Shown piece by piece: positions 1 through 64,000 of a stretch of DNA of 64,000 nt. Both the position numbers and the translations under genes were made by a program. The notes under the pieces are model-generated. The model ran no database searches, had not been told where the DNA came from, and saw only the letters and a list, made by a program, of their open reading frames with translations. The first letter of the stretch is position 1, and every line of letters starts with the position of its first letter. The stretch lies in the NCBI RefSeq assembly GCF_008629685.1, contig NZ_VWSF01000005.1, forward strand, positions 124,001 through 188,000. Direction: 5' to 3'. Source of the stretch: Adhaeribacter rhizoryzae (lineage in GTDB: Bacteria > Bacteroidota > Bacteroidia > Cytophagales > Hymenobacteraceae).

Positions 1-1778
1 CGGGCAATTTATTAGATTTATACGCGGCGGTTGATATTCCGGAAGGTGAAACGTTTGGCTCCAGCTATTTTCCCATTCCGGGTTTGCGCCGCGACAGCGC
101 CGATGTCCGCAACGTAGATCCGGACCCGATTATGTTAAAATTTGCTTCGTCGGGTGGGCATGCTTCCGGTAAAAACCTGGTTTCTTCCGAGACTTTTACC
201 TGGCTGGGCGAACATTTTAAAAATTCGTTTTCGCAGTGCAAACCCGAAGTAGAGCAAGCTTTTCTGGCCGGCGTGAACCATGTTTTTTACCACGGTGTAA
301 CGTATTCGCCGGAAGATGTGGCCTGGCCGGGCTGGTTATTTTATGCCTCGCTTAATTTAACGCCGGCCAATAGTTTGTGGCCGCATTTCCGGGGCCTGAA
401 CGATTATATTGCCCGTACCCAATCGGTGTTGCAGGCAGGCAAACCCGATAACGAACTGGCTATTTACTGGCCGGTTTACGATTTCTGGAACCAACCCGAA
501 GGCCGCGAACGCCTGATTACAGTACACGCTATTGACGAATGGTTGCATCCCACGCCGTTCTACAAACAAGTTAAAAATTTAATGACTACGGGCTACTCGC
601 TCGATTTTGTTTCGGATAAAATGCTGGCCGCCGCTGAGGTAAAAAATGGAAATATCCAGACCGCCGCTACTGCGCCCACGCATAAAGTTTTGCTGGTACC
701 GCAGGCCAAATACATGCCGGTAAGTACCTTCGAAAATATACTCAAACTAGCTAAAGCCGGCGCTACCATAGTAATAGAACAAATGCCCGAAGATGTGCCG
801 GGCCTGCACGATTTAACTAACCGGAGACAAAAGTTAAAAGCATTAATCAATTCGCTGGCGTTTACAAACGCGGGTAACGGCCTGCAAACGTTTAAAACTG
901 GTTCCGGACAAATTTTGCTCACGAAAAATATACCTAAAGCCCTGGAAACAGTTGGCGTAAACCGCGAAGCTTTAACCGATGCTGGCCTAAAATTTATCCG
1001 GCGCGAAATTCCGGAAGGCAAATATTACTACCTGGTAAACCACACGGCCAAACCCATTGATACAACCATTCCTTTAAATTCCGAAGCCCCATCGGTAGTA
1101 ATACTAGACCCGCAGAGTGGCCGGGCCGGCTTAGCAATAGCTAACAAAGTTCAAAATAAAACCAACGTTCGGGTGCAATTGCAATCCGGGGAAGCTTTAA
1201 TATTAAAAGCTACGACTACGCCCGCTAATAACATAACGGCCTGGCAATATTTAGATAATCCTAAGCAAGTGCAGGAAATAAAAGGCGAGTGGGCGCTGCA
1301 TTTTACGCAAGGCGGCCCGGATTTACTTGCCGACCAAAGACTAAAGCAACTCGTATCCTGGACCGCCCTGCCGGATAAAAAAGCCGAAGCATTTTCTGGC
1401 ACCGGTGCATATACCATTACCTTTAATTTGCCCAATAAAAACGCCGGCGAGTACCTGCTGGATTTAGGTAAAGTAAACGAGAGTGCACGGGTTTGGCTGA
1501 ATGAACAGGAAGTTGGTATTTTGTGGAGTATTCCGTTCCGGGCCCGGGTAGGGCAATATTTAAAGCCCGGTAAAAATACCTTAAAAGTTGAAGTAGCTAA
1601 TTTAATGGCCAACCGCATCCGGTACATGGACCAGCAAAAAATAGAATGGCGGCGTTACCACGAAATAAACTTTGTAAATATTAATTACAAACCATTTGAT
1701 GCTTCGGTCTGGAAACCCATGCCATCCGGGTTATTGGGGCCAGTAACGTTAACCGGTTACAGCAAGCAAAAGCAGTAA
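1..1778 (+). CDS. alpha-L-rhamnosidase-like glycoside hydrolase (GH106 type), 5' truncated by the window edge
   Basis: The reading frame is open from base 3, so this is the C-terminal part of a larger protein; the first possible internal start (TTG at 84) is not the real one. The visible part carries the block pattern I associate with GH106: SSGGHASGKNLVSSETFTWL, FYHGVTYSPEDVAWPGWLFY and LAIYWPVYDFW, typical of the barrel of these enzymes. It ends in a jelly-roll-like domain (LNEQEVGILWSIPFRARV, then NTLKVEVANLMANRIRYMD). GH106 enzymes release rhamnose from pectin-type glycans, usually in the periplasm or on the surface. The following kinase and aldolase genes could use a deoxy-sugar acid from the same kind of substrate. 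Family assignment is by motif memory only; the signal peptide lies outside the window. Confidence 0.75.
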   Translation, partial: GNLLDLYAAVDIPEGETFGSSYFPIPGLRRDSADVRNVDPDPIMLKFASSGGHASGKNLVSSETFTWLGEHFKNSFSQCKPEVEQAFLAGVNHVFYHGVTYSPEDVAWPGWLFYASLNLTPANSLWPHFRGLNDYIARTQSVLQAGKPDNELAIYWPVYDFWNQPEGRERLITVHAIDEWLHPTPFYKQVKNLMTTGYSLDFVSDKMLAAAEVKNGNIQTAATAPTHKVLLVPQAKYMPVSTFENILKLAKAGATIVIEQMPEDVPGLHDLTNRRQKLKALINSLAFTNAGNGLQTFKTGSGQILLTKNIPKALETVGVNREALTDAGLKFIRREIPEGKYYYLVNHTAKPIDTTIPLNSEAPSVVILDPQSGRAGLAIANKVQNKTNVRVQLQSGEALILKATTTPANNITAWQYLDNPKQVQEIKGEWALHFTQGGPDLLADQRLKQLVSWTALPDKKAEAFSGTGAYTITFNLPNKNAGEYLLDLGKVNESARVWLNEQEVGILWSIPFRARVGQYLKPGKNTLKVEVANLMANRIRYMDQQKIEWRRYHEINFVNINYKPFDASVWKPMPSGLLGPVTLTGYSKQKQ

Positions 1779-1871
1779 GGATGAAAGAGAGATAAAGAAG
1801 AGTTATGAACTCCAAGATTTATCTTTAATTATTCCCAGATATACGCTTGTTTTTCAGTAGGGGCTCCTACC

Positions 1872-1947
1872 CAGGTCTGTGCCCTCACAGACCTGAAGGA
1901 TTGCTGGTGTTAATGGCTTTCTTTCGGTTTGTGGGGGCACAAACCGA
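1872..1947. repeat. pair of short stem-loops with GTG-N4-CAC cores
   Basis: Two perfect 10-bp stems with 4-base loops lie 28 bases apart: CAGGTCTGTG/CACAGACCTG (1872-1895, loop CCCT) and TCGGTTTGTG/CACAAACCGA (1924-1947, loop GGGG). Both have the tip GTG-loop-CAC. Neither is followed by a clear T-run, so this looks more like a REP-type palindrome pair than an ordinary terminator, although it follows the rhamnosidase stop by about 95 bases. Confidence 0.6.
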
Positions 1948-2043
1948 GGATTGGCCCTATCTAAATTGAAACTTAGGTAATAAATCAATTATTGACATGC
2001 AGCTTACAGATTCTTACGTATTTTTAGCTTCAAAATTTGATTA

Positions 2044-3012
2044 ATGGAATATTTCCTGAGTTGTGACTGGGGTACTTCGGCTTTCCGGTTGCGGTTGGTT
2101 TCGGTACCCGAATTAAAAGTAATAACAGAAGTAGTTTCGGAGAAAGGAATAGCCGCGACTTACCAAAGCTGGCGCGAAGCCCAAAAACCAGATCGGGTAA
2201 TATTTTATCTCGGCATTATCCTGGAACATATTCAACAGCTCGAAAAAAAAATAAGCTTGCATTTAACGCAGGTGCCGGTTGTAATTTCCGGAATGGCCTC
2301 TTCTACAATTGGTATGCTGGAGTTGCCGTACCAGGAACTGCCTTTTGGCTTGGATGGGGCCGGCTTGCAAACGCAATATTTAAAAGCAACGCCGGATTTT
2401 CCGCATCAGGGAGTATTGGTTTCGGGCGTAAAAAGCGCCCACGATGTAATGCGGGGCGAAGAAACCCAGTTACTTGGATTACTTACCGAAGATCCAGCAA
2501 TAGGGCAGGAGCAGGTTTTTATTTTTCCGGGTACGCACTCCAAACACATTTGGGTAAACAACAACAGCGTTACCGGTTTTAAAACTTACATGACCGGGGA
2601 AATTTTTGGTTTACTAGCGCAAAAAAGTATTTTGAGTGCCACTGTTGCCCCCGCTGAAAACCCGGAAGAACCAGCCCTGGCGATTGCCTTTAAACAAGGG
2701 GTAACAGATGCCGTGGGCACTAATTTGCTGCACGCAGCTTTCCGGGTCCGGACGAATAATTTATTTGGTAAATTAAACCCCCAGCAAAATTTTAGCTATT
2801 TAAGTGGGTTAGTAATTGGCACCGAGTTGCAGGATTTAGTAAATAGCAATGGCCAGCTTTATTTAGTAGCCGGCCACGCCTTACAAAAATATTATAGCTT
2901 AGCGCTGCAGGCGCTAGGGCTTACGGAGCAAATGCAGACTTTTCCGGCCCAATGGGTAGACGAAGCCGTGGTGCGGGGGCAATTTAAAATATACCAACGT
3001 TTAACAGACTAG
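2044..3012 (+). CDS. dgoK: 2-dehydro-3-deoxygalactonokinase family sugar-acid kinase
   Basis: The 322-residue protein opens with CDWGTSAFRLRLV, the phosphate-1 loop (DWGTS) of the DgoK family of the actin-like ATPase fold, and matches that family's length of about 300. Internal VVISGMASSTIGM and FIFPGTHSKHIWV also fit. The expected reaction is ATP-dependent phosphorylation of 2-keto-3-deoxy-galactonate (or a related KDG) in the cytoplasm. It ends 5 bases before the aldolase gene, so the two are surely co-transcribed and give kinase plus aldolase, the lower half of a De Ley-Doudoroff-type route. Galactonate versus gluconate/rhamnonate specificity cannot be read from the sequence. Confidence 0.85.
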   Translation: MEYFLSCDWGTSAFRLRLVSVPELKVITEVVSEKGIAATYQSWREAQKPDRVIFYLGIILEHIQQLEKKISLHLTQVPVVISGMASSTIGMLELPYQELPFGLDGAGLQTQYLKATPDFPHQGVLVSGVKSAHDVMRGEETQLLGLLTEDPAIGQEQVFIFPGTHSKHIWVNNNSVTGFKTYMTGEIFGLLAQKSILSATVAPAENPEEPALAIAFKQGVTDAVGTNLLHAAFRVRTNNLFGKLNPQQNFSYLSGLVIGTELQDLVNSNGQLYLVAGHALQKYYSLALQALGLTEQMQTFPAQWVDEAVVRGQFKIYQRLTD

Positions 3013-3017
3013 TAATT

Positions 3018-3668
3018 ATGAGCCAGCATTTTTCCCAGGAAAGATTTAATAAAGTACCGGTAGTAGGCATTATGCGGAATATGCCGCCGGAGCATACCGA
3101 GGCTCTGGCCGCGTGTTACGCTACCGCCGGCTTAACTACTTTAGAAATAACCATGAACTCGGCGGGCGCACCCGATACAATTGCCTGGCTCGTAAAAAAT
3201 TATGGCGACCGCCTGAATATTGGGGCTGGTACCGTATGCGACCAAACTGATTTGGAAAAAGCATTAACCGCCGGTGCCCAATTTATTGTAACGCCCATTC
3301 TGGACGAAGAAGTAATCCGGGCCTGCGTAGCCGCCAATATTCCGGTTTTTCCGGGCGCTTTTACGCCCACCGAAATATACAAAGCCTGGAAGCTGGGGGC
3401 CACTATGGTTAAAGTTTTTCCGGCCACTAAACTAGGCCCCGAGTTTATAAAAGAATTATTGGCGCCGCTGCCTTACCTGAAATTACTGCCTACAGGAGGC
3501 CTTAACCTGCAAAACTTCCGGGAATATTTTAAAGCCGGTGCGCAAGGCGTAGGTATCGGGAGCGGGTTGTTTCCGGCTGAGTTAATAAATAATAACCGCT
3601 GGGACGATTTAAAGCAACTTTACGAGCAGATTGTACAGGAAGTATCGGCGTGTGTTGTGCCCGCTTAA
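3018..3668 (+). CDS. dgoA: 2-dehydro-3-deoxy-6-phosphogluconate/galactonate aldolase
   Basis: A 216-residue class I aldolase of the KDPG/KDPGal family. The Schiff-base lysine is K132 in TMVKVFPATKLGPE, the catalytic glutamate is E43 in TTLEITMNS, and the phosphate-binding GGLN and GIGSGLF loops are present. It cleaves the phosphorylated 2-keto-3-deoxy acid made by the adjacent kinase into pyruvate and glyceraldehyde 3-phosphate. The gene lies 5 bases downstream of dgoK and ends 26 bases before a convergent serpin gene, with no obvious terminator between. Symbols eda and dgoA are both possible; the kinase neighbour favours dgoA. Confidence 0.85.
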   Translation: MSQHFSQERFNKVPVVGIMRNMPPEHTEALAACYATAGLTTLEITMNSAGAPDTIAWLVKNYGDRLNIGAGTVCDQTDLEKALTAGAQFIVTPILDEEVIRACVAANIPVFPGAFTPTEIYKAWKLGATMVKVFPATKLGPEFIKELLAPLPYLKLLPTGGLNLQNFREYFKAGAQGVGIGSGLFPAELINNNRWDDLKQLYEQIVQEVSACVVPA

Positions 3669-3694
3669 AAGCAAATATTCCCCTAACTCCAAAA

Positions 3695-4972
3695 TCAGGG
3701 ACTCATTAACTGGCCCATGAAAATAATGGCGTTGGTAGATTTCTCGCGGATTAGGAAAATAAACGGCCGGTCAATCATGATGGTAGGCGGGGCCGAAGTT
3801 GGTACAGTAATAGCGGTTGTGACGGCGGCGGCTTCGGTGCCTTCTTCATTTACCACCACAAAAGTTTTTTGCGCTAGCTCACTAAGCTTGGAGCCCTGGC
3901 CTCCGGTTAACATGCGGCTAAAATTGGCTTTATCCGAGAAAGCTTCGCCCATTCCTAATTGCGTTAAGGCATCGTTCAGCTTATTCCCGTATTCAATCTT
4001 AAACCTTGGCATGCGCAGCACCATGCGGGTCGTGTCAGATTTGTTCAACCAGTCGTTTAGCTGGGTGTTGCTCAGGGTTTGGCTCAGGTTAGTAATCGTA
4101 ACCAGATCGTTCGGCATTACCAAAGTCATGCTAAATTGCGTGTTGCCGTACGGAATATCAAGCACGGTTTTATCGGTATCGTGGTAGTAAAGAAATTTGC
4201 CGCCGTACCTAATCATAAAATCGGCTAGCATCGTACTGCCATCTGCTTTGCGGAAATTGCCTTTCCGGGTTCCGTGGGTTTCGAAAGGATACGTCCAGGT
4301 GGCTTTAAAGTAAATAGCATTTATCAGCAGCATAACGGCATCTTCCGGAATATTTGTAACTACTTTATCTATTTTGCCCTGGGTTTTTTCCTTCGCCCAG
4401 TTGTTCATCGTATTTTTAGTTTCCGGCGCATTAAAATCCATAGCCTGCACGGTAGCGCCAAAATAATTTTTGTTTAGTTGTACAAAGTCGGGCTGTAATT
4501 GCCAGATTTGGTCGTACCAAAGGGCGTTAACCGAAGTAAAGGTTACAGTCTTGTCCTGGGTATCTAAAGTAGCCTGTAGTTCCTTAAATAATTGGTTAAT
4601 TTCCGCATCGGTTTGCTGGCCAAAGTCCAGGGTCTTGCGCATGGCTTCTTTAGTAGTGCCATCGGCGCCATTAAAAACCATGGTAAGTACCGAAGAAAGG
4701 CCTAACGGTGAAATAAACAGATTCTGGTCTGGTTGCTTATTACGAAGCGCCGCAAAAAGCCGGAAAGTAAAATTATTGGCACCCGTTACGAAAGAACTTT
4801 CCTGAATGGGCGGGCGCGGTTTTTTAGGTGGTTCTTCTGGTTGCGGCGTGGGATTTTCGGTTTTATCCGGCGGATTTTCTGTTTTCGGATTTATTGTTTC
4901 CTGCTGACACGAAATTAAAAGAATGGCGCCGGTTAGAGCCGCTATAATTGTTTTAGAGAAGTTTATTTTCAT
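3695..4972 (-). CDS. serpin-family serine protease inhibitor, predicted lipoprotein
   Basis: I choose the ATG at 4972 (425 residues) rather than the longer frame from 5050, because it gives a clean lipoprotein signal: MKINFSKTIIAALTG then LLISC with the lipidated Cys. A Pro/Glu-rich linker follows, then a full serpin domain of about 370 residues. The reactive-centre loop has an inhibitory hinge (EEGTEAAA, residues 376-383), and counting P17 as E376 places the scissile bond at Thr392-Ser393. Inhibitory serpins trap serine or cysteine proteases by loop insertion. Membrane anchoring suggests protection against secreted proteases from hosts, competitors or the cell itself. It is convergent with dgoA. 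Confidence 0.9.
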   Translation of the reverse strand: MKINFSKTIIAALTGAILLISCQQETINPKTENPPDKTENPTPQPEEPPKKPRPPIQESSFVTGANNFTFRLFAALRNKQPDQNLFISPLGLSSVLTMVFNGADGTTKEAMRKTLDFGQQTDAEINQLFKELQATLDTQDKTVTFTSVNALWYDQIWQLQPDFVQLNKNYFGATVQAMDFNAPETKNTMNNWAKEKTQGKIDKVVTNIPEDAVMLLINAIYFKATWTYPFETHGTRKGNFRKADGSTMLADFMIRYGGKFLYYHDTDKTVLDIPYGNTQFSMTLVMPNDLVTITNLSQTLSNTQLNDWLNKSDTTRMVLRMPRFKIEYGNKLNDALTQLGMGEAFSDKANFSRMLTGGQGSKLSELAQKTFVVVNEEGTEAAAVTTAITVPTSAPPTIMIDRPFIFLIREKSTNAIIFMGQLMSP

Positions 4973-5260
4973 GAAGATACAGGTTAATTCTAAAAGGCTA
5001 AGCGTACTCTTTTCTCCCGGAGGAGATTTCTCCCAAAGGAGCTTACTCAAACCCTAAAAATCTGATGGCAACTAATTTTACCGGTAACCTATTTTTACAC
5101 CTAAAAGCAGGTGAAAAGTCTGGATTTAGTTTAACCCATAAACTTTATTTATTTTGAAATATTGATGTGATTATAACAACTGAAAATATAACAATTAAGA
5201 TACAAAATATAATATTAATTTTTGCATTATCCTAATCCGGTCAGGTTCGTAAAAACAGCC

Positions 5261-5782
5261 ATGCCCGCACCACCGCCTTTAATTTTAACGCTGCAGTTAG
5301 ATGAACCGGCTTTTGCCTTTTTTAATGCCTTACGTAAAAAGCATTTTCCTGCCAATATTAATTACCTGGATGCTCATTTAACTTTGTTTCATCATTTGCC
5401 CAATAATAGTGCAATACCCGAACTGCTGGAAAAGGTAGCCAGGGAGCAAAATATTATGCCGCTAGAAATTACAGCAGTAATTAAGTTAGGCCGGGGGGTG
5501 GCGTATAAAATAGAAAGTGAAGTTTTAAAGCAACTACAGGAATATTTAAAAAAACAATGGCAACCCTGGCTAACTCCCCAGGACCAGCAAGGCTTTCGGC
5601 CCCATATAACCGTGCAAAATAAAGTAGCAGTAGAAACGGCCAGGACTTTGTACGAACAACTATCCGCCAACTTTCAGCCTTTTACAGCCGCAGGCACGGG
5701 GCTTAGTTTATGGGAATACCACGGTGGCCCCTGGCAGAAGGTGCGGGATTATGATTTCCGGCCTAGTACTCCGCCAAATTAA
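5261..5782 (+). CDS. 2'-5' RNA ligase / cyclic phosphodiesterase superfamily protein
   Basis: Starting at the ATG at 5261 gives 173 residues; the frame can be extended to a TTG at 5222 but that adds no domain. Both HxT motifs of the 2H phosphoesterase superfamily are present: H39-L-T41 (DAHLTLFHHL) and H115-I-T117 (RPHITVQNK). Such LigT-like proteins act on 2',3'-cyclic or 2'-5' phosphodiester bonds in RNA or nucleotides in the cytoplasm; the exact substrate cannot be told. It appears to be a single-gene unit, preceded by AT-rich DNA. Confidence 0.8.
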   Translation: MPAPPPLILTLQLDEPAFAFFNALRKKHFPANINYLDAHLTLFHHLPNNSAIPELLEKVAREQNIMPLEITAVIKLGRGVAYKIESEVLKQLQEYLKKQWQPWLTPQDQQGFRPHITVQNKVAVETARTLYEQLSANFQPFTAAGTGLSLWEYHGGPWQKVRDYDFRPSTPPN

Positions 5783-6425
5783 AAATTATGAATTATGAAT
5801 TATCATCAACTCGACCAATATTGTCTTATTTAATGGATAAGTTTTATAAATATTAATCTGGAGAAGCACTAGTTAGCTAATGCCGCTCTAAACCCAATTC
5901 AGAAAATAGGAATTAAAAATATTGCTCCAGGCACCCCAGGTTGTTTTAGTGGCTGCGTGCGTAGCTAAAAATTAAGGCTGCTGCGTGCCTGTGCCGCAAC
6001 AAACTAAAAAATATATGATCCCAACATGACCCAGCAGAACAATTCCTTATTCCTGGCTGGCTACCTTTAATATTGCCACTGTAGCTTTATTATTTTTACC
6101 ATTATAATACCAAATAGTATCAGCTATCTTGCATAGATTTGCTCTCTGTCATTTTGAAAAAATCTATTGTTTAGATGTTCTTACAGGCAACTAGCGTTAA
6201 AAGGTATATTGCCTACTTGATTTTCTAACCAAAAGGTCCTTCCATGATGACAAAAATAAAGGTGCGTTTTATGGAAGGTAATATTTACTATTTGGTATAA
6301 TTTGCCGAAAAAGCCTAGTGCACATAACTGCCATCCTGAACAAAAAAGAAGCTTCGGGAAATAAATTAAAAATACTAATCTAAGGGCTTACAGACGTAAA
6401 AAGGTAAAATATTAGGTACTAAAAA
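5783..6425. other. intergenic region holding a MITE-like element
   Basis: There is no coding frame of note in this 643-base gap. It contains the 196-bp inverted-repeat element at 6105-6300, described separately, and at least five AATATT sites. No clear terminator follows the RNA-ligase-like gene. Confidence 0.6.
6105..6300. mobile_element. MITE-like element with 15-bp terminal inverted repeats
   Basis: The ends are TAATACCAAATAGTA (6105-6119) and TACTATTTGGTATAA (6286-6300); the second is the reverse complement of the first with 14 of 15 matches. The 166-base interior is non-coding and contains TGTCATTTTGAAAAAATCT, similar to the short intergenic repeats common in Bacteroidetes. A second element at 17949-18180 has the same ends. 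No clear target-site duplication was found. Confidence 0.5.
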
Positions 6426-7553
6426 TTATTTAGTACTTACCAATCTGCGCGAGCCAGGTCGGAGGCTCTGTTGGGGTTTAAAACCTTCTTTAAAATTTTT
6501 TATTCTCCACTTCCAGAGCAGGAACCCAGTTATAGATAGCAGGGGCGCACTAATGCCAATAAAACAAAATAATAACTTAATTAGCCAGTTACCAAATTCA
6601 AGGAAATGGATGGAATGCGAAATGCTGTCAAGTTTAGTTTTGGTTTCGGCAGCAGGGTTTAATTTAAGGTTTAGTATTGCGCCAGTTTTTGCATCAAAAG
6701 TAGCAGCATTGTAAAATTGGCTGTAGTAAAAAGGTTGCCCGCTTACAAAGCCATTAATGGTTAAGGGTTGGTTTTCGGCTTTGGGGAAGCGCATGTAGGT
6801 AGGCCGGAAATCCGGATGCTGCGTTTTTAATTTTATTAACGCCTGATCGATGGAAATAGCAATGGGCGGACTGGCCGCGGATTTGGCCGGAGTACTAGCC
6901 GCTATAAAGCCGTTCGCCATAATGCCGTAGCTGATCCACGCGCCTGTTAGCACCATTAATAAATTCAGGAGCAGGGCCCAAACGCCTACAAACCGGTGCA
7001 GGGAAGAAGCAAAAGACCGCTTGGTTTTGGTGCTGAATCCTACCCGGAACAGCAGCATTTTTAAAATTACTTTCCGGTAGGTAATTACCCCGGTAACAAG
7101 CGAAATCAGGAAAATTAAGCCCGTTATAAAAACCATTATTTTACCCGGTAAGTTGGCGTGGAAAGAATAATGTAGGGTTAGCAACCAAGTGGTTATGGTT
7201 TTATGCGAATCTAATGTGGCTAAGATTTGGCCATTAGCCGGATGCGTAAATACCATTAAACGCTCTTGGGGCCGGCGTAAACTAAATATTAAAGTTTCCT
7301 GCGGATTATCTGAGAATCGCTGCAGCCGAATTTCCCAGTTCTTATATTGGCTGGTGATGGTGCGATAAGCTTTGTCGATATTTACCGGAGCCTGGTTGTT
7401 TACCTCCCAATATTTATGGTGTTCCCAAGCTTCTAGTTCGTGGTTAAAAACCAGCACCGCGCCCGTAAGTCCCATTACAAAAATAAACAGGCCGGCCACC
7501 AAGCCGCACCACTTATGTATTTTGTAAACTTTTTTACCGATGGGGTTACGCAT
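6426..7553 (-). CDS. PepSY-associated TM domain protein (iron-uptake-linked membrane protein)
   Basis: A 375-residue protein with a first membrane helix after a short basic N-terminus (KWCGLVAGLFIFVMGLTGAV), a PepSY-like periplasmic segment containing YRTITSQYKNWEIRLQRF, helices near residues 138-158 and 185-210, and a last pair near 330-355. This matches the PiuB-like iron-regulated membrane proteins that often accompany siderophore receptors and may reduce or release iron at the inner membrane. The start lies 41 bases after the stop of the upstream TonB receptor, so it is probably in that transcript. The reductase role is inference. Confidence 0.8.
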   Translation of the reverse strand: MRNPIGKKVYKIHKWCGLVAGLFIFVMGLTGAVLVFNHELEAWEHHKYWEVNNQAPVNIDKAYRTITSQYKNWEIRLQRFSDNPQETLIFSLRRPQERLMVFTHPANGQILATLDSHKTITTWLLTLHYSFHANLPGKIMVFITGLIFLISLVTGVITYRKVILKMLLFRVGFSTKTKRSFASSLHRFVGVWALLLNLLMVLTGAWISYGIMANGFIAASTPAKSAASPPIAISIDQALIKLKTQHPDFRPTYMRFPKAENQPLTINGFVSGQPFYYSQFYNAATFDAKTGAILNLKLNPAAETKTKLDSISHSIHFLEFGNWLIKLLFCFIGISAPLLSITGFLLWKWRIKNFKEGFKPQQSLRPGSRRLVSTK

Positions 7554-7594
7554 ACATTTAAAGCCACTACCTAGCGGCAGCGACTATTTTGTAA

Positions 7595-9934
7595 TTATAA
7601 ATTAACAGTTACACTTAAATTGTACCGGATGCCATTGCCGCGGGTATATTCCATGTCGCGGCCATAAAACTGCGCCACCGGATTGTAGTAGCGGGTGTTA
7701 AATAAATTCTCAATACCCAGGTTCAGGCGGGTAGTTTGGTTTAAGCGGTAAGCCGAACTCAGGTTAAATAAATTGAAGCCGGTTATTTTGCCTTCGCCGT
7801 AAGCGTACCGTCCATTAGCTCCAGGGTTAAACCGGTCGCGGGCGCCTGAGAAAATATAATCTACCCTTAAATCTAATGCTTTTATGGGGGTTAGTTTAAT
7901 ATACGAGGTTACTTTGGGCGGCGCAATGCGGGTAGAATTTAAATATTTGTCTTCTCCGTCCTGCGTATCGCCATCGTTGTTGCCATCGGTTTTGCCTTCT
8001 ACAAAGGCGTAGCTACCACCCACCGATAAAAACGACAGCGCGTTGTAATTTAAAGCCAGTTCATAACCCTGTATGCGTTCGGGCAAGCGTTGCGTTACAA
8101 ATATACCGTTTTGCTCTACCAGATTAGCGCCCAGCCGCGAGGTGCTTAGGTAGTAAACCGCTTCGAAATTAAGCTTTTGTATATCGGTATTAAAGCCGGC
8201 TTCGTAGTTGTTTACAATAACCGGTTTCAGGTTTAATTGCTGAATGGTATTTTCATTAGCTGATCTTAAAATACGGCCCAGTTCAAAAATAGAAAACCCT
8301 TGCGAGTAGCTTACATAAGGTTTAAAAAAGTTATATTTAATGTAGCGCAAACCGGAGTTGAACGTTAGGGCATTGTAATTCAGTTTGCCACCTTTTACCG
8401 CAAGCGAGCCGGCATTATTTGGGCCAGTGGCTAAGGTTTGGTAGTCGTCTACATCAATCGAAATATTTTCGTAACGTACGCCGCCTTTAAAAACCAGATT
8501 GTTGAACAATGTAGTATTAAGCTGTGCATAAGGCGCCTGGTTTTGCATATTCATTTCGGGCGCCCACACGCGGCCATCTACCAGTGGTTGAGCCGTAATA
8601 TCATTTAAAATATCAACCCCGTAGGTAATAGTAGCATCTAAGTTGGGCAAGGTAAAGGGAGTAATAAAATTAGCGCGTAAGCCTTTTTTATCTGATTCTA
8701 TAACGGATTGGCCGCCGCCGTAAAAAAAGCTGTCGAAGCCGTAAATGGTTTTAAATTTCTGGAAATAAGCATTGGCCTCCAGGTCGGTTTTACCGAAAAT
8801 ACCTTTAGCGGTGTAGACTAGTCGGCCGTTGTGGTTGTAGCGGGTGCCCTGTTCTTCGCCCAACACTTCGCCTTTTACCCCAATAGTGGGCGTTTCGCCG
8901 TATTTACCAACCTGGGCTACATAATCGGAGTTTTGGCGAGAACCAAAATAATTATACATTATTTCTAGCCGATGATCCGGGTTAATGTTGTAGCCTACTT
9001 TGGCAAAGCCATTATAGGTTTTTGTTTCGCCCAGGCCATAATAAGGCGAGATAACTTCGCCGGCCGCATCTTTAAACACGCCGGTTTGGTCGTACAAACC
9101 CGAAACTACGTAATCTACTTTATTTACCTGTCCGTAGAACTGCTGCGAAAACCTACCCCCTAATGAATTTTTTATTCCCACCAGATTGCCCGTACTGCCC
9201 AGGGTAGTAGTAGAATTAAACTTTTTACCGGTTTCGGGCCGCTTGGTAATGTAATTAATCAAACCACCATCGGCGCCGTTGCCAAAAATAGAGGTAGAGC
9301 CTTTTATTACTTCAATGCGGTCTATTACTGCGGGATCAATGCTCCGGATGTCGCGGCTACCGGCCCGCAGTGGCGTAGATTGCGGAATGCCATCTATTAA
9401 AACCAGCAGATTGCGGCCTCTTAAAGTCTGACCCACGTTGGAGGTGGTGTTGTTCGCAAAGCCCAAGCCCGGCACCGACCAAGTTAGCATATTGCTTAGA
9501 TTGGGATTAATACTGGCTTGCGTCTGAATTTCGCGGGAGTTCAGAATGGTAACTGATACCGGCGTTTCGCCCAGCGTTTCTTTCGCCCGGCTCGACGAAA
9601 TAATTACTTCGTTTAACTGACTGTAACCGGGTTTTAAATTAAAAATTTGGGAGATGCTGGCATTGTTGCTAACCGTTACCTGAGCGGTAGCAGTTTCGTA
9701 ACCTACCGCATTTACCTGCAAGGTATAAGTGCCATCTTGCAGGTTAAAAATATTGTAATCGCCGTTTTTAGCAACCGGTACTACTACCAATGAATTTAAA
9801 ATTCTGACCACACTACCTTGCAGGGGAGCGCCCTTTTCGTCGAAAACCTGACCACTGATAATATTGCTCTGCTGGGCGAATACAGCAGAACTGAACCAGA
9901 AAAAAGAAATGGTGGCAAGTAGTAAACCTTTCAT
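7595..9934 (-). CDS. TonB-dependent siderophore-type outer-membrane receptor
   Basis: A 779-residue receptor. A signal peptide (MKGLLLATISFFWFSSAVFA) is followed by a carboxypeptidase-regulatory-like domain (residues about 24-105), a plug with RGRNLLVLIDGIPQSTPL and IEVIKGSTSIFGNGADGGLI, and a 22-strand-type beta barrel. The plug wording resembles the FhuA/FecA group rather than SusC, and no SusD gene is nearby. It would import a metal chelate using TonB energy. It is followed by the PepSY gene and preceded by its own promoter-like sequence. It ends in LSVTVNL rather than the usual terminal aromatic residue. Confidence 0.9.
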   Translation of the reverse strand: MKGLLLATISFFWFSSAVFAQQSNIISGQVFDEKGAPLQGSVVRILNSLVVVPVAKNGDYNIFNLQDGTYTLQVNAVGYETATAQVTVSNNASISQIFNLKPGYSQLNEVIISSSRAKETLGETPVSVTILNSREIQTQASINPNLSNMLTWSVPGLGFANNTTSNVGQTLRGRNLLVLIDGIPQSTPLRAGSRDIRSIDPAVIDRIEVIKGSTSIFGNGADGGLINYITKRPETGKKFNSTTTLGSTGNLVGIKNSLGGRFSQQFYGQVNKVDYVVSGLYDQTGVFKDAAGEVISPYYGLGETKTYNGFAKVGYNINPDHRLEIMYNYFGSRQNSDYVAQVGKYGETPTIGVKGEVLGEEQGTRYNHNGRLVYTAKGIFGKTDLEANAYFQKFKTIYGFDSFFYGGGQSVIESDKKGLRANFITPFTLPNLDATITYGVDILNDITAQPLVDGRVWAPEMNMQNQAPYAQLNTTLFNNLVFKGGVRYENISIDVDDYQTLATGPNNAGSLAVKGGKLNYNALTFNSGLRYIKYNFFKPYVSYSQGFSIFELGRILRSANENTIQQLNLKPVIVNNYEAGFNTDIQKLNFEAVYYLSTSRLGANLVEQNGIFVTQRLPERIQGYELALNYNALSFLSVGGSYAFVEGKTDGNNDGDTQDGEDKYLNSTRIAPPKVTSYIKLTPIKALDLRVDYIFSGARDRFNPGANGRYAYGEGKITGFNLFNLSSAYRLNQTTRLNLGIENLFNTRYYNPVAQFYGRDMEYTRGNGIRYNLSVTVNL

Positions 9935-9959
9935 TATTTAGAATATTTGTAAATAAGCA

Positions 9960-9989
9960 CAAAGCTACAAGCCAAAACTTACTTATCAA
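9960..9989 (-). promoter_or_regulatory. Bacteroidetes-type promoter for the siderophore-type receptor gene
   Basis: On the minus strand there is TTG (9989-9987), 19 bases, then TAGCTTTG (9967-9960), an exact match to the Bacteroidetes -7 consensus TAnnTTTG with correct spacing. Transcription would begin about 20 bases upstream of the receptor ATG at 9934. This would let the receptor and PepSY gene be transcribed apart from the three upstream genes. Confidence 0.55.
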
Positions 9990-10042
9990 GAATAATTCTA
10001 AATAATTTCGATCTATAAAATATAAATCCGCAGAAGGTTATT

Positions 10043-11272
10043 TTAAAGGGTTATCAGCTTATACCATACTTGGCTGTTTGGGGTGGTTTTATCTGTATAG
10101 GCCACTATTATTGCTGATTCCGCTACCTTTAAAATAACCGGGTGCGTAGCCGAAATGCTGTCGGGGGTAAGGTGGGTATTGCGGATTATTTGGCCTTTGC
10201 CGTCGCGGATTTGTAGACCTATGCGGTTATTCAGGTTATTTGGTTGCTGGGTTTGCTCATCCCAAACAATGGCTAACTGCTCTTGGTTGAAGGTGCAAAT
10301 TTGGGGGTGTTTGGCCGAGGGTACATTGCTTACAATTTCGCGTTGCGAGAAGCCTTGTTTATCGGGTTTGCGGCAGTAATAAACGCCGCTGCCACCGCCC
10401 ATGGTATACCAAACAAAATGCAGGTTGTTGTTGGTAGCCGTCATGGCCGGGCCAGAATGGGGGCATCCGTCAATTGCCCAATTATCGGCGCTAATGCGCT
10501 CCGGTTCCGAAAAGCTTTTGCCGTTGTCCGGCGAAACCAGGTGCATCATGTCGCGCACGGTGCCGTTAATGATACCCCGGTAAACCGCGTGTAAATTGCC
10601 GGTTGCATCTACAAATAATTTGGTGCGGCAGCACTGGCAGAGCTGTTGGTCTATTACCTTTTCGTGCTTAAAGCCGGCGCGGCCTTGTGTGCTGGCGTAA
10701 TACAGCGAGGAACCTTCGGCGGGCGTTTCTTTACGCGAGTCCAGCCAAATAACTGCTACTTCGCCGTTCGGCAATAAAGTCATATCAAAATAACGTTCGT
10801 CTATGCTGGCAGCGGCATCTTCAGCAATTTGTTTAGCCGCAGTCCAGGTTTTGCCACCATCAAACGATTGCGTATATTTTACCAAGCCGGCGTAATTATT
10901 CTCGGGGTTCGGGTTGTTCACGGCAAACATCGCAATGATGTCGCCGTTTTCCCGGAAAAGTATTTTCGATAAATTTTCGTCGTGCGGGTGTACGCCTTGG
11001 GTAGTAGCAATAAATTTAGGATTGCCAAAGGTTTGGCCACCATCCAATGACACTGCATACGCCATTAAAAAATTACCTGCTGTATCCTGGGCCTGCACCC
11101 AGCAAAGCACCGGGCGGCCTTGGTGGTCTTGGGTAAGGTACGGGCAGGAGCTTTTTAAATTTGGGCTGGAAATTCTTACTGCTACCGGCGCTGCTTGTTT
11201 AAGTGGGCGTTGGCAACTATTAAAGATAAGACCGATAAAAGTTATGTATAAAAGGGTTCGTAAATATTGCAT
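10043..11272 (-). CDS. Asp-box (BNR) beta-propeller lipoprotein with a CQCC motif
   Basis: A 409-residue protein with a lipoprotein-type signal (LIFNSC at residues about 15-20). Three Asp boxes mark a sialidase-fold propeller: SLDGGQTF, SFDGGKTW and SPDNGKSF. It would probably be annotated as an exo-alpha-sialidase, but I cannot identify the sialidase arginine triad with confidence. Unusual features are C212-Q-C-C215 and C270-P-H272 (IDGCPHSGPA), which could bind a metal or heme or form disulfides. It starts 49 bases after a TonB receptor stop and is followed by another receptor, so a role as a surface or periplasmic metal-handling protein is as likely as glycan cleavage. Confidence 0.7.
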   Translation of the reverse strand: MQYLRTLLYITFIGLIFNSCQRPLKQAAPVAVRISSPNLKSSCPYLTQDHQGRPVLCWVQAQDTAGNFLMAYAVSLDGGQTFGNPKFIATTQGVHPHDENLSKILFRENGDIIAMFAVNNPNPENNYAGLVKYTQSFDGGKTWTAAKQIAEDAAASIDERYFDMTLLPNGEVAVIWLDSRKETPAEGSSLYYASTQGRAGFKHEKVIDQQLCQCCRTKLFVDATGNLHAVYRGIINGTVRDMMHLVSPDNGKSFSEPERISADNWAIDGCPHSGPAMTATNNNLHFVWYTMGGGSGVYYCRKPDKQGFSQREIVSNVPSAKHPQICTFNQEQLAIVWDEQTQQPNNLNNRIGLQIRDGKGQIIRNTHLTPDSISATHPVILKVAESAIIVAYTDKTTPNSQVWYKLITL

Positions 11273-11320
11273 GTTGCTTGAATTACTAAAAACGAAATCG
11301 GATTTCTTAAATAAGGGAAA

Positions 11321-13615
11321 TTATTCAGGAGCTTTGGCCGAAAAATTATAAGCCAGGCCTACGTTAAAAGTGCGGGGTATGCCTTGCCGGTAACTTTTGC
11401 CGTAAGCAAATTTATCTACGGTGGTGGCATACAACTTATCGGTCAGGTTTAAGGCATTCACCCATACTTCAAAGCCTTTTAGGGTGTAGCCGGTCCGGAA
11501 ATTAAATAAATCGTATCCTTCGTAATATTCAGAATTGGCGGCATCCATGTAATATTTGCCCAGGTGCTGCCACTCCAGGCCCAGGCGCAAGCCCGGCAAA
11601 AAAGCTGGTTTGTAAGTAACTTCCGAATTAGAAATAAACCGGGGCGCGGTAGCCATTTCGTTTTGATTATAATTCGTGCCTCTTTCTATGTAGTCGGTAA
11701 ATACGTGGCGGGCATTGGTACCGCTAACCCGCAGGTTAAGGCTTTTATGGGGCGCATATTTTAAGGTGTATTCTACGCCCTGGTGTTTGGTTTTGCCGGC
11801 ATTCTGGTTTTGGTAAGAGCCATCGGGCAGGCGCACCGAAATAATTTCGTTTACCCCGTTGAGTTGGTAAATACTCACATCTAAATAGCCTTTGCTTTGG
11901 TTAAAGCTGAGCCAGCCGCCGGCTTCGTAATTGGCGTAAGTAGTTGGTTTAAGCGTGGGTACTTTTACGCCGCGGTACAAATCTGTGATTTGCGGTGGCG
12001 CAAAACCCACGCTGTAATTGGCATATGTGCCCAACTGGCTGTTGAGGCTATAAGTGGCGCCTAGCTTCGGCGATAAACTGGTAAAGTTATTTTGCTCGTC
12101 TGGTGCGCCGGTAAAGGCATTGGGTGTAATATGATTATCGAAATTATAATCTAGGCGGTCGTAACGCAAGGCTGCTACTAATTTGGCTTTGGGCAGGGGC
12201 GATATTTCTAACTGGCCGTAAGCTGCCGTGTTTAGTAAATTTACCGCATAATTGGTGAGTAACGAATCGGTAGGCGTATAGCCGGTATAAACGCCGGCCT
12301 GGTTCCGGTCTATGTTTATATAATGGGCCTCGTAAGTGGCCGGACTTTGGTCTAGGCTAAGGCCGCCAATTAATCGGGCATCCAGAAAGTGAAAATTTTT
12401 TTTATGCTGCGCAATCAATCCGTAGCTTTTAAAAGCATCGGTATTTATTTCGCCGGCCGCTTTTAAAGGGTTCTGGGCAATATTCCGGATAGCGTAAAAA
12501 GGATTTTGTTTAATGGCATTGCGCCGGAAAAATACATTTAAGGTGGTGTTATTAGCAGCATTCCACTGGTGCTCCAGCGTACTCCTAATTCGCAGCGCAT
12601 TTACTTTACGGTAGGTAAACGTTTGCAGACTTTCGTATTTTTTACCGTAAAATTTAGTGCTGTCCAGGCCGCCGGTCTGGTCGGTGTGGTAATCTATTAA
12701 GCTGGCGGTGGTAATAAATTTACTTTTACTATTAATAGCGTAATCGCCGCGCAAGGTAAAGGCCAGTTTATTGTAATCGCTGTGGCTGATAATCCCGTCG
12801 CGCTGCGTGGCATAGTAGCCCCCGGCATACAGGCCTAATTTGCCAAACGTATTCGAAACCGCAAAATCGGTTCGTTTATAGCCTTGGTTGCTGGTTTCGG
12901 CTTGTAGCTTGGCGGTTAATATTTGCGAAGGCGGCTGCGTTATAAAATTTATAGCGCCGCCAATGGCTTCGCTGCCGTAAAGCGACGATGATGGGCCCCG
13001 GATTATTTCCATGGTTTTTAAAGCGGCCATGTTAATCTCGATTAAGGCGTTGTGGTTAAAATCGCCGGTAGTTCTAATCGGAATGCCATCTTCGAGGTAC
13101 AGAAAAAGGCTGCGGTAACCAATGGGTTGCCGAATAGCCATGGTGTGCTGCTCGTTGCCCAGGTTAACCATATACACCCCGCTTACTTTATTTAATACCT
13201 GGTCCAGGGTTACGGCTTTGGTTTCGGTGAGTACCTGTTTGGTAATGGTGCTTATGGCAATGGGGGCTTCGGTGCGGGCTTGCCCCTCGCGGCTCGCCGA
13301 TACAATTACCTGATTTAACGCACTGGATTGCGGATAAAGCTGAATTAAAAGCTGTTTTTGCCCAATAGGAATTTTTCGGTTGCGATAGCCAACAAAAGAA
13401 ATGCTAATAGAATCAGTTGGCGAATTGGCGGTTAAGACAAAGCTACCATCGGCGTTGGAGTTAGTACCAGTAGTTGTATTTATTAGCCGTAAATTTACGC
13501 CTGGCAAGGCTTCTTTGGTGAAGGCATCTATAACTTTACCTTTTACCGGCACCTGGGCACACGTTACGGAGCAGCATAGCAGCCCGCTGAAAATGCCCAT
13601 GAATATTTTTTTCAT
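11321..13615 (-). CDS. TonB-dependent receptor
   Basis: A 764-residue receptor with a signal peptide ending near SVTCAQ, a carboxypeptidase-regulatory-like domain (residues about 22-95, with GFVGYRN-type pattern SFVGYRNRKI), a plug with LFLYLEDGIPIRT and MEIIRGPSSSLYGSEAIGGA, and a C-terminal barrel. The plug resembles BtuB/CirA-type receptors. It follows a small Cys-containing membrane protein (103-base gap) and precedes the CQCC propeller, an arrangement suggesting uptake of a metal or metal complex. The substrate is not determinable. Confidence 0.9.
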   Translation of the reverse strand: MKKIFMGIFSGLLCCSVTCAQVPVKGKVIDAFTKEALPGVNLRLINTTTGTNSNADGSFVLTANSPTDSISISFVGYRNRKIPIGQKQLLIQLYPQSSALNQVIVSASREGQARTEAPIAISTITKQVLTETKAVTLDQVLNKVSGVYMVNLGNEQHTMAIRQPIGYRSLFLYLEDGIPIRTTGDFNHNALIEINMAALKTMEIIRGPSSSLYGSEAIGGAINFITQPPSQILTAKLQAETSNQGYKRTDFAVSNTFGKLGLYAGGYYATQRDGIISHSDYNKLAFTLRGDYAINSKSKFITTASLIDYHTDQTGGLDSTKFYGKKYESLQTFTYRKVNALRIRSTLEHQWNAANNTTLNVFFRRNAIKQNPFYAIRNIAQNPLKAAGEINTDAFKSYGLIAQHKKNFHFLDARLIGGLSLDQSPATYEAHYINIDRNQAGVYTGYTPTDSLLTNYAVNLLNTAAYGQLEISPLPKAKLVAALRYDRLDYNFDNHITPNAFTGAPDEQNNFTSLSPKLGATYSLNSQLGTYANYSVGFAPPQITDLYRGVKVPTLKPTTYANYEAGGWLSFNQSKGYLDVSIYQLNGVNEIISVRLPDGSYQNQNAGKTKHQGVEYTLKYAPHKSLNLRVSGTNARHVFTDYIERGTNYNQNEMATAPRFISNSEVTYKPAFLPGLRLGLEWQHLGKYYMDAANSEYYEGYDLFNFRTGYTLKGFEVWVNALNLTDKLYATTVDKFAYGKSYRQGIPRTFNVGLAYNFSAKAPE

Positions 13616-13718
13616 GAAAATTAGATTACAGTTAAATAATTTACCAGACAGCCGGCTTTAAGCTTAAGCCAGACTACCTTCAAAACACCTTAATATTCAG
13701 GGTTTAGGCGTTAAAAAA

Positions 13719-14093
13719 TTAGCTTAACTGTAATAGGGGTGGGTGAAATATTACCGATAAATAACCAGCCGTTTGCCCAACCGCATAGTCTGCAAAAAAA
13801 GATTTACCTGGTGTAATGGAGGTAAAGTTGCAGGTAAAACCAGGTTGTAGAAATAGAGGAAAATCAATTTTTAAAGTAGGCTGGGTAGATTTACTTTCAG
13901 GTTCCGCTGCTTTTTTTAAGTTCTTTTGCAGGTAACAGTGGCCTTCGCAATGTAATTCGGGCTTGCTTTTGTTAATGCAAAGATAGGTCGCAATAAAATC
14001 TTTATTTAGCTGGTAATCGAACACAATAAATACCCTGCTGAGGATTTGCATCAGCATGACAAACAGCAATATTATAGCGACGCTACTTTTCAA
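13719..14093 (-). CDS. small membrane-anchored protein with conserved-looking Cys motif
   Basis: A 124-residue protein starting at TTG (14093); no upstream ATG exists in frame and the TTG gives a natural hydrophobic N-terminus (VAIILLFVMLMQILSRVFIV). The middle carries LCINKSKPELHCEGHCYL, i.e. C-x(10)-C-x3-C. I recall proteins with the pattern CxNKxKPxxxCxGxCxL beside TonB receptors in many Bacteroidetes, but no function that I can name. It is the first gene of the metal-uptake block. A possible -7 element TACCTTTG sits at 14117-14110 without a good -33 partner. A metal-relay role is inference. Confidence 0.65.
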   Translation of the reverse strand: MKSSVAIILLFVMLMQILSRVFIVFDYQLNKDFIATYLCINKSKPELHCEGHCYLQKNLKKAAEPESKSTQPTLKIDFPLFLQPGFTCNFTSITPGKSFFADYAVGQTAGYLSVIFHPPLLQLS

Positions 14094-14439
14094 TCCGAAA
14101 TGGTTTTGCCAAAGGTAAGTATAGCTGAAGTTTAAAGTATATAATTTTACTTATAAATATTTTAAAATTTTCTGAATATTCAAAGAATTAATATTCTATA
14201 ATATATTAAAATTTAACTTTATAATAGATGCAGCTAATTTCTGGTTGAGTAATTACCGAACACCTGAATATTTAAAGAATAAAGCCGCTGTCTACGCTTA
14301 GTTAGAGCTGCTTTAATACATGAGGAATATTTACGATGGCCTTTATTACTTAACCGATTTTACTTCTTCTGAGGTCATCTACAAAGTTTTCATTAGCCTG
14401 TAAAAAAGCAAAATTAAAACCTTTGGTTTGGGGTAAATA
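14094..14439. other. AT-rich intergenic region
   Basis: This gap separates the metal-uptake block from the arabinofuranosidase gene, both read on the minus strand. It is very AT-rich around 14130-14230 and would hold the promoter of the small Cys protein. I see no gene or repeat in it. Confidence 0.5.
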
Positions 14440-14475
14440 AAAAGCCTCCCCAAATTTATATCCGGAGAGGCTTTT
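14440..14475 (-). terminator. rho-independent terminator of the GH51 gene
   Basis: The stem AAAAGCCTC (14440-14448) pairs with GAGGCTTTT (14467-14475), with further C-G pairs inside. It lies 34 bases past the stop of the minus-strand GH51 gene and gives a U-rich tail on that strand. Confidence 0.75.
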
Positions 14476-14508
14476 ACTTGTTTAATCAGGCTTAACTACT
14501 TTTAAATA

Positions 14509-16053
14509 TTACGATTTCAGTTCCAGTACTACCACTGAGAACGGCGGTAATTTTACTTTAAGCGAGTTGCCTTTCAGGTTTGCGCCTTTAAAAGTAGCTG
14601 GTTTTATTTTATTTGGGTTAGCGAAGGTGTTATGGTCCTGCAGGGTTTTAGAAGATAAAATTCGGCCCGAAACCGATTTGAATTTAGCGTCTTTAATATC
14701 CAGGGTTACTTCCTGGTCTTTTTTTGCATCAATATTTACCAACGATACGTGTACCAGCCCGTTTTTGTCGCGGGAAGCGGAGGCCGAAACCGCCGGCAGT
14801 TTGTTATTGCCGACGCTGTAATCGTTGCTTTTTAAGGTTAAAGGCAGCAAAGAGGCATCCTGGTGCACGTTGTACATTTCCATTACGTGGTAAGTTGGCG
14901 TCAAAAGCATTTTTTCGTCTTCGGTTAAAATAACGGCTTGCAGCACGTTTACGGCCTGGGCCAGGTTTGCCATCCGCACGCGGTCGCAGTATTTATGGAA
15001 AATATTAAGGGTAGTGCCGGCGATCATGGCATCGCGCATGGTATTTTGCTGGTACAGGAAGCCGGGGTTGGTACCTGGTTCTACTTCGTACCAGCCACCC
15101 CATTCGTCCACTATCAGGGCTACTTTTTTCTGCGGGTCGTACTTGTCCATAATGGCGGTATGCTTCTGAATTAATTCATCCATAAACAAAGCGCGCTGCA
15201 TGGTGGTAAAATATTGCTGCTCGTTAAAAGTAGTAGAAGGGCCTTTTTTATCCCAATCAATTACCGAATAATGGTGTAGGGCTACGCCTTCTATTAAGCT
15301 TTTAGGAATATTTTTCATCAGCACCTCAGTCCAGTTATAATCGGCGGAGTTGGCGCCGGAAGCAATCCGGAAAAGCCCGCCGGAGTTATTCCAGTCCGAT
15401 ACAAAAGTGGCGTATTTGCGGTATTCGTTGGCATAATAATCAGCGGTCATGTTGCCGCCGCAGCCCCAGGCTTCGTTGCCAATGCCCCAATATTTAACTT
15501 TCCAGGGCTCCTGCCGGCCGTGCTGCCGCCGCAGTTTAGACATAGGGCCTTCGCCGCTAAAGTTTACGTATTGTACCCAGTCGGCCAGTTCCTGCACCGC
15601 GCCGCTGCCCATATTACCGGCCAGGTACGGCTCGGTGCCCAGCAGTTCGCACATGTTCAAAAAATCGTGGGTACCAAAGCTATTGTTTTCGGTTACGCCG
15701 CCCCACCAGCTATTTACAATGGTTGGCCGCTGATCTTTGGGGCCAATGCCATCTTTCCAATGGTACGTATCGGCAAAGCAACCGCCCGGCCAGCGCAGGT
15801 TCGGTATTTTTAATTTTTTAAGGGCATCTACCACGTCGTTGCGTATGCCGCGGGTGTTGGGTATTTTGTTGTTGTTTTCGCCTACGTAAAAGCCGCCGTA
15901 AATACAACGGCCCAAGTGCTCGGCAAAATGCCCGTAAATGTGACGGTTAATGGTTTTGTCGGGGCTGGTTTGTACCGATAGTTCGCCGGAGTTTTGGGCA
16001 AACGAGGTAAAACTACAAACCAGGAAAAAGGAAAGTAAAAGTTTTATTTTCAT
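14509..16053 (-). CDS. alpha-L-arabinofuranosidase, GH51
   Basis: A 514-residue secreted enzyme (signal peptide [20 protein letters not shown]). It has the GH51 blocks [16 protein letters not shown] and [13 protein letters not shown]. The acid/base is E194 in [12 protein letters not shown] and the nucleophile is E317 in [11 protein letters not shown]; a C-terminal beta-sandwich ends the protein. It removes arabinofuranosyl side chains from arabinan or arabinoxylan. It is a single-gene unit with its own terminator and no SusC/SusD neighbours. Confidence 0.95.
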
Positions 16054-16405
16054 GGGGGTGGTTGGGTTGGTAATAATTATAGTACAGTTTTTCTGGTAAA
16101 TGGATGCTGCTGGTTTAAAGGATTAACTTATTAAGTTATACAATTTTTGTTTATAGATGTATAAATTACACTTATAAAGATAAAACAAGACGCTTATTCC
16201 GAACAAGAATTATCTTAATTATTTTTTAAGCCAACCGAAATTGATAAAAAACTTGAAAACGAAAATTAAAATATACAGGATAAAAATAGAAGGTACCAAC
16301 TTTATTTAGAGATGCTTATCTTGATAAAAATGCACTTTTAACACTAGTAGTTGCCAAAATCAGAATTTTGCCTTATTGTATTCCGGTTGGCGGGCATATG
16401 AAAAC
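16054..16405. other. intergenic region upstream of the GH51 gene
   Basis: This AT-rich stretch lies between the GH51 start and the cold-shock gene terminator. It must carry the GH51 promoter, but I found no exact TAnnTTTG element with good spacing. Nothing else is visible. Confidence 0.4.
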
Positions 16406-16437
16406 AAAAAAGCCGTACCCTTAGGTACGGCTTTTTT
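16406..16437 (-). terminator. strong hairpin terminator of the cold-shock gene
   Basis: A perfect 14-bp stem, AAAAAAGCCGTACC (16406-16419) with GGTACGGCTTTTTT (16424-16437), and a CTTA loop. It ends 26 bases past the cold-shock gene stop and has a U-tract in both directions. Confidence 0.9.
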
Positions 16438-16462
16438 GTAAAGAATTGCTTATATAGTAAAA

Positions 16463-16654
16463 CTAAACTAGTTTAACATTAATCGCGTTTGGTCCTTTTT
16501 GTCCTTGTTTTACATCAAACGTTACTTCATCATTTTGTCTGATTTCGTCAACCAAGCCAGATACATGCACAAAGTATTCGTTTTCTGAATTTGTTTCTTT
16601 AATAAAACCGAATCCTTTCAGGTCGTTAAAGAATTTTACTGTTCCTTTTATCAT
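16463..16654 (-). CDS. cold-shock-domain protein (CspA family)
   Basis: A 63-residue single cold-shock domain. KGTVKFFNDLKGFGFI contains RNP1-like KGFGFI, and YFVHVSGL is the RNP2-like strand (FVH). It ends with the usual DVKQGQKGPNAINV segment. Such proteins bind single-stranded RNA or DNA and act as RNA chaperones. It is a single-gene unit. The region before the start is AT-rich, as expected for a regulated 5' UTR, but no specific cold-shock element can be assigned. Confidence 0.95.
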   Translation of the reverse strand: MIKGTVKFFNDLKGFGFIKETNSENEYFVHVSGLVDEIRQNDEVTFDVKQGQKGPNAINVKLV

Positions 16655-17196
16655 TTTGTAATTTGTTATATCCCTTCTACAGAAAATCAGTCGTAACAGT
16701 TCATTCTGATGCTAAATAATAATTACTGAAGTTTTATAATTTTTATTTTTAAAACACCTTGTAACGGAGAACGGCTTTTTAAAATTATTGGATTGCGTTA
16801 TTTCAAAACTTTTGCGGCTCGCCGGAATGATGCTTTAACGGGGCCTTGATATTTAGTTAGCAGCCGTTAAACCAAATTTTTTGCTTAAATATTCCTTTGT
16901 AAATATTTAAGATTAAAATTCTGGAGAGCCGGGTCCGTAAGAAGCAAAGTATGATTTGCGCAGAAAGCAATCCTAAAAAGATTAACCTTTTAAGATAAAA
17001 TTTGCTAGATTAGCAAACTGTTCCTTGCAAACGCCGGGCTAAACCGCACTTATAAAGTTAGGGTGCATTGGTTTTAACCATTTAATCTGGAATGTTTTAA
17101 GTTAAGCTTAAGTAGTTATAAGCCCTTATTGCTTCTTTTTTAAAGCTAAAGTTTGGGATAAAGGCCTAACTGAAATTTAACTTAAATATTCCTTTT
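16655..17196. other. intergenic region, no gene seen
   Basis: This 542-base gap separates divergent genes: the cold-shock gene on the left and a small hypothetical gene on the right. It should contain both promoters. Two AATATT sites flank 16888-16905. No gene or RNA structure could be supported. Confidence 0.4.
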
Positions 17197-17451
17197 ATGA
17201 AGTTACCAGAAAATTACCTCGATCTTACCTGTATTTTGTTATCGCATTTGTTAACAGAACCAGCGCCGCATAATAATCTGGCCTTACGCCAACAGCTTAC
17301 CGAGAAAATTAAAGCCGAAGATTTTGGAGAATTAATTGCTTACGCTTTAAAGCAAAATTTAATTTATATAAATAATATGCCGGGCAGCAAAGCGTATTTG
17401 TTAACCACCAGCGGCAAAAGTTTTATTCAGAAAAATACTGCTGCTCGTTAA
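17197..17451 (+). CDS. small hypothetical protein, possible winged-helix fold
   Basis: An 84-residue protein, start ATG at 17197 with AATATT ending 7 bases upstream. The C-terminal half (LIAYALKQNLIYINNMPGS then LLTTSGKSFI) has the helix, beta-hairpin and LTxxGxxF rhythm of the wing region of small winged-helix DNA-binding proteins. No enzyme motif is seen. It is followed by its own terminator, so it is a single-gene unit. The function is unknown and the fold suggestion is weak. Confidence 0.6.
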   Translation: MKLPENYLDLTCILLSHLLTEPAPHNNLALRQQLTEKIKAEDFGELIAYALKQNLIYINNMPGSKAYLLTTSGKSFIQKNTAAR

Positions 17452-17568
17452 AAGCGGCAATATTTTACCTTAAATATTCATCTGCTGCTCCCCAAGTTTC
17501 GTAAAGCAGATTAGTTTTTGAGCTAAAAGCAAATTTACTGATTCTAAAAAAGAAAAATTATATTCAGA

Positions 17569-17603
17569 AGAAGGACTGGTGGTGTTAAGCTGCCAGTTCT
17601 TTT
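17569..17603 (+). terminator. terminator after the small hypothetical gene
   Basis: A 14-bp stem including four G-U pairs, AGAAGGACTGGTGG (17569-17582) with CTGCCAGTTCTTTT (17590-17603), followed by ATTTTTT. It lies about 118 bases past the stop at 17451. Confidence 0.65.
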
Positions 17604-17709
17604 ATTTTTTAAACTTATTATACACTGCCTGCAGCGCTGCTAAAAACAATGCTGTTGTTGCCCTGAAAGCTTAAATATTACTTTAAATTTAAATATTAGC
17701 TTTAGTTTT

Positions 17710-17817
17710 ATGCAGAAAGAATCTCATACCAAATCCAGGTTACTGACTTATTTAGCCATAACCTTCATTTTTCTTCTGTTTATTGCCTTGGGCATTTATT
17801 TATACATTTCAAAATAG
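17710..17817 (+). CDS. 35-residue single-pass membrane peptide
   Basis: ATG at 17710 and TAG at 17815-17817 enclose 35 codons: a basic N-terminus (MQKESHTKSR), one clear membrane helix (LAITFIFLLFIALGIYLYI) and a final SK. The composition follows the positive-inside rule, and the frame is neatly bounded after a terminator, which favours a real small gene. No family is recognised. Confidence 0.5.
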   Translation: MQKESHTKSRLLTYLAITFIFLLFIALGIYLYISK

Positions 17818-17948
17818 CCCGGCAATATTTAAGGTAGCTTTAAAGATTAATATGGGCTGATTTAAATAAAGTAAAATAGGTTTAACTATTTACCTGTAAT
17901 ATACTTTGAGCCTAATTTTATTGAATTTTAAAGTTAATTCTAAACAAG

Positions 17949-18180
17949 TTATACCAAGTAGTATTAAAGGTCTTCCATCCCTGATAATATATATTCTTTC
18001 CTGCCCACCCGTCATTCGTCTGCCTAGAAAGCGTTACAGGTAAATGCCAGGTTTTGTTATTACCTGTTTATCTAGCTTAGGCAGAAGATTCTTTTACATG
18101 CTGCGAATTATCCTGAATAACTGGCAAGAGATGCTGTTTGCTGGGCTGCTACGGAATACAATATTTACTATTGGGAATTA
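17949..18180. mobile_element. MITE-like element, second copy of the TWATACCAARTAGTA family
   Basis: The left end TTATACCAAGTAGTA (17949-17963) matches the reverse complement of the right end of the 6105-6300 element at 14 of 15 positions. The right end TACTATTGGGAATTA (18166-18180) matches that element's right end at 12 of 15, and both are preceded by AATATT. Inside are nested inverted repeats: TCTGCCTA/TAGGCAGA around ACAGGTAA/TTACCTGT. It is non-coding. The rest of the 17452-18313 gap holds the terminator and small peptide listed separately and another terminator. Confidence 0.45.
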
Positions 18181-18241
18181 CAGCTTGGCGCAATAATTTT
18201 ATATAAGCGCGCCGGAAGATAAATATTACCTTTTCGAAATT

Positions 18242-18286
18242 AATAACAAGGGCTTCTTTAATCTGATTAAAGAAGCCCGTGTTATT
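18242..18286 (-). terminator. terminator of the HtrA gene
   Basis: A long near-perfect hairpin: AATAACA then GGCTTCTTTAAT (18242-18262) pairs with ATTAAAGAAGCC and TGTTATT (18266-18286) across a CTG loop with one small internal mismatch. It lies 28 bases beyond the HtrA stop. Confidence 0.85.
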
Positions 18287-18313
18287 TAGATAATTTATTT
18301 ACGACTTACTGGC

Positions 18314-19816
18314 TTATGCCCCAAGCGGGAAATTAAATACGAAGCCGGTACCATCGGGGGTGATGCCGTCGATGCGGGCCATACCGGATTTAGATGAACC
18401 AAGGGCATTATCCAGTTCTTGCAAGGTATTTACCGGACGGCCGTTTACGCTGGTAATAATGGTGCCGCGGGGAACGCCGGCCATATCAAAAAAGCCACCG
18501 TCGGCTACATCCGTAATAACTACGCCGGATCTGAGCCGGTAACGCTGTTTGTATTCGGCAGGCAGCGGCGCAAAAGAAGCGCCCAATTTATTGTGTAAAG
18601 CCTGGCCGGAAGCATTATTAGCGGCAACTCGGGTAGCTTCCTCGCCTTGCAGGGTAACGGAAACCTTATCGGTTTTTTTATTCCGCAGGTAAGAAAGTTC
18701 TACCTTATCGCCGGGCCGTTGCCGGGCAATGCGTTCTGAAAACTCGGCCGATGAAGTTACCGGTACACCGTTGATGCTTTGAATAATATCGCCGGCTTTT
18801 AAACCGGCGGTAGCGGCACCACTGCCCGGTACTACTCCGGTAATATAAACGCCTTTAATATTGGCCGGATTAATACCTTGTTCCCGCAGAATCTGGTCTT
18901 CTACGGTGGGGGCCGGAAAATTAACGCCCAAGTAGCCGCGCCTAACTTCGCCGTATTTTCTAAAATCGGTTACTATTTTTTTTACCAGGTTTACCGGAAT
19001 GGCAAACCCATAACCCGCGTAGCTACCAGTTTGGGAAGCAATTGCGGCATTAATTCCAATTAAAAGCCCGGAACTATTTACCAGTGCGCCACCGCTGTTA
19101 CCGGGGTTAATGGCCGCATCTGTCTGAATAAAAGACTCAATGGCCGAACTGCCCGCCGCTTGGGTACGCTGCCCGTAATTTTCCTGGCTGGGGCGATCGA
19201 GGATACCAATGCTGCGGCCTTTGGCGCTAACAATACCCGCAGTAACCGTAGAATTTAAAGATAAGGGATAGCCTACGGCCAAAACCCATTCGCCTACCTG
19301 CACATTATCGGAGTTGCCCATTTCTACAATGGGCAGGTTCTGGCCTTCTACTTTTACCAGGGCCAAATCGGTGCTGGGGTCGCGGCCTATTAGTTTCGCT
19401 TTAAAAGCCCGTTTATCGGGTAAAATAACTTCTATATTGGAGGCATTCTCAATTACGTGGTTATTCGTTACAATATAGCCATCGGGGGTAATAAGCACGC
19501 CGGAACCGGAAGCCCGGGCTTGCCCGCCCGATTGGGGCGCGCCAAAAAGTTCTTCTAAAGCACTCCGTTGGGTAGCTACATTAGCATAAGTAGTTTTTAT
19601 ATGCACCACCGCCGGCGAAACCATGGCCGAGGCTTTTACAAATTCGGGGTTAGCGGTTACACCATGGGCATCGGTAACATTATTTACAAACCGGACACTT
19701 TGTTCGCCTTCGGTATAAAAACCAGCTGGTTCCCGTTTATCGAGGTAGCGGTAACCTGCTATAGCCAATACCGCCGAAAGAATAGAAATAAATAATACAA
19801 AACCTATTTTTCTCAT
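18314..19816 (-). CDS. HtrA/Do-like periplasmic serine protease with two PDZ domains
   Basis: A 500-residue protein with an N-terminal membrane anchor or signal (GFVLFISILSAVLAIAGY), a trypsin-like protease domain and two PDZ domains (about residues 290-385 and 415-495). The catalytic triad is H120 (VTNNHVIE), D150 (PSTDLALVK) and S241 (NPGNSGGALVN). It degrades or refolds damaged envelope proteins. The LA loop (residues about 82-103) is short and glycine-rich (SGGQARASGSG). It is a single-gene unit with its own terminator. DegP/DegQ/DegS orthology is not assigned; two PDZ domains favour the DegP/Q type. Confidence 0.95.
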   Translation of the reverse strand: MRKIGFVLFISILSAVLAIAGYRYLDKREPAGFYTEGEQSVRFVNNVTDAHGVTANPEFVKASAMVSPAVVHIKTTYANVATQRSALEELFGAPQSGGQARASGSGVLITPDGYIVTNNHVIENASNIEVILPDKRAFKAKLIGRDPSTDLALVKVEGQNLPIVEMGNSDNVQVGEWVLAVGYPLSLNSTVTAGIVSAKGRSIGILDRPSQENYGQRTQAAGSSAIESFIQTDAAINPGNSGGALVNSSGLLIGINAAIASQTGSYAGYGFAIPVNLVKKIVTDFRKYGEVRRGYLGVNFPAPTVEDQILREQGINPANIKGVYITGVVPGSGAATAGLKAGDIIQSINGVPVTSSAEFSERIARQRPGDKVELSYLRNKKTDKVSVTLQGEEATRVAANNASGQALHNKLGASFAPLPAEYKQRYRLRSGVVITDVADGGFFDMAGVPRGTIITSVNGRPVNTLQELDNALGSSKSGMARIDGITPDGTGFVFNFPLGA

Positions 19817-20091
19817 CTTACTTAATTGTTTAAAGAGTGCTATCCGTTTTTACATAACCATTGTTGCGCTGTTCTCCGGTTTACATTAAAGCTGTTTCGG
19901 AATTTAACGCTTTTTACCGGCTGGCCCGTACCCGGCTATTTTCTGAGTTTATTAAACTTTGTTTTACTTTTACCAAACTTCCGCCATAAACATGCGGGCT
20001 TAAGGGTACCTGTTTTTATTATACATGCCTTTGTGCATAAGGTTCTTAGGTTAAATATTTAATATGGTTTAATTAATTTCGGCTGTAAAAT

Positions 20092-20134
20092 AAAAAGATA
20101 ACCCTGTACAAGTAAAGTACAGGGTTATCTTTTT
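20092..20134 (-). terminator. terminator of the beta-helix lipoprotein gene
   Basis: A perfect 18-bp stem: AAAAAGATAACCCTGTAC (20092-20109) with GTACAGGGTTATCTTTTT (20117-20134), loop AAGTAAA. It lies 25 bases after the stop at 20159. The rest of the gap up to 19817 holds only the HtrA promoter region, with nothing else seen. Confidence 0.9.
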
Positions 20135-20158
20135 AACAGTTCTGGTTTCCGAAATAAC

Positions 20159-21625
20159 TTATTTGTTGTAAAAAATAGGATTTAAGGCGTTAGAATTAAA
20201 CTGGTTAACTGTGCCGGCATCAGCATTAAGGGTTGGTTCGTCGCCGTATACGTGAATGCCGTAGCCGCCACTAAAACTAATTTTTGAATTTTTAATTTGC
20301 AGGGAAGAAGCGCTGGATAACGTAATACTGGATTTAATATTGGCGTTTAAGGGCTGACCGCCGGCGTATTTAATATTTACATGTTCCATTTTGTTTTGCG
20401 AGTTTCTGGAGTAGAATATAATGCCATTCCAGGAACCTGCCGTTTGATCTACTCCCGTAATGGTTATTGATTTATCGGCGGTACCCACCGCGTTCAGGTA
20501 ACCATCGCCCACCTCAATGTAATTATTCTGACTTACTTCTATGTTTAAGCCGGGGCTAAGTTTCCAGCCGGAATTAGCCGTAATTAAACCGGTCAAGCGG
20601 TAAGGAAATCCGTTTTGTAGCGCTTGCCATACCACCTCCTTGGTTTCCTGAATAGAAGAGCGATTTACTTCGATGGCTTTAATGCCGTGGTTGGCAGTAA
20701 ACAAGGTAGCGGCATCCAGCATCGGTACATTTTCGGCAGTTAGCTTAATAGGAGAGGCGGTATTATTATCGAATTTATTAGCGGCAAAACCGTACAGAAT
20801 AGCACCATCGCGCAGGTACAGGCCGTAGCCGTTGCTTTTCGCAATTTCGGAGTTTTTAATAGTTATCCGGGCACCATCCGATACGGTTATGGCTGCTTTT
20901 ACTTCATCTACCAGGTCAGTGCTGCCGGCGTTTAATATTTCGGTATAATTAAATTCGTTGGCGCTGCTATTGGAGTAAATCATAATACCCGCCCAATAAC
21001 CTTTCTGGTCTTGTTTGCCGGTAAACCGGATTTTTTTATTCGCTTCACCTTTGGCAATAATTACTCCGTCTTCGTCAATCGAAAAATGGGCATCTTCGGC
21101 AAAGGCAATATTTACGCCGGGTTTTACAGTCAGTTCCGCATCAACTCCAATAGAGGCATTCACGAGGTAATCGGGCAGGTTCGGGTCAGCAATCCGGTCT
21201 TCGAGCACGGTTTTAACGGTTATGTTGCCCAGCACCAAAGCCGTGGTCGAAGCCGTGGCTTTAACCAGCACTTTGTCTTTATGCGATCCAGTACCGTTGC
21301 CAATGGTTAATTCCAGTTCGTAGTCGCCGGCCAAATCGGGCACAAAAGTAGGCGTAGTGGTAGCGGCATTGGTTAAGGTTGCCTGGCTGCCGGTCGGTTT
21401 TTGGGTAAAGGCCCAGGCGTACGTAAAAGTTTTGTTTTCGCTGTCTTTAGAGCCGCTGCCATTAAGGGTTACCGTTTGCCCGGTTTGTACGTTTTGGTCG
21501 GGTCCGGCATTAGCGGTTAAAGTGGTTTGGGGTTGCGGGTCCGTTTTCTCTTTATCCGGGTCGCAACTAGTTAAAATAAAAGTAAAGGCAAATAAAAGCA
21601 GGAATAAATGCTTTAAAGTTTTCAT
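20159..21625 (-). CDS. PKD-domain, duplicated parallel beta-helix lipoprotein
   Basis: A 488-residue lipoprotein (FTFILTSC at residues about 14-21). Next comes a PKD/REJ-like Ig domain (about 36-125: ANAGPDQNVQTGQTVTLNGS, FVPDLAGDYELELTIGN), then two related right-handed beta-helix modules. The modules share the pattern SPGLNIEV/KPGVNIAF, IIAKGEANKKIRFTG/LNAVGTADKSITITG, GYWAGIMIYSNS/GSWNGIIFYSRN and IKNSEIAKSNGYGLYL/IKNSKISFSGGYGIHV. No catalytic residues are recognised. It may be a surface binding or adhesion protein. It is a single-gene unit with its own terminator. Confidence 0.8.
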   Translation of the reverse strand: MKTLKHLFLLLFAFTFILTSCDPDKEKTDPQPQTTLTANAGPDQNVQTGQTVTLNGSGSKDSENKTFTYAWAFTQKPTGSQATLTNAATTTPTFVPDLAGDYELELTIGNGTGSHKDKVLVKATASTTALVLGNITVKTVLEDRIADPNLPDYLVNASIGVDAELTVKPGVNIAFAEDAHFSIDEDGVIIAKGEANKKIRFTGKQDQKGYWAGIMIYSNSSANEFNYTEILNAGSTDLVDEVKAAITVSDGARITIKNSEIAKSNGYGLYLRDGAILYGFAANKFDNNTASPIKLTAENVPMLDAATLFTANHGIKAIEVNRSSIQETKEVVWQALQNGFPYRLTGLITANSGWKLSPGLNIEVSQNNYIEVGDGYLNAVGTADKSITITGVDQTAGSWNGIIFYSRNSQNKMEHVNIKYAGGQPLNANIKSSITLSSASSLQIKNSKISFSGGYGIHVYGDEPTLNADAGTVNQFNSNALNPIFYNK

Positions 21626-21826
21626 AGTTTTTGGTGTTTTAAGAGTTTAGGTAAATATTTAAGGATTAATTTTTTGTATTGTTTAACCGGGCCTGGTTCC
21701 AGAGCCGGTTATGCTTTTCTGTTGTTTTTTATATTTCTGATAGGTCAAAATTACTATCTGCTGAGAGCGGATTTTTGCGCAGAAATCGGTAAAAATAAAA
21801 TTAAGTAGTACTACGTAAGCCCTGCC

Positions 21827-23989
21827 ATGCATAAGTTTAAGCTGTTATTTAGTGTTTTTTTTATGCTGAAAGTCGCCCTGGTGGTGCAAGCCCAGGCGCT
21901 CACCTGGCAAGAAGTAGAACCAGGCGTTTGGAAGGGAATAGTTGGAAAGCCCGAAGCTTATGATTTACTCAAGGCGGCAGGCGCTACGCCGTATAAAGCA
22001 GGTTTAAATAATATCGGGAAGGCCGCATTTCCGCTGCCGCAAGCCCAAATATCGGCGGTGGTAAAAGATGGCAAAACGTACCTGCGATTTCCGCTGGTAG
22101 AAAAAGAGCAGCTTTACGGTTTTGGGTTAAATTTTCAGATGGTACACCAGCGGGGTAAAATATTGGAGTTACACGTAGACCATTACGGCGGCAAAGATAA
22201 CGGCCGCACCCACGCACCTACGCCCTTTTACGTTTCGTCGGAAGGTTACGGAATATTTGTAAATTCCGCGAGATATATTAAAGTGTGGGCCGGTACTGGC
22301 GTACGCCACGATAGTGAAAATTTTCCTGCGCCCAAAGACCGCAACACCGATAAAACCTGGGCGGCCCGTCCTTATTCCGATGCCGTAGAAATGCTGGTGC
22401 CGGCCGAAGGCGTTGAAATATATGTGTTTGCCGGTCCGCGCCCCTTAGATGCCGTAAAACGCTTTAATTTATTTAACGGCGGTGGCTACTTGCCGCCCCG
22501 CTGGGGACTTGGTTTTACCCAGCGGGTGATGACCAAATCTACTGCTGCCGATGTAGAAAAAGAAGTGCAGGACTTTGCTGAAAGAGGTTACCCCTTAGAT
22601 TTTATTGGCCTGGAGCCGGGCTGGCAGAGCAAAGCGTATCCGGGCACTTTTGCCTGGGACAAAACCCGTTTTCCGGACCCGGCCAAGTTTACCCAGGATA
22701 TGCTGAAAAAAGGAATTCGCCTGAACCTTTGGATTAACCCGTACGTGTCGCCGGACGCACCGTTTTACAAACAAATTAAACCTTACACCGCTTCGCATAC
22801 CGTTTGGCTAGGCTTGGTGCCGGATTTTACCATGCCCGAAGCACGGAATATTTTCTTTTCGCAACTAGAACAAGACCAGGTTGATATTGGGGTAAGCGGC
22901 TATAAAATTGATGAGGTAGATGGCTACGATTATTGGTTATGGCCCGATGTTGCTTTATTCCCGTCCGGTACCAGCGCCGAGCAAATACGCCAGACTTACG
23001 GTTTGCTAACCATGCGCTACAGCGCCGAAATGTTCCGGAAGCAGAACCGGCGAACCTTTGGTTTGGTGCGGGCCTCCAACGGCGGCGGCACTTCTTTTCC
23101 TTATGTAATTTACAACGATTATTATAACCACGAAGATTTTATTACGGCTTTGATTAACAGCGGCTTTGCCGGCGTGCTCTGGACGCCGGAAGTGCGGGCA
23201 TCTAAAACCGGCGAAGAATGGCTGCGCCGGTTCCAATCTAATGTATTTTCGCCGATGGCTATGATTAATGCCTGGGCCAGCGGCACCAAACCCTGGACTT
23301 ACCCCGAAGTAGAAAAACAGGTAAAAGAATATGCGCTGCTGCGCATGCGCCTCTTGCCTTACTGGTACACCGAATTTGCTAAATATCATTTTGAAGGCAC
23401 CCCGCCTTTCCGGGCCATGAACCTGGAAGACGGCTACCAACTACCAACCAAGAATGAAAATATTGCGGCCGTTACGAATACCAATCTCGAAGAAAATCCA
23501 TACCTGGAAGCCGTAGCCAAAGAAGTAAAAGACCAGTATATGGCCGGTGAATATTTGCTGGTAGCGCCTATGTTTGCCGGCCAGACTACCCGCAAAGTAA
23601 TATTGCCCAAAGGCCGCTGGTACGATTTTTATACCGGCGCATACGTAGGCGATGGCCAAATATTAACCGTAACGCCCGGCTTAGATAAAATGCCGGTGTA
23701 CGTAAAAGATGGCGGTATTATCCCAATGATGCCGCCTTTGCTGCAAGCGCCCAAAGCCAACCAAAAAGTAAACCTGGAAATCCGGCATTACGGCGAGAAA
23801 AACGGCATTTACCGCTTGTACGACGACGATGGAGAAACTTTCGACTATGAAAAGGGTGCGTATGCCTGGCGCGATATTAAAGTAGCCCGCCAGAAAAACG
23901 GACAATTTAAAGGTAATATTTCCAAAGCTCCCGCTGGTAAACCTAACACAATTGGGAAGGTAACCTGGAAGTTTATGACTAAACCATAA
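21827..23989 (+). CDS. GH31 family glycosidase (alpha-glucosidase/alpha-xylosidase type)
   Basis: A 720-residue secreted enzyme (signal peptide through VALVVQAQA). It has an N-terminal beta-sandwich, a TIM barrel with the predicted nucleophile D362 in SGYKIDEVDGYDYW, the GH31 segment FIGLEPGWQSK, and C-terminal beta domains ending in RLYDDDGETFDYEKG. GH31 enzymes cleave alpha-linked glucose, xylose or galactose with retention; the specificity here cannot be read. Downstream lie a hairpin, AACT repeats and an alginate-lyase-family gene that might share a substrate, though the 333-base gap argues against one transcript. Confidence 0.9.
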   Translation: MHKFKLLFSVFFMLKVALVVQAQALTWQEVEPGVWKGIVGKPEAYDLLKAAGATPYKAGLNNIGKAAFPLPQAQISAVVKDGKTYLRFPLVEKEQLYGFGLNFQMVHQRGKILELHVDHYGGKDNGRTHAPTPFYVSSEGYGIFVNSARYIKVWAGTGVRHDSENFPAPKDRNTDKTWAARPYSDAVEMLVPAEGVEIYVFAGPRPLDAVKRFNLFNGGGYLPPRWGLGFTQRVMTKSTAADVEKEVQDFAERGYPLDFIGLEPGWQSKAYPGTFAWDKTRFPDPAKFTQDMLKKGIRLNLWINPYVSPDAPFYKQIKPYTASHTVWLGLVPDFTMPEARNIFFSQLEQDQVDIGVSGYKIDEVDGYDYWLWPDVALFPSGTSAEQIRQTYGLLTMRYSAEMFRKQNRRTFGLVRASNGGGTSFPYVIYNDYYNHEDFITALINSGFAGVLWTPEVRASKTGEEWLRRFQSNVFSPMAMINAWASGTKPWTYPEVEKQVKEYALLRMRLLPYWYTEFAKYHFEGTPPFRAMNLEDGYQLPTKNENIAAVTNTNLEENPYLEAVAKEVKDQYMAGEYLLVAPMFAGQTTRKVILPKGRWYDFYTGAYVGDGQILTVTPGLDKMPVYVKDGGIIPMMPPLLQAPKANQKVNLEIRHYGEKNGIYRLYDDDGETFDYEKGAYAWRDIKVARQKNGQFKGNISKAPAGKPNTIGKVTWKFMTKP

Positions 23990-24071
23990 TATTGCCGCTG
24001 CCGGGTTTTGGGTTAATATCTGATATTACGCAATAATAAAAAATTTAGGTTAAAGCAATCCACACTTGTAG

Positions 24072-24118
24072 TTCAGGAGGAACCTATTTGGTGATCTGCT
24101 AAATAGTTTCCTCCTGAA
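24072..24118. repeat. 18-bp stem-loop, REP-like
   Basis: TTCAGGAGGAACCTATTT (24072-24089) pairs with AAATAGTTTCCTCCTGAA (24101-24118), 17 of 18 positions, with an 11-base loop. It is followed by TGACAG, so the right flank reads CCTGAATGACAG, a wording typical of short dispersed Bacteroidetes repeats. It could also terminate the GH31 transcript, although there is no T-run. Confidence 0.6.
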
Positions 24119-24141
24119 TGACAGAAGTGGGCTTCTTAGAT

Positions 24142-24194
<53 letters not shown>

Positions 24195-24322
24195 TTTTAA
24201 AATAAAACTTTGCGTAAAATCAGTTAATATTAACCTTAAAGCAAAACTGACCCAAATCAAATTATTGAAATATTTCCAACTGGCAACTTTGCCATTCCGC
24301 CCTAAAATCTTTAATATTTACC

Positions 24323-25510
24323 ATGACTAAATTGCTTAAACTATCTTTTATTTTCCTTTTTTCATTATTATGTCTGTCGGCTAGCGGGTTGGTACCGGTT
24401 AAGCCAGATAAAAACCTGCAAAAACAAGCCACTCAGGTTTTAAAATCACAAATATTAACCGAGGCCGCCTGGGCCTTGCAGCAGCAACCGGTTACCGTTA
24501 CGGCCAGTGTTTCGGCGCGCAGCGCCGGTACACCGCACGACTTTTTCTCGGAAGGCGATTATTGGTGGCCCGATCCGCAGAACTCCGAAGGACCTTACAT
24601 TCAGAAAGACGGCATGACGAACCCGGAGAATTTTGTGGCGCACCGCCTGGCCATGATTCGGTTCAGCCGCATTGTGGGTGCCCTGGCCTCAGCCTATAAA
24701 ATTACCAACGACGAGAAATACGTACGCCATGCCCTCGTACACCTGAAAGCCTGGTTTACCAATCCGGCAACGCTAATGAATCCTAATTTGCTGTATGCGC
24801 AGGCTATTAAAGGGCGCCACACGGGCCGCGGCATTGGCATTATCGATACCATTCACCTGATGGAAGTAGCCCAAGGCGTTATGGTTATGCAAAACGCCAA
24901 AGCATTTCCGGCGGCCGATTTGGCCGGTATTAAAAACTGGTTTGGGCAATATTTAACCTGGCTAACTACCCATAAATACGGCCAAGACGAGATGAACGCC
25001 AAAAATAACCACGGTACTTGCTGGGTAATGCAGGTAGCGGCTTTTGCCCGGCTTACGAATAACGAAGAAATGCTGAAGTTTTGCCGGGAACGGTACAAAA
25101 CAGTTTTGCTGGCCAACCAAATGGCGCCGGATGGTTCTTTTCCGTTGGAAATACAGCGCACCAAGCCTTACGGGTATTCGTTATTTAACCTCGATGCCAT
25201 GACCATGATTTGCCAGATTCTTTCCACGGAAAAAGATAATTTATGGTCTTACCAAACCCAGGATGGCCGCTCGATTAAGAAGGGAATAGCGTATTTGCAG
25301 CCGTTTGTAGCCGACAAAAGTAAGTGGCCTTTTAAGCAGGATGTGATGTACTGGGAAAACTGGCCCGTAGCGCAACCCTTTCTAATTTTTGGCGCTGTTC
25401 AGTTTTCAGAAAATACCTGGTTTAATACCTGGAAAAAACTCGACCACCACCCGCAGGTAGAAGAAGTGGTACGCAATTTACCAATCCGTAATCCGGTTAT
25501 TTGGTTTTAA
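24323..25510 (+). CDS. alginate lyase family protein
   Basis: A 395-residue secreted protein with a signal peptide ending near LCLSASG. An (alpha/alpha) toroid of the PL5/alginate-lyase type is indicated by FFSEGDYWWPDPQ, the helix with RHALVHLKAWF, and N228-N229-H230-G-T-C-W, the expected substrate-binding Asn-His pair. It may depolymerise uronate-rich polysaccharide, or act on other uronates since this Pfam family is broad. AATATT lies 4 bases before the ATG. The AACT tract upstream could affect its expression. Confidence 0.8.
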   Translation: MTKLLKLSFIFLFSLLCLSASGLVPVKPDKNLQKQATQVLKSQILTEAAWALQQQPVTVTASVSARSAGTPHDFFSEGDYWWPDPQNSEGPYIQKDGMTNPENFVAHRLAMIRFSRIVGALASAYKITNDEKYVRHALVHLKAWFTNPATLMNPNLLYAQAIKGRHTGRGIGIIDTIHLMEVAQGVMVMQNAKAFPAADLAGIKNWFGQYLTWLTTHKYGQDEMNAKNNHGTCWVMQVAAFARLTNNEEMLKFCRERYKTVLLANQMAPDGSFPLEIQRTKPYGYSLFNLDAMTMICQILSTEKDNLWSYQTQDGRSIKKGIAYLQPFVADKSKWPFKQDVMYWENWPVAQPFLIFGAVQFSENTWFNTWKKLDHHPQVEEVVRNLPIRNPVIWF

Positions 25511-25578
25511 ACGCAGGGGAATATTTTCATATAATCTGTAAACTAAAGTATTGGGTAAGCGAAAATAAAGAAAAATAA

Positions 25579-26490
25579 ATGCCACAACCAGAATTTTTAG
25601 AAGCAGTTGCAGTAGAAAAGTTGGTTTCTAAAGTTCAATTGCAAAACTACGAACCAGGGGAGTTTACCCGCATTGGTGGCCGTACGCTTAACGAAACCAT
25701 TGAACTGGTAGCAAATTTTCCGTGGCAGGAATATCGCCAACCAGCTTTTGTAAAACTTACTGGTCCGTCTGTTACCATAGAGCACCCGTCCGGTAAGTTT
25801 TTAAAAGTTGGGCTTTATTACAACAATTCATTTTGCTTGTATTATTGCGATGAGAACGAAAAGCTGCAAGTTAGCGTTGTTCCTGACTTAAAAGATTGTT
25901 TTGCAGCCATTACCGCTATCTATAATAATGCCGATACTTTTGTCAGCCATCAAAAAGCCCCGTTTTACGAAGACCCCAAAAAGCATTTTGTAACCAACTC
26001 TTTTGAATATACGGTTACCAAGGCCAGAATTTTAAACTTTTTACTTTATCCGACAATATTTGACACCTTTATAATTTTACTGATTTTTACCCTGGGCTTT
26101 ACTGATTGGGAAGTATTTACCAATATATTAGGAATAGCAATAGCGGGCGGACTTTTTGCTATTATAAATGGGCCCAACGTATACCTGTTTTTAGATTACT
26201 ATTATTACAGCCAAGACCTTTGTTTACAACTCGCTAAAGGCCACGCTAATTTTTATTTTGGACCAAAAGCAAAGCCCCGGGAATATTTAAAAGAAGATAT
26301 CCAACTCATTCTTATTCTTTCTCATCATGGTTCCAGAAATCCTTGGGGATCCAATACTGTTTTTGAAATAATATTTAAGAATGGTGAGGTAATCAGAATT
26401 CCTAATTTGCTGATAAAAACTACTGTATTCGTGGAGAAATTTCTGGCCCAACAAATAGAATGGAAGCATAAATTCTTTGCCACTGTTTAA
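25579..26490 (+). CDS. hypothetical membrane protein, unknown function
   Basis: A 303-residue protein I do not recognise. Residues 1-150 look soluble (mixed, with LYYNNSFCLYYCDENEK). Two membrane helices follow at about 153-178 (LLYPTIFDTFIILLIFTLGF) and 184-212 (GIAIAGGLFAIINGPNVYLF). The final 90 residues are soluble again. There is no signal peptide, so both ends are probably cytoplasmic. It starts 68 bases after the alginate-lyase-family stop and could be read through from it. Codon use is slightly more AT-rich than its neighbours. Confidence 0.7.
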   Translation: MPQPEFLEAVAVEKLVSKVQLQNYEPGEFTRIGGRTLNETIELVANFPWQEYRQPAFVKLTGPSVTIEHPSGKFLKVGLYYNNSFCLYYCDENEKLQVSVVPDLKDCFAAITAIYNNADTFVSHQKAPFYEDPKKHFVTNSFEYTVTKARILNFLLYPTIFDTFIILLIFTLGFTDWEVFTNILGIAIAGGLFAIINGPNVYLFLDYYYYSQDLCLQLAKGHANFYFGPKAKPREYLKEDIQLILILSHHGSRNPWGSNTVFEIIFKNGEVIRIPNLLIKTTVFVEKFLAQQIEWKHKFFATV

Positions 26491-26561
26491 CCTGTTTTTT
26501 CCAATTAATATGGAAGCTGTTTACCATTTTACAAATTGAATGAAGCATTGCGTTTGTTAGG

Positions 26562-26626
26562 GAGGCGCCAGCAAATAGTTAGGCAGGAACTTTAGAATGG
26601 GTGCTGCTAACACCACCAATAGCGCT
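26562..26626 (-). repeat. dispersed intergenic repeat, copy A
   Basis: On the minus strand this region reads GGTGGTGTTAGCAGCACCCA then TTCTAAAGTTCCTGCC and GCTGGCGCC. It aligns with copies at 36384-36472 and 56992-57066. One frame gives VVLAAPILKFLPNYLLAPP before a stop, matching the peptide in the other copies, but no ATG is present, so this copy looks decayed. Confidence 0.6.
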
Positions 26627-26716
26627 AAAATATATGCGAAACAGAAACGTATAATTTATTTATAACCAAGTAAGTAGCTTGTAATATTAAGGTGCCTTAT
26701 TAACGGCTTTCTGTTT

Positions 26717-27352
26717 TTAAACCAAGCCTCTTTTGTAAGCTTCTTTTACCAGTGCGGCAGTATTTTTGGCGTCGAGTTTTTGGGTAAGGTTAAACCGATG
26801 GGTTTCTACGGTGCGCAGGCTCAGAAAAAGCCTGTCGGCAATTTCCTGGTTGCTGTTTTCTTCGGCTATCAGCTTTAATATTTCTTTTTCGCGTTTGGTT
26901 ATGGGCACCTCAAACATAGAACGGCGCTGGCCCGTTATGCTTTCCTGAATTAAAATATTACGAATAGGCTCGTGAATATATTCCTGACCGTTGGCAACGG
27001 CAGTAATGGCCTGCCGCAAAGTAGCCTGATCGGCATTTTTAAGAACGTAACCGGTAGCGCCGTTGCGTAAAACCTGTTTTACATAATGCGTATCGTCGAA
27101 GCTGCTGAAAGCAATAATTTTTATGCCGGGGTATTGTTTTAAAACTGTTTTGGTCAGGTCAATGCCGTTTACGTCCGGCATCTGAATATCCATCAGTATT
27201 ACATCGGGTTGGGTATGGGCCAGAAAATTTAACAACGCCGGGCTTTGGGTAGAAGTAAAAATTACTTGGATATTAGTGCCGCTAAACATCGCTACCAAAC
27301 CATTAATTACCACTTGGTGGTCGTCTATAATCGCTAACCGAATAATATTCAT
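26717..27352 (-). CDS. NarL/FixJ-type response regulator (orphan)
   Basis: A 211-residue two-domain regulator. The receiver domain has acidic D10/D11, the phospho-acceptor D55 (VILMDIQMPD) and the GATGYVLKNAD lysine. The C-terminal LuxR-type helix-turn-helix contains TKREKEILKLIAEENSNQEI and LFLSLRTVETHRFNLTQKL. It binds DNA when phosphorylated. No histidine kinase is encoded nearby, so its sensor must be elsewhere. It faces the same way as the DeoR gene but with a 172-base gap. Confidence 0.9.
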   Translation of the reverse strand: MNIIRLAIIDDHQVVINGLVAMFSGTNIQVIFTSTQSPALLNFLAHTQPDVILMDIQMPDVNGIDLTKTVLKQYPGIKIIAFSSFDDTHYVKQVLRNGATGYVLKNADQATLRQAITAVANGQEYIHEPIRNILIQESITGQRRSMFEVPITKREKEILKLIAEENSNQEIADRLFLSLRTVETHRFNLTQKLDAKNTAALVKEAYKRGLV

Positions 27353-27524
27353 TTTTTTTTATCATTCTTGCGCTGCCACAACCTCAAATTAATCTGGCAA
27401 CTACTTAAAGTAATTAGTTCTAACGAGAAAGGAAAGGTGCGTTTTTCAGTTATACCGCTTTATTTAATTATTAAGCGTTTGTTGCTGTCTTAAAATTAAT
27501 ATTATCAGGTTTGGCTGGGGCCGG

Positions 27525-28292
27525 TTACCTGGCAATAATTACTTTTATACCTCTTTCTTCGAGCATTTCAACGATGCTATCCGGTACGCCGCTATCCGTA
27601 ACTATATATTGCACCTGATCCAGGCTGCAAACCCGGCCCAGGCCGCGGCGGCCAAATTTAGAACTATCGGCGAGTACGGCAATTACCTGCGCCGATTCTA
27701 TCATGCGCTGGTTTAAGGTGGCTTCGGTTAAGTTGGTAATGGAAAGACCAAAATCGAGGTCGATGCCATCTACGCCCAAAAATAAAATGCCGCAGGAAAT
27801 GCCGCCTAAAATTTGCTCTGCGAAAGCACCGGCCACCGAAGACGAATTCGACCGGATTAAGCCACCCAGTTGCAATATTTCTACATTGGGGCGGTTGCAG
27901 AGTTCCAGGGTTACTTTAACGGCGGGGGTGATAACCGTCAGGTGTTTGGTTGGATGCAAGTGGCGGGCCAACTGAAAAACCGTAGTACCAGACCCAATAA
28001 TAATAGAGTCATTTTGCCCGATTAGTGATAAAGCGGCTTTCGCAATTTTTTGCTTTTCGTCGGCATTTATCAGTTCCTTTTCATCAATGGGTCTTTCGTT
28101 GGTGTAAGGGTTGTTAATAGAGCCGCCGCCCCGGGTTCGGAATAACAGGTTTTTATCTTCTAATAATTTCAGGTCTTTGCGAATAGTTACGCCCGAAACT
28201 TCCATTAAATCGCTGAGTTCCTGGATATTTACCCGCCCGTCTTCCTGTAATTTCTGCAAAATGAGCTGGTGTCTGTCGGTAATATTTTTCAT
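27525..28292 (-). CDS. DeoR/GlpR-family sugar-phosphate-responsive repressor
   Basis: A 255-residue regulator with an N-terminal DeoR helix-turn-helix (RHQLILQKLQEDGRVNIQEL, SGVTIRKDLKLLEDKNLLFR) and a C-terminal phosphosugar-binding sensor (IIIGSGTTVFQLARHL, LGVDGID). DeoR-type proteins usually repress a neighbouring sugar operon until a phosphorylated intermediate binds. It points away from the phosphodiesterase/MFS/kinase cluster that begins 520 bases away, the usual divergent arrangement, so that cluster is its likely target. It has a good promoter of its own. Confidence 0.9.
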   Translation of the reverse strand: MKNITDRHQLILQKLQEDGRVNIQELSDLMEVSGVTIRKDLKLLEDKNLLFRTRGGGSINNPYTNERPIDEKELINADEKQKIAKAALSLIGQNDSIIIGSGTTVFQLARHLHPTKHLTVITPAVKVTLELCNRPNVEILQLGGLIRSNSSSVAGAFAEQILGGISCGILFLGVDGIDLDFGLSITNLTEATLNQRMIESAQVIAVLADSSKFGRRGLGRVCSLDQVQYIVTDSGVPDSIVEMLEERGIKVIIAR

Positions 28293-28316
28293 AAAAGAGC
28301 GCGCTAAGGCTTAATA

Positions 28317-28347
28317 CAAACTTAACAAACCTTTAAAGGTATTTCAA
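28317..28347 (-). promoter_or_regulatory. Bacteroidetes-type promoter of the DeoR-family gene
   Basis: Minus strand: TTG (28347-28345), 20 bases, TAAGTTTG (28324-28317), an exact TAnnTTTG match. The start codon at 28292 is about 25 bases further on. Confidence 0.55.
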
Positions 28348-28813
28348 TTATTTTTACTATTAACCAAAAGTGTTAGAGGCAATTTAATCTGGTTCATTCA
28401 CAGCTTGAAAAAGCATGAATATTTTAAATATTAATACCGCGTGCCTTTCAGCAAAATTGTTTTTAACGCCTATTTAGCCCAGGAGCCGGATTAAAGTTAC
28501 TATAGCCAAAGTTGCAAATTTAGTTTCAAAGACCAGAATCGGAACTTTATTTTTGGCCCAAGTGCAAAAAAATAATAACATTTTTAAATAAAATTTAAGC
28601 ATTTTTAATTAAAATAAAGCAAATTATAACCAAATGGTTTTCTGATTAACTTAAAAAGAGTTAATTGCTTTTAAATAATTGGTGCAAAGCCCCGGTTGAT
28701 GCGGGTTTACCAGATACTCGCATGTTTGGGTGGCAGTAGAGGCTGGTTTACCGGCAATAATCGGGTGCTTTGTCCATTAAATATTGCTTGGTTCTATCCT
28801 GAAAAGTTATGCT
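28348..28813. other. divergent intergenic region, likely DeoR control region
   Basis: This AT-rich gap lies between the DeoR gene and the phosphodiesterase gene. The stretch 28560-28650 is extremely rich in A and T. It should contain operators and the cluster promoter, but I could not identify a convincing palindrome or a TAnnTTTG box on the plus strand. Confidence 0.4.
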
Positions 28814-30148
28814 ATGAAACACTTTTTATTAACGCTTTTAGCCATAATATCTTTTTCTGTAAGCAGTTGGGCGCAAGCAGCCAAACACGTTATTTTAATT
28901 ACCATCGACGGCTTCCGGCCCGATTTTTACCTGGATAAATCCTGGGGCGCCGTAAACCTGCAATACCTTATGGAAAACGGTGTGCACGCCAAAGGAGTAA
29001 ACGGTATTTTCCCGACGGTAACTTTCCCGTCGCATACCACCTTGGTAACCGGTGTGAAGGCGGCCAAACACGGAATTTACTACAACGATCCGTTTGAGCC
29101 AACCGGCCCCACCGGCCGCTGGTACTGGCATTACAATGCTATTAAGAGTCCTACCATTTATGATGCCGTGCGCCAGGCCGGGTTAAAATCAGCTTCGGTT
29201 TTGTGGCCGGTAACCGCCGGTGCTCCCATCGACTATAATATTCCGGACATCTGGAAAGTAGGTTCGCAGCCCGACAGACGCGAAGAAACGAGCAAACATG
29301 CCACGCCCGCAGGTTTATGGCAGGAAATTGAATTAAATGCCACCGGTAAATTAGAAGCCAATGATTTTAACATGGATAAAGATTACCTGGTTATGGATGA
29401 TAACGTGGCCCGCATGGCCGCTTATTTAATCCGGAAGTACCGGCCCAACTTTACCACCGTGCATTTACCGGTTGTAGACCACGCCGAAGGTCGTGACGGC
29501 GAACAAGTAAGAAGAGCCGTAACGGGTGCCGACCGGGCCATCCGGAACATTATAGAAGCAGTAGATAAAGCCGGTATTAAAAACCAAACGGCCATTATTG
29601 TTACCGGCGACCACGGCTTTGTAGATGGGCACACCGCTATTCAGCCCAATATTTGGCTGGCCCAGGCTGGCTTACTTAAAGACATTAAAAAAGACGAGTG
29701 GCAGGCGCAGTTTCAGCCGGCGGGTGGTTCGGCGTTTTTATATTTAAAAGATGCCAAAGATAAAAAAACGCTTAACCGGGTCCGGCAATTATTAGCGGCT
29801 TTACCCGAAAGTCAGCAGAAATTATTTAAAGTAATAGAAGGAGCCGAGTTAGCCAAAGCCAGCGCCGACCCCAATGTGGCCTTGGCTTTGGCCGCCGCGC
29901 CCGGTGTTACTTTTGGCCGGGCCAGCACCGGCGAAATATTCCGACCTAACTCCGGGGGCAACCACGGTTATTTTCCCAACTTCCCCAAAATCCAGACTGG
30001 TTTTATTGGGATGGGCGCCGGCTTTAAAAAAGGCGGATTTATCCAGGAAATGGAGATGATTGATGTGGCTCCGATAATAGCCCGCCTGCTCGGGTTGGAA
30101 TTTAAATCGGCCGACGGCATGACTTATCCGGGGCTATTGGTAAAATAA
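28814..30148 (+). CDS. secreted ENPP-type nucleotide pyrophosphatase/phosphodiesterase
   Basis: The ATG at 28814 (444 residues) is chosen over a TTG 30 bases upstream because it begins a perfect signal peptide (MKHFLLTLLAIISFSVSSWA). It is an alkaline-phosphatase-superfamily enzyme: metal ligand D32 (LITIDGFRPDF), the predicted nucleophile T70 in IFPTVTFPSHTTLVTG, then VDHAEG, VTGDHGFV and GGNHGYFP carrying the other metal ligands. It would hydrolyse phosphodiester or pyrophosphate bonds in the periplasm with two metal ions (usually zinc). It is first in the polyol/kinase cluster, separated by 273 bases from the transporter. Confidence 0.9.
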   Translation: MKHFLLTLLAIISFSVSSWAQAAKHVILITIDGFRPDFYLDKSWGAVNLQYLMENGVHAKGVNGIFPTVTFPSHTTLVTGVKAAKHGIYYNDPFEPTGPTGRWYWHYNAIKSPTIYDAVRQAGLKSASVLWPVTAGAPIDYNIPDIWKVGSQPDRREETSKHATPAGLWQEIELNATGKLEANDFNMDKDYLVMDDNVARMAAYLIRKYRPNFTTVHLPVVDHAEGRDGEQVRRAVTGADRAIRNIIEAVDKAGIKNQTAIIVTGDHGFVDGHTAIQPNIWLAQAGLLKDIKKDEWQAQFQPAGGSAFLYLKDAKDKKTLNRVRQLLAALPESQQKLFKVIEGAELAKASADPNVALALAAAPGVTFGRASTGEIFRPNSGGNHGYFPNFPKIQTGFIGMGAGFKKGGFIQEMEMIDVAPIIARLLGLEFKSADGMTYPGLLVK

Positions 30149-30421
30149 AGCTTTGCTTTTTTTAGTATATTATAGTTTAAAAGTGTTTAATTAGGTTTAA
30201 TTTTATTTGCATTTAAGATAATTATTAAACTTAATGATATGAATATAAACCTTTATACCTGATACCAGCCAACTTTTGTCTTCTTTAAAATCTAAAAAGA
30301 GATAAAAGAGAGCCTGACTGCCCTTGCAACCTTCGGGTTAAATAAAAAGAATACAATATTCCACAAAACAGCGCTTGAACCAAAAACCACCACCAATTTA
30401 AAATCATAACCAAAGACTTAC

Positions 30422-31723
30422 ATGCGTACAGAAACAAATTCGGGAGAATCCTTACTGGAAAAAGCCGGCATTCCGGGACAGCTGGGTTGGGGATATTTAG
30501 GTATTTTAATTTTTATGATGGGCGATGGCCTGGAACAAGGCTGGCTGAGCCCGTATTTATTAGAGCACGGCATGTCCATGCAGCAATCGGCTTCATTGTT
30601 TACCGTTTACGGCATTACCATCGCTATTTCTTCCTGGTTTTCGGGCGTACTGGCCGAAGGCTACGGGGCCAAGAAAACAATGGCCATGGGCTTACTCCTT
30701 TATATTATTGGTACCATTAGTTTTATTGGCTATGGTATGACCAACCTGAACTTCCCGATTATGCTCTTTACCTATGCTTTGCGGGGCTTTGGTTATCCAT
30801 TATTTGCCTATTCTTTCCTGGTTTGGATTACCTATCGCAGCCCGCAGCAAAAGCTGGGCCGGGCTGTGGGCTGGTTCTGGTTTGTGTTTACGGGCGGCTT
30901 AAACGTACTGGGCGCTTATTATTCCAGTTGGGCCATTCAGCATTTAGGCTATATCAATACCATGTGGAGCTCTATCTTCTGGGTTTTGGTGGGCGGCTTT
31001 TTTGCCTTGGTTTTAAACCGCGATAAATTTAAATCCAGCAATACCAATCCGGGAGCTAAAGCCCAGGAATTAATGAAAGGTTTAACCATTGTAAAAGAAG
31101 AACCCAAAGTACTGTTAGGCGGCCTGGTGCGCGTTATTAATACCACGGCCCAATTTGCTTTCCCGGTTTTTTTACCTACTTACATGGCGGCGCACGGCTT
31201 TTCTACTACCGAGTGGCTGCAAATCTGGGGTACTATTTTTACCGCCAATATTGCTTTTAACTTAATATTTGGTTTTGTCGGCGACCAGATGGGCTGGCGC
31301 AATACGGTGATGTGGTTTGGCGGCGTGGGTTGCGCTTTGTCTACGTTGTTATTTTTTTACACCCCGCAACTCGTCGGCGATAATTTCTGGATAGTATTAA
31401 TGGCCGGGGTTTTATGGGGTGCTTTGCTGGCGGGCTATGTACCGTTGTCGGCGCTGGTACCGTCTTTGGTTTCTAAAGACAAAGGCGCGGCCATGGCTAT
31501 CTTAAACCTGGGCGCTGGTTTGCCGGTTTTCCTGGGCCCGGCCATTGTGGGCGTATTTATTGGCTTAGTCGGCAACGAAGGCGTTGTCTGGATTTTAGCC
31601 GGCCTTTATTTCCTGAGTGCCATCCTCACCAAATTTATTACCCTACCCGATAATGCCAAAACCGCCCACCATGTAAAAGCCGACGTGGCAAGCCGGCCCG
31701 TAGGACAACTAAGTGCCCGCTAA
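30422..31723 (+). CDS. MFS transporter of the polyol permease family (RbtT/DalT/CsbX type)
   Basis: A 433-residue, 12-helix transporter. The N-terminal GYLGILIFMMGDGLEQGWLS and GWFWFVFTGGLNVLGAYYSS are characteristic, as I recall, of the family that includes Klebsiella ribitol (RbtT) and arabinitol (DalT) permeases and Bacillus CsbX/YoaB. It imports a small polyol or sugar acid by proton symport. Located directly before a YoaD-like dehydrogenase and a YoaC-like kinase, it reproduces the gene content of the Bacillus subtilis yoaB-yoaC-yoaD set. The substrate is not known. Confidence 0.85.
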   Translation: MRTETNSGESLLEKAGIPGQLGWGYLGILIFMMGDGLEQGWLSPYLLEHGMSMQQSASLFTVYGITIAISSWFSGVLAEGYGAKKTMAMGLLLYIIGTISFIGYGMTNLNFPIMLFTYALRGFGYPLFAYSFLVWITYRSPQQKLGRAVGWFWFVFTGGLNVLGAYYSSWAIQHLGYINTMWSSIFWVLVGGFFALVLNRDKFKSSNTNPGAKAQELMKGLTIVKEEPKVLLGGLVRVINTTAQFAFPVFLPTYMAAHGFSTTEWLQIWGTIFTANIAFNLIFGFVGDQMGWRNTVMWFGGVGCALSTLLFFYTPQLVGDNFWIVLMAGVLWGALLAGYVPLSALVPSLVSKDKGAAMAILNLGAGLPVFLGPAIVGVFIGLVGNEGVVWILAGLYFLSAILTKFITLPDNAKTAHHVKADVASRPVGQLSAR

Positions 31724-31804
31724 TATTCATAAATTTTTCTTGGGAAGTAAACCAGTAGCGTTTATGCTCTCCCAAGTGTTTTATCTCACCTAAACAAGAT
31801 TACC

Positions 31805-32806
31805 ATGAGAATTTTAATTACGGCGCCTTATCACGAGAAAGCGCAAGCGGTGTTGGCCCAAACGTTTGGCGACATTATTTACCGCCCCTGGAAACCCCAC
31901 GGACGGGCTTACCACGCCGAAGAATTAATTTCTTTGTTAAAAGAAACCCAGGCCAATGCTTTAATAACTGAACACGATAACGTTACGGCCGAAGTAATAG
32001 AAATATTCCCGGACTTAGAATTTATTGGCGTATGCCGCGGCACGCCCTCTAATGTAGCCATAGAAAAAGCAACCGAATGCGATATTCCGGTTTTCCATAC
32101 GCCCGCGCGTAATGCCCAGGCCGTGGCCGAAATGTTTGTGGCCAATGTAATTACGTTTTTACGCAACACCATTGCCGGTTGCGAGTGGCTGGCCGGCGAA
32201 AACTGGGAAGTCGGTGCGCATACCTCTTACCTGCAATTTAAAGGCAACGAACTGGCCGGCCGCACCATTGGTATGGTTGGGTTTGGTGCCATTGGGCAGC
32301 GCATTGCCGAAATGGTGAAGAATTTCCCTTGCCCTATTCAGTTTTACGACCCTTATGTAAAGCAGGCCGATCCAGCTTATAAGAAAACCACGCTCGAAGC
32401 TGTTTTCGAAACCAGCGATATAGTTTCCATTCATTTGCCGGTAACCGAACAAACCAAAGGAATGATTGATAAAACGTTGATTTCGCGGATGAAGAAAGAT
32501 GCCATTTTTGTAAATACGGCCCGGGCCGTGGTGGTAAACCGCGAAGATTTACTCGATGCCTTGGAAAATAACCAGATTCGGGGGGCTATCCTGGATGTAT
32601 TCGACCACGAACCACCCGATGCCACCGATTACAAAATTATTCACCGCCCTAATGTGTTGGCCACGCCGCATATTGCCGGGGCTACTTTTGAGGTAGAAGA
32701 CCACCATGCTTTTATCATGAACGATGCTTTAAAAAGCTGGTTCACCGACCAGAACCGAAATATTAAACAATTGGCTAACAAAGAAATATTAACGGTTAAA
32801 AGCTAA
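31805..32806 (+). CDS. D-isomer-specific 2-hydroxyacid dehydrogenase (YoaD-like)
   Basis: A 333-residue NAD-dependent dehydrogenase with nucleotide motif GMVGFGAIGQRIA (about 157-168) and catalytic R240 (NTARAVVV), E269 (DVFDHEP) and H289 (ATPHIAGA). It resembles phosphoglycerate dehydrogenase without an ACT domain. It oxidises a 2-hydroxy acid to the 2-keto acid. It sits 22 bases before an FGGY kinase, so a phosphorylated or free sugar acid is the likely substrate. An alternative is a biosynthetic SerA role, but the context argues against that. Confidence 0.9.
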   Translation: MRILITAPYHEKAQAVLAQTFGDIIYRPWKPHGRAYHAEELISLLKETQANALITEHDNVTAEVIEIFPDLEFIGVCRGTPSNVAIEKATECDIPVFHTPARNAQAVAEMFVANVITFLRNTIAGCEWLAGENWEVGAHTSYLQFKGNELAGRTIGMVGFGAIGQRIAEMVKNFPCPIQFYDPYVKQADPAYKKTTLEAVFETSDIVSIHLPVTEQTKGMIDKTLISRMKKDAIFVNTARAVVVNREDLLDALENNQIRGAILDVFDHEPPDATDYKIIHRPNVLATPHIAGATFEVEDHHAFIMNDALKSWFTDQNRNIKQLANKEILTVKS

Positions 32807-32828
32807 ATAGCTCTGTAAATAGTAAGAA

Positions 32829-34289
32829 ATGGCGGCACAAGAAGCATACATTATTATTGATATTGGCACCGGTAATGTGCGGGTGGCGGTAGCGGCTACC
32901 AGCGGCGAAATATTGAGCGTGGCGCGGGCAAACATGCCTTACCACAAAGATGAAAACTATCCCGAATCTATTTATTTCGACCCGAATGAGCTGTGGGGTA
33001 TTATTACCAACCTGGCCCAAACCGCTTTACAACAGGTGCCCGGCGTAGAAATAAAAGCCTTAACCGCTACCAGCCAGCGCGAAGGAATTGTTTTAATCGG
33101 CCAAAACGGCAACTCGCTGATTGGCTTACCCAATATTGACCACCGTGGCCGGGAGTGGGAGCGTATCATGACCGATAAAAGCAATATTTATACTTTAACC
33201 GGCCGCTATCCTACGTCCCTCTTTTCGGCTTTAAAACTGGTTGGTGTCCGGGAGCGGCGTCCCGAAATATGGGAGCAGTTTGCCACTTTTGTCAGTATCA
33301 GCGATTGGGCGCAATACCTGTTGAGCGGCGTGGCGCGGTATGAACATTCGCAGGCTTCCGAAACCTTGCTGTACGATGTAGCCCAAAAGCAATGGTCGCC
33401 GGAATTAGGTTTTATTTTTGATATTAACACGGCCAACCTACCGGAATTAGGAAGCGCCGGTACAATTCTGGGAGATATTTTACCCGAACAAGCCAGTGTT
33501 TTGAATATTTCGCCGGCGGCCGTGGTAATTATCGGCGGGGCCGATACCCAACTAGCCGTTTTGGGCACCCAACCCGAGCTCGACGATGTGGTAATCGTAT
33601 CGGGCACGACTACGCCTATTATCAAGTTAGCTAACCATTACGTCATTGATGCGCAGGAACGGTCGTGGACTAACCGCCACACCGATGCGGATAGCTTTAT
33701 TCTGGAAACCAACGCGGGCGTAACCGGCCTGAATTATCAGCGCCTGAAAGAAATATTTTACCCCAACGAAAGCTACGCGGTAATTGAACAGGAGCTTTCG
33801 GCGCTGACGCATCTGCAATGCGTGGCTTCGCTGGGTTCGCTGGTTGCCGACGAAAAAGCCCCGATTACCAAAGGTGGTTTTATTTTTCCGGCCCCGGTTT
33901 CGCATTTATTAACCCGCGCGCATTTTGTGTGGGCTACTTTGTGGGATATTGCCTGTAGCATCAAAGAAAATTACAGCACCCTCTGCGACATAGAAGCGCA
34001 CGAAAAAGATTATATATGGGCCTGTGGCGGTGGTTTTCAGAGCCCGATGCTGCGGCAATTTATTTCTAACCTGTTGCAGAAGAAAGTTAGGGTACGCGCT
34101 AATTACCAGCAATCGTCGGTAGTTGGGGGCGTTATAATTTGCAACGAAGCCTTGGGTGTAGCCGGGCAAGCCGAAGTGCCGGTAACCGTAGTAGAACCCC
34201 AGGTAAATGCCCGCGATCAGCAGCTGTACGCCGAATGGAAAAAGAACCGGGCCACTTTTAAACAAATGTGCAAGGAGGAAGTAGCATGA
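32829..34289 (+). CDS. FGGY-family carbohydrate kinase (YoaC-like)
   Basis: A 486-residue ASKHA-fold kinase. The first phosphate loop is IIDIGTGNVRVAVA, the second domain contains VIIGGADTQLAVLG, and the end has WACGGGFQSPMLRQF. The unusual first loop (GTGN rather than GTxS) recalls the YoaC/AI-2-kinase-like branch of FGGY kinases. It phosphorylates a small sugar, polyol or sugar acid with ATP in the cytoplasm. Its stop overlaps the start of the next kinase (ATGA), so the two are translationally coupled. Confidence 0.85.
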   Translation: MAAQEAYIIIDIGTGNVRVAVAATSGEILSVARANMPYHKDENYPESIYFDPNELWGIITNLAQTALQQVPGVEIKALTATSQREGIVLIGQNGNSLIGLPNIDHRGREWERIMTDKSNIYTLTGRYPTSLFSALKLVGVRERRPEIWEQFATFVSISDWAQYLLSGVARYEHSQASETLLYDVAQKQWSPELGFIFDINTANLPELGSAGTILGDILPEQASVLNISPAAVVIIGGADTQLAVLGTQPELDDVVIVSGTTTPIIKLANHYVIDAQERSWTNRHTDADSFILETNAGVTGLNYQRLKEIFYPNESYAVIEQELSALTHLQCVASLGSLVADEKAPITKGGFIFPAPVSHLLTRAHFVWATLWDIACSIKENYSTLCDIEAHEKDYIWACGGGFQSPMLRQFISNLLQKKVRVRANYQQSSVVGGVIICNEALGVAGQAEVPVTVVEPQVNARDQQLYAEWKKNRATFKQMCKEEVA

Positions 34290-35746
34290 GAGGACCTTAT
34301 TTTTTAGGCATCGACATCGGGACGCAAGGTGCCCGGGTGGTTTTGCTGGATGTAGCCGGCCACGTGGTGGGCAGCCAGGAAGAAGCTTTTGCCTTGAACG
34401 AGAAATCGCGCGAAGAACAATCGCCGCAGGAGTGGTGGGCCGCTACCCAACGGTCGGTAAAAGCATTATTAAAAGAAGCCGACGGGCAAATTACCTTAGC
34501 AAGTATTAAAGCTATTTCGGTTACATCTACCTCCGGTACCGTTATCCCGCTGGATGCGGCCCATTATCCGTTGCACCCGGCCATTATGTACTCCGATAAC
34601 CGCTCGGCGGAACAAGGACGGTTGTGTAAACAAGTTGCCCAGCAATATCATCCGCAGGGCTATACCGGCTTTAACGCTTCCAGCGGTTTATCCAAAATGG
34701 TGTGGTTTGGTCAGCAATATCCCGATAAAGCCCAACGGCTGCACAAATGGATTCATGCCACCGATTTTATTATTGGTAAACTAAGCGAAAACTGGGGCAT
34801 TACCGATTATACCAATGCGTTAAAATCGGGTTATGATGTAAACGAAGGCTACTGGCCCGCTTATATTTACGAACAACTGCCTTTAAAAAAAGAGTGGCTG
34901 CCCGAGGTGGTACCTTCGGGTACGCCCATTGGGCATTTAGCCCCGGCTTTGGCGGCAGGTTGGGGTTTAAGCCCGCAGGTACAAATTGTAGCCGGCATGA
35001 CCGACGGCTGCGCTTCGCAAATTGCGTCCGGAGCCGTTAACCTCGGCGATTGGAATACCACCATTGGAACAACCTTAGTCGTAAAAGGCGTAACCCGCAC
35101 CGAAATAAAAGACCCCGCAGACCGGCTCTACAGCCACCGTCACCCCAAAGGATTCTGGATGCCCGGTGGCGCCAGTAATACCGGCGCCGACTGGATAACC
35201 CGGGAATTTAAAGCTGATTTAGACGAACTGAACGAACAAGCAGCGCAACTGATGCCGTCGGGTTATATGGCTTACCCGTTGAGGCAGGAGGGAGAGCGCT
35301 TTCCGTTTATTTCGCCACAGGCCCGCGGTTTTGAGCCCACCGGTTTAACCCCGGCCCAACGTTTTGTGGCCAATCTGGAAGGAGTTGCTTACCTGGAGCG
35401 CTACGCCTTTGAGTTGATCGAGAGATTATCCGGCGAAAAAGTAAAAGCGGTGTATACGGCTGGTGGCGCCAGTAATTCCGATACCTGGCTTACCATCCGG
35501 AGCAATGTACTTAACCGGCCTATTTACAAAATGCGGCATGTAACCGGAGCCGTAGGCGCGGCCATTCTGGCGGCCTCCAAAACTCATTTTAATTCTATTA
35601 TAGAAGCTACCCAAGCCCTTACGCACATCGAGAAAGAATTTCAGCCGAACCCGGCCTTAAGCACCAGCTACGAAGCCGGATACCAGGAATTTATTCGGAC
35701 CTTGCAGGAAAAGGGCTATATTCAAAAAGACTATCAATATGCTTAA
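34286..35746 (+). CDS. second FGGY-family carbohydrate kinase (ribulokinase/xylulokinase-like)
   Basis: The start at 34286 gives an ATGA overlap with the upstream kinase and is preceded by AGGAGG (34273-34278), a rare strong Shine-Dalgarno in this window; an upstream TTG at 34268 is less likely. The 486 residues include GIDIGTQGARVVLLD (phosphate 1), VAGMTDGCASQIASG, and GGASNTGADWI and YTAGGASNSDTWL near the ATP site. It is clearly diverged from the first kinase, so the pair probably phosphorylates different substrates or forms a two-subunit system. It overlaps the next gene by 8 bases. Confidence 0.85.
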   Translation: MRGPYFLGIDIGTQGARVVLLDVAGHVVGSQEEAFALNEKSREEQSPQEWWAATQRSVKALLKEADGQITLASIKAISVTSTSGTVIPLDAAHYPLHPAIMYSDNRSAEQGRLCKQVAQQYHPQGYTGFNASSGLSKMVWFGQQYPDKAQRLHKWIHATDFIIGKLSENWGITDYTNALKSGYDVNEGYWPAYIYEQLPLKKEWLPEVVPSGTPIGHLAPALAAGWGLSPQVQIVAGMTDGCASQIASGAVNLGDWNTTIGTTLVVKGVTRTEIKDPADRLYSHRHPKGFWMPGGASNTGADWITREFKADLDELNEQAAQLMPSGYMAYPLRQEGERFPFISPQARGFEPTGLTPAQRFVANLEGVAYLERYAFELIERLSGEKVKAVYTAGGASNSDTWLTIRSNVLNRPIYKMRHVTGAVGAAILAASKTHFNSIIEATQALTHIEKEFQPNPALSTSYEAGYQEFIRTLQEKGYIQKDYQYA

Positions 35747-36338
35747 CATCTATTTACTGCGGCACGGGCAAACGGCCTGGAACGCCGATGGCAATCGCTA
35801 CTGCGGCCGCACCGATTTACCGTTAACCGAAACAGGTTTGCAGCAAGCGCAGTTAGCCGCCGAACAATTAAAAAATATTCCGTTCGATGCGGTTTATTCC
35901 TCGCCGCTGGAAAGGGCTTTTCGTACCGCGCAAATTGCGAGTGGCCGCCCCGATGTAAAAACCGACGACCGCTTAATAGAAGCTGATTTTGGCCAGTGGG
36001 AAAGCAAAGCCAAAGAGGTTTTTATTCCGGAAAACGAACAACTGTGGCAAAACTGGTGCGAAGACCCGGCCAATACCCGCGCGGGCGGAACCGGCGAATC
36101 GGCCCAGGAAATTGTAACCCGGGTAGATGATTTTTTCCAGGATTTGAGGCAGCAATACCCCATCGGCAATGTAATGGTAGTGGCGCACAACGGCGTAAAC
36201 CGTTTTTACCTCGCTTACAAGTTAGGCATGCCTCTGAAATATTACCGCCGGTTGGTGCTGGATAATTCTTCCATTACGCATTTCGGTCTGGATGAAACCG
36301 GTGAAATTTCGCTGATTCGCCTGAATAGTAAGTTGTAG
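35739..36338 (+). CDS. histidine phosphatase (phosphoglycerate-mutase-like)
   Basis: A 199-residue protein with the RHG motif (YLLRHGQTAWNADG, H9), SSPLERAFRTAQI, the glutamate in EADFGQWE and the second histidine in VVAHNGVNR. It removes or moves a phosphate through a phosphohistidine intermediate in the cytoplasm. The 8-base overlap with the upstream kinase makes it part of the same operon. A phosphatase coupled to two sugar kinases suggests dephosphorylation of a pathway intermediate rather than glycolysis. Confidence 0.9.
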   Translation: MLNIYLLRHGQTAWNADGNRYCGRTDLPLTETGLQQAQLAAEQLKNIPFDAVYSSPLERAFRTAQIASGRPDVKTDDRLIEADFGQWESKAKEVFIPENEQLWQNWCEDPANTRAGGTGESAQEIVTRVDDFFQDLRQQYPIGNVMVVAHNGVNRFYLAYKLGMPLKYYRRLVLDNSSITHFGLDETGEISLIRLNSKL

Positions 36339-36383
36339 TTAGCTGAGTCTATAATTTACATTTGAATCTGGAATGAATCAAAC

Positions 36384-36472
36384 GCTATGGTGCCATTGGT
36401 GGTGTTATCACCGCTAATTCTAAAGCTTCTGCCATGCTTCTTGCTGGTGAAAACACACAGCAAGGGCGGCGG
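36384..36472 (+). repeat. dispersed intergenic repeat, copy C
   Basis: Contains GGTGGTGTTATCACCGCTAA, TTCTAAAGCTTCTGCC and CTTGCTGGTG, shared with copy B (56992-57066, opposite strand) and copy A (26562-26626). It fills the gap between the histidine phosphatase and GDPD genes. A 54-codon frame from ATG 36387 to 36551 begins MVPLVVLSPLILKLLPCFLL and aligns with the frames of the other copies. Confidence 0.65.
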
Positions 36473-36551
36473 CTTTAGCTATTTCATAAAATACAAAATG
36501 GGCTCAAAACCTAGGGTTATTAAATTACCGTCACTACCAATTTTTCTGTAA
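36387..36551 (+). CDS. possible 54-residue peptide encoded by the dispersed repeat
   Basis: ATG 36387 to TAA 36549-36551. The start resembles the 36-residue frame in repeat copy B (MVLSLPILKLLADYLLV). A second frame through the same repeat is also largely open (GGVITANSKASAMLLAG), so coding status is doubtful; conservation may be at the DNA level only. Confidence 0.2.
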   Translation: MVPLVVLSPLILKLLPCFLLVKTHSKGGGFSYFIKYKMGSKPRVIKLPSLPIFL

Positions 36552-36580
36552 TCAATACCAACTATTTATTACCAGCTAAC

Positions 36581-37576
36581 ATGATTAAATATTTAAAACA
36601 GTTTACTCCAACCAAAGCCCGTCGTAATATCCGGGTGTTGGCACTGGCAGCTATTCTTAGTAGTTCGGCGGGCCAGTTGTGGGCGCAGAAAGGCAAAGAC
36701 CTCCATACGCTAAACCTTAAATCGCCGGCCGATTTACATGCTTTTTTCAAGTACACCGGCCAGGACGTGCCTTTAATTAGCGGGCACCGCGGCGGCATGA
36801 TCAAAGGTTTTCCGGAAAACTGCATTGCCACTTTCGAGAACACTCTGCGGCACACGCCGGCTTTTTTCGAGATTGACCCACGCCTGACGAAAGACAGCGT
36901 TATTGTGCTGATGCACGATGCCACTTTGGAACGGACCACTACCGGCAAGGGTAAAGTGTCGGATTATACCTGGGCCGAATTGCAAAAGCTGAAATTAAAA
37001 GATGTTGAGGGTAATATTACCGAGCACCGGATTCCTACTTTAGACGAGGTAATTAATTGGAGTAAAGGCAAAACCATTATCAACCTCGATAAAAAAGATG
37101 TGCCTTTGGCCATGACCGCCAAGAAGTTGCAAGAGCACCAGGCCGATACCTACGTGATGCTGACCGTACACAATGCGCAGCAAGCCAAATATTACTACGA
37201 CCAAAACAAGAACCGCATGTTTTCGGCTTTTGTCCGGACGAAAAAAGAATTTGAAGATTTCGAGAATTCCGGGGTGCCCTGGTCGCAAATAATGGCTTAC
37301 GTGGGCCCCACGAATAAACCGGAAAACAAGGAACTCTACGATTTATTGCATGCCCGGGGTGTAAAGTGCATGATTTCGGCGGCTCCTACTTACGACAAAT
37401 TAAAAGACCCGACCGAGCGCCGCAAAGCTTACCGCGAAACCTTCCAGGCTGGTGCCGATGTGCTGGAGTCGGATTTACCCATTGAGGCCGCCGCCGCCAT
37501 TCAGGACTTGATTCCGAAAAAAAGTCCGAAGCTTAAGTACTTTCAAAAGCCAGGCGGGAGCCAGGTAAAACGCTAA
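36581..37576 (+). CDS. secreted glycerophosphodiester phosphodiesterase family protein
   Basis: A 331-residue protein with a long signal (hydrophobic VLALAAILSSSAGQLWA after a basic start). The GDPD catalytic set is complete: H69-R70 (SGHRGG), E79, E97 and D99 (FFEIDPRL), H112 (VLMHDATLERTT). These enzymes cleave glycerophosphodiesters to glycerol 3-phosphate and an alcohol, with Ca or Mg, here in the periplasm. With the ENPP-type enzyme and the broken metallophosphoesterase it makes three secreted phosphoesterases around the kinase operon. Confidence 0.9.
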   Translation: MIKYLKQFTPTKARRNIRVLALAAILSSSAGQLWAQKGKDLHTLNLKSPADLHAFFKYTGQDVPLISGHRGGMIKGFPENCIATFENTLRHTPAFFEIDPRLTKDSVIVLMHDATLERTTTGKGKVSDYTWAELQKLKLKDVEGNITEHRIPTLDEVINWSKGKTIINLDKKDVPLAMTAKKLQEHQADTYVMLTVHNAQQAKYYYDQNKNRMFSAFVRTKKEFEDFENSGVPWSQIMAYVGPTNKPENKELYDLLHARGVKCMISAAPTYDKLKDPTERRKAYRETFQAGADVLESDLPIEAAAAIQDLIPKKSPKLKYFQKPGGSQVKR

Positions 37577-37580
37577 AGAA

Positions 37581-37635
37581 AAGGCCTAGGAGTAAAACTA
37601 TTAAATGAAGATAATACTTTTGCGCTCCAGGCCTT
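37581..37635. repeat. hairpin downstream of the GDPD gene
   Basis: AAGGCCTAGGAG (37581-37592) pairs with CTCCAGGCCTT (37625-37635) with one bulged base and a 32-base loop. There is no T-tract, so a terminator role is uncertain; AGGCCTAGGAG also occurs at 57072-57082 next to repeat copy B. Confidence 0.4.
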
Positions 37636-37711
37636 ACTACGCCGCCCGCCTGAGAACCTGAAGAGGTTAGTATAAATATTTTAGACCGTTTTTATTCAAC
37701 CTAAGAGCATA

Positions 37712-38785
37712 ATGAAATCAAAAATTCTTTTGAACCTGTTAATTGCGCTTCTTTTAACCGGGCAGGTATTTGCCCAAAAGAAATATGTTACGCCGGCCTT
37801 AAGCAATTCTAATTCCTGGTCGATGATTTTGGTGCCGGACCCGCAAACCTACGTAAAGTTTGAGCGGAACCAGCCGATACTGGAATTAATGACTTCCTGG
37901 ATTAAAGAAAATGTAGAGCCGCTGAATATTAAAATGGTGCTTTGTACCGGCGATTTGGTTGAACAAAACGAGATGATTAACCCGGATGGAAAAGCCGCCA
38001 ACCAGCCGAGTAAATTACAATGAGAATCTGTTGCCCGTTCATTTAGTAAGCTCGATGGTATTGTGCCTTTTATTACTGCCGCCGGTAACCACGATTACGG
38101 CTACTCCAATATCAGCTCGCGCAATACCAATTTTAATAAATATTTTCCGATCGATAAGAATTTTCAGACGCAGAAGCTGGTGCGCGAAGTAGCCCAAAAC
38201 GCCGAGAAAATACCAACTTTAGAGAATGCCGCGTTTGAATTTACCTCGCCGCACGGTCAGAAGTTCTTGTTCGTTACGCTGGAATTTGCGCCGCGCGATA
38301 CTACTTTGGCCTGGGCTAAAGGCGTCATCAACCAGGATAAATATAAACAGCATAAAGTAGTGGTACTGACCCACTCTTATATGAACGCTAAAAATGAGCA
38401 TATGGTAAAAGAAAACTATGCCATTGCCGAAGGAAATTACGGAGCAGGAATCTATCAGAAATTAGTGCAGCCGTCCAAGAATATTCAGTTGGTTTTTGCC
38501 GGCCACATTGGCGCACCGGATAAACCCAAAGAGCACGTGGCCTTCCGGACCGATACCAATGCGGGCGGCAAAAAGGTGCAGCAAATGGTGTTTAATGCGC
38601 AAGCTTTGGGCGGTGGTTGGTACGGCAACGGCGGCGATGGCTGGCTTCGCATTTTGGAGTTTCTGCCCGATGGCAAAACCGTAAAAGTTAAAACGTTCTC
38701 GCCTTTCTTCGCGATTTCGCCCACTACCCAGCAACACGCCTGGCGTACCGCTAATTACGATGAGTTTTCGTTTGTACTGGATTAA
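37712..38785 (+). pseudogene. secreted calcineurin-like metallophosphoesterase interrupted by an in-frame TGA
   Basis: A single reading frame of 357 sense codons is broken only by TGA at 38021-38023 (codon 104), in SKLQ-stop-ESVARSFSKLDG. Both sides are one protein: signal peptide (LLIALLLTGQVFAQ), VPDPQTY and CTGDLVEQN before the stop; AGNHDYG, LTHSYMN and FAGHIGA after it. These are the successive metal-binding motifs of the calcineurin-like fold, so the truncated product would be inactive. In homologues I expect a Trp here (QWE), so TGG to TGA is the simplest cause. No frameshift is needed. It could be a recent pseudogene or a sequencing error. Confidence 0.85.
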
Positions 38786-38828
38786 TTTGGCTAAATTTAT
38801 TATAAATCAACCATCTGCAAAGCTATTA

Positions 38829-38877
38829 CCAAGTTCCCGCGCAGGGTTTATTTCCAGCATCTGGCGCGGGAACTTGG
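38829..38877. terminator. hairpin between convergent genes
   Basis: A perfect 14-bp stem, CCAAGTTCCCGCGC (38829-38842) with GCGCGGGAACTTGG (38864-38877), loop of 21 bases. It lies between the convergent metallophosphoesterase pseudogene and selO and may terminate both, although it lacks T-runs. Confidence 0.5.
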
Positions 38878-38889
38878 CAGGAGCAAAGT

Positions 38890-40458
38890 TTAGGAACTGC
38901 AGGAAAGCATGGAGCAACCTGCTTTTTGGCTGGCCCAATTTGGCCTTTTTAAGAAGAATTCATCCCATTTTTTAGAATAAGGATCTTTTATGGCTTCCTG
39001 TAGCTTGGCAAATAGGTTGGTTTCGCCATTCTCCAGATCTTCAATAGCCTGGTGCAATAAATAATTGCGTAAAATAAACCGTGGATTGGTTTTTTGCATC
39101 CGGGCAAGCTTTTCTGCCGGTGGAATTGTATTCTGTTTAATTCTTTGTTGGTATAATTTAAGCCAGCTTATAAAAGCTGCTGCGGCACTAGGTTCGGGTG
39201 TTTGGTAAAAGCTGCTTTTAAAATGGTTAAGGATTTCTTCCGTTATTTCTACCTGCTCGGGCAGTTCCATTAGTATTTGGTAGAAGATAGTCATATCGGG
39301 CTTTAAACGGGTGAGTACACTTTCCAGATCTTCCAACAGGGAAATATCTTCATTAGTTACTTGGTCCAGCCCTAATTTATTTCCCATCATAGCCTGGTAT
39401 TTTTTACTGTAAACAGCTTCATACGTTTTCAGGGTAGCTACCAGAGCATCAGTATCGGGTAATAAAGGAGCAAGCGCGCTGGCCAGGCAACCCAGGTTCC
39501 AGTAGGCAATGGAAGGTTGCTGACCAAAAGCATATCTTCGGCCGGGTAGATCGGTGGTGTTAGGCGTGAAATTAGGATCGTAATCGTCCAGGAAAGAGAA
39601 CGGGCCATAATCTATGGTTAATCCCAGAACAGACATATTATCGGTGTTCATTACGCCGTGCACAAATCCTACCCGTTGCCATTCAACCATTAAGCTGGCT
39701 GTTCTGGCCACCACCTCTTCAAACCAAGGCAATATGGCGTCTTTGCCCGGCAGGTGCGGATAATAACGCGAAATAGTCCAGTTGGTAAGATTTTTTAAAT
39801 TACCAATTTCTTGGCGGGCCGCAAGCATTTCAAAGTTTCCGAAGCGTAAAAAACTGGGGGCAACCCGCATCACAATTGCGCCCGGCTCAAAGGCGGGGTT
39901 GCCGTTGTAAAACATATCCCGCATAACCTGGTCGCCGGTAGTTACCAAACTCAATGCCCGGGTGGTTGGTACGCCCAAATAATGCATGGCTTCACTCATT
40001 AAATATTCCCTGACCGAAGAACGTAATACTGCCCGGCCATCTGCCCGCCGGGAGTAAGGCGTACGTCCGGCGCCTTTTAATTGCAGTTCCCAACTCTGGC
40101 CGGCATTGGTTAGCCATTCGCCTAAAGTTATAGCCCGGCCATCGCCTAACTGACCGGCCCACTGGCCAAACTGATGCCCGGCGTAGCAGGCTGCATAAGG
40201 TTGCATCGAATCGGTTACCAGATTACCGCCCAGTATGTCTGTATCTGATTGTTGCGTAGGTTTGCTGATGCCCAGTTCGGCGGCTAATTCCGCTGACCAA
40301 GCCAATAATTTGGGCGCTTTTACCGGCGTAGGATTAGCTTTACTATATAAAACACCCGGGGTTTGGCGCGGACGTAAATCGCCGGAATTATCGCCCGGGA
40401 AATTATTTACAAATTCGTTTTTATATTCTTTAGCGCTCAGGCTTTGCATATCTCTCAA
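38890..40458 (-). CDS. selO: protein adenylyltransferase SelO (YdiU/UPF0061 family)
   Basis: A 522-residue pseudokinase-fold protein. The family blocks are YAACYAGHQFGQWAGQLGDG, LQLKGAGRTPYSRRADGRAV, RSSVREYLMSEAMHYLGVPT and GFVHGVMNTDNMSVLGLTID. SelO proteins transfer AMP from ATP to Ser, Thr or Tyr of target proteins and respond to redox state. The C-terminus is Cys520-Ser-Ser, the bacterial Cys counterpart of the Sec-Ser-Ser tail of animal SelO. It is a single-gene unit. The start could also be the ATG three codons in. Confidence 0.95.
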   Translation of the reverse strand: MRDMQSLSAKEYKNEFVNNFPGDNSGDLRPRQTPGVLYSKANPTPVKAPKLLAWSAELAAELGISKPTQQSDTDILGGNLVTDSMQPYAACYAGHQFGQWAGQLGDGRAITLGEWLTNAGQSWELQLKGAGRTPYSRRADGRAVLRSSVREYLMSEAMHYLGVPTTRALSLVTTGDQVMRDMFYNGNPAFEPGAIVMRVAPSFLRFGNFEMLAARQEIGNLKNLTNWTISRYYPHLPGKDAILPWFEEVVARTASLMVEWQRVGFVHGVMNTDNMSVLGLTIDYGPFSFLDDYDPNFTPNTTDLPGRRYAFGQQPSIAYWNLGCLASALAPLLPDTDALVATLKTYEAVYSKKYQAMMGNKLGLDQVTNEDISLLEDLESVLTRLKPDMTIFYQILMELPEQVEITEEILNHFKSSFYQTPEPSAAAAFISWLKLYQQRIKQNTIPPAEKLARMQKTNPRFILRNYLLHQAIEDLENGETNLFAKLQEAIKDPYSKKWDEFFLKRPNWASQKAGCSMLSCSS

Positions 40459-40959
40459 ATTTAAGGCTCATCTAAACTAACTTAAACCCAAAACTGCTCT
40501 TTATTTCCGGATTGCTACAAAGTAAGGAAGGATTTAAATAAGGCAATAAAATAGTGTTATAGTTCTGGGTAATTACCTTACTCATGCCAACTAGCAATAA
40601 AAATTTTGGTTTAAGGTTGAAGTTGGTTTTTTACGCTCAGCAGATTTGGAAGTTGGGGCAGCCAACCAAGCTTGCTTAACTTAGTTTAAGTGTTAAGGAG
40701 TTTACTATATAATTATTTAAATATATTGTTGTAAATATTCGTAATTAATTGATAAATAAAAATATATTAAATAAAAATAGTGCATTTGAGGAACAGATTG
40801 TTTTAATTTACGTATAATATATTATACAATCCTGAGTTGCTGGGTTGGGTAGTAGAAAAAGCTAGTATACACTTATTCTGACCTGATATTAAGACTTAAG
40901 TAAACACTAGAATTTAAAGCATTTTAAATAATTATCATTCACCATCTAAATTCAAAGCC
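40459..40959. other. AT-rich intergenic region
   Basis: This region lies between the divergent selO gene and a 31-residue peptide gene. It is very AT-rich from 40690 to 40830. No gene, terminator or consensus promoter was found. Confidence 0.4.
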
Positions 40960-41055
40960 ATGAAAAAAACTCTACAATCTTCAGAAATTTCAATTGGGGT
41001 AGCTGTAACTACCTGGTTTGTATTAATGTATGTTATGGCCCAAATCCTGGTTTGA
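40960..41055 (+). CDS. 31-residue hydrophobic peptide
   Basis: ATG 40960 to TGA 41053-41055. The sequence begins MKKTLQSSEISIG and continues with one membrane helix (VAVTTWFVLMYVMAQILV). A rho-independent terminator follows at 41186-41216 on the same strand, supporting a real transcript. No family is recognised. Confidence 0.45.
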   Translation: MKKTLQSSEISIGVAVTTWFVLMYVMAQILV

Positions 41056-41185
41056 TTTAAAGCATTATCCTTGCCGGGTTTTTCCGGGTAAAAGTATTTG
41101 AGCTAACCTATATATTAAGTACCGCAATTATTTAAGTTAAAAGCGGCCATAATTGTTAACCGTATAAATTATTACTAAATTACTC

Positions 41186-41216
41186 AAAAGCAGGCTCTGT
41201 AAAGGAGCCTGCTTTT
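41186..41216 (+). terminator. rho-independent terminator
   Basis: AAAAGCAGGCTC (41186-41197) pairs with GAGCCTGCTTTT (41205-41216) around a 7-base loop and is followed by a further run of T on the plus strand. The only plus-strand gene it can serve is the small peptide ending at 41055. Confidence 0.85.
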
Positions 41217-41275
41217 TTTAGGTTTATTGCTTAACGCCCAAATCGGTATTTACCTTAAGCGCCCATAAATTTAAA

Positions 41276-41896
41276 TTAATTAACTTCGTTCCGGTTGGCC
41301 ACAAGCTTTAAATGAATAGCTACTTCCGGATAAATATGCCGATTTTTTAAAGCCGGGTCGGCGGCATAAGTCATGCCCCATTTAGTACGATCCAGTTTAA
41401 AAATGGCTTCTACCGCTACGGCATCGTCTTGCACAGCTATGCGGGCCGGAAAAGTTATGGGGTGCGTTTGGCCAAGCAAAGTAAAACTGCCCGTAACCAG
41501 CATATTGGCGCCCGCTACTCCCTCAGCCGAAGCCTGCGCCAGCGGCGCTACCTGGGTAAGGGCAAAACTGGCTTCCGGGTAAAGCGCTAGGTTAAAAAAA
41601 TCTTTACTTTTCAGGTGTTTCAGCAAAACGGGTTTTATGGTTTTGGGTAAGTCAAAATTTTTGATGGAGGCAATAGGAATAACAAAAATGCCGCCTGTAA
41701 TAATATTGTTTTCTACCTGAATACCTGGGCTGGTTACCGCAAAAGAGCCCTGATGCGAGGTGTTGGGGCTCGCACCAGACCACTCTATAACCGATTTACT
41801 TTCGTCTAAAGCATAATTATATGTTTGGGTTTCCGGCCCGAATACCCGGAAAATAAAGCCAAAAAGCGTTAATAAGGTTAATAATATTAATTTCAT
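41276..41896 (-). CDS. YceI-family lipocalin-like protein
   Basis: A 206-residue protein with a signal peptide (LILLTLLTLFGFIFRVFG), then the YceI beta-barrel: YALDESKSVIEWSG, SFAVTSPGIQVENN, SKDFFNLALYPEASF, GSFTLLGQTHPITFP and FKLDRTKWGMTY. YceI proteins bind isoprenoid-type lipids such as polyprenyl quinones in the periplasm and are often tied to stress or electron transport. It shares its orientation with the SH3-like gene (84 bases apart). Confidence 0.9.
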   Translation of the reverse strand: MKLILLTLLTLFGFIFRVFGPETQTYNYALDESKSVIEWSGASPNTSHQGSFAVTSPGIQVENNIITGGIFVIPIASIKNFDLPKTIKPVLLKHLKSKDFFNLALYPEASFALTQVAPLAQASAEGVAGANMLVTGSFTLLGQTHPITFPARIAVQDDAVAVEAIFKLDRTKWGMTYAADPALKNRHIYPEVAIHLKLVANRNEVN

Positions 41897-41980
41897 CAGC
41901 TGCTATACAAAGAACCGTTTGGCGTTAGTTACCCAATACAGGCGGACCTAATCAGGTTAAGTTTAAATTTATTGTTGTGT

Positions 41981-42298
41981 TTATTTCTTGGCGATGGTTA
42001 CGTTAGGTTTATTTTTAGTTATGCCTAATTCCGAAGTCAGCACATACCCTACCTGGCCATCTACTAATACAATGCTCCAGCTTTGGTTATATTGGCGCAC
42101 ATACTGAATTTCATCGTTGCTGTGTAAAGATCTTAGAATTTGGGTAGAAGTACCGGGCTGGCGGTGCATCTTCGTATTTTCGTATCGGGTAGTCACCGTT
42201 CTGCGGTTTTCGGTCTGGCGACCGGTAGTCTGATGGTCGGTGGCAAATACAAGTGCAGTTTGGGTCAGGAAAGCGAGAAATAAAATTAACTTTTTCAT
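41981..42298 (-). CDS. small secreted SH3-like domain protein
   Basis: A 105-residue protein with a signal peptide (MKKLILFLAFLTQTALVFA). The C-terminal half (STQILRSLHSNDEIQYVRQY, NQSWSIVLVDGQVGYVLTSE) has the bacterial SH3 pattern that binds peptides or cell wall. It probably forms a two-gene unit with the yceI-like gene downstream. No catalytic domain is attached. Confidence 0.75.
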   Translation of the reverse strand: MKKLILFLAFLTQTALVFATDHQTTGRQTENRRTVTTRYENTKMHRQPGTSTQILRSLHSNDEIQYVRQYNQSWSIVLVDGQVGYVLTSELGITKNKPNVTIAKK

Positions 42299-42791
42299 AG
42301 TGTTTTTAGATTAGGATCGGGGGTTTATTATTCTTGTTTTATTTAATTATTTACAACTTGGCGGCTTTAAAAGCCAGCCGCTTTGTTGTTTACATTACAA
42401 AGATGTATCACAAAAAAAGCGCTTGAAAATTTTTGTACCCGAAGGCCGAACCCCAACGGTTGAATGACCAAAATACATCCTTGAATACCGCTAACTCATT
42501 AAAATTTCTTTCTGTAATATATTAGGCGAAAGAATAGGAGCACTCTTGCAAGTAATTGTTGTATAAATATTTAAGCAGTAGTTATTTGCGGTGAGTAAGC
42601 CACGTTAAAGTAGTTTTAGCCTGAATATTTGTGCAAGGGGTAAATATATTTTGGGTTAAATAATGGTAGAAAGCGGCTGTACGGCTTTCCGAAAAGGTTT
42701 TTAATACTTCAGAAAAAATACCGAATAAATAAGGTGTAAAACACACCTGATGGCCGGAACGTAATATTTAAAGAAAATAAATTTAACTATT
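42299..42791. other. intergenic region between divergent genes
   Basis: A 493-base gap. GGCTTT-A-AAAGCC at 42363-42375 is a short palindrome inside a larger weak stem (GCGGC...GCCGC), close enough to the SH3-like gene (about 65 bases upstream of its start) to be an operator. Otherwise it is AT-rich with several AATATT sites. Confidence 0.4.
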
Positions 42792-43148
42792 ATGATTAGC
42801 CAACTAACAACCGAAAAAGATGACCTGGTAGCCGTCCGGGTTTCGGGGCACCTGGATAAGCACGATTACGATACCATTATTCCGCTACTGGAACAGAAAA
42901 TAGCCCAGCACGGCAAAATTAACCTGTATTGGGAAATGCTAGGCTTTGCCGGCTGGCACCTGGACGGGCTGTGGAAAGACCTGAAATTTGACTTAAAACA
43001 CGTTAACGATTTCCGGAAAGTGGCTATTGTGGGCGATAAAAAATGGGAAGAATGGATTGCCACCATGATTAAGCCTTTTACCAGCGCCGAAATAAAATAT
43101 TTTACCGAACTGCACCGCGACGATGCCATGGCGTGGGTAAGCCAATAA
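42792..43148 (+). CDS. SpoIIAA-like (STAS-related) protein
   Basis: A 118-residue single-domain protein with pattern VAVRVSGHLDKHDYDTIIPL, INLYWEMLGFAGWHLDGLWK and FRKVAIVGDKKWEEWIATM, matching the SpoIIAA-like family (lipid- or partner-binding STAS/SEC14-type fold). No anti-sigma factor or kinase is nearby, so the partner is unknown. It is a single-gene unit. Confidence 0.85.
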   Translation: MISQLTTEKDDLVAVRVSGHLDKHDYDTIIPLLEQKIAQHGKINLYWEMLGFAGWHLDGLWKDLKFDLKHVNDFRKVAIVGDKKWEEWIATMIKPFTSAEIKYFTELHRDDAMAWVSQ

Positions 43149-43251
43149 AAGCCCTTTGATTGATTGCCAGAGCATGAAATAATCTGGAAGCTTTAGTGCT
43201 AATTCCAGCAGAATATTCTTGCGTGGGTTCTACTGAAAAATTTTAGATAAT

Positions 43252-43701
43252 TTAAATATCTACCCGGCCTTTGTGCCGCTCCAGAATTTCTTTTACAATA
43301 TTGCGGGCAACGGCTTCTTCTAAATCCATAGCCGAAAAAAGATAACGGATTAGCTCTTCTTCTTTGTCGGCAACCACGCCATCGGCCAATACCAACTCAA
43401 TGGTGCGGGCAAATAAATTGGCTTTGTTTTCCGACGATATTAAATCCACGCTGGTATCAATCAGGTGCTTGCTGCCAATTTTGGCGTGTGCCAGCAACAC
43501 CGACCGGTAATATTCCCGCACCTCGTGCTCTTCAAAAAAAGAATTATTAGCCAGGGTTTCCGAAAGTTCTTCCAGTTCTTCGTCTGCTACCACTTCGTCT
43601 ACGGCAATACAGGCATGCATAATGGCAATCCAGGCTTCCTGTTCGTTCCGGGGAGCATAAGAAACTACCGTTGATTTATATTTTTCATCGAAAAGAGCCA
43701 T
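43252..43701 (-). CDS. TerB-like acidic helical protein
   Basis: A 149-residue, strongly acidic, all-helical protein. It has the duplicated TerB rhythm AIMHACIAVDEVVADEELEEL and ARTIELVLADGVVADKEEEL, in which acidic residues form a metal-binding site in TerB. TerB-like domains occur in tellurite resistance and phage-defence-associated stress systems. No other ter gene is nearby. The function is unknown. Confidence 0.8.
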   Translation of the reverse strand: MALFDEKYKSTVVSYAPRNEQEAWIAIMHACIAVDEVVADEELEELSETLANNSFFEEHEVREYYRSVLLAHAKIGSKHLIDTSVDLISSENKANLFARTIELVLADGVVADKEEELIRYLFSAMDLEEAVARNIVKEILERHKGRVDI

Positions 43702-44009
43702 TGCTTAAATATATAATAACTTAAAATTTAAAATTTCTTTAGTACTACAAGCTTACCGATAAAGGGTTTACCCAAAATAAATCTGCTGTTCGCTGCCCTA
43801 TGCGTAATTATATAACAGCCGTTCGTTTTAAAAAGGTAAAAATATATATTTACTTAACAATAGACTACTGCTAATTTAGCGATAAAATATTAGAAGCCCT
43901 TAATCTGCTGGTGAAGGTGCCTGATTCAGGAATATTTACAAGGCTGGTAAATGAATGTTAAGAAAAGCGGCCTCACCCAATCAGAATATATTTTTACTGT
44001 TTTTTAAGA
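43702..44009. other. divergent intergenic region, no feature seen
   Basis: A 308-base AT-rich gap between the TerB-like gene and the hydrolase gene. No palindrome, repeat or consensus promoter could be supported. Confidence 0.35.
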
Positions 44010-45062
44010 ATGATGATTACCAGATACCTTAAATGGGGGAAATTGTTTGTAGCGCTTAGCGTTATTTTAATATTTATGGCTTTTCGGGTAGTGCCTGTGA
44101 CTTCCGTAGAAAATAAAATGGTTATGCCTGAAAATGACGCTGCTGCCCGCCCCTTAGTAAACGAACAAAAACAACGCAAAGCTTTATACCAATTATTGGG
44201 TAAGTTACCCGATCGCCACCGGCCTATTTCGGTTAAAGTAGTTTCCAGAGAAGAAACCGACGAAATAATTATAGAAAAACTGCTGCTGGATTTGAACGGG
44301 CTGGAATTAGTGCCGGCTTATTTTACCAAACCCAAAACGGCAACCGGCAAAATTCCGGTAATATTATTTAATCATTCGCATTTCGGGCAGTATCAGGTTG
44401 GTAAAAACGAATTCCTGAAAGGCCGCAAAGAAATGCAAAGTCCGCCGTATGCGGTAGCGCTGGCCCAGGCCGGTTATGCCGGTTTGTGTATAGATAGCTG
44501 GGGCTTTGGCGAACGCAGCGGCCGGCCCGAAATTGATATTTTTAAAGAAATGCTCTGGAAAGGTCAGGTTATGTGGGGTATGATGGTGTACGATCACCTG
44601 CGCGCCCTCGATTACCTCCATACCCGCCCCGATGTAGATACCAAACGCATCGCCACTATGGGCATGTCGATGGGCAGTACCATGGCCTGGTGGCTGGCAG
44701 CCCTGGACGAGCGCATTAAAGTTACCGTAGATTTAAACTGCCTCACCGATTTTCAGACGCTGCTGGAAGAAAAAGGGCTGGAGCGGCACGGCATTTATTA
44801 CTACGTGCCCGATTTGCTCAATCATTTTACCACCTCCAGTATAAATGCCTTAATTGCGCCCCGTCCGCATTTTGGTTTAGCCGGCAGCCAAGACCCGCTT
44901 ACACCCTTAAAAGGTTTAGCCATTATAGATGCTAACCTAAAAAAGGCTTACGCCGCCAAGAATGCGCCGGAAGCCTGGCAACTGAAAATTTATAACGTAG
45001 GTCACCTGGAAACTCCGGAAATGCGCCAGGATATTATGGCTTTTCTGAAAAAATGGTTGTAA
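44010..45062 (+). CDS. alpha/beta hydrolase (dienelactone hydrolase/acetyl-xylan-esterase-like)
   Basis: A 350-residue protein with a signal-like N-terminus ([19 protein letters not shown]). The catalytic triad can be placed: Ser in [11 protein letters not shown], Asp in [10 protein letters not shown] and His in [12 protein letters not shown]. The [11 protein letters not shown] segment is typical of secreted hydrolases of this group that de-esterify sugars or xenobiotics. The gene is followed 138 bases later by a Gfo/Idh/MocA oxidoreductase. The substrate is unknown. Confidence 0.8.
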
Positions 45063-45200
45063 TTATTAACGCTAAAAATATTTGTTAATTAAAGTAAGCT
45101 TAATAATATTCGGCTTTAGCAGAGGCGAAACGTCCGAAAATTTAGCTTGCCAAAATATTCTTTTTAATGTTTCATATGGGGCAAAACCTTTAAATATTCT

Positions 45201-46286
45201 ATGTCGGAAAAAACAAAAAATATACGCGTGCTGGTAGTTGGTTGCGGCAATATGGGCACTTCCCATGCTACAGCCTATCATTATTTAGATGGCTTTGAAA
45301 TTTGTGGAATTGTATCGACCGGAAAAAGTAAGGAAATATTAAACGAAAAACTGGGCGGCGGCTACTCTTTGTTTTCGGACTTTGACGAAGCGTTGCGTAG
45401 CACCCAACCCGATGCAGTTTGCATTTCTACTTACCCCGATACGCACGAAAGCCTGGCCCTAAAAGCGCTGGAAAATAATTGCCACGTGTTCATAGAAAAG
45501 CCGCTCGCCGATACCGTGGCCGGAGCCGAGCGCGTAGCTGCAGCCGCCGCCAAAGCCGGTAAAAAATTGGTAGTAGGGTATATTTTGCGGCATCATCCGT
45601 CCTGGATTAAATTTGTTGAGCTGGCCGGAGAACTAGGTAAACCCCTGGTCATGCGCATGAACCTGAACCAGCAAAGCCACGGCAATATGTGGACCGTACA
45701 CCGCAATCTAATGAAAAGTTTGAGCCCGATTGTAGATTGCGGCGTGCATTATATTGATGTCATGTGCCAGATGACACGCTCAAAGCCTATACAGGTAAGT
45801 GCCATTGGTGCCCGGTTAACCGAAGAAATTCCGGCAGGTAATTACAACTACGGGCAATTACAAATTCGTTTCGAAGATGGTTCGGTGGGTTGGTACGAAG
45901 CCGGCTGGGGACCCATGATGAGCGAAACCGCTTTTTTCGTGAAAGACGTTATTGGGCCCAAAGGGGCCGTATCTATTGTGGCCAAAGATGCTGGCGGCAC
46001 CGGTAAATCCGATTCGGTGGAAGACCATACCAAAACCGAGTGGCTGCGGTACCACCGGGCCGCTATAAACCAACAATCAGAATTTTTGCAGGAAGATACT
46101 TGGATTAGCATGGAAGATGAACCCGATCACCAGGAGCTTTGTAACCGCGAACAAAGCTATTTCCTGAAAGCAATCCGGGAAAATATTGATTTAACCGACC
46201 ATATTGCCGACGCGGTAAACAGCCTTCGGATTGCGTTTGCCTGCGACGAATCGGTGCGGACCGGCCAGATTGTTTCGCTAACTTAA
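45201..46286 (+). CDS. Gfo/Idh/MocA family NAD(P)-dependent oxidoreductase
   Basis: A 361-residue two-domain dehydrogenase. It has a Rossmann N-terminus with VLVVGCGNMGTSHATAYHY (GxGxxG-type) and the EKP motif (HVFIEKPLAD) whose lysine is catalytic, and a C-terminal alpha/beta dimer domain with IVDCGVHYIDVMCQM (D-x-x-x-H). It oxidises or reduces a sugar or cyclitol. It has no secretion signal, unlike several Bacteroidetes relatives. AATATT stands 2 bases before the ATG. Confidence 0.9.
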   Translation: MSEKTKNIRVLVVGCGNMGTSHATAYHYLDGFEICGIVSTGKSKEILNEKLGGGYSLFSDFDEALRSTQPDAVCISTYPDTHESLALKALENNCHVFIEKPLADTVAGAERVAAAAAKAGKKLVVGYILRHHPSWIKFVELAGELGKPLVMRMNLNQQSHGNMWTVHRNLMKSLSPIVDCGVHYIDVMCQMTRSKPIQVSAIGARLTEEIPAGNYNYGQLQIRFEDGSVGWYEAGWGPMMSETAFFVKDVIGPKGAVSIVAKDAGGTGKSDSVEDHTKTEWLRYHRAAINQQSEFLQEDTWISMEDEPDHQELCNREQSYFLKAIRENIDLTDHIADAVNSLRIAFACDESVRTGQIVSLT

Positions 46287-46652
46287 CTAGCCCAATATTT
46301 TAAGTGAAATTTAGTGGCATTTTTAAAATCAGGAACCAAAGAGAATATTTATGGCTTTAAAAGATATAAATCGGCATAAAAAGGTCTTTTGCAGAATTAT
46401 TCAAAGTTCTTTTTGAGAGGGGACAATGGGAAAGATTTACGATGTTTAAAACCGATTTGCGAAAGTTCTGATTAATAAATATTGAAATAGTTTAATAACT
46501 ATGGGCGTGTATTTGTATCTGATAGTTATAATCTATAATTTTAAAAAATATGATTTTTCCTTTTAATTAAGGCAAAGTTGCTTTAAGGGTTTAATATTTA
46601 AAATGGGAAACAAAGGCTATTGCCTTTACCAAGCCCAAGATTTACTTTTCTG
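46287..46652. other. AT-rich intergenic region with AATATT clusters
   Basis: This 366-base gap holds four AATATT sites. No gene, terminator or consensus promoter was identified. It must contain the promoter of the two-gene oxidoreductase operon that follows. Confidence 0.4.
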
Positions 46653-47171
46653 ATGAAAAGACGCACTGCATTAAAAAACTTATCGATGGCGGTAGCCGGT
46701 TTGGTTGCCCTGCCGGCCTGGGCTTCTGGCTGGAACCCCGCTACACTGGGCCCTGTTGCTGTTTTACCGCCCGCCGAAGAAGCCTTGCTGGCCGAGTTAG
46801 TAGAAACCATTATTCCCGAAACCGATACACCGGGAGCAAAAACTTTGAAGGTGCATCAATTTGTGCTCCGCATGGTTCAGGATTGCTACGGCGAAGTTGC
46901 CCAGAATAACTTAAACCAAGGCTTAATAACCCTCGATCAGGTGGCGAAGGGCGCTTTTGAAAAATTATTTATAGACCTGGATGTTACCCAGCGCACGGCT
47001 GTACTAACGCATTTGCAACAAAGCGACGATCCGGCAACCAAAGCATTTATTAGTCTGGTAAAGAATTTAACCATTCAGGGCTATCTTAATTCTGAGTACG
47101 TGCTGCTGAATATGATGGAGTACAAAATGGCACCCGGTTTTTACCACGGCTGCGTGCCTCTTAAAGCCTGA
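46653..47171 (+). CDS. gluconate 2-dehydrogenase subunit 3 family protein
   Basis: The ATG at 46653 (172 residues) is preferred to a TTG 33 bases upstream because it yields a Tat-like signal: MKRRTALKNLSMAVAGLVAL. The mature part (LLAELVETIIPETDTPGAK, then VLLNMMEYKMAPGFYHGC) is the small subunit fold that escorts or anchors GMC-type dehydrogenases. It has no flavin site. The GMC gene follows after 56 bases, making the classical small/large subunit pair. A cytochrome subunit is not adjacent. Confidence 0.9.
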   Translation: MKRRTALKNLSMAVAGLVALPAWASGWNPATLGPVAVLPPAEEALLAELVETIIPETDTPGAKTLKVHQFVLRMVQDCYGEVAQNNLNQGLITLDQVAKGAFEKLFIDLDVTQRTAVLTHLQQSDDPATKAFISLVKNLTIQGYLNSEYVLLNMMEYKMAPGFYHGCVPLKA

Positions 47172-47227
47172 TTTTTAGACCAATATTTGGTAGTAATTCT
47201 TTCTGATTTTATTTCTTAATATTTAGA

Positions 47228-48946
47228 ATGCCATTTTTTAACATAGATTCAGTAAAAAGCCGCACGTTCGATGCCATTGTAATTGGCTCCGGTATAAGCG
47301 GCGGGTGGTCGGCGAAAGAGCTAACCGGTTACGGTTTGCGCACCCTGGTTTTAGAGCGCGGACGCGATGTGAAACACGGCGTAGATTACCCGACGGCCAT
47401 GAAAAACCCGTGGGAATTTCCGCACCTGGGGCAAATATCGAAAGCTGAAAAAGAAGCCAACCCGATTGCGAGCCAATGTTACGCCTACAAAGAAGATTCG
47501 GCGCATTTTTTTGTGAAAGATGCCGAGCACCCTTACGTACAGGAAAAGCCTTTTACCTGGATTCGGGGCTACCAGGTGGGTGGTAAATCGTTGCTGTGGG
47601 CCCGCGGTACCCAGCGGTGGTCGCAGTTAGATTTTGAGGGCCCGGCCCGCGATGGCTTTGCCGTAGAGTGGCCCATTGGGTATAAAGATATTGCCCCCTG
47701 GTACAGCTACGTCGAAAAATTTGCCGGAATATCAGGCAATAAAGATGGCTTGCCGCAACTACCCGACGGTGAATTTCTGCCGCCGCATGAGCAATCGTGC
47801 GTAGAAAAGTATTTCAGCCAGCAAATGGCGAAGCATTATAACAACTCGCGCCCGGTAATTATTGGCCGTTGTGCGCACCTCACCAAACCCAATCCCATTC
47901 ATCACCAGCAGGGGCGGGGCCAATGTCAGAACCGGGTGTTGTGTCAGCGCGGCTGCCCGTACGGTGGTTATTTCAGCAGTAATTCTTCTACTTTGCCCTG
48001 GGCGCAGAAAACCGGTAAGCTCACCCTGAAGCCCGATTCGGTGGTGCATTCGATTATTTACGACGAAAAGAAAGGCAAAGCCACCGGCGTACGGGTAGTA
48101 GATGCGCATACCAAGGAAATGACCGAATATTACGCCCGGATTATTTTTGTAAACGCCGCTACCTTAAACACCAACCTGATTTTATTAAACTCTAAGTCTA
48201 GCCGTTTCCCGAACGGATTGGGGAACGACAATGGCTTGCTGGGTAAATATATTTCTTTCCATAATTTCCGGACTACTATTTCGGCGGAGTACGAAGGTTT
48301 TCAGGAAACCATTACCGAAGGCAACCGGCCCAACGGTAGCTACATTCCGCGCTTCCGCAATTTATACAAACAGGAAACCGACTTCTTACGGGGCTACGCT
48401 GCCGGCTTTGGCTCCAGCCGCATGCTAGACCGCGATACCACAGGGTTTGGCGAAGACTTAAAGAAAAGTTTAACCGGTAAAAAATACGGCAACTGGCGGG
48501 TAAGTTCGCACATGATGGGCGAAACCATTCCGAAGGAAACCAATCACGTTGCTCTTGATTCGGGTTTAACCGATGCCTGGGGCGTTCCGCTCCTGAAAAC
48601 ATCCGTAGCTTACGACGACAACGACGAAAAAATGATTGTGGATTTTCATGAACAACTAACCGAAATGCTAACGCTGGCGGGTTTTACCAATATTCAAACG
48701 CACGACGATCCTAACAAGGCACCCGGTATTGATATTCACGAAATGGGCGGCGTACGCATGGGAAAAGACCCGAAAACCTCGCTCCTGAATAAATGGAACC
48801 AGTTGCACCATTGCAAAAACGTGTTTGTAACCGATGGCGCCTGCATGACTTCCAACTCTACCCAAAATCCTTCGCTTACTTTTATGGCCATTACGGCCCG
48901 CGCCGCTGATCATGCCGTGAAAGAATTGCGGAAAGGTAATTTGTAA
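47228..48946 (+). CDS. GMC family oxidoreductase, large subunit of a sugar/alcohol dehydrogenase
   Basis: A 572-residue flavoprotein with FAD motif DAIVIGSGISGGWSAKEL, the GMC loop YQVGGKSLLWARGTQRW, a Cys cluster QNRVLCQRGCPYGGYFSS and the C-terminal catalytic block HEMGGVRMG followed by NPSLTFMAITARAA. No signal peptide: it is probably exported by hitch-hiking on the Tat signal of the small subunit, as in gluconate dehydrogenases. It oxidises a sugar or polyol and passes electrons to a cytochrome elsewhere. It ends at a strong hairpin. Confidence 0.9.
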   Translation: MPFFNIDSVKSRTFDAIVIGSGISGGWSAKELTGYGLRTLVLERGRDVKHGVDYPTAMKNPWEFPHLGQISKAEKEANPIASQCYAYKEDSAHFFVKDAEHPYVQEKPFTWIRGYQVGGKSLLWARGTQRWSQLDFEGPARDGFAVEWPIGYKDIAPWYSYVEKFAGISGNKDGLPQLPDGEFLPPHEQSCVEKYFSQQMAKHYNNSRPVIIGRCAHLTKPNPIHHQQGRGQCQNRVLCQRGCPYGGYFSSNSSTLPWAQKTGKLTLKPDSVVHSIIYDEKKGKATGVRVVDAHTKEMTEYYARIIFVNAATLNTNLILLNSKSSRFPNGLGNDNGLLGKYISFHNFRTTISAEYEGFQETITEGNRPNGSYIPRFRNLYKQETDFLRGYAAGFGSSRMLDRDTTGFGEDLKKSLTGKKYGNWRVSSHMMGETIPKETNHVALDSGLTDAWGVPLLKTSVAYDDNDEKMIVDFHEQLTEMLTLAGFTNIQTHDDPNKAPGIDIHEMGGVRMGKDPKTSLLNKWNQLHHCKNVFVTDGACMTSNSTQNPSLTFMAITARAADHAVKELRKGNL

Positions 48947-49001
48947 GAACCTAACTTAACCAAGGCTAGCGTTACTTATATAATAATATACACCAATCAG
49001 G

Positions 49002-49065
49002 AAATATTCTTCTTAAAGATGCATAGCGTTTGCAAAGCGCGCAGGCATTTTTAAGAAGAATATTT
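49002..49065. terminator. 21-bp hairpin between convergent genes
   Basis: AAATATTCTTCTTAAAGATG (49002-49021, plus C) pairs with GCATTTTTAAGAAGAATATT (49045-49064, plus T) at 20 of 21 positions, the exception being a G-U pair. The 22-base loop contains TTTGCAAA. It lies between the GMC gene and the convergent hypothetical gene and would act in both directions; its length also fits a repeat element. Confidence 0.6.
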
Positions 49066-49157
49066 ATTTTATACAGATAATGAAAGTTAAAGGTGTAAGT
49101 TAGTGTAAAGGCGCAAATGGTTGGTTATTAATATTTAAGCCTAATATTTTGCCAATT

Positions 49158-49595
49158 CTAAATAACTGTAGTTGTTATATGGCTGGAAAGCCAGTTGTAA
49201 GCTGCATCTTTATCAAAATGTACTTTTATTAACCCCGCTGATTGGGGTTCCGCTTCTTTTTTTTCGTAAACCTGGTTGGGGTTAGTCATTACAAAACACT
49301 CCGGCGCCATTACAATAGCAAAGCGGCGAATAATATTAGCTTTAAGCAAAGGTGTCATTCTTTCCAGCAGCCACACCTGGTTTTCGCGCTCCATGGCTTT
49401 TATCTGGGTAGCATCGGTTAGCCAATATTTAATATTTTTACTGGCCGCGGCATCAAAAGCCAGGCGGTAGCCATTCCGGAAATGCTCCTTATCCGGGTGT
49501 ATCAGAAAAGTTAACTCTAATACCGCCAATGCCTTGTCGAGCCGGATTTGGAAAGCGCCGTCTTCGTAAACGGGTGTTAAGGTAAAGGCAGCCAT
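49158..49595 (-). CDS. hypothetical protein, STAS/SpoIIAA-like fold possible
   Basis: A 145-residue soluble protein I do not recognise by name. The alternation of strands and helices (AVLELTFLIHPDKEHFRNGY, IKYWLTDATQIKAMERENQV, RRFAIVMAPECFVM) resembles short STAS-like proteins common in Cytophagales. It has no catalytic motif. The same-strand gene upstream ends 52 bases before its start, so the two probably share a transcript. Confidence 0.65.
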   Translation of the reverse strand: MAAFTLTPVYEDGAFQIRLDKALAVLELTFLIHPDKEHFRNGYRLAFDAAASKNIKYWLTDATQIKAMERENQVWLLERMTPLLKANIIRRFAIVMAPECFVMTNPNQVYEKKEAEPQSAGLIKVHFDKDAAYNWLSSHITTTVI

Positions 49596-49647
49596 ACGTC
49601 TTCAGTTAGGTAAATATTGGCTCATGCTTTGGGCGGCCGCAACCGGT

Positions 49648-50076
49648 TTACTTTTTCTGTCGGCCTTTAGGTAATGCTTTTGCAGGCGGTTTTCGGTTTT
49701 GTAGCTGCTTAAACTTTTCGGTACTTACTGTTTCAGAATATTCTATTGCTGTTAAAATAGCTTCGGCAATATCAAAATCATACGCCAGTGTTATTAGCAG
49801 GTGTTTATCTGGGTTAAGTACGTAGCTGTCAGCTACTTTATCGTACACGTTAAATTCGTGTTCGCCTTCATCCAGGTATTTATTATCGGTGCGCGCCAAT
49901 AAGTCGCCGGTAATTACGAGCGGTTTTTCCAGGTCTGCAATCAGTTCAAAAGGCTGAAAATACCGGCCGTCTTTTTTGTGGGTTATATACGCAATTTTGT
50001 CTATTTGGATAATAATATCCTGGTGCTTACTATCGCGTTTGTTTTTTATCTGAAGAATGTCGCCTGTAATATTCAT
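49648..50076 (-). CDS. hypothetical soluble protein
   Basis: A 142-residue protein without signal or membrane segment. The N-terminal part is beta-rich (GDILQIKNKRDSKHQDIIIQ, IAYITHKKDGRYFQPFELIA) and the tail is basic (RKPPAKALPKGRQKK), which may bind nucleic acid or simply be disordered. No family is recognised. It is first of the two minus-strand genes. Confidence 0.6.
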   Translation of the reverse strand: MNITGDILQIKNKRDSKHQDIIIQIDKIAYITHKKDGRYFQPFELIADLEKPLVITGDLLARTDNKYLDEGEHEFNVYDKVADSYVLNPDKHLLITLAYDFDIAEAILTAIEYSETVSTEKFKQLQNRKPPAKALPKGRQKK

Positions 50077-50298
50077 TTAGGTTGATTTAGTATTTGTTGC
50101 GGCCGCTGCTAGTTAGTTTTTAGTATGATAAACCAGCATAACATATTGGCGCGCATTTTTGGTTTAGGTAAAACGTAGTACACCAAAGGTAAGCCGCTAT
50201 AATTATTTTAACCAAACCAAAGGCAGGTTAGTTGTGTAGCGGCGGGTATTCGCGTATACTTGCCACCCCAAATATTTAAGGTAAAAATTTTTAAGCTG

Positions 50299-50748
50299 AT
50301 GGAAATAATTGCTGTTGCCAAGCCTTTTAGCCAATTAACGCCGTACGAACTATACGCTGTTTTACGCCTGCGCAACGAAATATTTGTGGTGGAGCAAAAT
50401 TGCGTTTTTCAGGATGCCGATAACAAAGACCAGGGCTGCCATCATTTAATGCTTTTTCAGGCCGAAACATTAATTGCGTATGCCCGGTTAGTACCAGCCG
50501 GTTTGGCCTATTCCGAAATATCCATCGGCCGGATTGTTACCAGCGCGCAAGTAAGGGGTTCCGGGGTTGGCCGTATTTTAATGACGCACGCTATAGACCA
50601 AACGTATAAATTATTCGGCAAAGGTCCCATCCGGATTGGTGCGCAACTATACGCGACCGCCTTTTACCAAAGGTTTGGTTTTGTACCCGATGGCCCAATT
50701 TACGATGAAGATGGCATTGACCATGTGCAGATGCTGAAAGTAATTTAG
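50299..50748 (+). CDS. ElaA-type GNAT N-acetyltransferase
   Basis: The ATG at 50299 (149 residues) is preferred to an upstream non-ATG start at 50260, because the ElaA fold begins there (PYELYAVLRLRNEIFVVEQN). The acetyl-CoA loop is SAQVRGSGVGRILM and the end YQRFGFVPDGPIYDEDGIDH is typical of ElaA. It transfers an acetyl group to an unknown small molecule or protein in the cytoplasm. MsrB follows 91 bases later. Confidence 0.85.
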   Translation: MEIIAVAKPFSQLTPYELYAVLRLRNEIFVVEQNCVFQDADNKDQGCHHLMLFQAETLIAYARLVPAGLAYSEISIGRIVTSAQVRGSGVGRILMTHAIDQTYKLFGKGPIRIGAQLYATAFYQRFGFVPDGPIYDEDGIDHVQMLKVI

Positions 50749-50839
50749 TAAGATTGCTATTGATTTATCGGTAATTAAAAACCTAATATTTTACTGCCTA
50801 TTTTTGCCAAAGAAGTAGCAATATTAAAGTTGGAGTTGC

Positions 50840-51298
50840 ATGTTACGCTGGATTGATGTTTTAATATTTGCGAAGTACAGCAATCCGGAGCCTTACCACC
50901 GGGTTGAGAAAACGGAGGCAGTATGGCAAGCCCAACTAACCCCAGCGCAGTTTAATATTTTGCGGCAAAAAGGCACCGAGCCGCCTTACCGCAACGCTTA
51001 TTGCCGCACGTATGAGCCCGGGGTTTATGCTTGCGTAGGTTGCGGTAGTTTGCTGTTTAACGCCACCGCAAAATATCATGCTATTTCGGGTTGGCCCAGC
51101 TTTAGCCAACCCATTACCAAAGCCGCCATTAAATACCTCTCCGACGACACCCACCACCTGCACCGCATAGAAGTGCAATGCAATGTTTGTGATGGCCACC
51201 TGGGCCACGTTTTTCCCGATGGCCCCGCGCCCAGCGGCCTGCGCTACTGCATTAATTCCGAAAGTGTTATTAGAATTGAACCGGCGGAAAGCAACTGA
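50840..51298 (+). CDS. msrB: peptide-methionine (R)-S-oxide reductase
   Basis: A 152-residue MsrB. Zinc ligands are C65/C68 (YACVGCGS) and C114/C117 (VQCNVCDG), the catalytic Cys is C137 (RYCINSES), and SGWPSF and GHLGHVFPDG are the family signatures. C55 (AYCRTY) is the likely resolving cysteine. It reduces methionine-R-sulfoxide in proteins using thioredoxin. There is no signal peptide, so it is cytoplasmic. Confidence 0.95.
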   Translation: MLRWIDVLIFAKYSNPEPYHRVEKTEAVWQAQLTPAQFNILRQKGTEPPYRNAYCRTYEPGVYACVGCGSLLFNATAKYHAISGWPSFSQPITKAAIKYLSDDTHHLHRIEVQCNVCDGHLGHVFPDGPAPSGLRYCINSESVIRIEPAESN

Positions 51299-51494
51299 TA
51301 TTTTCGAGTATAAAAAGAAATAGTAAGAAGCTGTTACAAAGATTATCTCTTTTATTCCTTCCCCAATAATTTTTCTTTCAATTATTTAGTTTCAGGATTC
51401 TTTAGAGGCTTTCCATTGTTGCGTTCAGAAATAATTTAGGGTTAAGCCAACTCTGTAGCACAGCGATTACCCGGTTTGTATGTTAAGGAATTGT

Positions 51495-51508
51495 TATCAT
51501 TTATGATA
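51495..51508. promoter_or_regulatory. 14-bp palindrome, candidate operator of the TetR gene
   Basis: TATCAT-TT-ATGATA lies 120 bases upstream of the TetR-family ATG. Downstream, TATTTTTG (51537-51544) matches TAnnTTTG, with TTG at 51518-51520 giving a short 16-base spacer. TetR regulators usually autorepress from such palindromes. The rest of the 51299-51627 gap shows nothing else. Confidence 0.35.
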
Positions 51509-51627
51509 GTATTACTATTGTAATTAAAAGCTTTATTATTTTTGTTTCTGAAGCTACATCAGCAAAGCGGTAATTAACTATTAGCCGCCCGTCTGGGTTG
51601 GGCAATAAAAAAAGCTTTTCATAAAAA

Positions 51628-52314
51628 ATGGCAGCAAGCATCCATATCAGTTTAAAGCATAAATCTTACCTGCGGGAACCCGAGAGCACCGAACTTGGCC
51701 GGAAAATTATTAGTGAGAGCATTAAAATAATTGATGCTTTAGGCTTTGAGCAGTTCACCTTTAAGAAACTGGCGGCGGAGATCGGGTCTACGGAAGCCTC
51801 TGTTTACCGGTACTTCGAAAACAAACATAAGCTTTTGGTTTACCTGATATCGTGGTACTGGGCCTGGGTAGATTATACCGTTACTTTTCAAACGCATAAT
51901 TTGCCAGATCCGCGGCAACGTCTGAATAAGGCTTTGGAAGTGCTGGTTAATGCCGGGCAAGAAGACGACCCGAACGTAGCCTATATTGATGAGCGTATTC
52001 TGTACCGGATTGTAGTGGCCGAATCTTCGAAGGTTTACCTGACCAAAGAAGTAGATGCCGAAAATAAGGAAGGATATTTTCTGGAGATTAAAAAATTCTG
52101 CCGGCACCTGGCTCAATTGGTATTAGCGGTAAATCCGGATTATCCTTATCCGCATGCGCTCGTTAGTACCGCTATGGAAGCCGCCCACCAGCAATTATAT
52201 TTTGCCAGCCACCTTCCATCCCTAACCGAAATAAAGTATTCACAACATGCGGTTGAAGAAACTATTCAATTTCTGAAACATTTGGTCTATTCGGCAATTG
52301 ATAATTCAAAATAA
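51628..52314 (+). CDS. TetR/AcrR-family transcriptional regulator
   Basis: A 228-residue regulator. The N-terminal helix-turn-helix lies at about residues 30-75 (IDALGFEQFTFKKLAAEIGS, EASVYRYFENKHKLLVYLIS). The C-terminal domain is unlike drug-binding TetR members I know. It stands 19 bases before an ABC/HlyD/TolC operon and is likely to control it, releasing repression when an exported compound binds. Confidence 0.9.
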   Translation: MAASIHISLKHKSYLREPESTELGRKIISESIKIIDALGFEQFTFKKLAAEIGSTEASVYRYFENKHKLLVYLISWYWAWVDYTVTFQTHNLPDPRQRLNKALEVLVNAGQEDDPNVAYIDERILYRIVVAESSKVYLTKEVDAENKEGYFLEIKKFCRHLAQLVLAVNPDYPYPHALVSTAMEAAHQQLYFASHLPSLTEIKYSQHAVEETIQFLKHLVYSAIDNSK

Positions 52315-52333
52315 TGGAAAAGCGAAGAAAGCA

Positions 52334-54073
52334 ATGGCAAAAACGGTAAATACAAAACATATAACACCCATGCAGCGGTTTATGCGCCTGCTGGCTTCGG
52401 AGAAACAGGAGATTATATACCTGTATATTTACGCGGTAGCAGCCGGTATTATTAGTTTGGCGTTGCCGCTGGGCATCCAGAGTATTATTGGTTTTGTATC
52501 GAGCGGGCAAATTCCGGTATCGGTGGTGGTACTGATTGGGGTAATTGTGCTGGCTTTGCTTATTGTGGGTGGCCTGCAGGTTATGCAGTTGTGGTTGGTA
52601 GAATATTTGCAGCAACGCATTTTTGCTAAAACCGCCTTCGATTTTGCTTACCGGATACCGCGTTTTCAGGCCGAAGCCTTAAGTAAATATTACCCGCCGG
52701 AACTCATGAACCGCTTCTTCGATGTGGTATCGCTGCAGAAAGGCCTCGCTAAAATATTGCTCGATTTTTCCACAGCGGTTATTCAAATAATATTTGGCCT
52801 GATTTTGCTTTCCTTGTACCACCCGTACTTTATTTTCCTGGGCATTATTCTGGTAACGGTTTTAATTTTTATTATCTGGAGTACCGGCAGAAAGGGTGTA
52901 GAAACCAGCATTATGGAGTCGAAGTATAAGTACAAACTGGTGGCTTGGTTAGAAGAGTTAGCCCGCTCCATGAGTACCTTTAAATTTGTGGAGCATACCA
53001 ACCTGCCTACTTCGCGCACCGATTCTTATGTAAGCAGCTACCTGAAAGTTAGGAAAGAACATTTTGGGGTATTAATGACCCAATATTTAAGCTTTGTGGG
53101 GTTTAAAACGGTTATAACCGGGGGATTGCTGGTACTGGGTTGTATTTTGGTAGTGCAACGGGAAATTAACATTGGGCAATTTGTCGCTTCCGAAATTATA
53201 ATTATTTTAATAATGACGGCGGTAGAAAAAATTATTGTAAAGCTCGATACCGTGTACGATGTTTTAACCAGCCTCGACAAATTGGGCCACGTTACCGATT
53301 TACCGATTGAAGAAATAAAAGGGATTAGACTAGATGATATGCCCTTGCAGGGTGGGCTGGGTATACAAGTTAATAACCTGCGCTATAAGTATCCGAATAC
53401 CTTTAGAGCTTCCCTGGAGAATATTAACTTCACTATTAAGCCTTCGGAACGCATTTGTTTGGCCGGGCACAATAATTCGGGTAAGAGTACCTTGGTTAGC
53501 TTGCTATTGGGGCTGTATTCAGCTTATGAAGGCAGCATTGTATACAATGGCGTTTCGCTCCGCGATTTGCACATTGGTAGCCTGCGCAGCTTAATTGGCG
53601 ATAATTTATCGAAAGAACAAGTATTTGACGGCACCTTGCTGGAGAACTTAACTTTAGGACGGGACCTGCCCATGCAGGACGTACTTTGGGCAACCGAGTT
53701 GGTAGGCCTGAACCAGTTTGTGCACGAATTACCCGGCGGACTGCAATCTTACCTGGTAGGTGGTAGCCAGCGCTTGCCCAGCAGCATCGCCCGCAAAATA
53801 ATTATGGCCCGCAGCTTAGTGCAGCATCCCAAACTCCTGATTATTGATGATTTCTGGGTGGGCATGAGTAGAAAAGAAAAAATGAACCTGATGCGCGTAC
53901 TCACTGGGAAGCAATTCGATTGGACCATGATTATTGTTTCGAACGAACCAGATGTAATGGCGCTTTGCGACCGCACTTTGTTGCTGCAGGATGGGAAACT
54001 GGTAGCCTCCGGCACTTATGCCGAAATAAGCCAGCACGAATTATTAAGAGAGTTAACCGAAATACCTGCTTAA
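52334..54073 (+). CDS. ABC exporter (permease fused to a degenerate ATPase domain)
   Basis: The ATG at 52334 gives 579 residues; an upstream TTG at 52298 overlaps the TetR gene and is unlikely. The protein has a six-helix exporter domain (about 1-330) without an N-terminal C39 peptidase, then an ATPase domain. Walker A is intact (G378-HNNSGK384-S). The other motifs deviate: Q-loop Gln is S426 (IGDNLS), the signature is L481-PSSI instead of LSGGQ, Walker B ends D505-D506 so the catalytic Glu is Asp, and the switch His is N537 (IVSNEP). With HlyD and TolC genes next to it, it should drive a type I-like exporter, but ATP hydrolysis must be slow, unusual or absent. Confidence 0.85.
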   Translation: MAKTVNTKHITPMQRFMRLLASEKQEIIYLYIYAVAAGIISLALPLGIQSIIGFVSSGQIPVSVVVLIGVIVLALLIVGGLQVMQLWLVEYLQQRIFAKTAFDFAYRIPRFQAEALSKYYPPELMNRFFDVVSLQKGLAKILLDFSTAVIQIIFGLILLSLYHPYFIFLGIILVTVLIFIIWSTGRKGVETSIMESKYKYKLVAWLEELARSMSTFKFVEHTNLPTSRTDSYVSSYLKVRKEHFGVLMTQYLSFVGFKTVITGGLLVLGCILVVQREINIGQFVASEIIIILIMTAVEKIIVKLDTVYDVLTSLDKLGHVTDLPIEEIKGIRLDDMPLQGGLGIQVNNLRYKYPNTFRASLENINFTIKPSERICLAGHNNSGKSTLVSLLLGLYSAYEGSIVYNGVSLRDLHIGSLRSLIGDNLSKEQVFDGTLLENLTLGRDLPMQDVLWATELVGLNQFVHELPGGLQSYLVGGSQRLPSSIARKIIMARSLVQHPKLLIIDDFWVGMSRKEKMNLMRVLTGKQFDWTMIIVSNEPDVMALCDRTLLLQDGKLVASGTYAEISQHELLRELTEIPA

Positions 54074-54076
54074 AGT

Positions 54077-55456
54077 ATGCCTAAAATAGTTAAAGATATA
54101 AACAGCCCGGACCTGATGCACCTGAAATCGATGCAGCAGGTGCAAACCCCGCGTTTGGGCCGGCTGCTTACTTATTGGTTGGGCGGGATTTTCTTGGTAT
54201 TAATCCTTTGCCTGTTTTTACCCTGGACCCAGAATATTCGTTCTACCGGCAGCCTTACGGCCTTAACGCCGCAAGACCGGCCCCAAACCATAGAAGCCGT
54301 TATTGCCGGCCGGATTCAGGCCTGGCATGTAATGGAAGGCGCTTTGGTAAAAAAAGGTGATACCATTGTGAGCATTACCGAAGTAAAAGAAAAATACCTG
54401 GACCCGCAGTTACTGGCTCGCTTGGGTGAGCAGGTAGAAGCCAAACAAGGCGCCGCCAACGCTACCGAAGCCAAAGCCCAGGCCATGCAGGAGCAAATAC
54501 AAGCCCTGCGCCAGGGTTTAACTTTTAGTTTGCAGAAAGCCCGTAACAAAGTACAGCAAACGCGCCTGAAACTGCAAAGCGACAGCATGGACGTGGTAGC
54601 GCAACGCACCGACTTAACCATTGCCGAATCGCAGTTTGCCCGCCAGGAAAGCCTCTACAACCAGGGTTTAAAATCCCTGACCGAACTGGAATCCCGTCGC
54701 CTGAAACTGCAGGAAGCCCAGGCCAAACTACTTTCGGTAAAGAATAAATATGATGCCTCCCGGGCCGAGTTGCAGAATGTCCGCACCGAGTTAAACTCTT
54801 TGCAGGCCGAATACGCCGATAAAATAGCTAAGGCTGATGCGGAATTAAACGCCACCCGCTCGTACATCTATGGCACCCAAGCCGAGCTTTCGAAACTGCA
54901 AAATGAATACAGTAATACCCAGATCCGGAGCCAGTATTATCACATTCTGGCCCCGCAAGATGGTTACTTAGTCCGGACGTTGAAAGCCGGCTTAGGAGAA
55001 ACCATAAAAGAAGGCGAACCGGTAGCTACTATTATGCCGGCAAACCCGCAGTTAGCCTCTGAGCTTTACGTTAATGCTTTGGATTTGCCTTTAATTAAGC
55101 GCGGCGATAAGGTCCGGTTGCAGTTTGAAGGATGGCCGGCCCTGGTATTCTCGGGTTGGCCCGGTGCTAGTTTTGGTACCTTTGGGGGGCAGGTAGCGGT
55201 TATTGATAACACCGGCACCAACGGCCAGTACCGTTTATTGGTGGTGCCCGACCCAAAACAGGAAACATGGCCCAGTGCTTTGCGGGTTGGTTCAGGGGTT
55301 TACGGGTGGGCCATGCTCAATACCGTACCCATGTGGTACGAAATCTGGAGACAGTTAAACAACTTCCCGGCCGATTACACCGGGGGCAAAGAAGCCGGCA
55401 CCCAGGATAAGAAAACCGCTAAAGCCAATACGGACCAAGCTAAAGAAGAATATTAA
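54077..55456 (+). CDS. HlyD-family membrane fusion protein
   Basis: A 459-residue periplasmic adaptor with one N-terminal inner-membrane helix (about 33-52), a lipoyl half-motif (IAGRIQAWHVMEGALVKKGD), a long coiled coil (about 105-285, rich in Gln, Glu, Leu and Ala) and the second lipoyl half (ILAPQDGYLVRTLKAGLGE). It joins the inner-membrane ABC protein to an outer-membrane TolC channel. The gene is 3 bases after the ABC gene and 6 before the TolC gene, a tight operon. Confidence 0.9.
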   Translation: MPKIVKDINSPDLMHLKSMQQVQTPRLGRLLTYWLGGIFLVLILCLFLPWTQNIRSTGSLTALTPQDRPQTIEAVIAGRIQAWHVMEGALVKKGDTIVSITEVKEKYLDPQLLARLGEQVEAKQGAANATEAKAQAMQEQIQALRQGLTFSLQKARNKVQQTRLKLQSDSMDVVAQRTDLTIAESQFARQESLYNQGLKSLTELESRRLKLQEAQAKLLSVKNKYDASRAELQNVRTELNSLQAEYADKIAKADAELNATRSYIYGTQAELSKLQNEYSNTQIRSQYYHILAPQDGYLVRTLKAGLGETIKEGEPVATIMPANPQLASELYVNALDLPLIKRGDKVRLQFEGWPALVFSGWPGASFGTFGGQVAVIDNTGTNGQYRLLVVPDPKQETWPSALRVGSGVYGWAMLNTVPMWYEIWRQLNNFPADYTGGKEAGTQDKKTAKANTDQAKEEY

Positions 55457-55462
55457 GGCATC

Positions 55463-56905
55463 ATGAAAAATATTCAGCTTTATATGCTACAACTTGTGTT
55501 GGTCCTTGGTTTGCTGGTGCTGGGTTTATCTTCGGCAAAAGCACAAACCCCGGATTCGGTGCAGGTACTTACCTTACAGGATTTTCACCGGCTTGTTTTG
55601 CAAAACCACCCGGTTGCTTCGCAGGCGGCTTTGCTAACTGAACAAGCCCGGCAAGAATTACGAATGGCCCGCGGCTCGCTCGATCCGGTTATCAGTTCTA
55701 AAATTTACCGCAAAGAATACAACGGGAAAGAATATTATCATCTCTGGAATAATACCCTGGAAATTCCTACGTGGTTCGGCTTCGATTTAAAAGCGGGTTA
55801 CGACCAAACCCGCGGCCAATATTTAAACCCCGAAAACAACACGCCGGCCGGCGGCTTAAGCTTTGCCGGCGTTTCGGTACCACTGGGCCAGGGCTTGTTC
55901 ATCGACCAGCGCCGGGCTACCATTAAGCAAGCTGTTTTGCTGCAGGATATTGCCGAAGCCGAGCGGGTAAAACTCATAAACAAGCTTTTGTTGCAGGCTA
56001 CGAAAGATTATTGGGACTGGCTATTGTACTACCGCGAAATGCAGCTTTACCGCGAAGCCCTGGAATTAGCCGATTTCCGGCTGAAATCCGTCCGGATACG
56101 CGTGCGGGAAGGCGACCTGGCCGCTATTGATACCATAGAAGCTTTAACCGAAGTACAAAACCGGCAGGTGCTGGTGCAGCAGGCGCAACTTTCCTATAAT
56201 AATGCCCGGCTAACGGTAGCCACGCACCTCTGGGCAGAAAACGCGGTCCCTTTGGAGTTACAGGAACGAACCATACCGGCTTTAACCGGCAGTGAACTTA
56301 CTACGCTACCCCAGGACTCGATGCAGCAATTGCTGGAAATAGCCAAAACTAACCACCCGGATTTGCGCAAAATTAACCTGAAAGGCCAGCAATTACAGGT
56401 AGAACAACGCCTGGCTACCGAGAAGTTAAAGCCAAAACTGAATGTAGAATATAATGTACTCCAAAAAGATTTTTATCTACGCCCCGATGCCTTCGAGCGG
56501 CAGTACCTGGGGGCCAACTACAAATTAGGGATGAGTTTTAATGTGCCATTATTTTTGCGGGAAGAACGGGGCAAACTTCAGCTTACCAAAGCCAAGCAGC
56601 AAGCCAACAACCTGGAACTCCAGCAAACTACCCGTGAAATAGAAAATAGTTTATTAGCCGCTTTTAACGATTGGGAAGCGCTGGCTTCGCAAATAAAATT
56701 GCAGGAGCAAATGGTAGAAAATGCAAATAAGCTCCGGAACGGGGAAGTTATTCGTTTTCAAAACGGCGAGAGTTCTTTGTTTCTGGTAAATTCCCGGGAA
56801 GCCAAACTGTTGGAGTCGCAACAAAAGCTTTATTCCCTCCGGACAAAGTACGCGAAAGCTAAAACTTTACTCTATTGGTCTGCCGGCAATATGGTGGTGG
56901 AGTAG
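55463..56905 (+). CDS. TolC-family outer-membrane efflux protein
   Basis: A 480-residue protein with a signal peptide (ending SSAKAQTP), then the duplicated long helical hairpins of TolC; residues about 165-230 and 385-460 show heptad-like helices, and the beta-barrel turns lie between. It provides the outer-membrane exit duct for the ABC/HlyD pair. It is the last gene of the operon; no simple terminator follows, but a repeat copy and a hairpin-rich region do. Confidence 0.9.
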   Translation: MKNIQLYMLQLVLVLGLLVLGLSSAKAQTPDSVQVLTLQDFHRLVLQNHPVASQAALLTEQARQELRMARGSLDPVISSKIYRKEYNGKEYYHLWNNTLEIPTWFGFDLKAGYDQTRGQYLNPENNTPAGGLSFAGVSVPLGQGLFIDQRRATIKQAVLLQDIAEAERVKLINKLLLQATKDYWDWLLYYREMQLYREALELADFRLKSVRIRVREGDLAAIDTIEALTEVQNRQVLVQQAQLSYNNARLTVATHLWAENAVPLELQERTIPALTGSELTTLPQDSMQQLLEIAKTNHPDLRKINLKGQQLQVEQRLATEKLKPKLNVEYNVLQKDFYLRPDAFERQYLGANYKLGMSFNVPLFLREERGKLQLTKAKQQANNLELQQTTREIENSLLAAFNDWEALASQIKLQEQMVENANKLRNGEVIRFQNGESSLFLVNSREAKLLESQQKLYSLRTKYAKAKTLLYWSAGNMVVE

Positions 56906-56991
56906 TGTTACCTGCAAATATGCTTGTGCTTAGAATCAGGCTCTTAAATATTATTAGAAGAAGCTGTTTAGCATTTGGATAATTGGAGAAA

Positions 56992-57066
56992 CCCGCTGCC
57001 CTTGCGGCGGCGGCACCAGCAAGTAATCTGCCAGAAGCTTTAGAATTGGCAGTGATAACACCATAG
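56992..57066 (-). repeat. dispersed intergenic repeat, copy B
   Basis: On the minus strand: GGTGTTATCACTGCCAATTC, TAAAGCTTCTGGCAGA, TTGCTGGTGCCGCC and AGGGCAGCGGG, closely matching copy C at 36384-36472. A 36-residue frame runs from ATG 57064 down to TAA 56954-56956 (MVLSLPILKLLADYLLV and on). It sits just after the TolC gene. Confidence 0.65.
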
Positions 57067-57502
57067 CCCTCAGGCCTAGGAGAATTTATCTCCTTAGCTG
57101 GCGCAAGTTTTGCGAAGCATAACTTGTGCCTATTAATAATGGCCAGTTTTCAACTGGCCGGAAGTTGGAAATTTCCTCTCTTGGTACACACCAGCTACAA
57201 GCTGCTTCTAACTGGTAACTAACCCAACCGGCTACATTTGTAACTTCAGAACTGGCCAATTTACCTTTACGCTTAGGTTCTACTTTAAAACTTCTTTATA
57301 CCGGGTAGTTAAGGTTGTGCTTATTTAGCTATTACATTCCTATCTTTTTAGTTAAAGTTTCTGAATATTTATAAAAAAATTATTTAATTAAATCTGGTAA
57401 GCAGATAATATGATTATATTTCTCGTTCAAGCGCGGCAGCTTAGTTAAACGCGTTTAGCCGGGTTACCGCTACCGGAAAAATATTGCTTAATATAATATT
57501 GC
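57067..57502. other. hairpin-rich intergenic region
   Basis: Several hairpins are packed together: AGGAGA/TCTCCT (57078-57094), GGCGCAAGTT/AACTTGTGCC (ending 57130) and the perfect GGCCAGTT/AACTGGCC (57141-57159). AACTGGCC recurs at 57250-57257. No frame is coding. The region could be a structured RNA or a nest of decayed repeats. Two AATATT sites precede the next gene. Confidence 0.4.
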
Positions 57503-58744
57503 ATGAAAAAACTATCCACCACACTTAGTTTTCTTATTTTATGGCTTTTTACCTTGTATTACGGAAAGGTAATGGCGCAAAATATTGCCCCGAAGGCTTC
57601 GCAGACCAACGCCAACTTTGATCTAAAAAGCGGCGACCGGGTAGTTTTTCTGGGAAATTCTTTGTTTGAAAATGACTTGCCCTACAATTATCTGGAGTTT
57701 GCCCTAACCACCCGCTGGGCCAACCAAAATATTACTTTCCGCAACATTGCTTGGACGGGAGATAACGTTTGGGGCGAAGCCCGCAGCTATATTTCTTCGC
57801 CCAGCGCTTACGATTTATTAATAGAGCAATTAACCAAAACGCAACCCACCGTTGTATTTATTGCATACGGTGCCATTGAGGCGCAGGAAGGGGAAGAAGG
57901 GGTGGCCCGTTTTAACCAAGGTTTAAATAAGTTACTCGATAAAATAGCGCAACTGGGAGCCAAAGCCATTCTGTTGTCGCCGATACCGGCAATGGATAAT
58001 CAAGCAACTACCAATGGTGCGCAACGGAATGCCATGCTGGAATTGTACGCGGCAACTATTGCCAAAACGGCTGCGGAGCGCGGCCAGCAATATATTAATA
58101 TTTATAAGCCAATGCTGGAGCTAAGCAAAAAAGTAAACCTATCGGATAATGGAATACACCTGAACGAAACCGGTTATTATTACTTGGCTACCACCTTAGA
58201 AAAAGAATTGGGTTTAACGCCCCGCCAGGAATTGGTTTCCATAAATATTGATAAAAACGCGACTGAGCAAACCAATCCTGTAAAAATATTAGATGCCGGC
58301 CGGCAGAAAAACACCGTAAAATTCACCTTGGAGGAGGAATATTTGCCTTTACCCTTACCCGCACTAGTTGAAGGAACCGCCGATAAAGCCCAAGTAATAA
58401 AAATAGCTGGTTTGAAAAAAGGCGTTTATACCCTTACCGCTGACGATACGCCGGTAATAACTGCTTCGGCTGCGCAATGGAAAGAAGGCGTAGCCATCCG
58501 GCGCGGAGCTTCGTTTAGCCAGGCAGCGCAAGTGCGCGATTTAATATTTAAAAAGAACCAGTTGTTTTTTCAGCAATACCGGCCGCAAAACCGGACTTAT
58601 ATTCTGGGTTTCCGCGCGCACGAACAAGGCCGGCACGCCCGGGGCCTGGAAGACCTGAATATTATAATTTCTTACCTCGAAGGCCAAATCGCTTTAAATC
58701 GCCATCCCAAAGCAATCGTGTATCAGCTTACCCCTCTTAAATAA
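57503..58744 (+). CDS. secreted SGNH/GDSL-type hydrolase
   Basis: A 413-residue protein with a signal peptide (TLSFLILWLFTLYYGKVMAQ). Block I is VVFLGNSLFEN with candidate nucleophile S53 (GNS replaces the usual GDS), block III-like IAYGAIEAQEGE, and block V LSDNGIHLNETGYYYLA with the Asp-x-x-His pair. A second, beta-rich domain fills residues 240-413. It probably removes acyl groups from polysaccharide. The stop and the next ATG are 1 base apart, so it is co-translated with the c-heme protein. Confidence 0.85.
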   Translation: MKKLSTTLSFLILWLFTLYYGKVMAQNIAPKASQTNANFDLKSGDRVVFLGNSLFENDLPYNYLEFALTTRWANQNITFRNIAWTGDNVWGEARSYISSPSAYDLLIEQLTKTQPTVVFIAYGAIEAQEGEEGVARFNQGLNKLLDKIAQLGAKAILLSPIPAMDNQATTNGAQRNAMLELYAATIAKTAAERGQQYINIYKPMLELSKKVNLSDNGIHLNETGYYYLATTLEKELGLTPRQELVSINIDKNATEQTNPVKILDAGRQKNTVKFTLEEEYLPLPLPALVEGTADKAQVIKIAGLKKGVYTLTADDTPVITASAAQWKEGVAIRRGASFSQAAQVRDLIFKKNQLFFQQYRPQNRTYILGFRAHEQGRHARGLEDLNIIISYLEGQIALNRHPKAIVYQLTPLK

Positions 58745-58745
58745 C

Positions 58746-61700
58746 ATGAAAGTGACAAAACAAAATAACTATACTGCTAAGTCCTCCTTTGGTAATTTAT
58801 TAAAAAATATATTCTCGTCGGGTAAGCAGGCAAAAGTATGGGGAGCTTTGGCATTAGTACCAATGGTGCTGCTGTTTACGGCCATGGTAAACCAAAAAGA
58901 CGATCAGGAAAATCCGGACCCGAAAGATGAACTGGCTTCGTTTAAGATTGCGGATGGTTTTGAGGTAACACTTTTTGCGGCAGAGCCCCTGGTAATTAAA
59001 CCTATTCAGATGAACTGGGATGCCGACGGCCGGTTGTGGGTGGTTAGTAGTACGGCTTATCCGCACCTGAAAACCGGCGAAGAAGCCAACGATAAAATAT
59101 TTGTACTGGAAGATACCAACGGCGATGGCCGGGCCGATAAATCCACCATATTCGCGGAAGGTTTACTTACACCCACCGGAATATTACCCGGCGACGGCGG
59201 CGTTTACGTAGCCAACTCCACCGAAATATTACACTTTGCCGACACCGATAACGATGGTAAAGCTGATCAGAGGCGGGTAATATTAACCGGTTTTGGCACC
59301 GCCGACACCCACCACCTGATTCATACTTTCCGCTGGGGCCCCGAAGGCAGTCTTTACTTTAACCAATCTATTTATATCTACAGCCACGTAGAAACGCCTG
59401 CCGGAGTTAAGCGCCTCGAAGGCGGCGGCGTGTGGCAATTAAGACCTAAAAATTTAGAGTTAGATGTTTATGCCAAGGGTTTAATTAATCCGTGGGGCTT
59501 GCAGTTTAACCGCTGGGGCCAATCTTTCTTGACGGATGGCGCGGGTAACGAAGGCATAAATTACGCTTTTCCGGGCGCAACTTTTGTAACCTCGCCAGGG
59601 GCCGAAAGAATTATTAGGGGTTTAAATCCGGGCCAGCCCAAACACAGCGGCCTGGAAGTTATTTCGGGTCGGCACTTGCCGGAATCATGGCAAAATAGCG
59701 TTATTACCAACGATTTCCGGGCCAACCGCATAAACCGTTTCCGGCTGGAAGAGCAGGGTAGTGGCTATGCTTCCAAGCAGGTAGAAGATTTATTATGGAC
59801 CGATCACGTGGCTTTCCGGCCGGTAGATATTTCGGTGGGCCCGGATGGCGCTATTTACGTAGCCGATTGGTACAACCCCATTATTCAGCACGGTGAAGTA
59901 GATTTTCATGATCCGCGCCGCGACCAGCAGCACGGCCGTATTTGGCGGATTGTGGCGAAGAACCGGCCTTTGGTAAAAACGCAGCAACTAACAAAAGCTT
60001 CGGTGCCGGAATTATTAGAGGCTTTAAAATTACCCGAAGACTGGACCCGTTCGCAGGCCAAATTAGTACTAAAATCCCGCGGCGAAAAAGAAGTAATTCC
60101 GGCATTGCAAAAATGGATCAGCAACCTGGATAAAAAAGATGCGGATTACGAACATCAGTTGTTAGAGGCCTTGTGGGTGTACCAATCGTTGGATGTGGTA
60201 AACGAGCCGCTGCTCCTGAACTTAATAAATGCCCAAAACCACCAGGCCCGCGCGGCCGGATTGCGGGCCTTGCAACTCTGGCATAACAAGATAGCGAATG
60301 TGCCCGCCTTGCTTACCAAAGCCGTGCAGGATAAGCATCCGCAGGTGCGGTTAGAAGCCGTAATTGCTCTCCGGAAAGTAAAAACGGCCGAAGCGGCCCG
60401 TACAGCTTTAGCGGTATTAGACCAGCCGATGGATGAATTTTTAGATTATGCCCTTTGGCAAACCACCCGCGAACTGGAACCAGCCTTAATGGCCCGCTTA
60501 AAAACGGAACCGGAATTCTTAGGCAGTGCCCAGAAAACTGCTTTTGTGCTTAAATCGGTAAATAATCCGGAGGCCGTTACCCCGCTCGTGCAGTTGTATC
60601 AGAAAAATGTAGTGCCCGAAGCGTACCAGGCAGATGTACTAAACGCGGTGGCCAAACGGGGGAAGCTAGCTGATTTAAATATTTTGTTGGATATGGCGGT
60701 TCAGGGTTATGGCGCCCAGAATAAAAATGTAGCGGCCCAATTGGGTGCTTTGGCGGAGGCCGCCCGGCAGCGGGGCGTAAAACCGGACAAAAACTTAAAT
60801 CGGATTGCCAGCTTTACCGCCAGTCCTGATGAGGCCATTGTGCTAAATGCGGTGCGTTTAATGGGCTATTGGCAGCTAACAGAAATGCGGCCGCAATTAA
60901 CCAAGCTCATTCTGCACCAAGATAAAAATATTAAGAAAGCGGCCTTGGCCGCGCTGGTTAGCTTAGATAAAAGTAAAGGCGAAAAATTATTAACGGAGCT
61001 GGCCCGCGGCAAAAATCCGGCAGATTTAAAAATTTTAGCAACGGCCCAACTGGTACCTTTAAATGTAACGGAAGCTTCACGGATTGGGGCAGAATTATTG
61101 CGCACAATGCCCGAAAAAACCGATGCTGCTGACTTGTTCCAGGCCTTTTTTGCGCATAAGCAGGGCACGCAATTATTGGCCGAAGCCATTATGGCGAAAA
61201 AAATACCGGCAAATACGGCTAAAGCCATCCGCCCGGCCTTTCAACGACAGATTCCGTGGGGTAAGCAAAAAAACGAAGAAGTGCTATTGATGATTAAAGC
61301 CCTGGAAGCATCCGGTGGGTTCCTGCCCACCGAGCGCATGCCGCAGCAGCTCAGCAGCCAGGATATTAACAAGTTAGCTGTAGAAATAAGAGGCGGCGCC
61401 AATCCCGACTTGGGCGAGGCTGTATTCCGGAAAACCCATTGTACTACCTGCCATGCTATTGGCGGCGCCGGTGGCCTGAATGGTCCGGATTTAAGCAGTT
61501 TGGGCACCAGCTCACCGGTAGAAACCATTATTAATTCTATTCTCTATCCGTCTAACTCTATAAAGGAAGGCTACGAACTGCAACGGGTAGCTAGAAAAGA
61601 CGGCTCCGAAATGATGGGTTACCTGGTAAGTAACGGTGCTTCGGAGATTATAATGCGCGATGCGGCGGGTAAGGGCGTAGCCATCCCTAAAAGCCAGGTA

Positions 61701-62285
61701 AATTCTATTCAGAAAATACCCGGTTCCTTAATGCCACCCGGTTTAACCGCCGGTTTAGAAAAAGAAGAATTTAATAATTTGGTTGCTTTCCTATCGAAGT
61801 TGGGTGAATCGGGTAAATACCGGGTGCCTACGTCCCGGTTTGTGCGCCGCTGGGAAGCCTTGCCGGCCAGTAAAGAAGTTTCTAAAAAGCTTACCGGCGA
61901 AGGCTTGGGCTACCTGATTAAAGAAAATAGTAAAATGCCGGTAATGCCAGTTTATAGTAAAGTTGCCGGCGATTTACCCCTCGAAGAATTGCCCGTTGTC
62001 GGCACAAATGCCAATAAACCCTACAGTGTAGTTCGGTTTGAGGTAGAAGTACTGAATAAGGGGAACATAAACTTAGCCTTTAACGCAACTGCCGGCATTA
62101 CTGCCTGGGCCGGCCAAAAACCTTTGAAATTAGCTGAGCAGGGAGCGGTGGCCGAACTTCCTCAGGGCATCCACCAGATTACACTGGCTATTGACCGCCA
62201 GGTACGTCCGAAAGGTTCGCTAAGTATTCAGCTACAGGATGCCGGTACTGCTACCGCGCAAACCAGGTTGGTAATGGGGCAATAG
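58746..62285 (+). CDS. PVC-type cytochrome c dehydrogenase with propeller and HEAT repeats
   Basis: A 1179-residue protein. An N-terminal membrane anchor at about 34-50 (ALALVPMVLLFTAMV) is followed by a six-bladed sugar-dehydrogenase-like propeller (FEVTLFAAEPLVIKPIQMNW, LEDTNGDGRADKSTIFAEGL, VGPDGAIYVADWYNPIIQHG), HEAT-like helical repeats (about 420-840), and a c-type heme domain with C899-TTC902-H903 and a candidate Met ligand in PGSLMPPGL. Such proteins, common in Bacteroidetes and Planctomycetes, are thought to oxidise sugars at the envelope. Co-transcription with the SGNH hydrolase suggests joint action on acylated carbohydrate. Confidence 0.9.
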   Translation: MKVTKQNNYTAKSSFGNLLKNIFSSGKQAKVWGALALVPMVLLFTAMVNQKDDQENPDPKDELASFKIADGFEVTLFAAEPLVIKPIQMNWDADGRLWVVSSTAYPHLKTGEEANDKIFVLEDTNGDGRADKSTIFAEGLLTPTGILPGDGGVYVANSTEILHFADTDNDGKADQRRVILTGFGTADTHHLIHTFRWGPEGSLYFNQSIYIYSHVETPAGVKRLEGGGVWQLRPKNLELDVYAKGLINPWGLQFNRWGQSFLTDGAGNEGINYAFPGATFVTSPGAERIIRGLNPGQPKHSGLEVISGRHLPESWQNSVITNDFRANRINRFRLEEQGSGYASKQVEDLLWTDHVAFRPVDISVGPDGAIYVADWYNPIIQHGEVDFHDPRRDQQHGRIWRIVAKNRPLVKTQQLTKASVPELLEALKLPEDWTRSQAKLVLKSRGEKEVIPALQKWISNLDKKDADYEHQLLEALWVYQSLDVVNEPLLLNLINAQNHQARAAGLRALQLWHNKIANVPALLTKAVQDKHPQVRLEAVIALRKVKTAEAARTALAVLDQPMDEFLDYALWQTTRELEPALMARLKTEPEFLGSAQKTAFVLKSVNNPEAVTPLVQLYQKNVVPEAYQADVLNAVAKRGKLADLNILLDMAVQGYGAQNKNVAAQLGALAEAARQRGVKPDKNLNRIASFTASPDEAIVLNAVRLMGYWQLTEMRPQLTKLILHQDKNIKKAALAALVSLDKSKGEKLLTELARGKNPADLKILATAQLVPLNVTEASRIGAELLRTMPEKTDAADLFQAFFAHKQGTQLLAEAIMAKKIPANTAKAIRPAFQRQIPWGKQKNEEVLLMIKALEASGGFLPTERMPQQLSSQDINKLAVEIRGGANPDLGEAVFRKTHCTTCHAIGGAGGLNGPDLSSLGTSSPVETIINSILYPSNSIKEGYELQRVARKDGSEMMGYLVSNGASEIIMRDAAGKGVAIPKSQVNSIQKIPGSLMPPGLTAGLEKEEFNNLVAFLSKLGESGKYRVPTSRFVRRWEALPASKEVSKKLTGEGLGYLIKENSKMPVMPVYSKVAGDLPLEELPVVGTNANKPYSVVRFEVEVLNKGNINLAFNATAGITAWAGQKPLKLAEQGAVAELPQGIHQITLAIDRQVRPKGSLSIQLQDAGTATAQTRLVMGQ

Positions 62286-62314
62286 AACTTTTGGCTTTAT
62301 CTTTTAAACATAGA

Positions 62315-62341
62315 ACCCCACTGTCCGGTGGGGTTTTATTT
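62315..62341 (+). terminator. terminator of the SGNH/cytochrome operon
   Basis: AACCCCAC (62315-62322) pairs with GTGGGGTT (62329-62336), loop TGTCCG, followed by a T-rich tail. It lies 30 bases past the stop. Confidence 0.85.
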
Positions 62342-62363
62342 TATTAGGCCACTATTCGCATTA

Positions 62364-62524
62364 TTATACCTATGTCAAGTGGATAATGCGCAATCTACAG
62401 GCGTCCTATTGAGCCTGTCGAAATAGCTATTAATTACTTTACAATGCCGTTATAGGTCCTTCGACAAGCTCAGGATGACCAGCAATGTACGTTTAAGCGC
62501 AGGTTTCATTTTATAATGGTATTA
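62364..62524. mobile_element. possible third MITE-like element with a TTCGACAAGCTCAGG motif
   Basis: Ends TTATACC (62364) and GGTATTA (62518-62524) are inverted and match the outer 7 bases of the elements at 6105 and 17949. The interior holds an imperfect inverted repeat, TTGAGCCTGTCGAA (62409-62422) and TTCGACAAGCTCAGG (62460-62474) followed by ATGACC, a wording widely repeated in bacterial intergenic DNA. The gap from 62286 to 62636 contains nothing else but the terminator. Confidence 0.35.
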
Positions 62525-62636
62525 GATATGAACACCTGCTTTTAAAAAGTAATCACAATTAATTTATCCTAACCGGTAATGCGGCGGCTTTGCTTAAATT
62601 TACGCTATTATTCTGGTCATTCTTTAAAGTTTAATA

Positions 62637-64000
62637 ATGGTACTTACCTTAGTAATGTGGGCATACATTCACTGCTTTAATTGCAGTCTAGGATTAATGC
62701 TTTACAACCTGCTCAGCAATATTTTCGGCTGGAAATTTACGAAAGTACCGGCCTACCTGCTGAGTTTATTTGGTTTGTGCTTTTTAACCGGTTACCTGGC
62801 CATTTATTCGCTTTTTGCTCCTATAAATGTAATTACCCACTTAACTTTAATTATACCATTGGCCTTTTATGCTGTTAAACGAAAGGCGGTATTTAAACTG
62901 TTTTTGCAACCCCGCCTCAGTTTTTCAAAAACTGAATTTTTGTTTTTGCTATTACCGGTTTTAATTATAGTTCTTAATTTATTATACCTGAATACATTAC
63001 CTGTTTTACATACCGATAGTGGGCTGTATCACATTCAAGCCATTAAATGGCCGCAATATTACCCGGTTGTGCCGGGCATTGGCAATTTATTATCCCAAAT
63101 AGGTTATAATTCCAGTTTCTTTTTATGGTCGGCTTTTTTTAGTGGGGTATCGTTAACCAGCCAGCCAATTTATGCCCTTAACAGTTATCTGGTATTATTA
63201 TTAACCGTAACCGGACTAACCCTTTTTCGGGCAGCTTTTACAAAAGACAAAAGCAAAATGGCCTACAGTATTTTTCCGGTTATTTTATGCGGCTTAATCC
63301 CGATAATTTTCGATAGAGCCATTGCGTCGCCTACGCCGGATATTGCGTTAACGGTAATACTGGCTTTTATTTTTACCATTCAAATTTATCAGCTGGGTAA
63401 ATCAGGGAAAGAAATAAATGCGTTTGAAACCCTGACTTTGGTGTTGCTGGTGTTAACCGCCTTTACAATTAAAATATCGGTTGCTCCCATTGCGGGCGTT
63501 TTACTGTATTTAATTTTTACCGAACAGGTTAAGCTAAGTAAACAATGGGTTATGCTGGTAGCTGCGTCTGGCCTGTTTATTTTTGGCCCTTGGTTTATCC
63601 GCAATATTATTCAAACCGGGTATTTAGTTTATCCTTTTCCGTACCTTGATATTTTTACGGTTGACTGGAAAGTACCTATGCCAATTGTGCTGGATGAAAT
63701 GAATATGATAAAATCTTTTGCCAAAGAAGGGGCCAACGACTGGCAACGTGTTTTGCAAACTTCTTTCTGGGTTTGGGTTAAATCCTGGTACAGTTATCAA
63801 TCAACTTACTATAAATTTATACTTGCCGGAGCTGCCCTATCGCCTTTGTTCATGGTTATTTTGGGTTACCTAAAACGCGAAGCGCCAGGTTTTACAAATC
63901 TTTATAAAAAATTACTGGCCCTGTGGTTTATTTATTACGCAGGATTTCTATTCTGGCTGTATTTTGTGCCCAGTATTAGGTTTGGGGTTACGTTTATTTA
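62637..64000 (+). CDS. polytopic membrane protein (LIC_10190-like), 3' truncated by the window edge
   Basis: From ATG 62637 the frame stays open for 454 codons to the window end. It is a very hydrophobic protein with at least nine membrane helices. The first periplasmic loop has LPVLHTDSGLYHIQAIKWPQ and YYPVVPGIGNLLSQIGYNSS, which recall the LIC_10190 family of membrane proteins and, more distantly, GT-C glycosyltransferases (acidic residue in the first loop). A role in surface-glycan or lipid glycosylation is inference. Confidence 0.75.
   Translation, partial: MVLTLVMWAYIHCFNCSLGLMLYNLLSNIFGWKFTKVPAYLLSLFGLCFLTGYLAIYSLFAPINVITHLTLIIPLAFYAVKRKAVFKLFLQPRLSFSKTEFLFLLLPVLIIVLNLLYLNTLPVLHTDSGLYHIQAIKWPQYYPVVPGIGNLLSQIGYNSSFFLWSAFFSGVSLTSQPIYALNSYLVLLLTVTGLTLFRAAFTKDKSKMAYSIFPVILCGLIPIIFDRAIASPTPDIALTVILAFIFTIQIYQLGKSGKEINAFETLTLVLLVLTAFTIKISVAPIAGVLLYLIFTEQVKLSKQWVMLVAASGLFIFGPWFIRNIIQTGYLVYPFPYLDIFTVDWKVPMPIVLDEMNMIKSFAKEGANDWQRVLQTSFWVWVKSWYSYQSTYYKFILAGAALSPLFMVILGYLKREAPGFTNLYKKLLALWFIYYAGFLFWLYFVPSIRFGVTFI

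Follow-up and report, generated by a model that had tools for sequence, protein, structure and literature searches.

The yoaDCB operon of Bacillus belongs to the S-box regulon, according to two reports (PMC2743287, PMC517825), and yoaD and yoaB were already in the list of that regulon in 2004 (PMC517825). Our literature searches turned up no functional proposal for this operon other than an untested guess of cysteine degradation (PMC2885750). Likewise, they yielded no paper on yoaC together with yoaD as a kinase system of Bacillus subtilis, or on the combination of FGGY with 2-hydroxyacid dehydrogenase. Here we describe a locus with a conserved core whose inner part matches this long-unexplained operon, offering a new handle on it. 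The window analysed is a 64,000-nt stretch of Adhaeribacter rhizoryzae (GCF_008629685.1, NZ_VWSF01000005.1, positions 124,001-188,000). The locus lies at window positions 27525-38785 and contains the following features:

27525..28292, minus strand: DeoR-family repressor (PF00455, 156.7 bits; PF08220, 52.9 bits)
28584..28597, plus strand: candidate operator-like site, one mismatch to TTAAACAAAATTWA, weak in the window
28784..30148, likely start ATG 28814, plus strand: ENPP-type phosphodiesterase, predicted secreted, accessory (PF01663, 161.3 bits)
30422..31723, plus strand: MFS permease, YoaB/RbtT/DalT family (TIGR00897, RbtT/DalT/CsbX, 567.9 bits, cut-off 375)
31805..32806, plus strand: HADH, YoaD-type D-2-hydroxyacid dehydrogenase (PF02826, 178.7 bits)
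32829..34289, plus strand: K1, FGGY kinase of YoaC type, in the LsrK clade (PF00370, 129.4 bits)
34268..35746, likely start ATG 34286, plus strand: K2, second FGGY kinase (PF00370, 155.1 bits; PF02782, 63.9 bits)
35739..36338, plus strand: HisP, histidine phosphatase superfamily (PF00300, 190.2 bits)
36581..37576, plus strand: GDPD, predicted secreted, core member (PF03009, 79.5 bits, gathering score 23.6)
37712..38785, plus strand: metallophosphoesterase gene, accessory, interrupted as two ORFs (37712-38023 and 38063-38785)

ORF and profile checks confirmed the genes, coordinates and families given in the initial annotation, as well as the joining of the two kinase genes by ATGA (the K2 ATG at 34286 overlaps the K1 stop) and the 8-base overlap of HisP with K2. 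Secretion was judged by eye from N-termini in the translations and DNA, and is hence described as predicted. K1 and K2 share 24% identity across K1 residues 7-300. The models nearest to HisP were CobC, RNase H/acid phosphatase and PspA, with every score under its cut-off. The second metallophosphoesterase ORF (38063-38785) matched PF00149 at 25.5 bits (cut-off 21.5), and a Pfam search with the first (37712-38023) gave no match; the gene is broken in the window and intact, as 357-aa relatives, in two other loci (L046 and L047).

The gene set had been put forward as a unit, and a survey of gene neighbourhoods found its core kept. Named loci were retrieved with K1 sequences from a single family, retaining the best 80 of 88 relatives, which makes this a biased set; 79 of them contain a K1 ORF (78 Bacteroidota, 1 Bacillus) and were counted. 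The order MFS-HADH-K1-K2-HisP-GDPD recurs in tens of genomes, and this core is a real conserved unit, beyond chance. Among the 79 loci (from the best 80 of 88 relatives), the same-strand run includes K2 in 77, HADH in 75, HisP in 74, MFS in 69 and GDPD in 60, some of the 19 without GDPD ending at contig edges; a DeoR relative lies inside 53. Median gaps are 6 bp for HADH-K1, -1 for K1-K2, -8 for K2-HisP and 6 for HisP-GDPD. The MFS is absent from locus L045 of genome G072, and GDPD was not found in the five Bacilli loci with genes listed (L118, L187-L190). Among the large groups of unassigned neighbours are proteins that resemble SusC/SusD, judging by their sequence starts, and others of PF03372 and PF12831. 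ENPP and the metallophosphoesterase, which had been counted as part of the set, occur in 3/79 and 13/79 loci respectively, again from the best 80 of 88 relatives; neither is core, and ENPP was rejected as a core member. The initial proposal of secreted phosphodiester cleavage is thus retained for GDPD, whose presence in 60/79 runs makes such cleavage a plausible part. GDPD is nevertheless lacking from 19/79 runs and from the five Bacilli loci, so cleavage of phosphodiesters may have been added only in particular lineages.

We see an even chance that this is a DeoR-linked scavenging operon, by which a small polyhydroxy compound is freed from phosphodiesters, imported, phosphorylated and redox-converted. 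We infer the individual reactions, their order and the phosphodiester source as follows. Predicted secreted phosphodiesterases (GDPD most commonly, ENPP and metallophosphoesterase in some species) would yield the polyhydroxy compound, the YoaB-type MFS would take it up and K1, of the LsrK/YoaC clade, would phosphorylate it. HADH would then oxidise or reduce the 2-position of the phosphorylated form, and in Bacteroidota HisP and K2 would carry out the final conversion to a central sugar phosphate. Some Bacillota relatives may rely on a class II aldolase, scoring best as a sugar-1-phosphate aldolase, either in place of HisP and K2 or alongside them. A C4-C6 ketose, polyol or sugar acid is the probable substrate. 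A kinase, a phosphatase and a second kinase in one pathway are without precedent among those tested, which counts against this explanation.

The likeness to YoaB, YoaC and YoaD that had been noted at the outset was borne out, with identities of 58% (MFS/YoaB), 57% (HADH/YoaD) and 49% (K1/YoaC) to adjacent genes of Bacillus sp. J37 (L118) in a yoaD-yoaC-yoaB arrangement with a SAM riboswitch. Unlike the window, the J37 locus is without K2, HisP and GDPD; the window has no riboswitch, there being no Rfam match for it at gathering threshold anywhere in the 64 kb, and this mode of control was set aside. SAM riboswitches lie upstream of K1 in 17/17 Bacillus-family loci and were also found in L187 and L189. 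They are hard to place in an account built on phosphodiester scavenging. Their presence would fit a different model, which we consider rather unlikely. Here K1 and HADH would process a deoxy-pentose derivative of S-adenosylmethionine turnover (5-deoxyribulose, its 5-methylthio analogue or an AI-2-like dicarbonyl), K1 phosphorylating it and a further conversion allowing a class II aldolase to release DHAP and an aldehyde, with the Bacteroidota set adapted to a scavenged relative. However, no riboswitch was found in L188 and L190, which both have K2 and HisP, and this model leaves the secreted phosphodiesterases without explanation. As for the DeoR side, the operator motif is present in 26/28 named DeoR-MFS gaps vs 4/118 control gaps, a partly circular test because the motif was derived from those same gaps; across the window its 11 matches (9.2 expected) are not above chance.

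The placement of K1 bears on the same model. K1 and LsrK form one clade among FGGY kinases (99/97 in a 31-row tree, 98/95 in a 38-row tree), and both trees place K1 outside the xylulokinase and ribulokinase groups. The trees come with warnings about long branches and sequence composition, including for the Enterococcus raffinosus K1, which groups with K1 proper and not with the distant sisters. On this placement, a role for K1 as an ordinary xylulo- or ribulokinase in a pentose pathway was rejected; its score against the XylB model TIGR01312 is 125.5 bits, under the cut-off of 380.25. The nearest solved sequence by profile is LsrK (5ya0, E 5.3e-41), but K1 reaches only 138.1 bits against the LsrK model PRK10939 (cut-off 528). 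Fold comparison does not discriminate, because Foldseek with a K1 model ranks xylulose kinase 3ll3 first and LsrK chains second and third. At ten putative DPD-site positions of LsrK, drawn from PMC8016206, K1 keeps 5/10 residues, hardly above E. coli GlpK (4/10), with XylB at 2/10, and its changed residues are more polar. These positions read exactly TSQRDTTPEN in 10/18 K1-type kinases and differ at 1-3 in the other 8, with R, D, P, E and N invariant in all 18. Moreover, LuxS is lacking in 9/9 Bacteroidota genomes with the core, and no relative of MtnK, MtnA, FucA, LsrB, LsrF, LsrG or LsrR was found in the window or the 80 named loci (best 80 of 88) at E 1e-8, the sole Lsr match being LsrA, as an ABC ATPase. 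Whilst sharing a clade with LsrK, K1 thus differs from it in model score, site residues and the lack of Lsr partners, and was rejected as a true AI-2 kinase. The AI-2 kinase clade is thereby tied to a wider kinase group that occurs without LuxS in the genomes checked.

HADH retains R240, E269 and H289, invariant in 15 aligned sequences, which we take to be catalytic residues binding the 2-keto/2-hydroxy acid. They are in keeping with a further model, which we likewise consider rather unlikely. Here K1 would add a phosphate to the terminal hydroxyl of a tetronate or aldonate, HADH would serve as a phospho-hydroxyacid dehydrogenase similar to PdxB, and decarboxylation or cleavage would follow. 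The nearest solved relatives of HADH are phosphoglycerate dehydrogenases and glyoxylate reductases, and it has an NAxAVxE stretch in common with E. coli PdxB. However, HADH scores 104 bits against the PdxB model NF001309 (cut-off 434) and PdxB lies outside the HADH clade, on a long branch, so that HADH was rejected as the 4-phosphoerythronate dehydrogenase PdxB. A single clade (96/94) unites HADH with its distant sisters; two arginines, lying in the CRG and P[AG]RNA stretches, are found in 14/14 of these sequences vs 0/6 other aligned 2-hydroxyacid dehydrogenases. A sugar-acid substrate also sits poorly with an MFS from a polyol-permease family, and leaves the SAM link without explanation.

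Distant Bacillota loci bear on both models. In 12/15 of these loci HADH is found alongside a K1-type kinase, with a class II aldolase too in 11; L150 has no aldolase up to the contig end, and three lower-similarity FGGY loci (L200-L202) are without HADH and aldolase. One locus (L190) runs MFS-HADH-K1-aldolase-K2-HisP. In favour of a SAM by-product, the E. raffinosus locus runs HADH-K1-aldolase-ADH-MtnK-MtnA, with model scores of 369.8 bits for MtnK (cut-off 275) and 276.2 for fuculose-phosphate aldolase (264), and for MtnA 334 with the PRK05720 subfamily model (271) but 207.5 with TIGR00512, below 279. Close to the L154 pair is an amidohydrolase that resembles 5'-deoxyadenosine/MTA deaminases but scores under the model cut-offs; it has a 31% relative in L198. 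In favour of a sugar acid, a TIM-barrel isomerase-like gene is added in L152, L153 and L199, which would supply an isomerase step beside those of the dehydrogenase, the kinase and the aldolase family; against it, the Bacillota aldolases score best as fuculose-phosphate/ribulose-1-phosphate aldolase and lower as 3-oxo-tetronate-4-phosphate decarboxylase, only that of L135 being above cut-off. An obligatory class II aldolase was rejected: genomes G054, G072 and G151 have no PF00596 genes, and the window's genome, where no FucA-like aldolase was identified, has two, of which one is near the AraB-like kinase gene and the other is a frame of 721 aa.

The nearest solved relatives of K2 are AtXK-1/SePSK (5htr, E 4.5e-68; 5htn, E 5.2e-61), deposited as a putative xylulose kinase and a probable sugar kinase and presumably D-ribulokinases; against TIGR01312, K2 scores 222 bits, under the cut-off of 380.25. 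K2 may therefore, judging from sequence, be close to an ordinary ribulokinase, which counts against the initial interpretation. This relationship would suit the release of a ribitol- or arabitol-like polyol from teichoic-acid-like phosphodiesters and its oxidation and phosphorylation to a pentulose phosphate, a reading near that of the initial annotation. The RbtT/DalT family of the MFS and the frequency of GDPD agree with it. Nevertheless, we think it quite unlikely, as the scan of ORFs at the locus revealed no polyol dehydrogenase from any of the usual families, and the acid-binding residues presumed for HADH would be unusual in a polyol dehydrogenase.

For the phosphodiester-scavenging operon that we prefer, candidate substrates would be a polyol, a sugar acid or a SAM-derived deoxy-sugar. 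The overall interpretation first given to the locus is upheld in the conserved unit, the YoaB/C/D likeness and the placement of K1, and had to be revised for ENPP and the metallophosphoesterase, which are not core, and for K2. The LsrK clade, the riboswitch and methylthioribose-gene settings of related loci and the class II aldolase in Bacillota were beyond the reach of a reading from sequence alone. A broader and more tentative idea, somewhat unlikely in our judgement, is that HADH and K1 make up an ancient pair of enzymes, common to Bacillus YoaD-YoaC, Bacteroidota and other Bacillota, which would phosphorylate and redox-convert a single unnamed sugar related to the SAM-derived AI-2 and 5-deoxypentose families. 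Bacteroidota would harvest it from phosphodiesters by a secreted GDPD, with HisP and K2 for the last steps, and other lineages would cleave it by aldolase. If true, this would be a new catabolic pathway and an answer to the role of the SAM-riboswitch-controlled yoaDCB.

Amongst other systems, ribitol and D-arabitol operons presumably share the permease family of the window MFS and have one kinase comparable to K2. They differ in having a polyol dehydrogenase where the window has a 2-hydroxyacid dehydrogenase, and the window adds an LsrK-clade kinase, a phosphatase and a predicted secreted GDPD. The 2-ketogluconate kgu operon, likened by description, we take to follow the same logic of transporter, kinase and 2-hydroxyacid-type reductase, with a different kinase family and different extra genes. 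The DHAP shunt for 5-deoxyribose salvage, as given in PMC6079011, resembles the E. raffinosus locus, where aldolase, MtnK and MtnA stand beside HADH-K1; these genes have no match in the window at E 1e-8. Bacillus yoaDCB has the same three protein types as the window (MFS, HADH and FGGY kinase) in one run. In the Bacteroidota operon these are joined by a predicted secreted GDPD, K2 and HisP, and in Bacillota relatives by an aldolase, narrowing the candidates for yoaDCB; and since the Bacteroidota set has the look of a complete catabolic operon, growth and induction tests become possible.

The operon at 27525-38785 is real, conserved and catabolic in appearance. The gene positions and protein families of the initial annotation agree with ORFs in the window sequence and with profile matches respectively. 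The ATGA joining the genes of the two FGGY kinases (K1, the YoaC-type kinase, and K2) and the 8-base overlap between K2 and the histidine phosphatase superfamily gene (HisP) can both be read in the window, and the sequence bears out that the metallophosphoesterase is broken there. Upstream of the operon lies an alginate-lyase-family gene (24323-25510, PF05426, 323 bits), and 21827-23989 is a glycoside hydrolase family 31 gene (PF01055). Directly downstream, on the opposite strand, is a SelO protein adenylyltransferase gene (38890-40458, PF02696).

Across Bacteroidota K1 is uncommon, yet scattered widely. Matches of at least 62% identity were found in 8 of 150 genomes of the host's family, with K2 and the YoaD-type D-2-hydroxyacid dehydrogenase (HADH) adjoining K1 in all eight, and matches at E 1e-70 in 3/345 sampled Bacteroidota genomes; both counts include the window's own genome. 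Named genomes were also scanned with the K1 alignment, and the best 80 of 88 relatives were kept; being collected via K1, this set is uninformative on partners lacking K1. A K1 ORF was called in 79 of these loci, which include one Bacillus (Bacillus sp. J37) and some loci truncated at contig ends, and which form the denominator for partner counts. The six-gene core proposed initially recurs here as a unit, the same-strand run with K1 containing K2 in 77, HADH in 75, HisP in 74, the YoaB-type permease (MFS) in 69 and the secreted GDPD in 60. The metallophosphoesterase (13 loci) and the secreted PF01663 phosphodiesterase ENPP (3) were also found in such runs, and a DeoR relative occurs at any place in 53/79. 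Other frequent neighbours, taken as clusters of unassigned ORFs at any position with families assigned from cluster representatives, comprise SusC-like and SusD-like large outer-membrane-type proteins in 30 and 27 loci, a likeness judged only from how the sequences begin. The same clusters include a PF12831 FAD oxidoreductase and a PF03372 protein, each in 25 loci, and a second MFS in 20. In Rufibacter immobilis (L048, 15155-19588) GDPD is followed by a second PF01663 phosphodiesterase and apparently split transketolase genes (sequence start only). A Dyadobacter myo-inositol-1-phosphate synthase gene (PF01658; L086, 5302-6528) adjoins the DeoR gene, and its cluster was found in 8 loci.

The motif TTAAACAAAATTWA, derived from the DeoR-MFS gaps themselves and searched with up to two mismatches, occurs in 26 of the 28 such gaps from named loci, as well as in both window gaps, versus 4/118 other gaps of the same loci; across the whole window its matches are at chance level.

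A profile search placed LsrK (5ya0, E 5.3e-41) as the closest solved relative of K1, followed by XylB (1.5e-27), and several FGGY kinases match the K1 structure model about equally (pLDDT 89.7, pTM 0.90). In trees of 31 (99/97) and 38 (98/95) FGGY kinases, E. coli LsrK groups with K1 and with the distant sisters of K1 from Bacillota in a single clade; in the larger tree K2, whose closest relatives are AtXK-1 and SePSK, falls in a separate clade of its own. Ten putative LsrK residues for DPD, the substrate of this AI-2 kinase, were taken from an excerpt of PMC8016206. The window's K1 keeps 5; E. coli GlpK and YgcE each have 4 of them, XylB 2. The site reads exactly TSQRDTTPEN in 10 of 18 aligned K1-type kinases, the other 8 differing at 1-3 places, versus TSMRDVFQEI in LsrK. 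From these residues we infer that K1-type kinases may share a substrate type, probably more polar than DPD. LuxS was not found in any of nine core-bearing Bacteroidota genomes and is present in 3/3 Bacillus-family genomes. At E 1e-8, relatives of MtnK, MtnA, FucA, LsrF, LsrG, LsrB and LsrR were absent from the window and the 80 loci; LsrA (ABC ATPase) was the sole query of this set to match, in 8 loci. Neither of the two class II aldolase-family genes in the window's genome looks FucA-like, because one lies near an AraB-like kinase and the other is a 721-aa frame.

A single clade (96/94) unites HADH with its distant sisters, 14 rows in all, and leaves E. coli SerA, PdxB, GhrB and three paralogues outside it. 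R240, E269 and H289, which we take to be the catalytic residues, are unchanged across 15 aligned sequences, and the AlphaFold2 model (pLDDT 85.8, pTM 0.69) matches phosphoglycerate dehydrogenases and glyoxylate reductases. Two arginines, in CRG-like and P[AG]RNA stretches, occur in 14/14 HADH-clade rows and 0/6 others. These would suit a phosphorylated substrate, and the kinase step would thus precede that of HADH.

Fifteen distant Bacillota loci were compared: L148-L156 (nine), L198-L202 (five) and L135 of Enterococcus raffinosus. HADH and a K1-type kinase occur together in 12, and with a class II aldolase in 11; L150 has no aldolase up to its contig end, and neither HADH nor class II aldolase was found in L200-L202. 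Aldehyde oxidoreductase, sugar or nucleoside-type ABC transporter, and isomerase-like or deaminase-like genes lie near some of them. The aldolases of L135, L149, L152 and L190 score highest as fuculose-phosphate or ribulose-1-phosphate aldolase, L135 exceeding a model cut-off and the other three scoring below. L135 additionally contains MtnK, MtnA and an alcohol dehydrogenase; in this megaplasmid cluster (7620-15687), which joins them to HADH-K1 and the aldolase, two salvage modules are combined in an unusual way.

We give the mechanism, in outline, an even chance of being right, and SAM-derived deoxy-sugars, sugar acids and pentitols are all candidates for the substrate. In Bacillus sp. J37 (L118) the order HADH-K1-MFS is that of yoaD-yoaC-yoaB, downstream of a SAM riboswitch (86.3 bits). 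K1 relatives at E 1e-60 were found in 17/80 genomes of its family, with the riboswitch ~1.1-1.2 kb upstream of K1 in 17/17 loci, a count covering riboswitch and K1, neighbouring genes having been read for L118. L159, from the same family, has a second SAM riboswitch downstream of K1 on its strand (1217-1314). MFS, HADH, K1 and the riboswitch are all present in L187 and L189. The riboswitch was not found in L188 (SorC-type regulator, HADH, K1, K2, HisP and a divergent MFS called as two ORFs) or L190 (SorC-type regulator, MFS, HADH, K1, class II aldolase, K2, HisP). Excerpts of PMC2743287 and PMC517825 assign yoaDCB, and yoaD and yoaB, respectively, to the S-box regulon. The operon enlarges the unexplained YoaDCB set.
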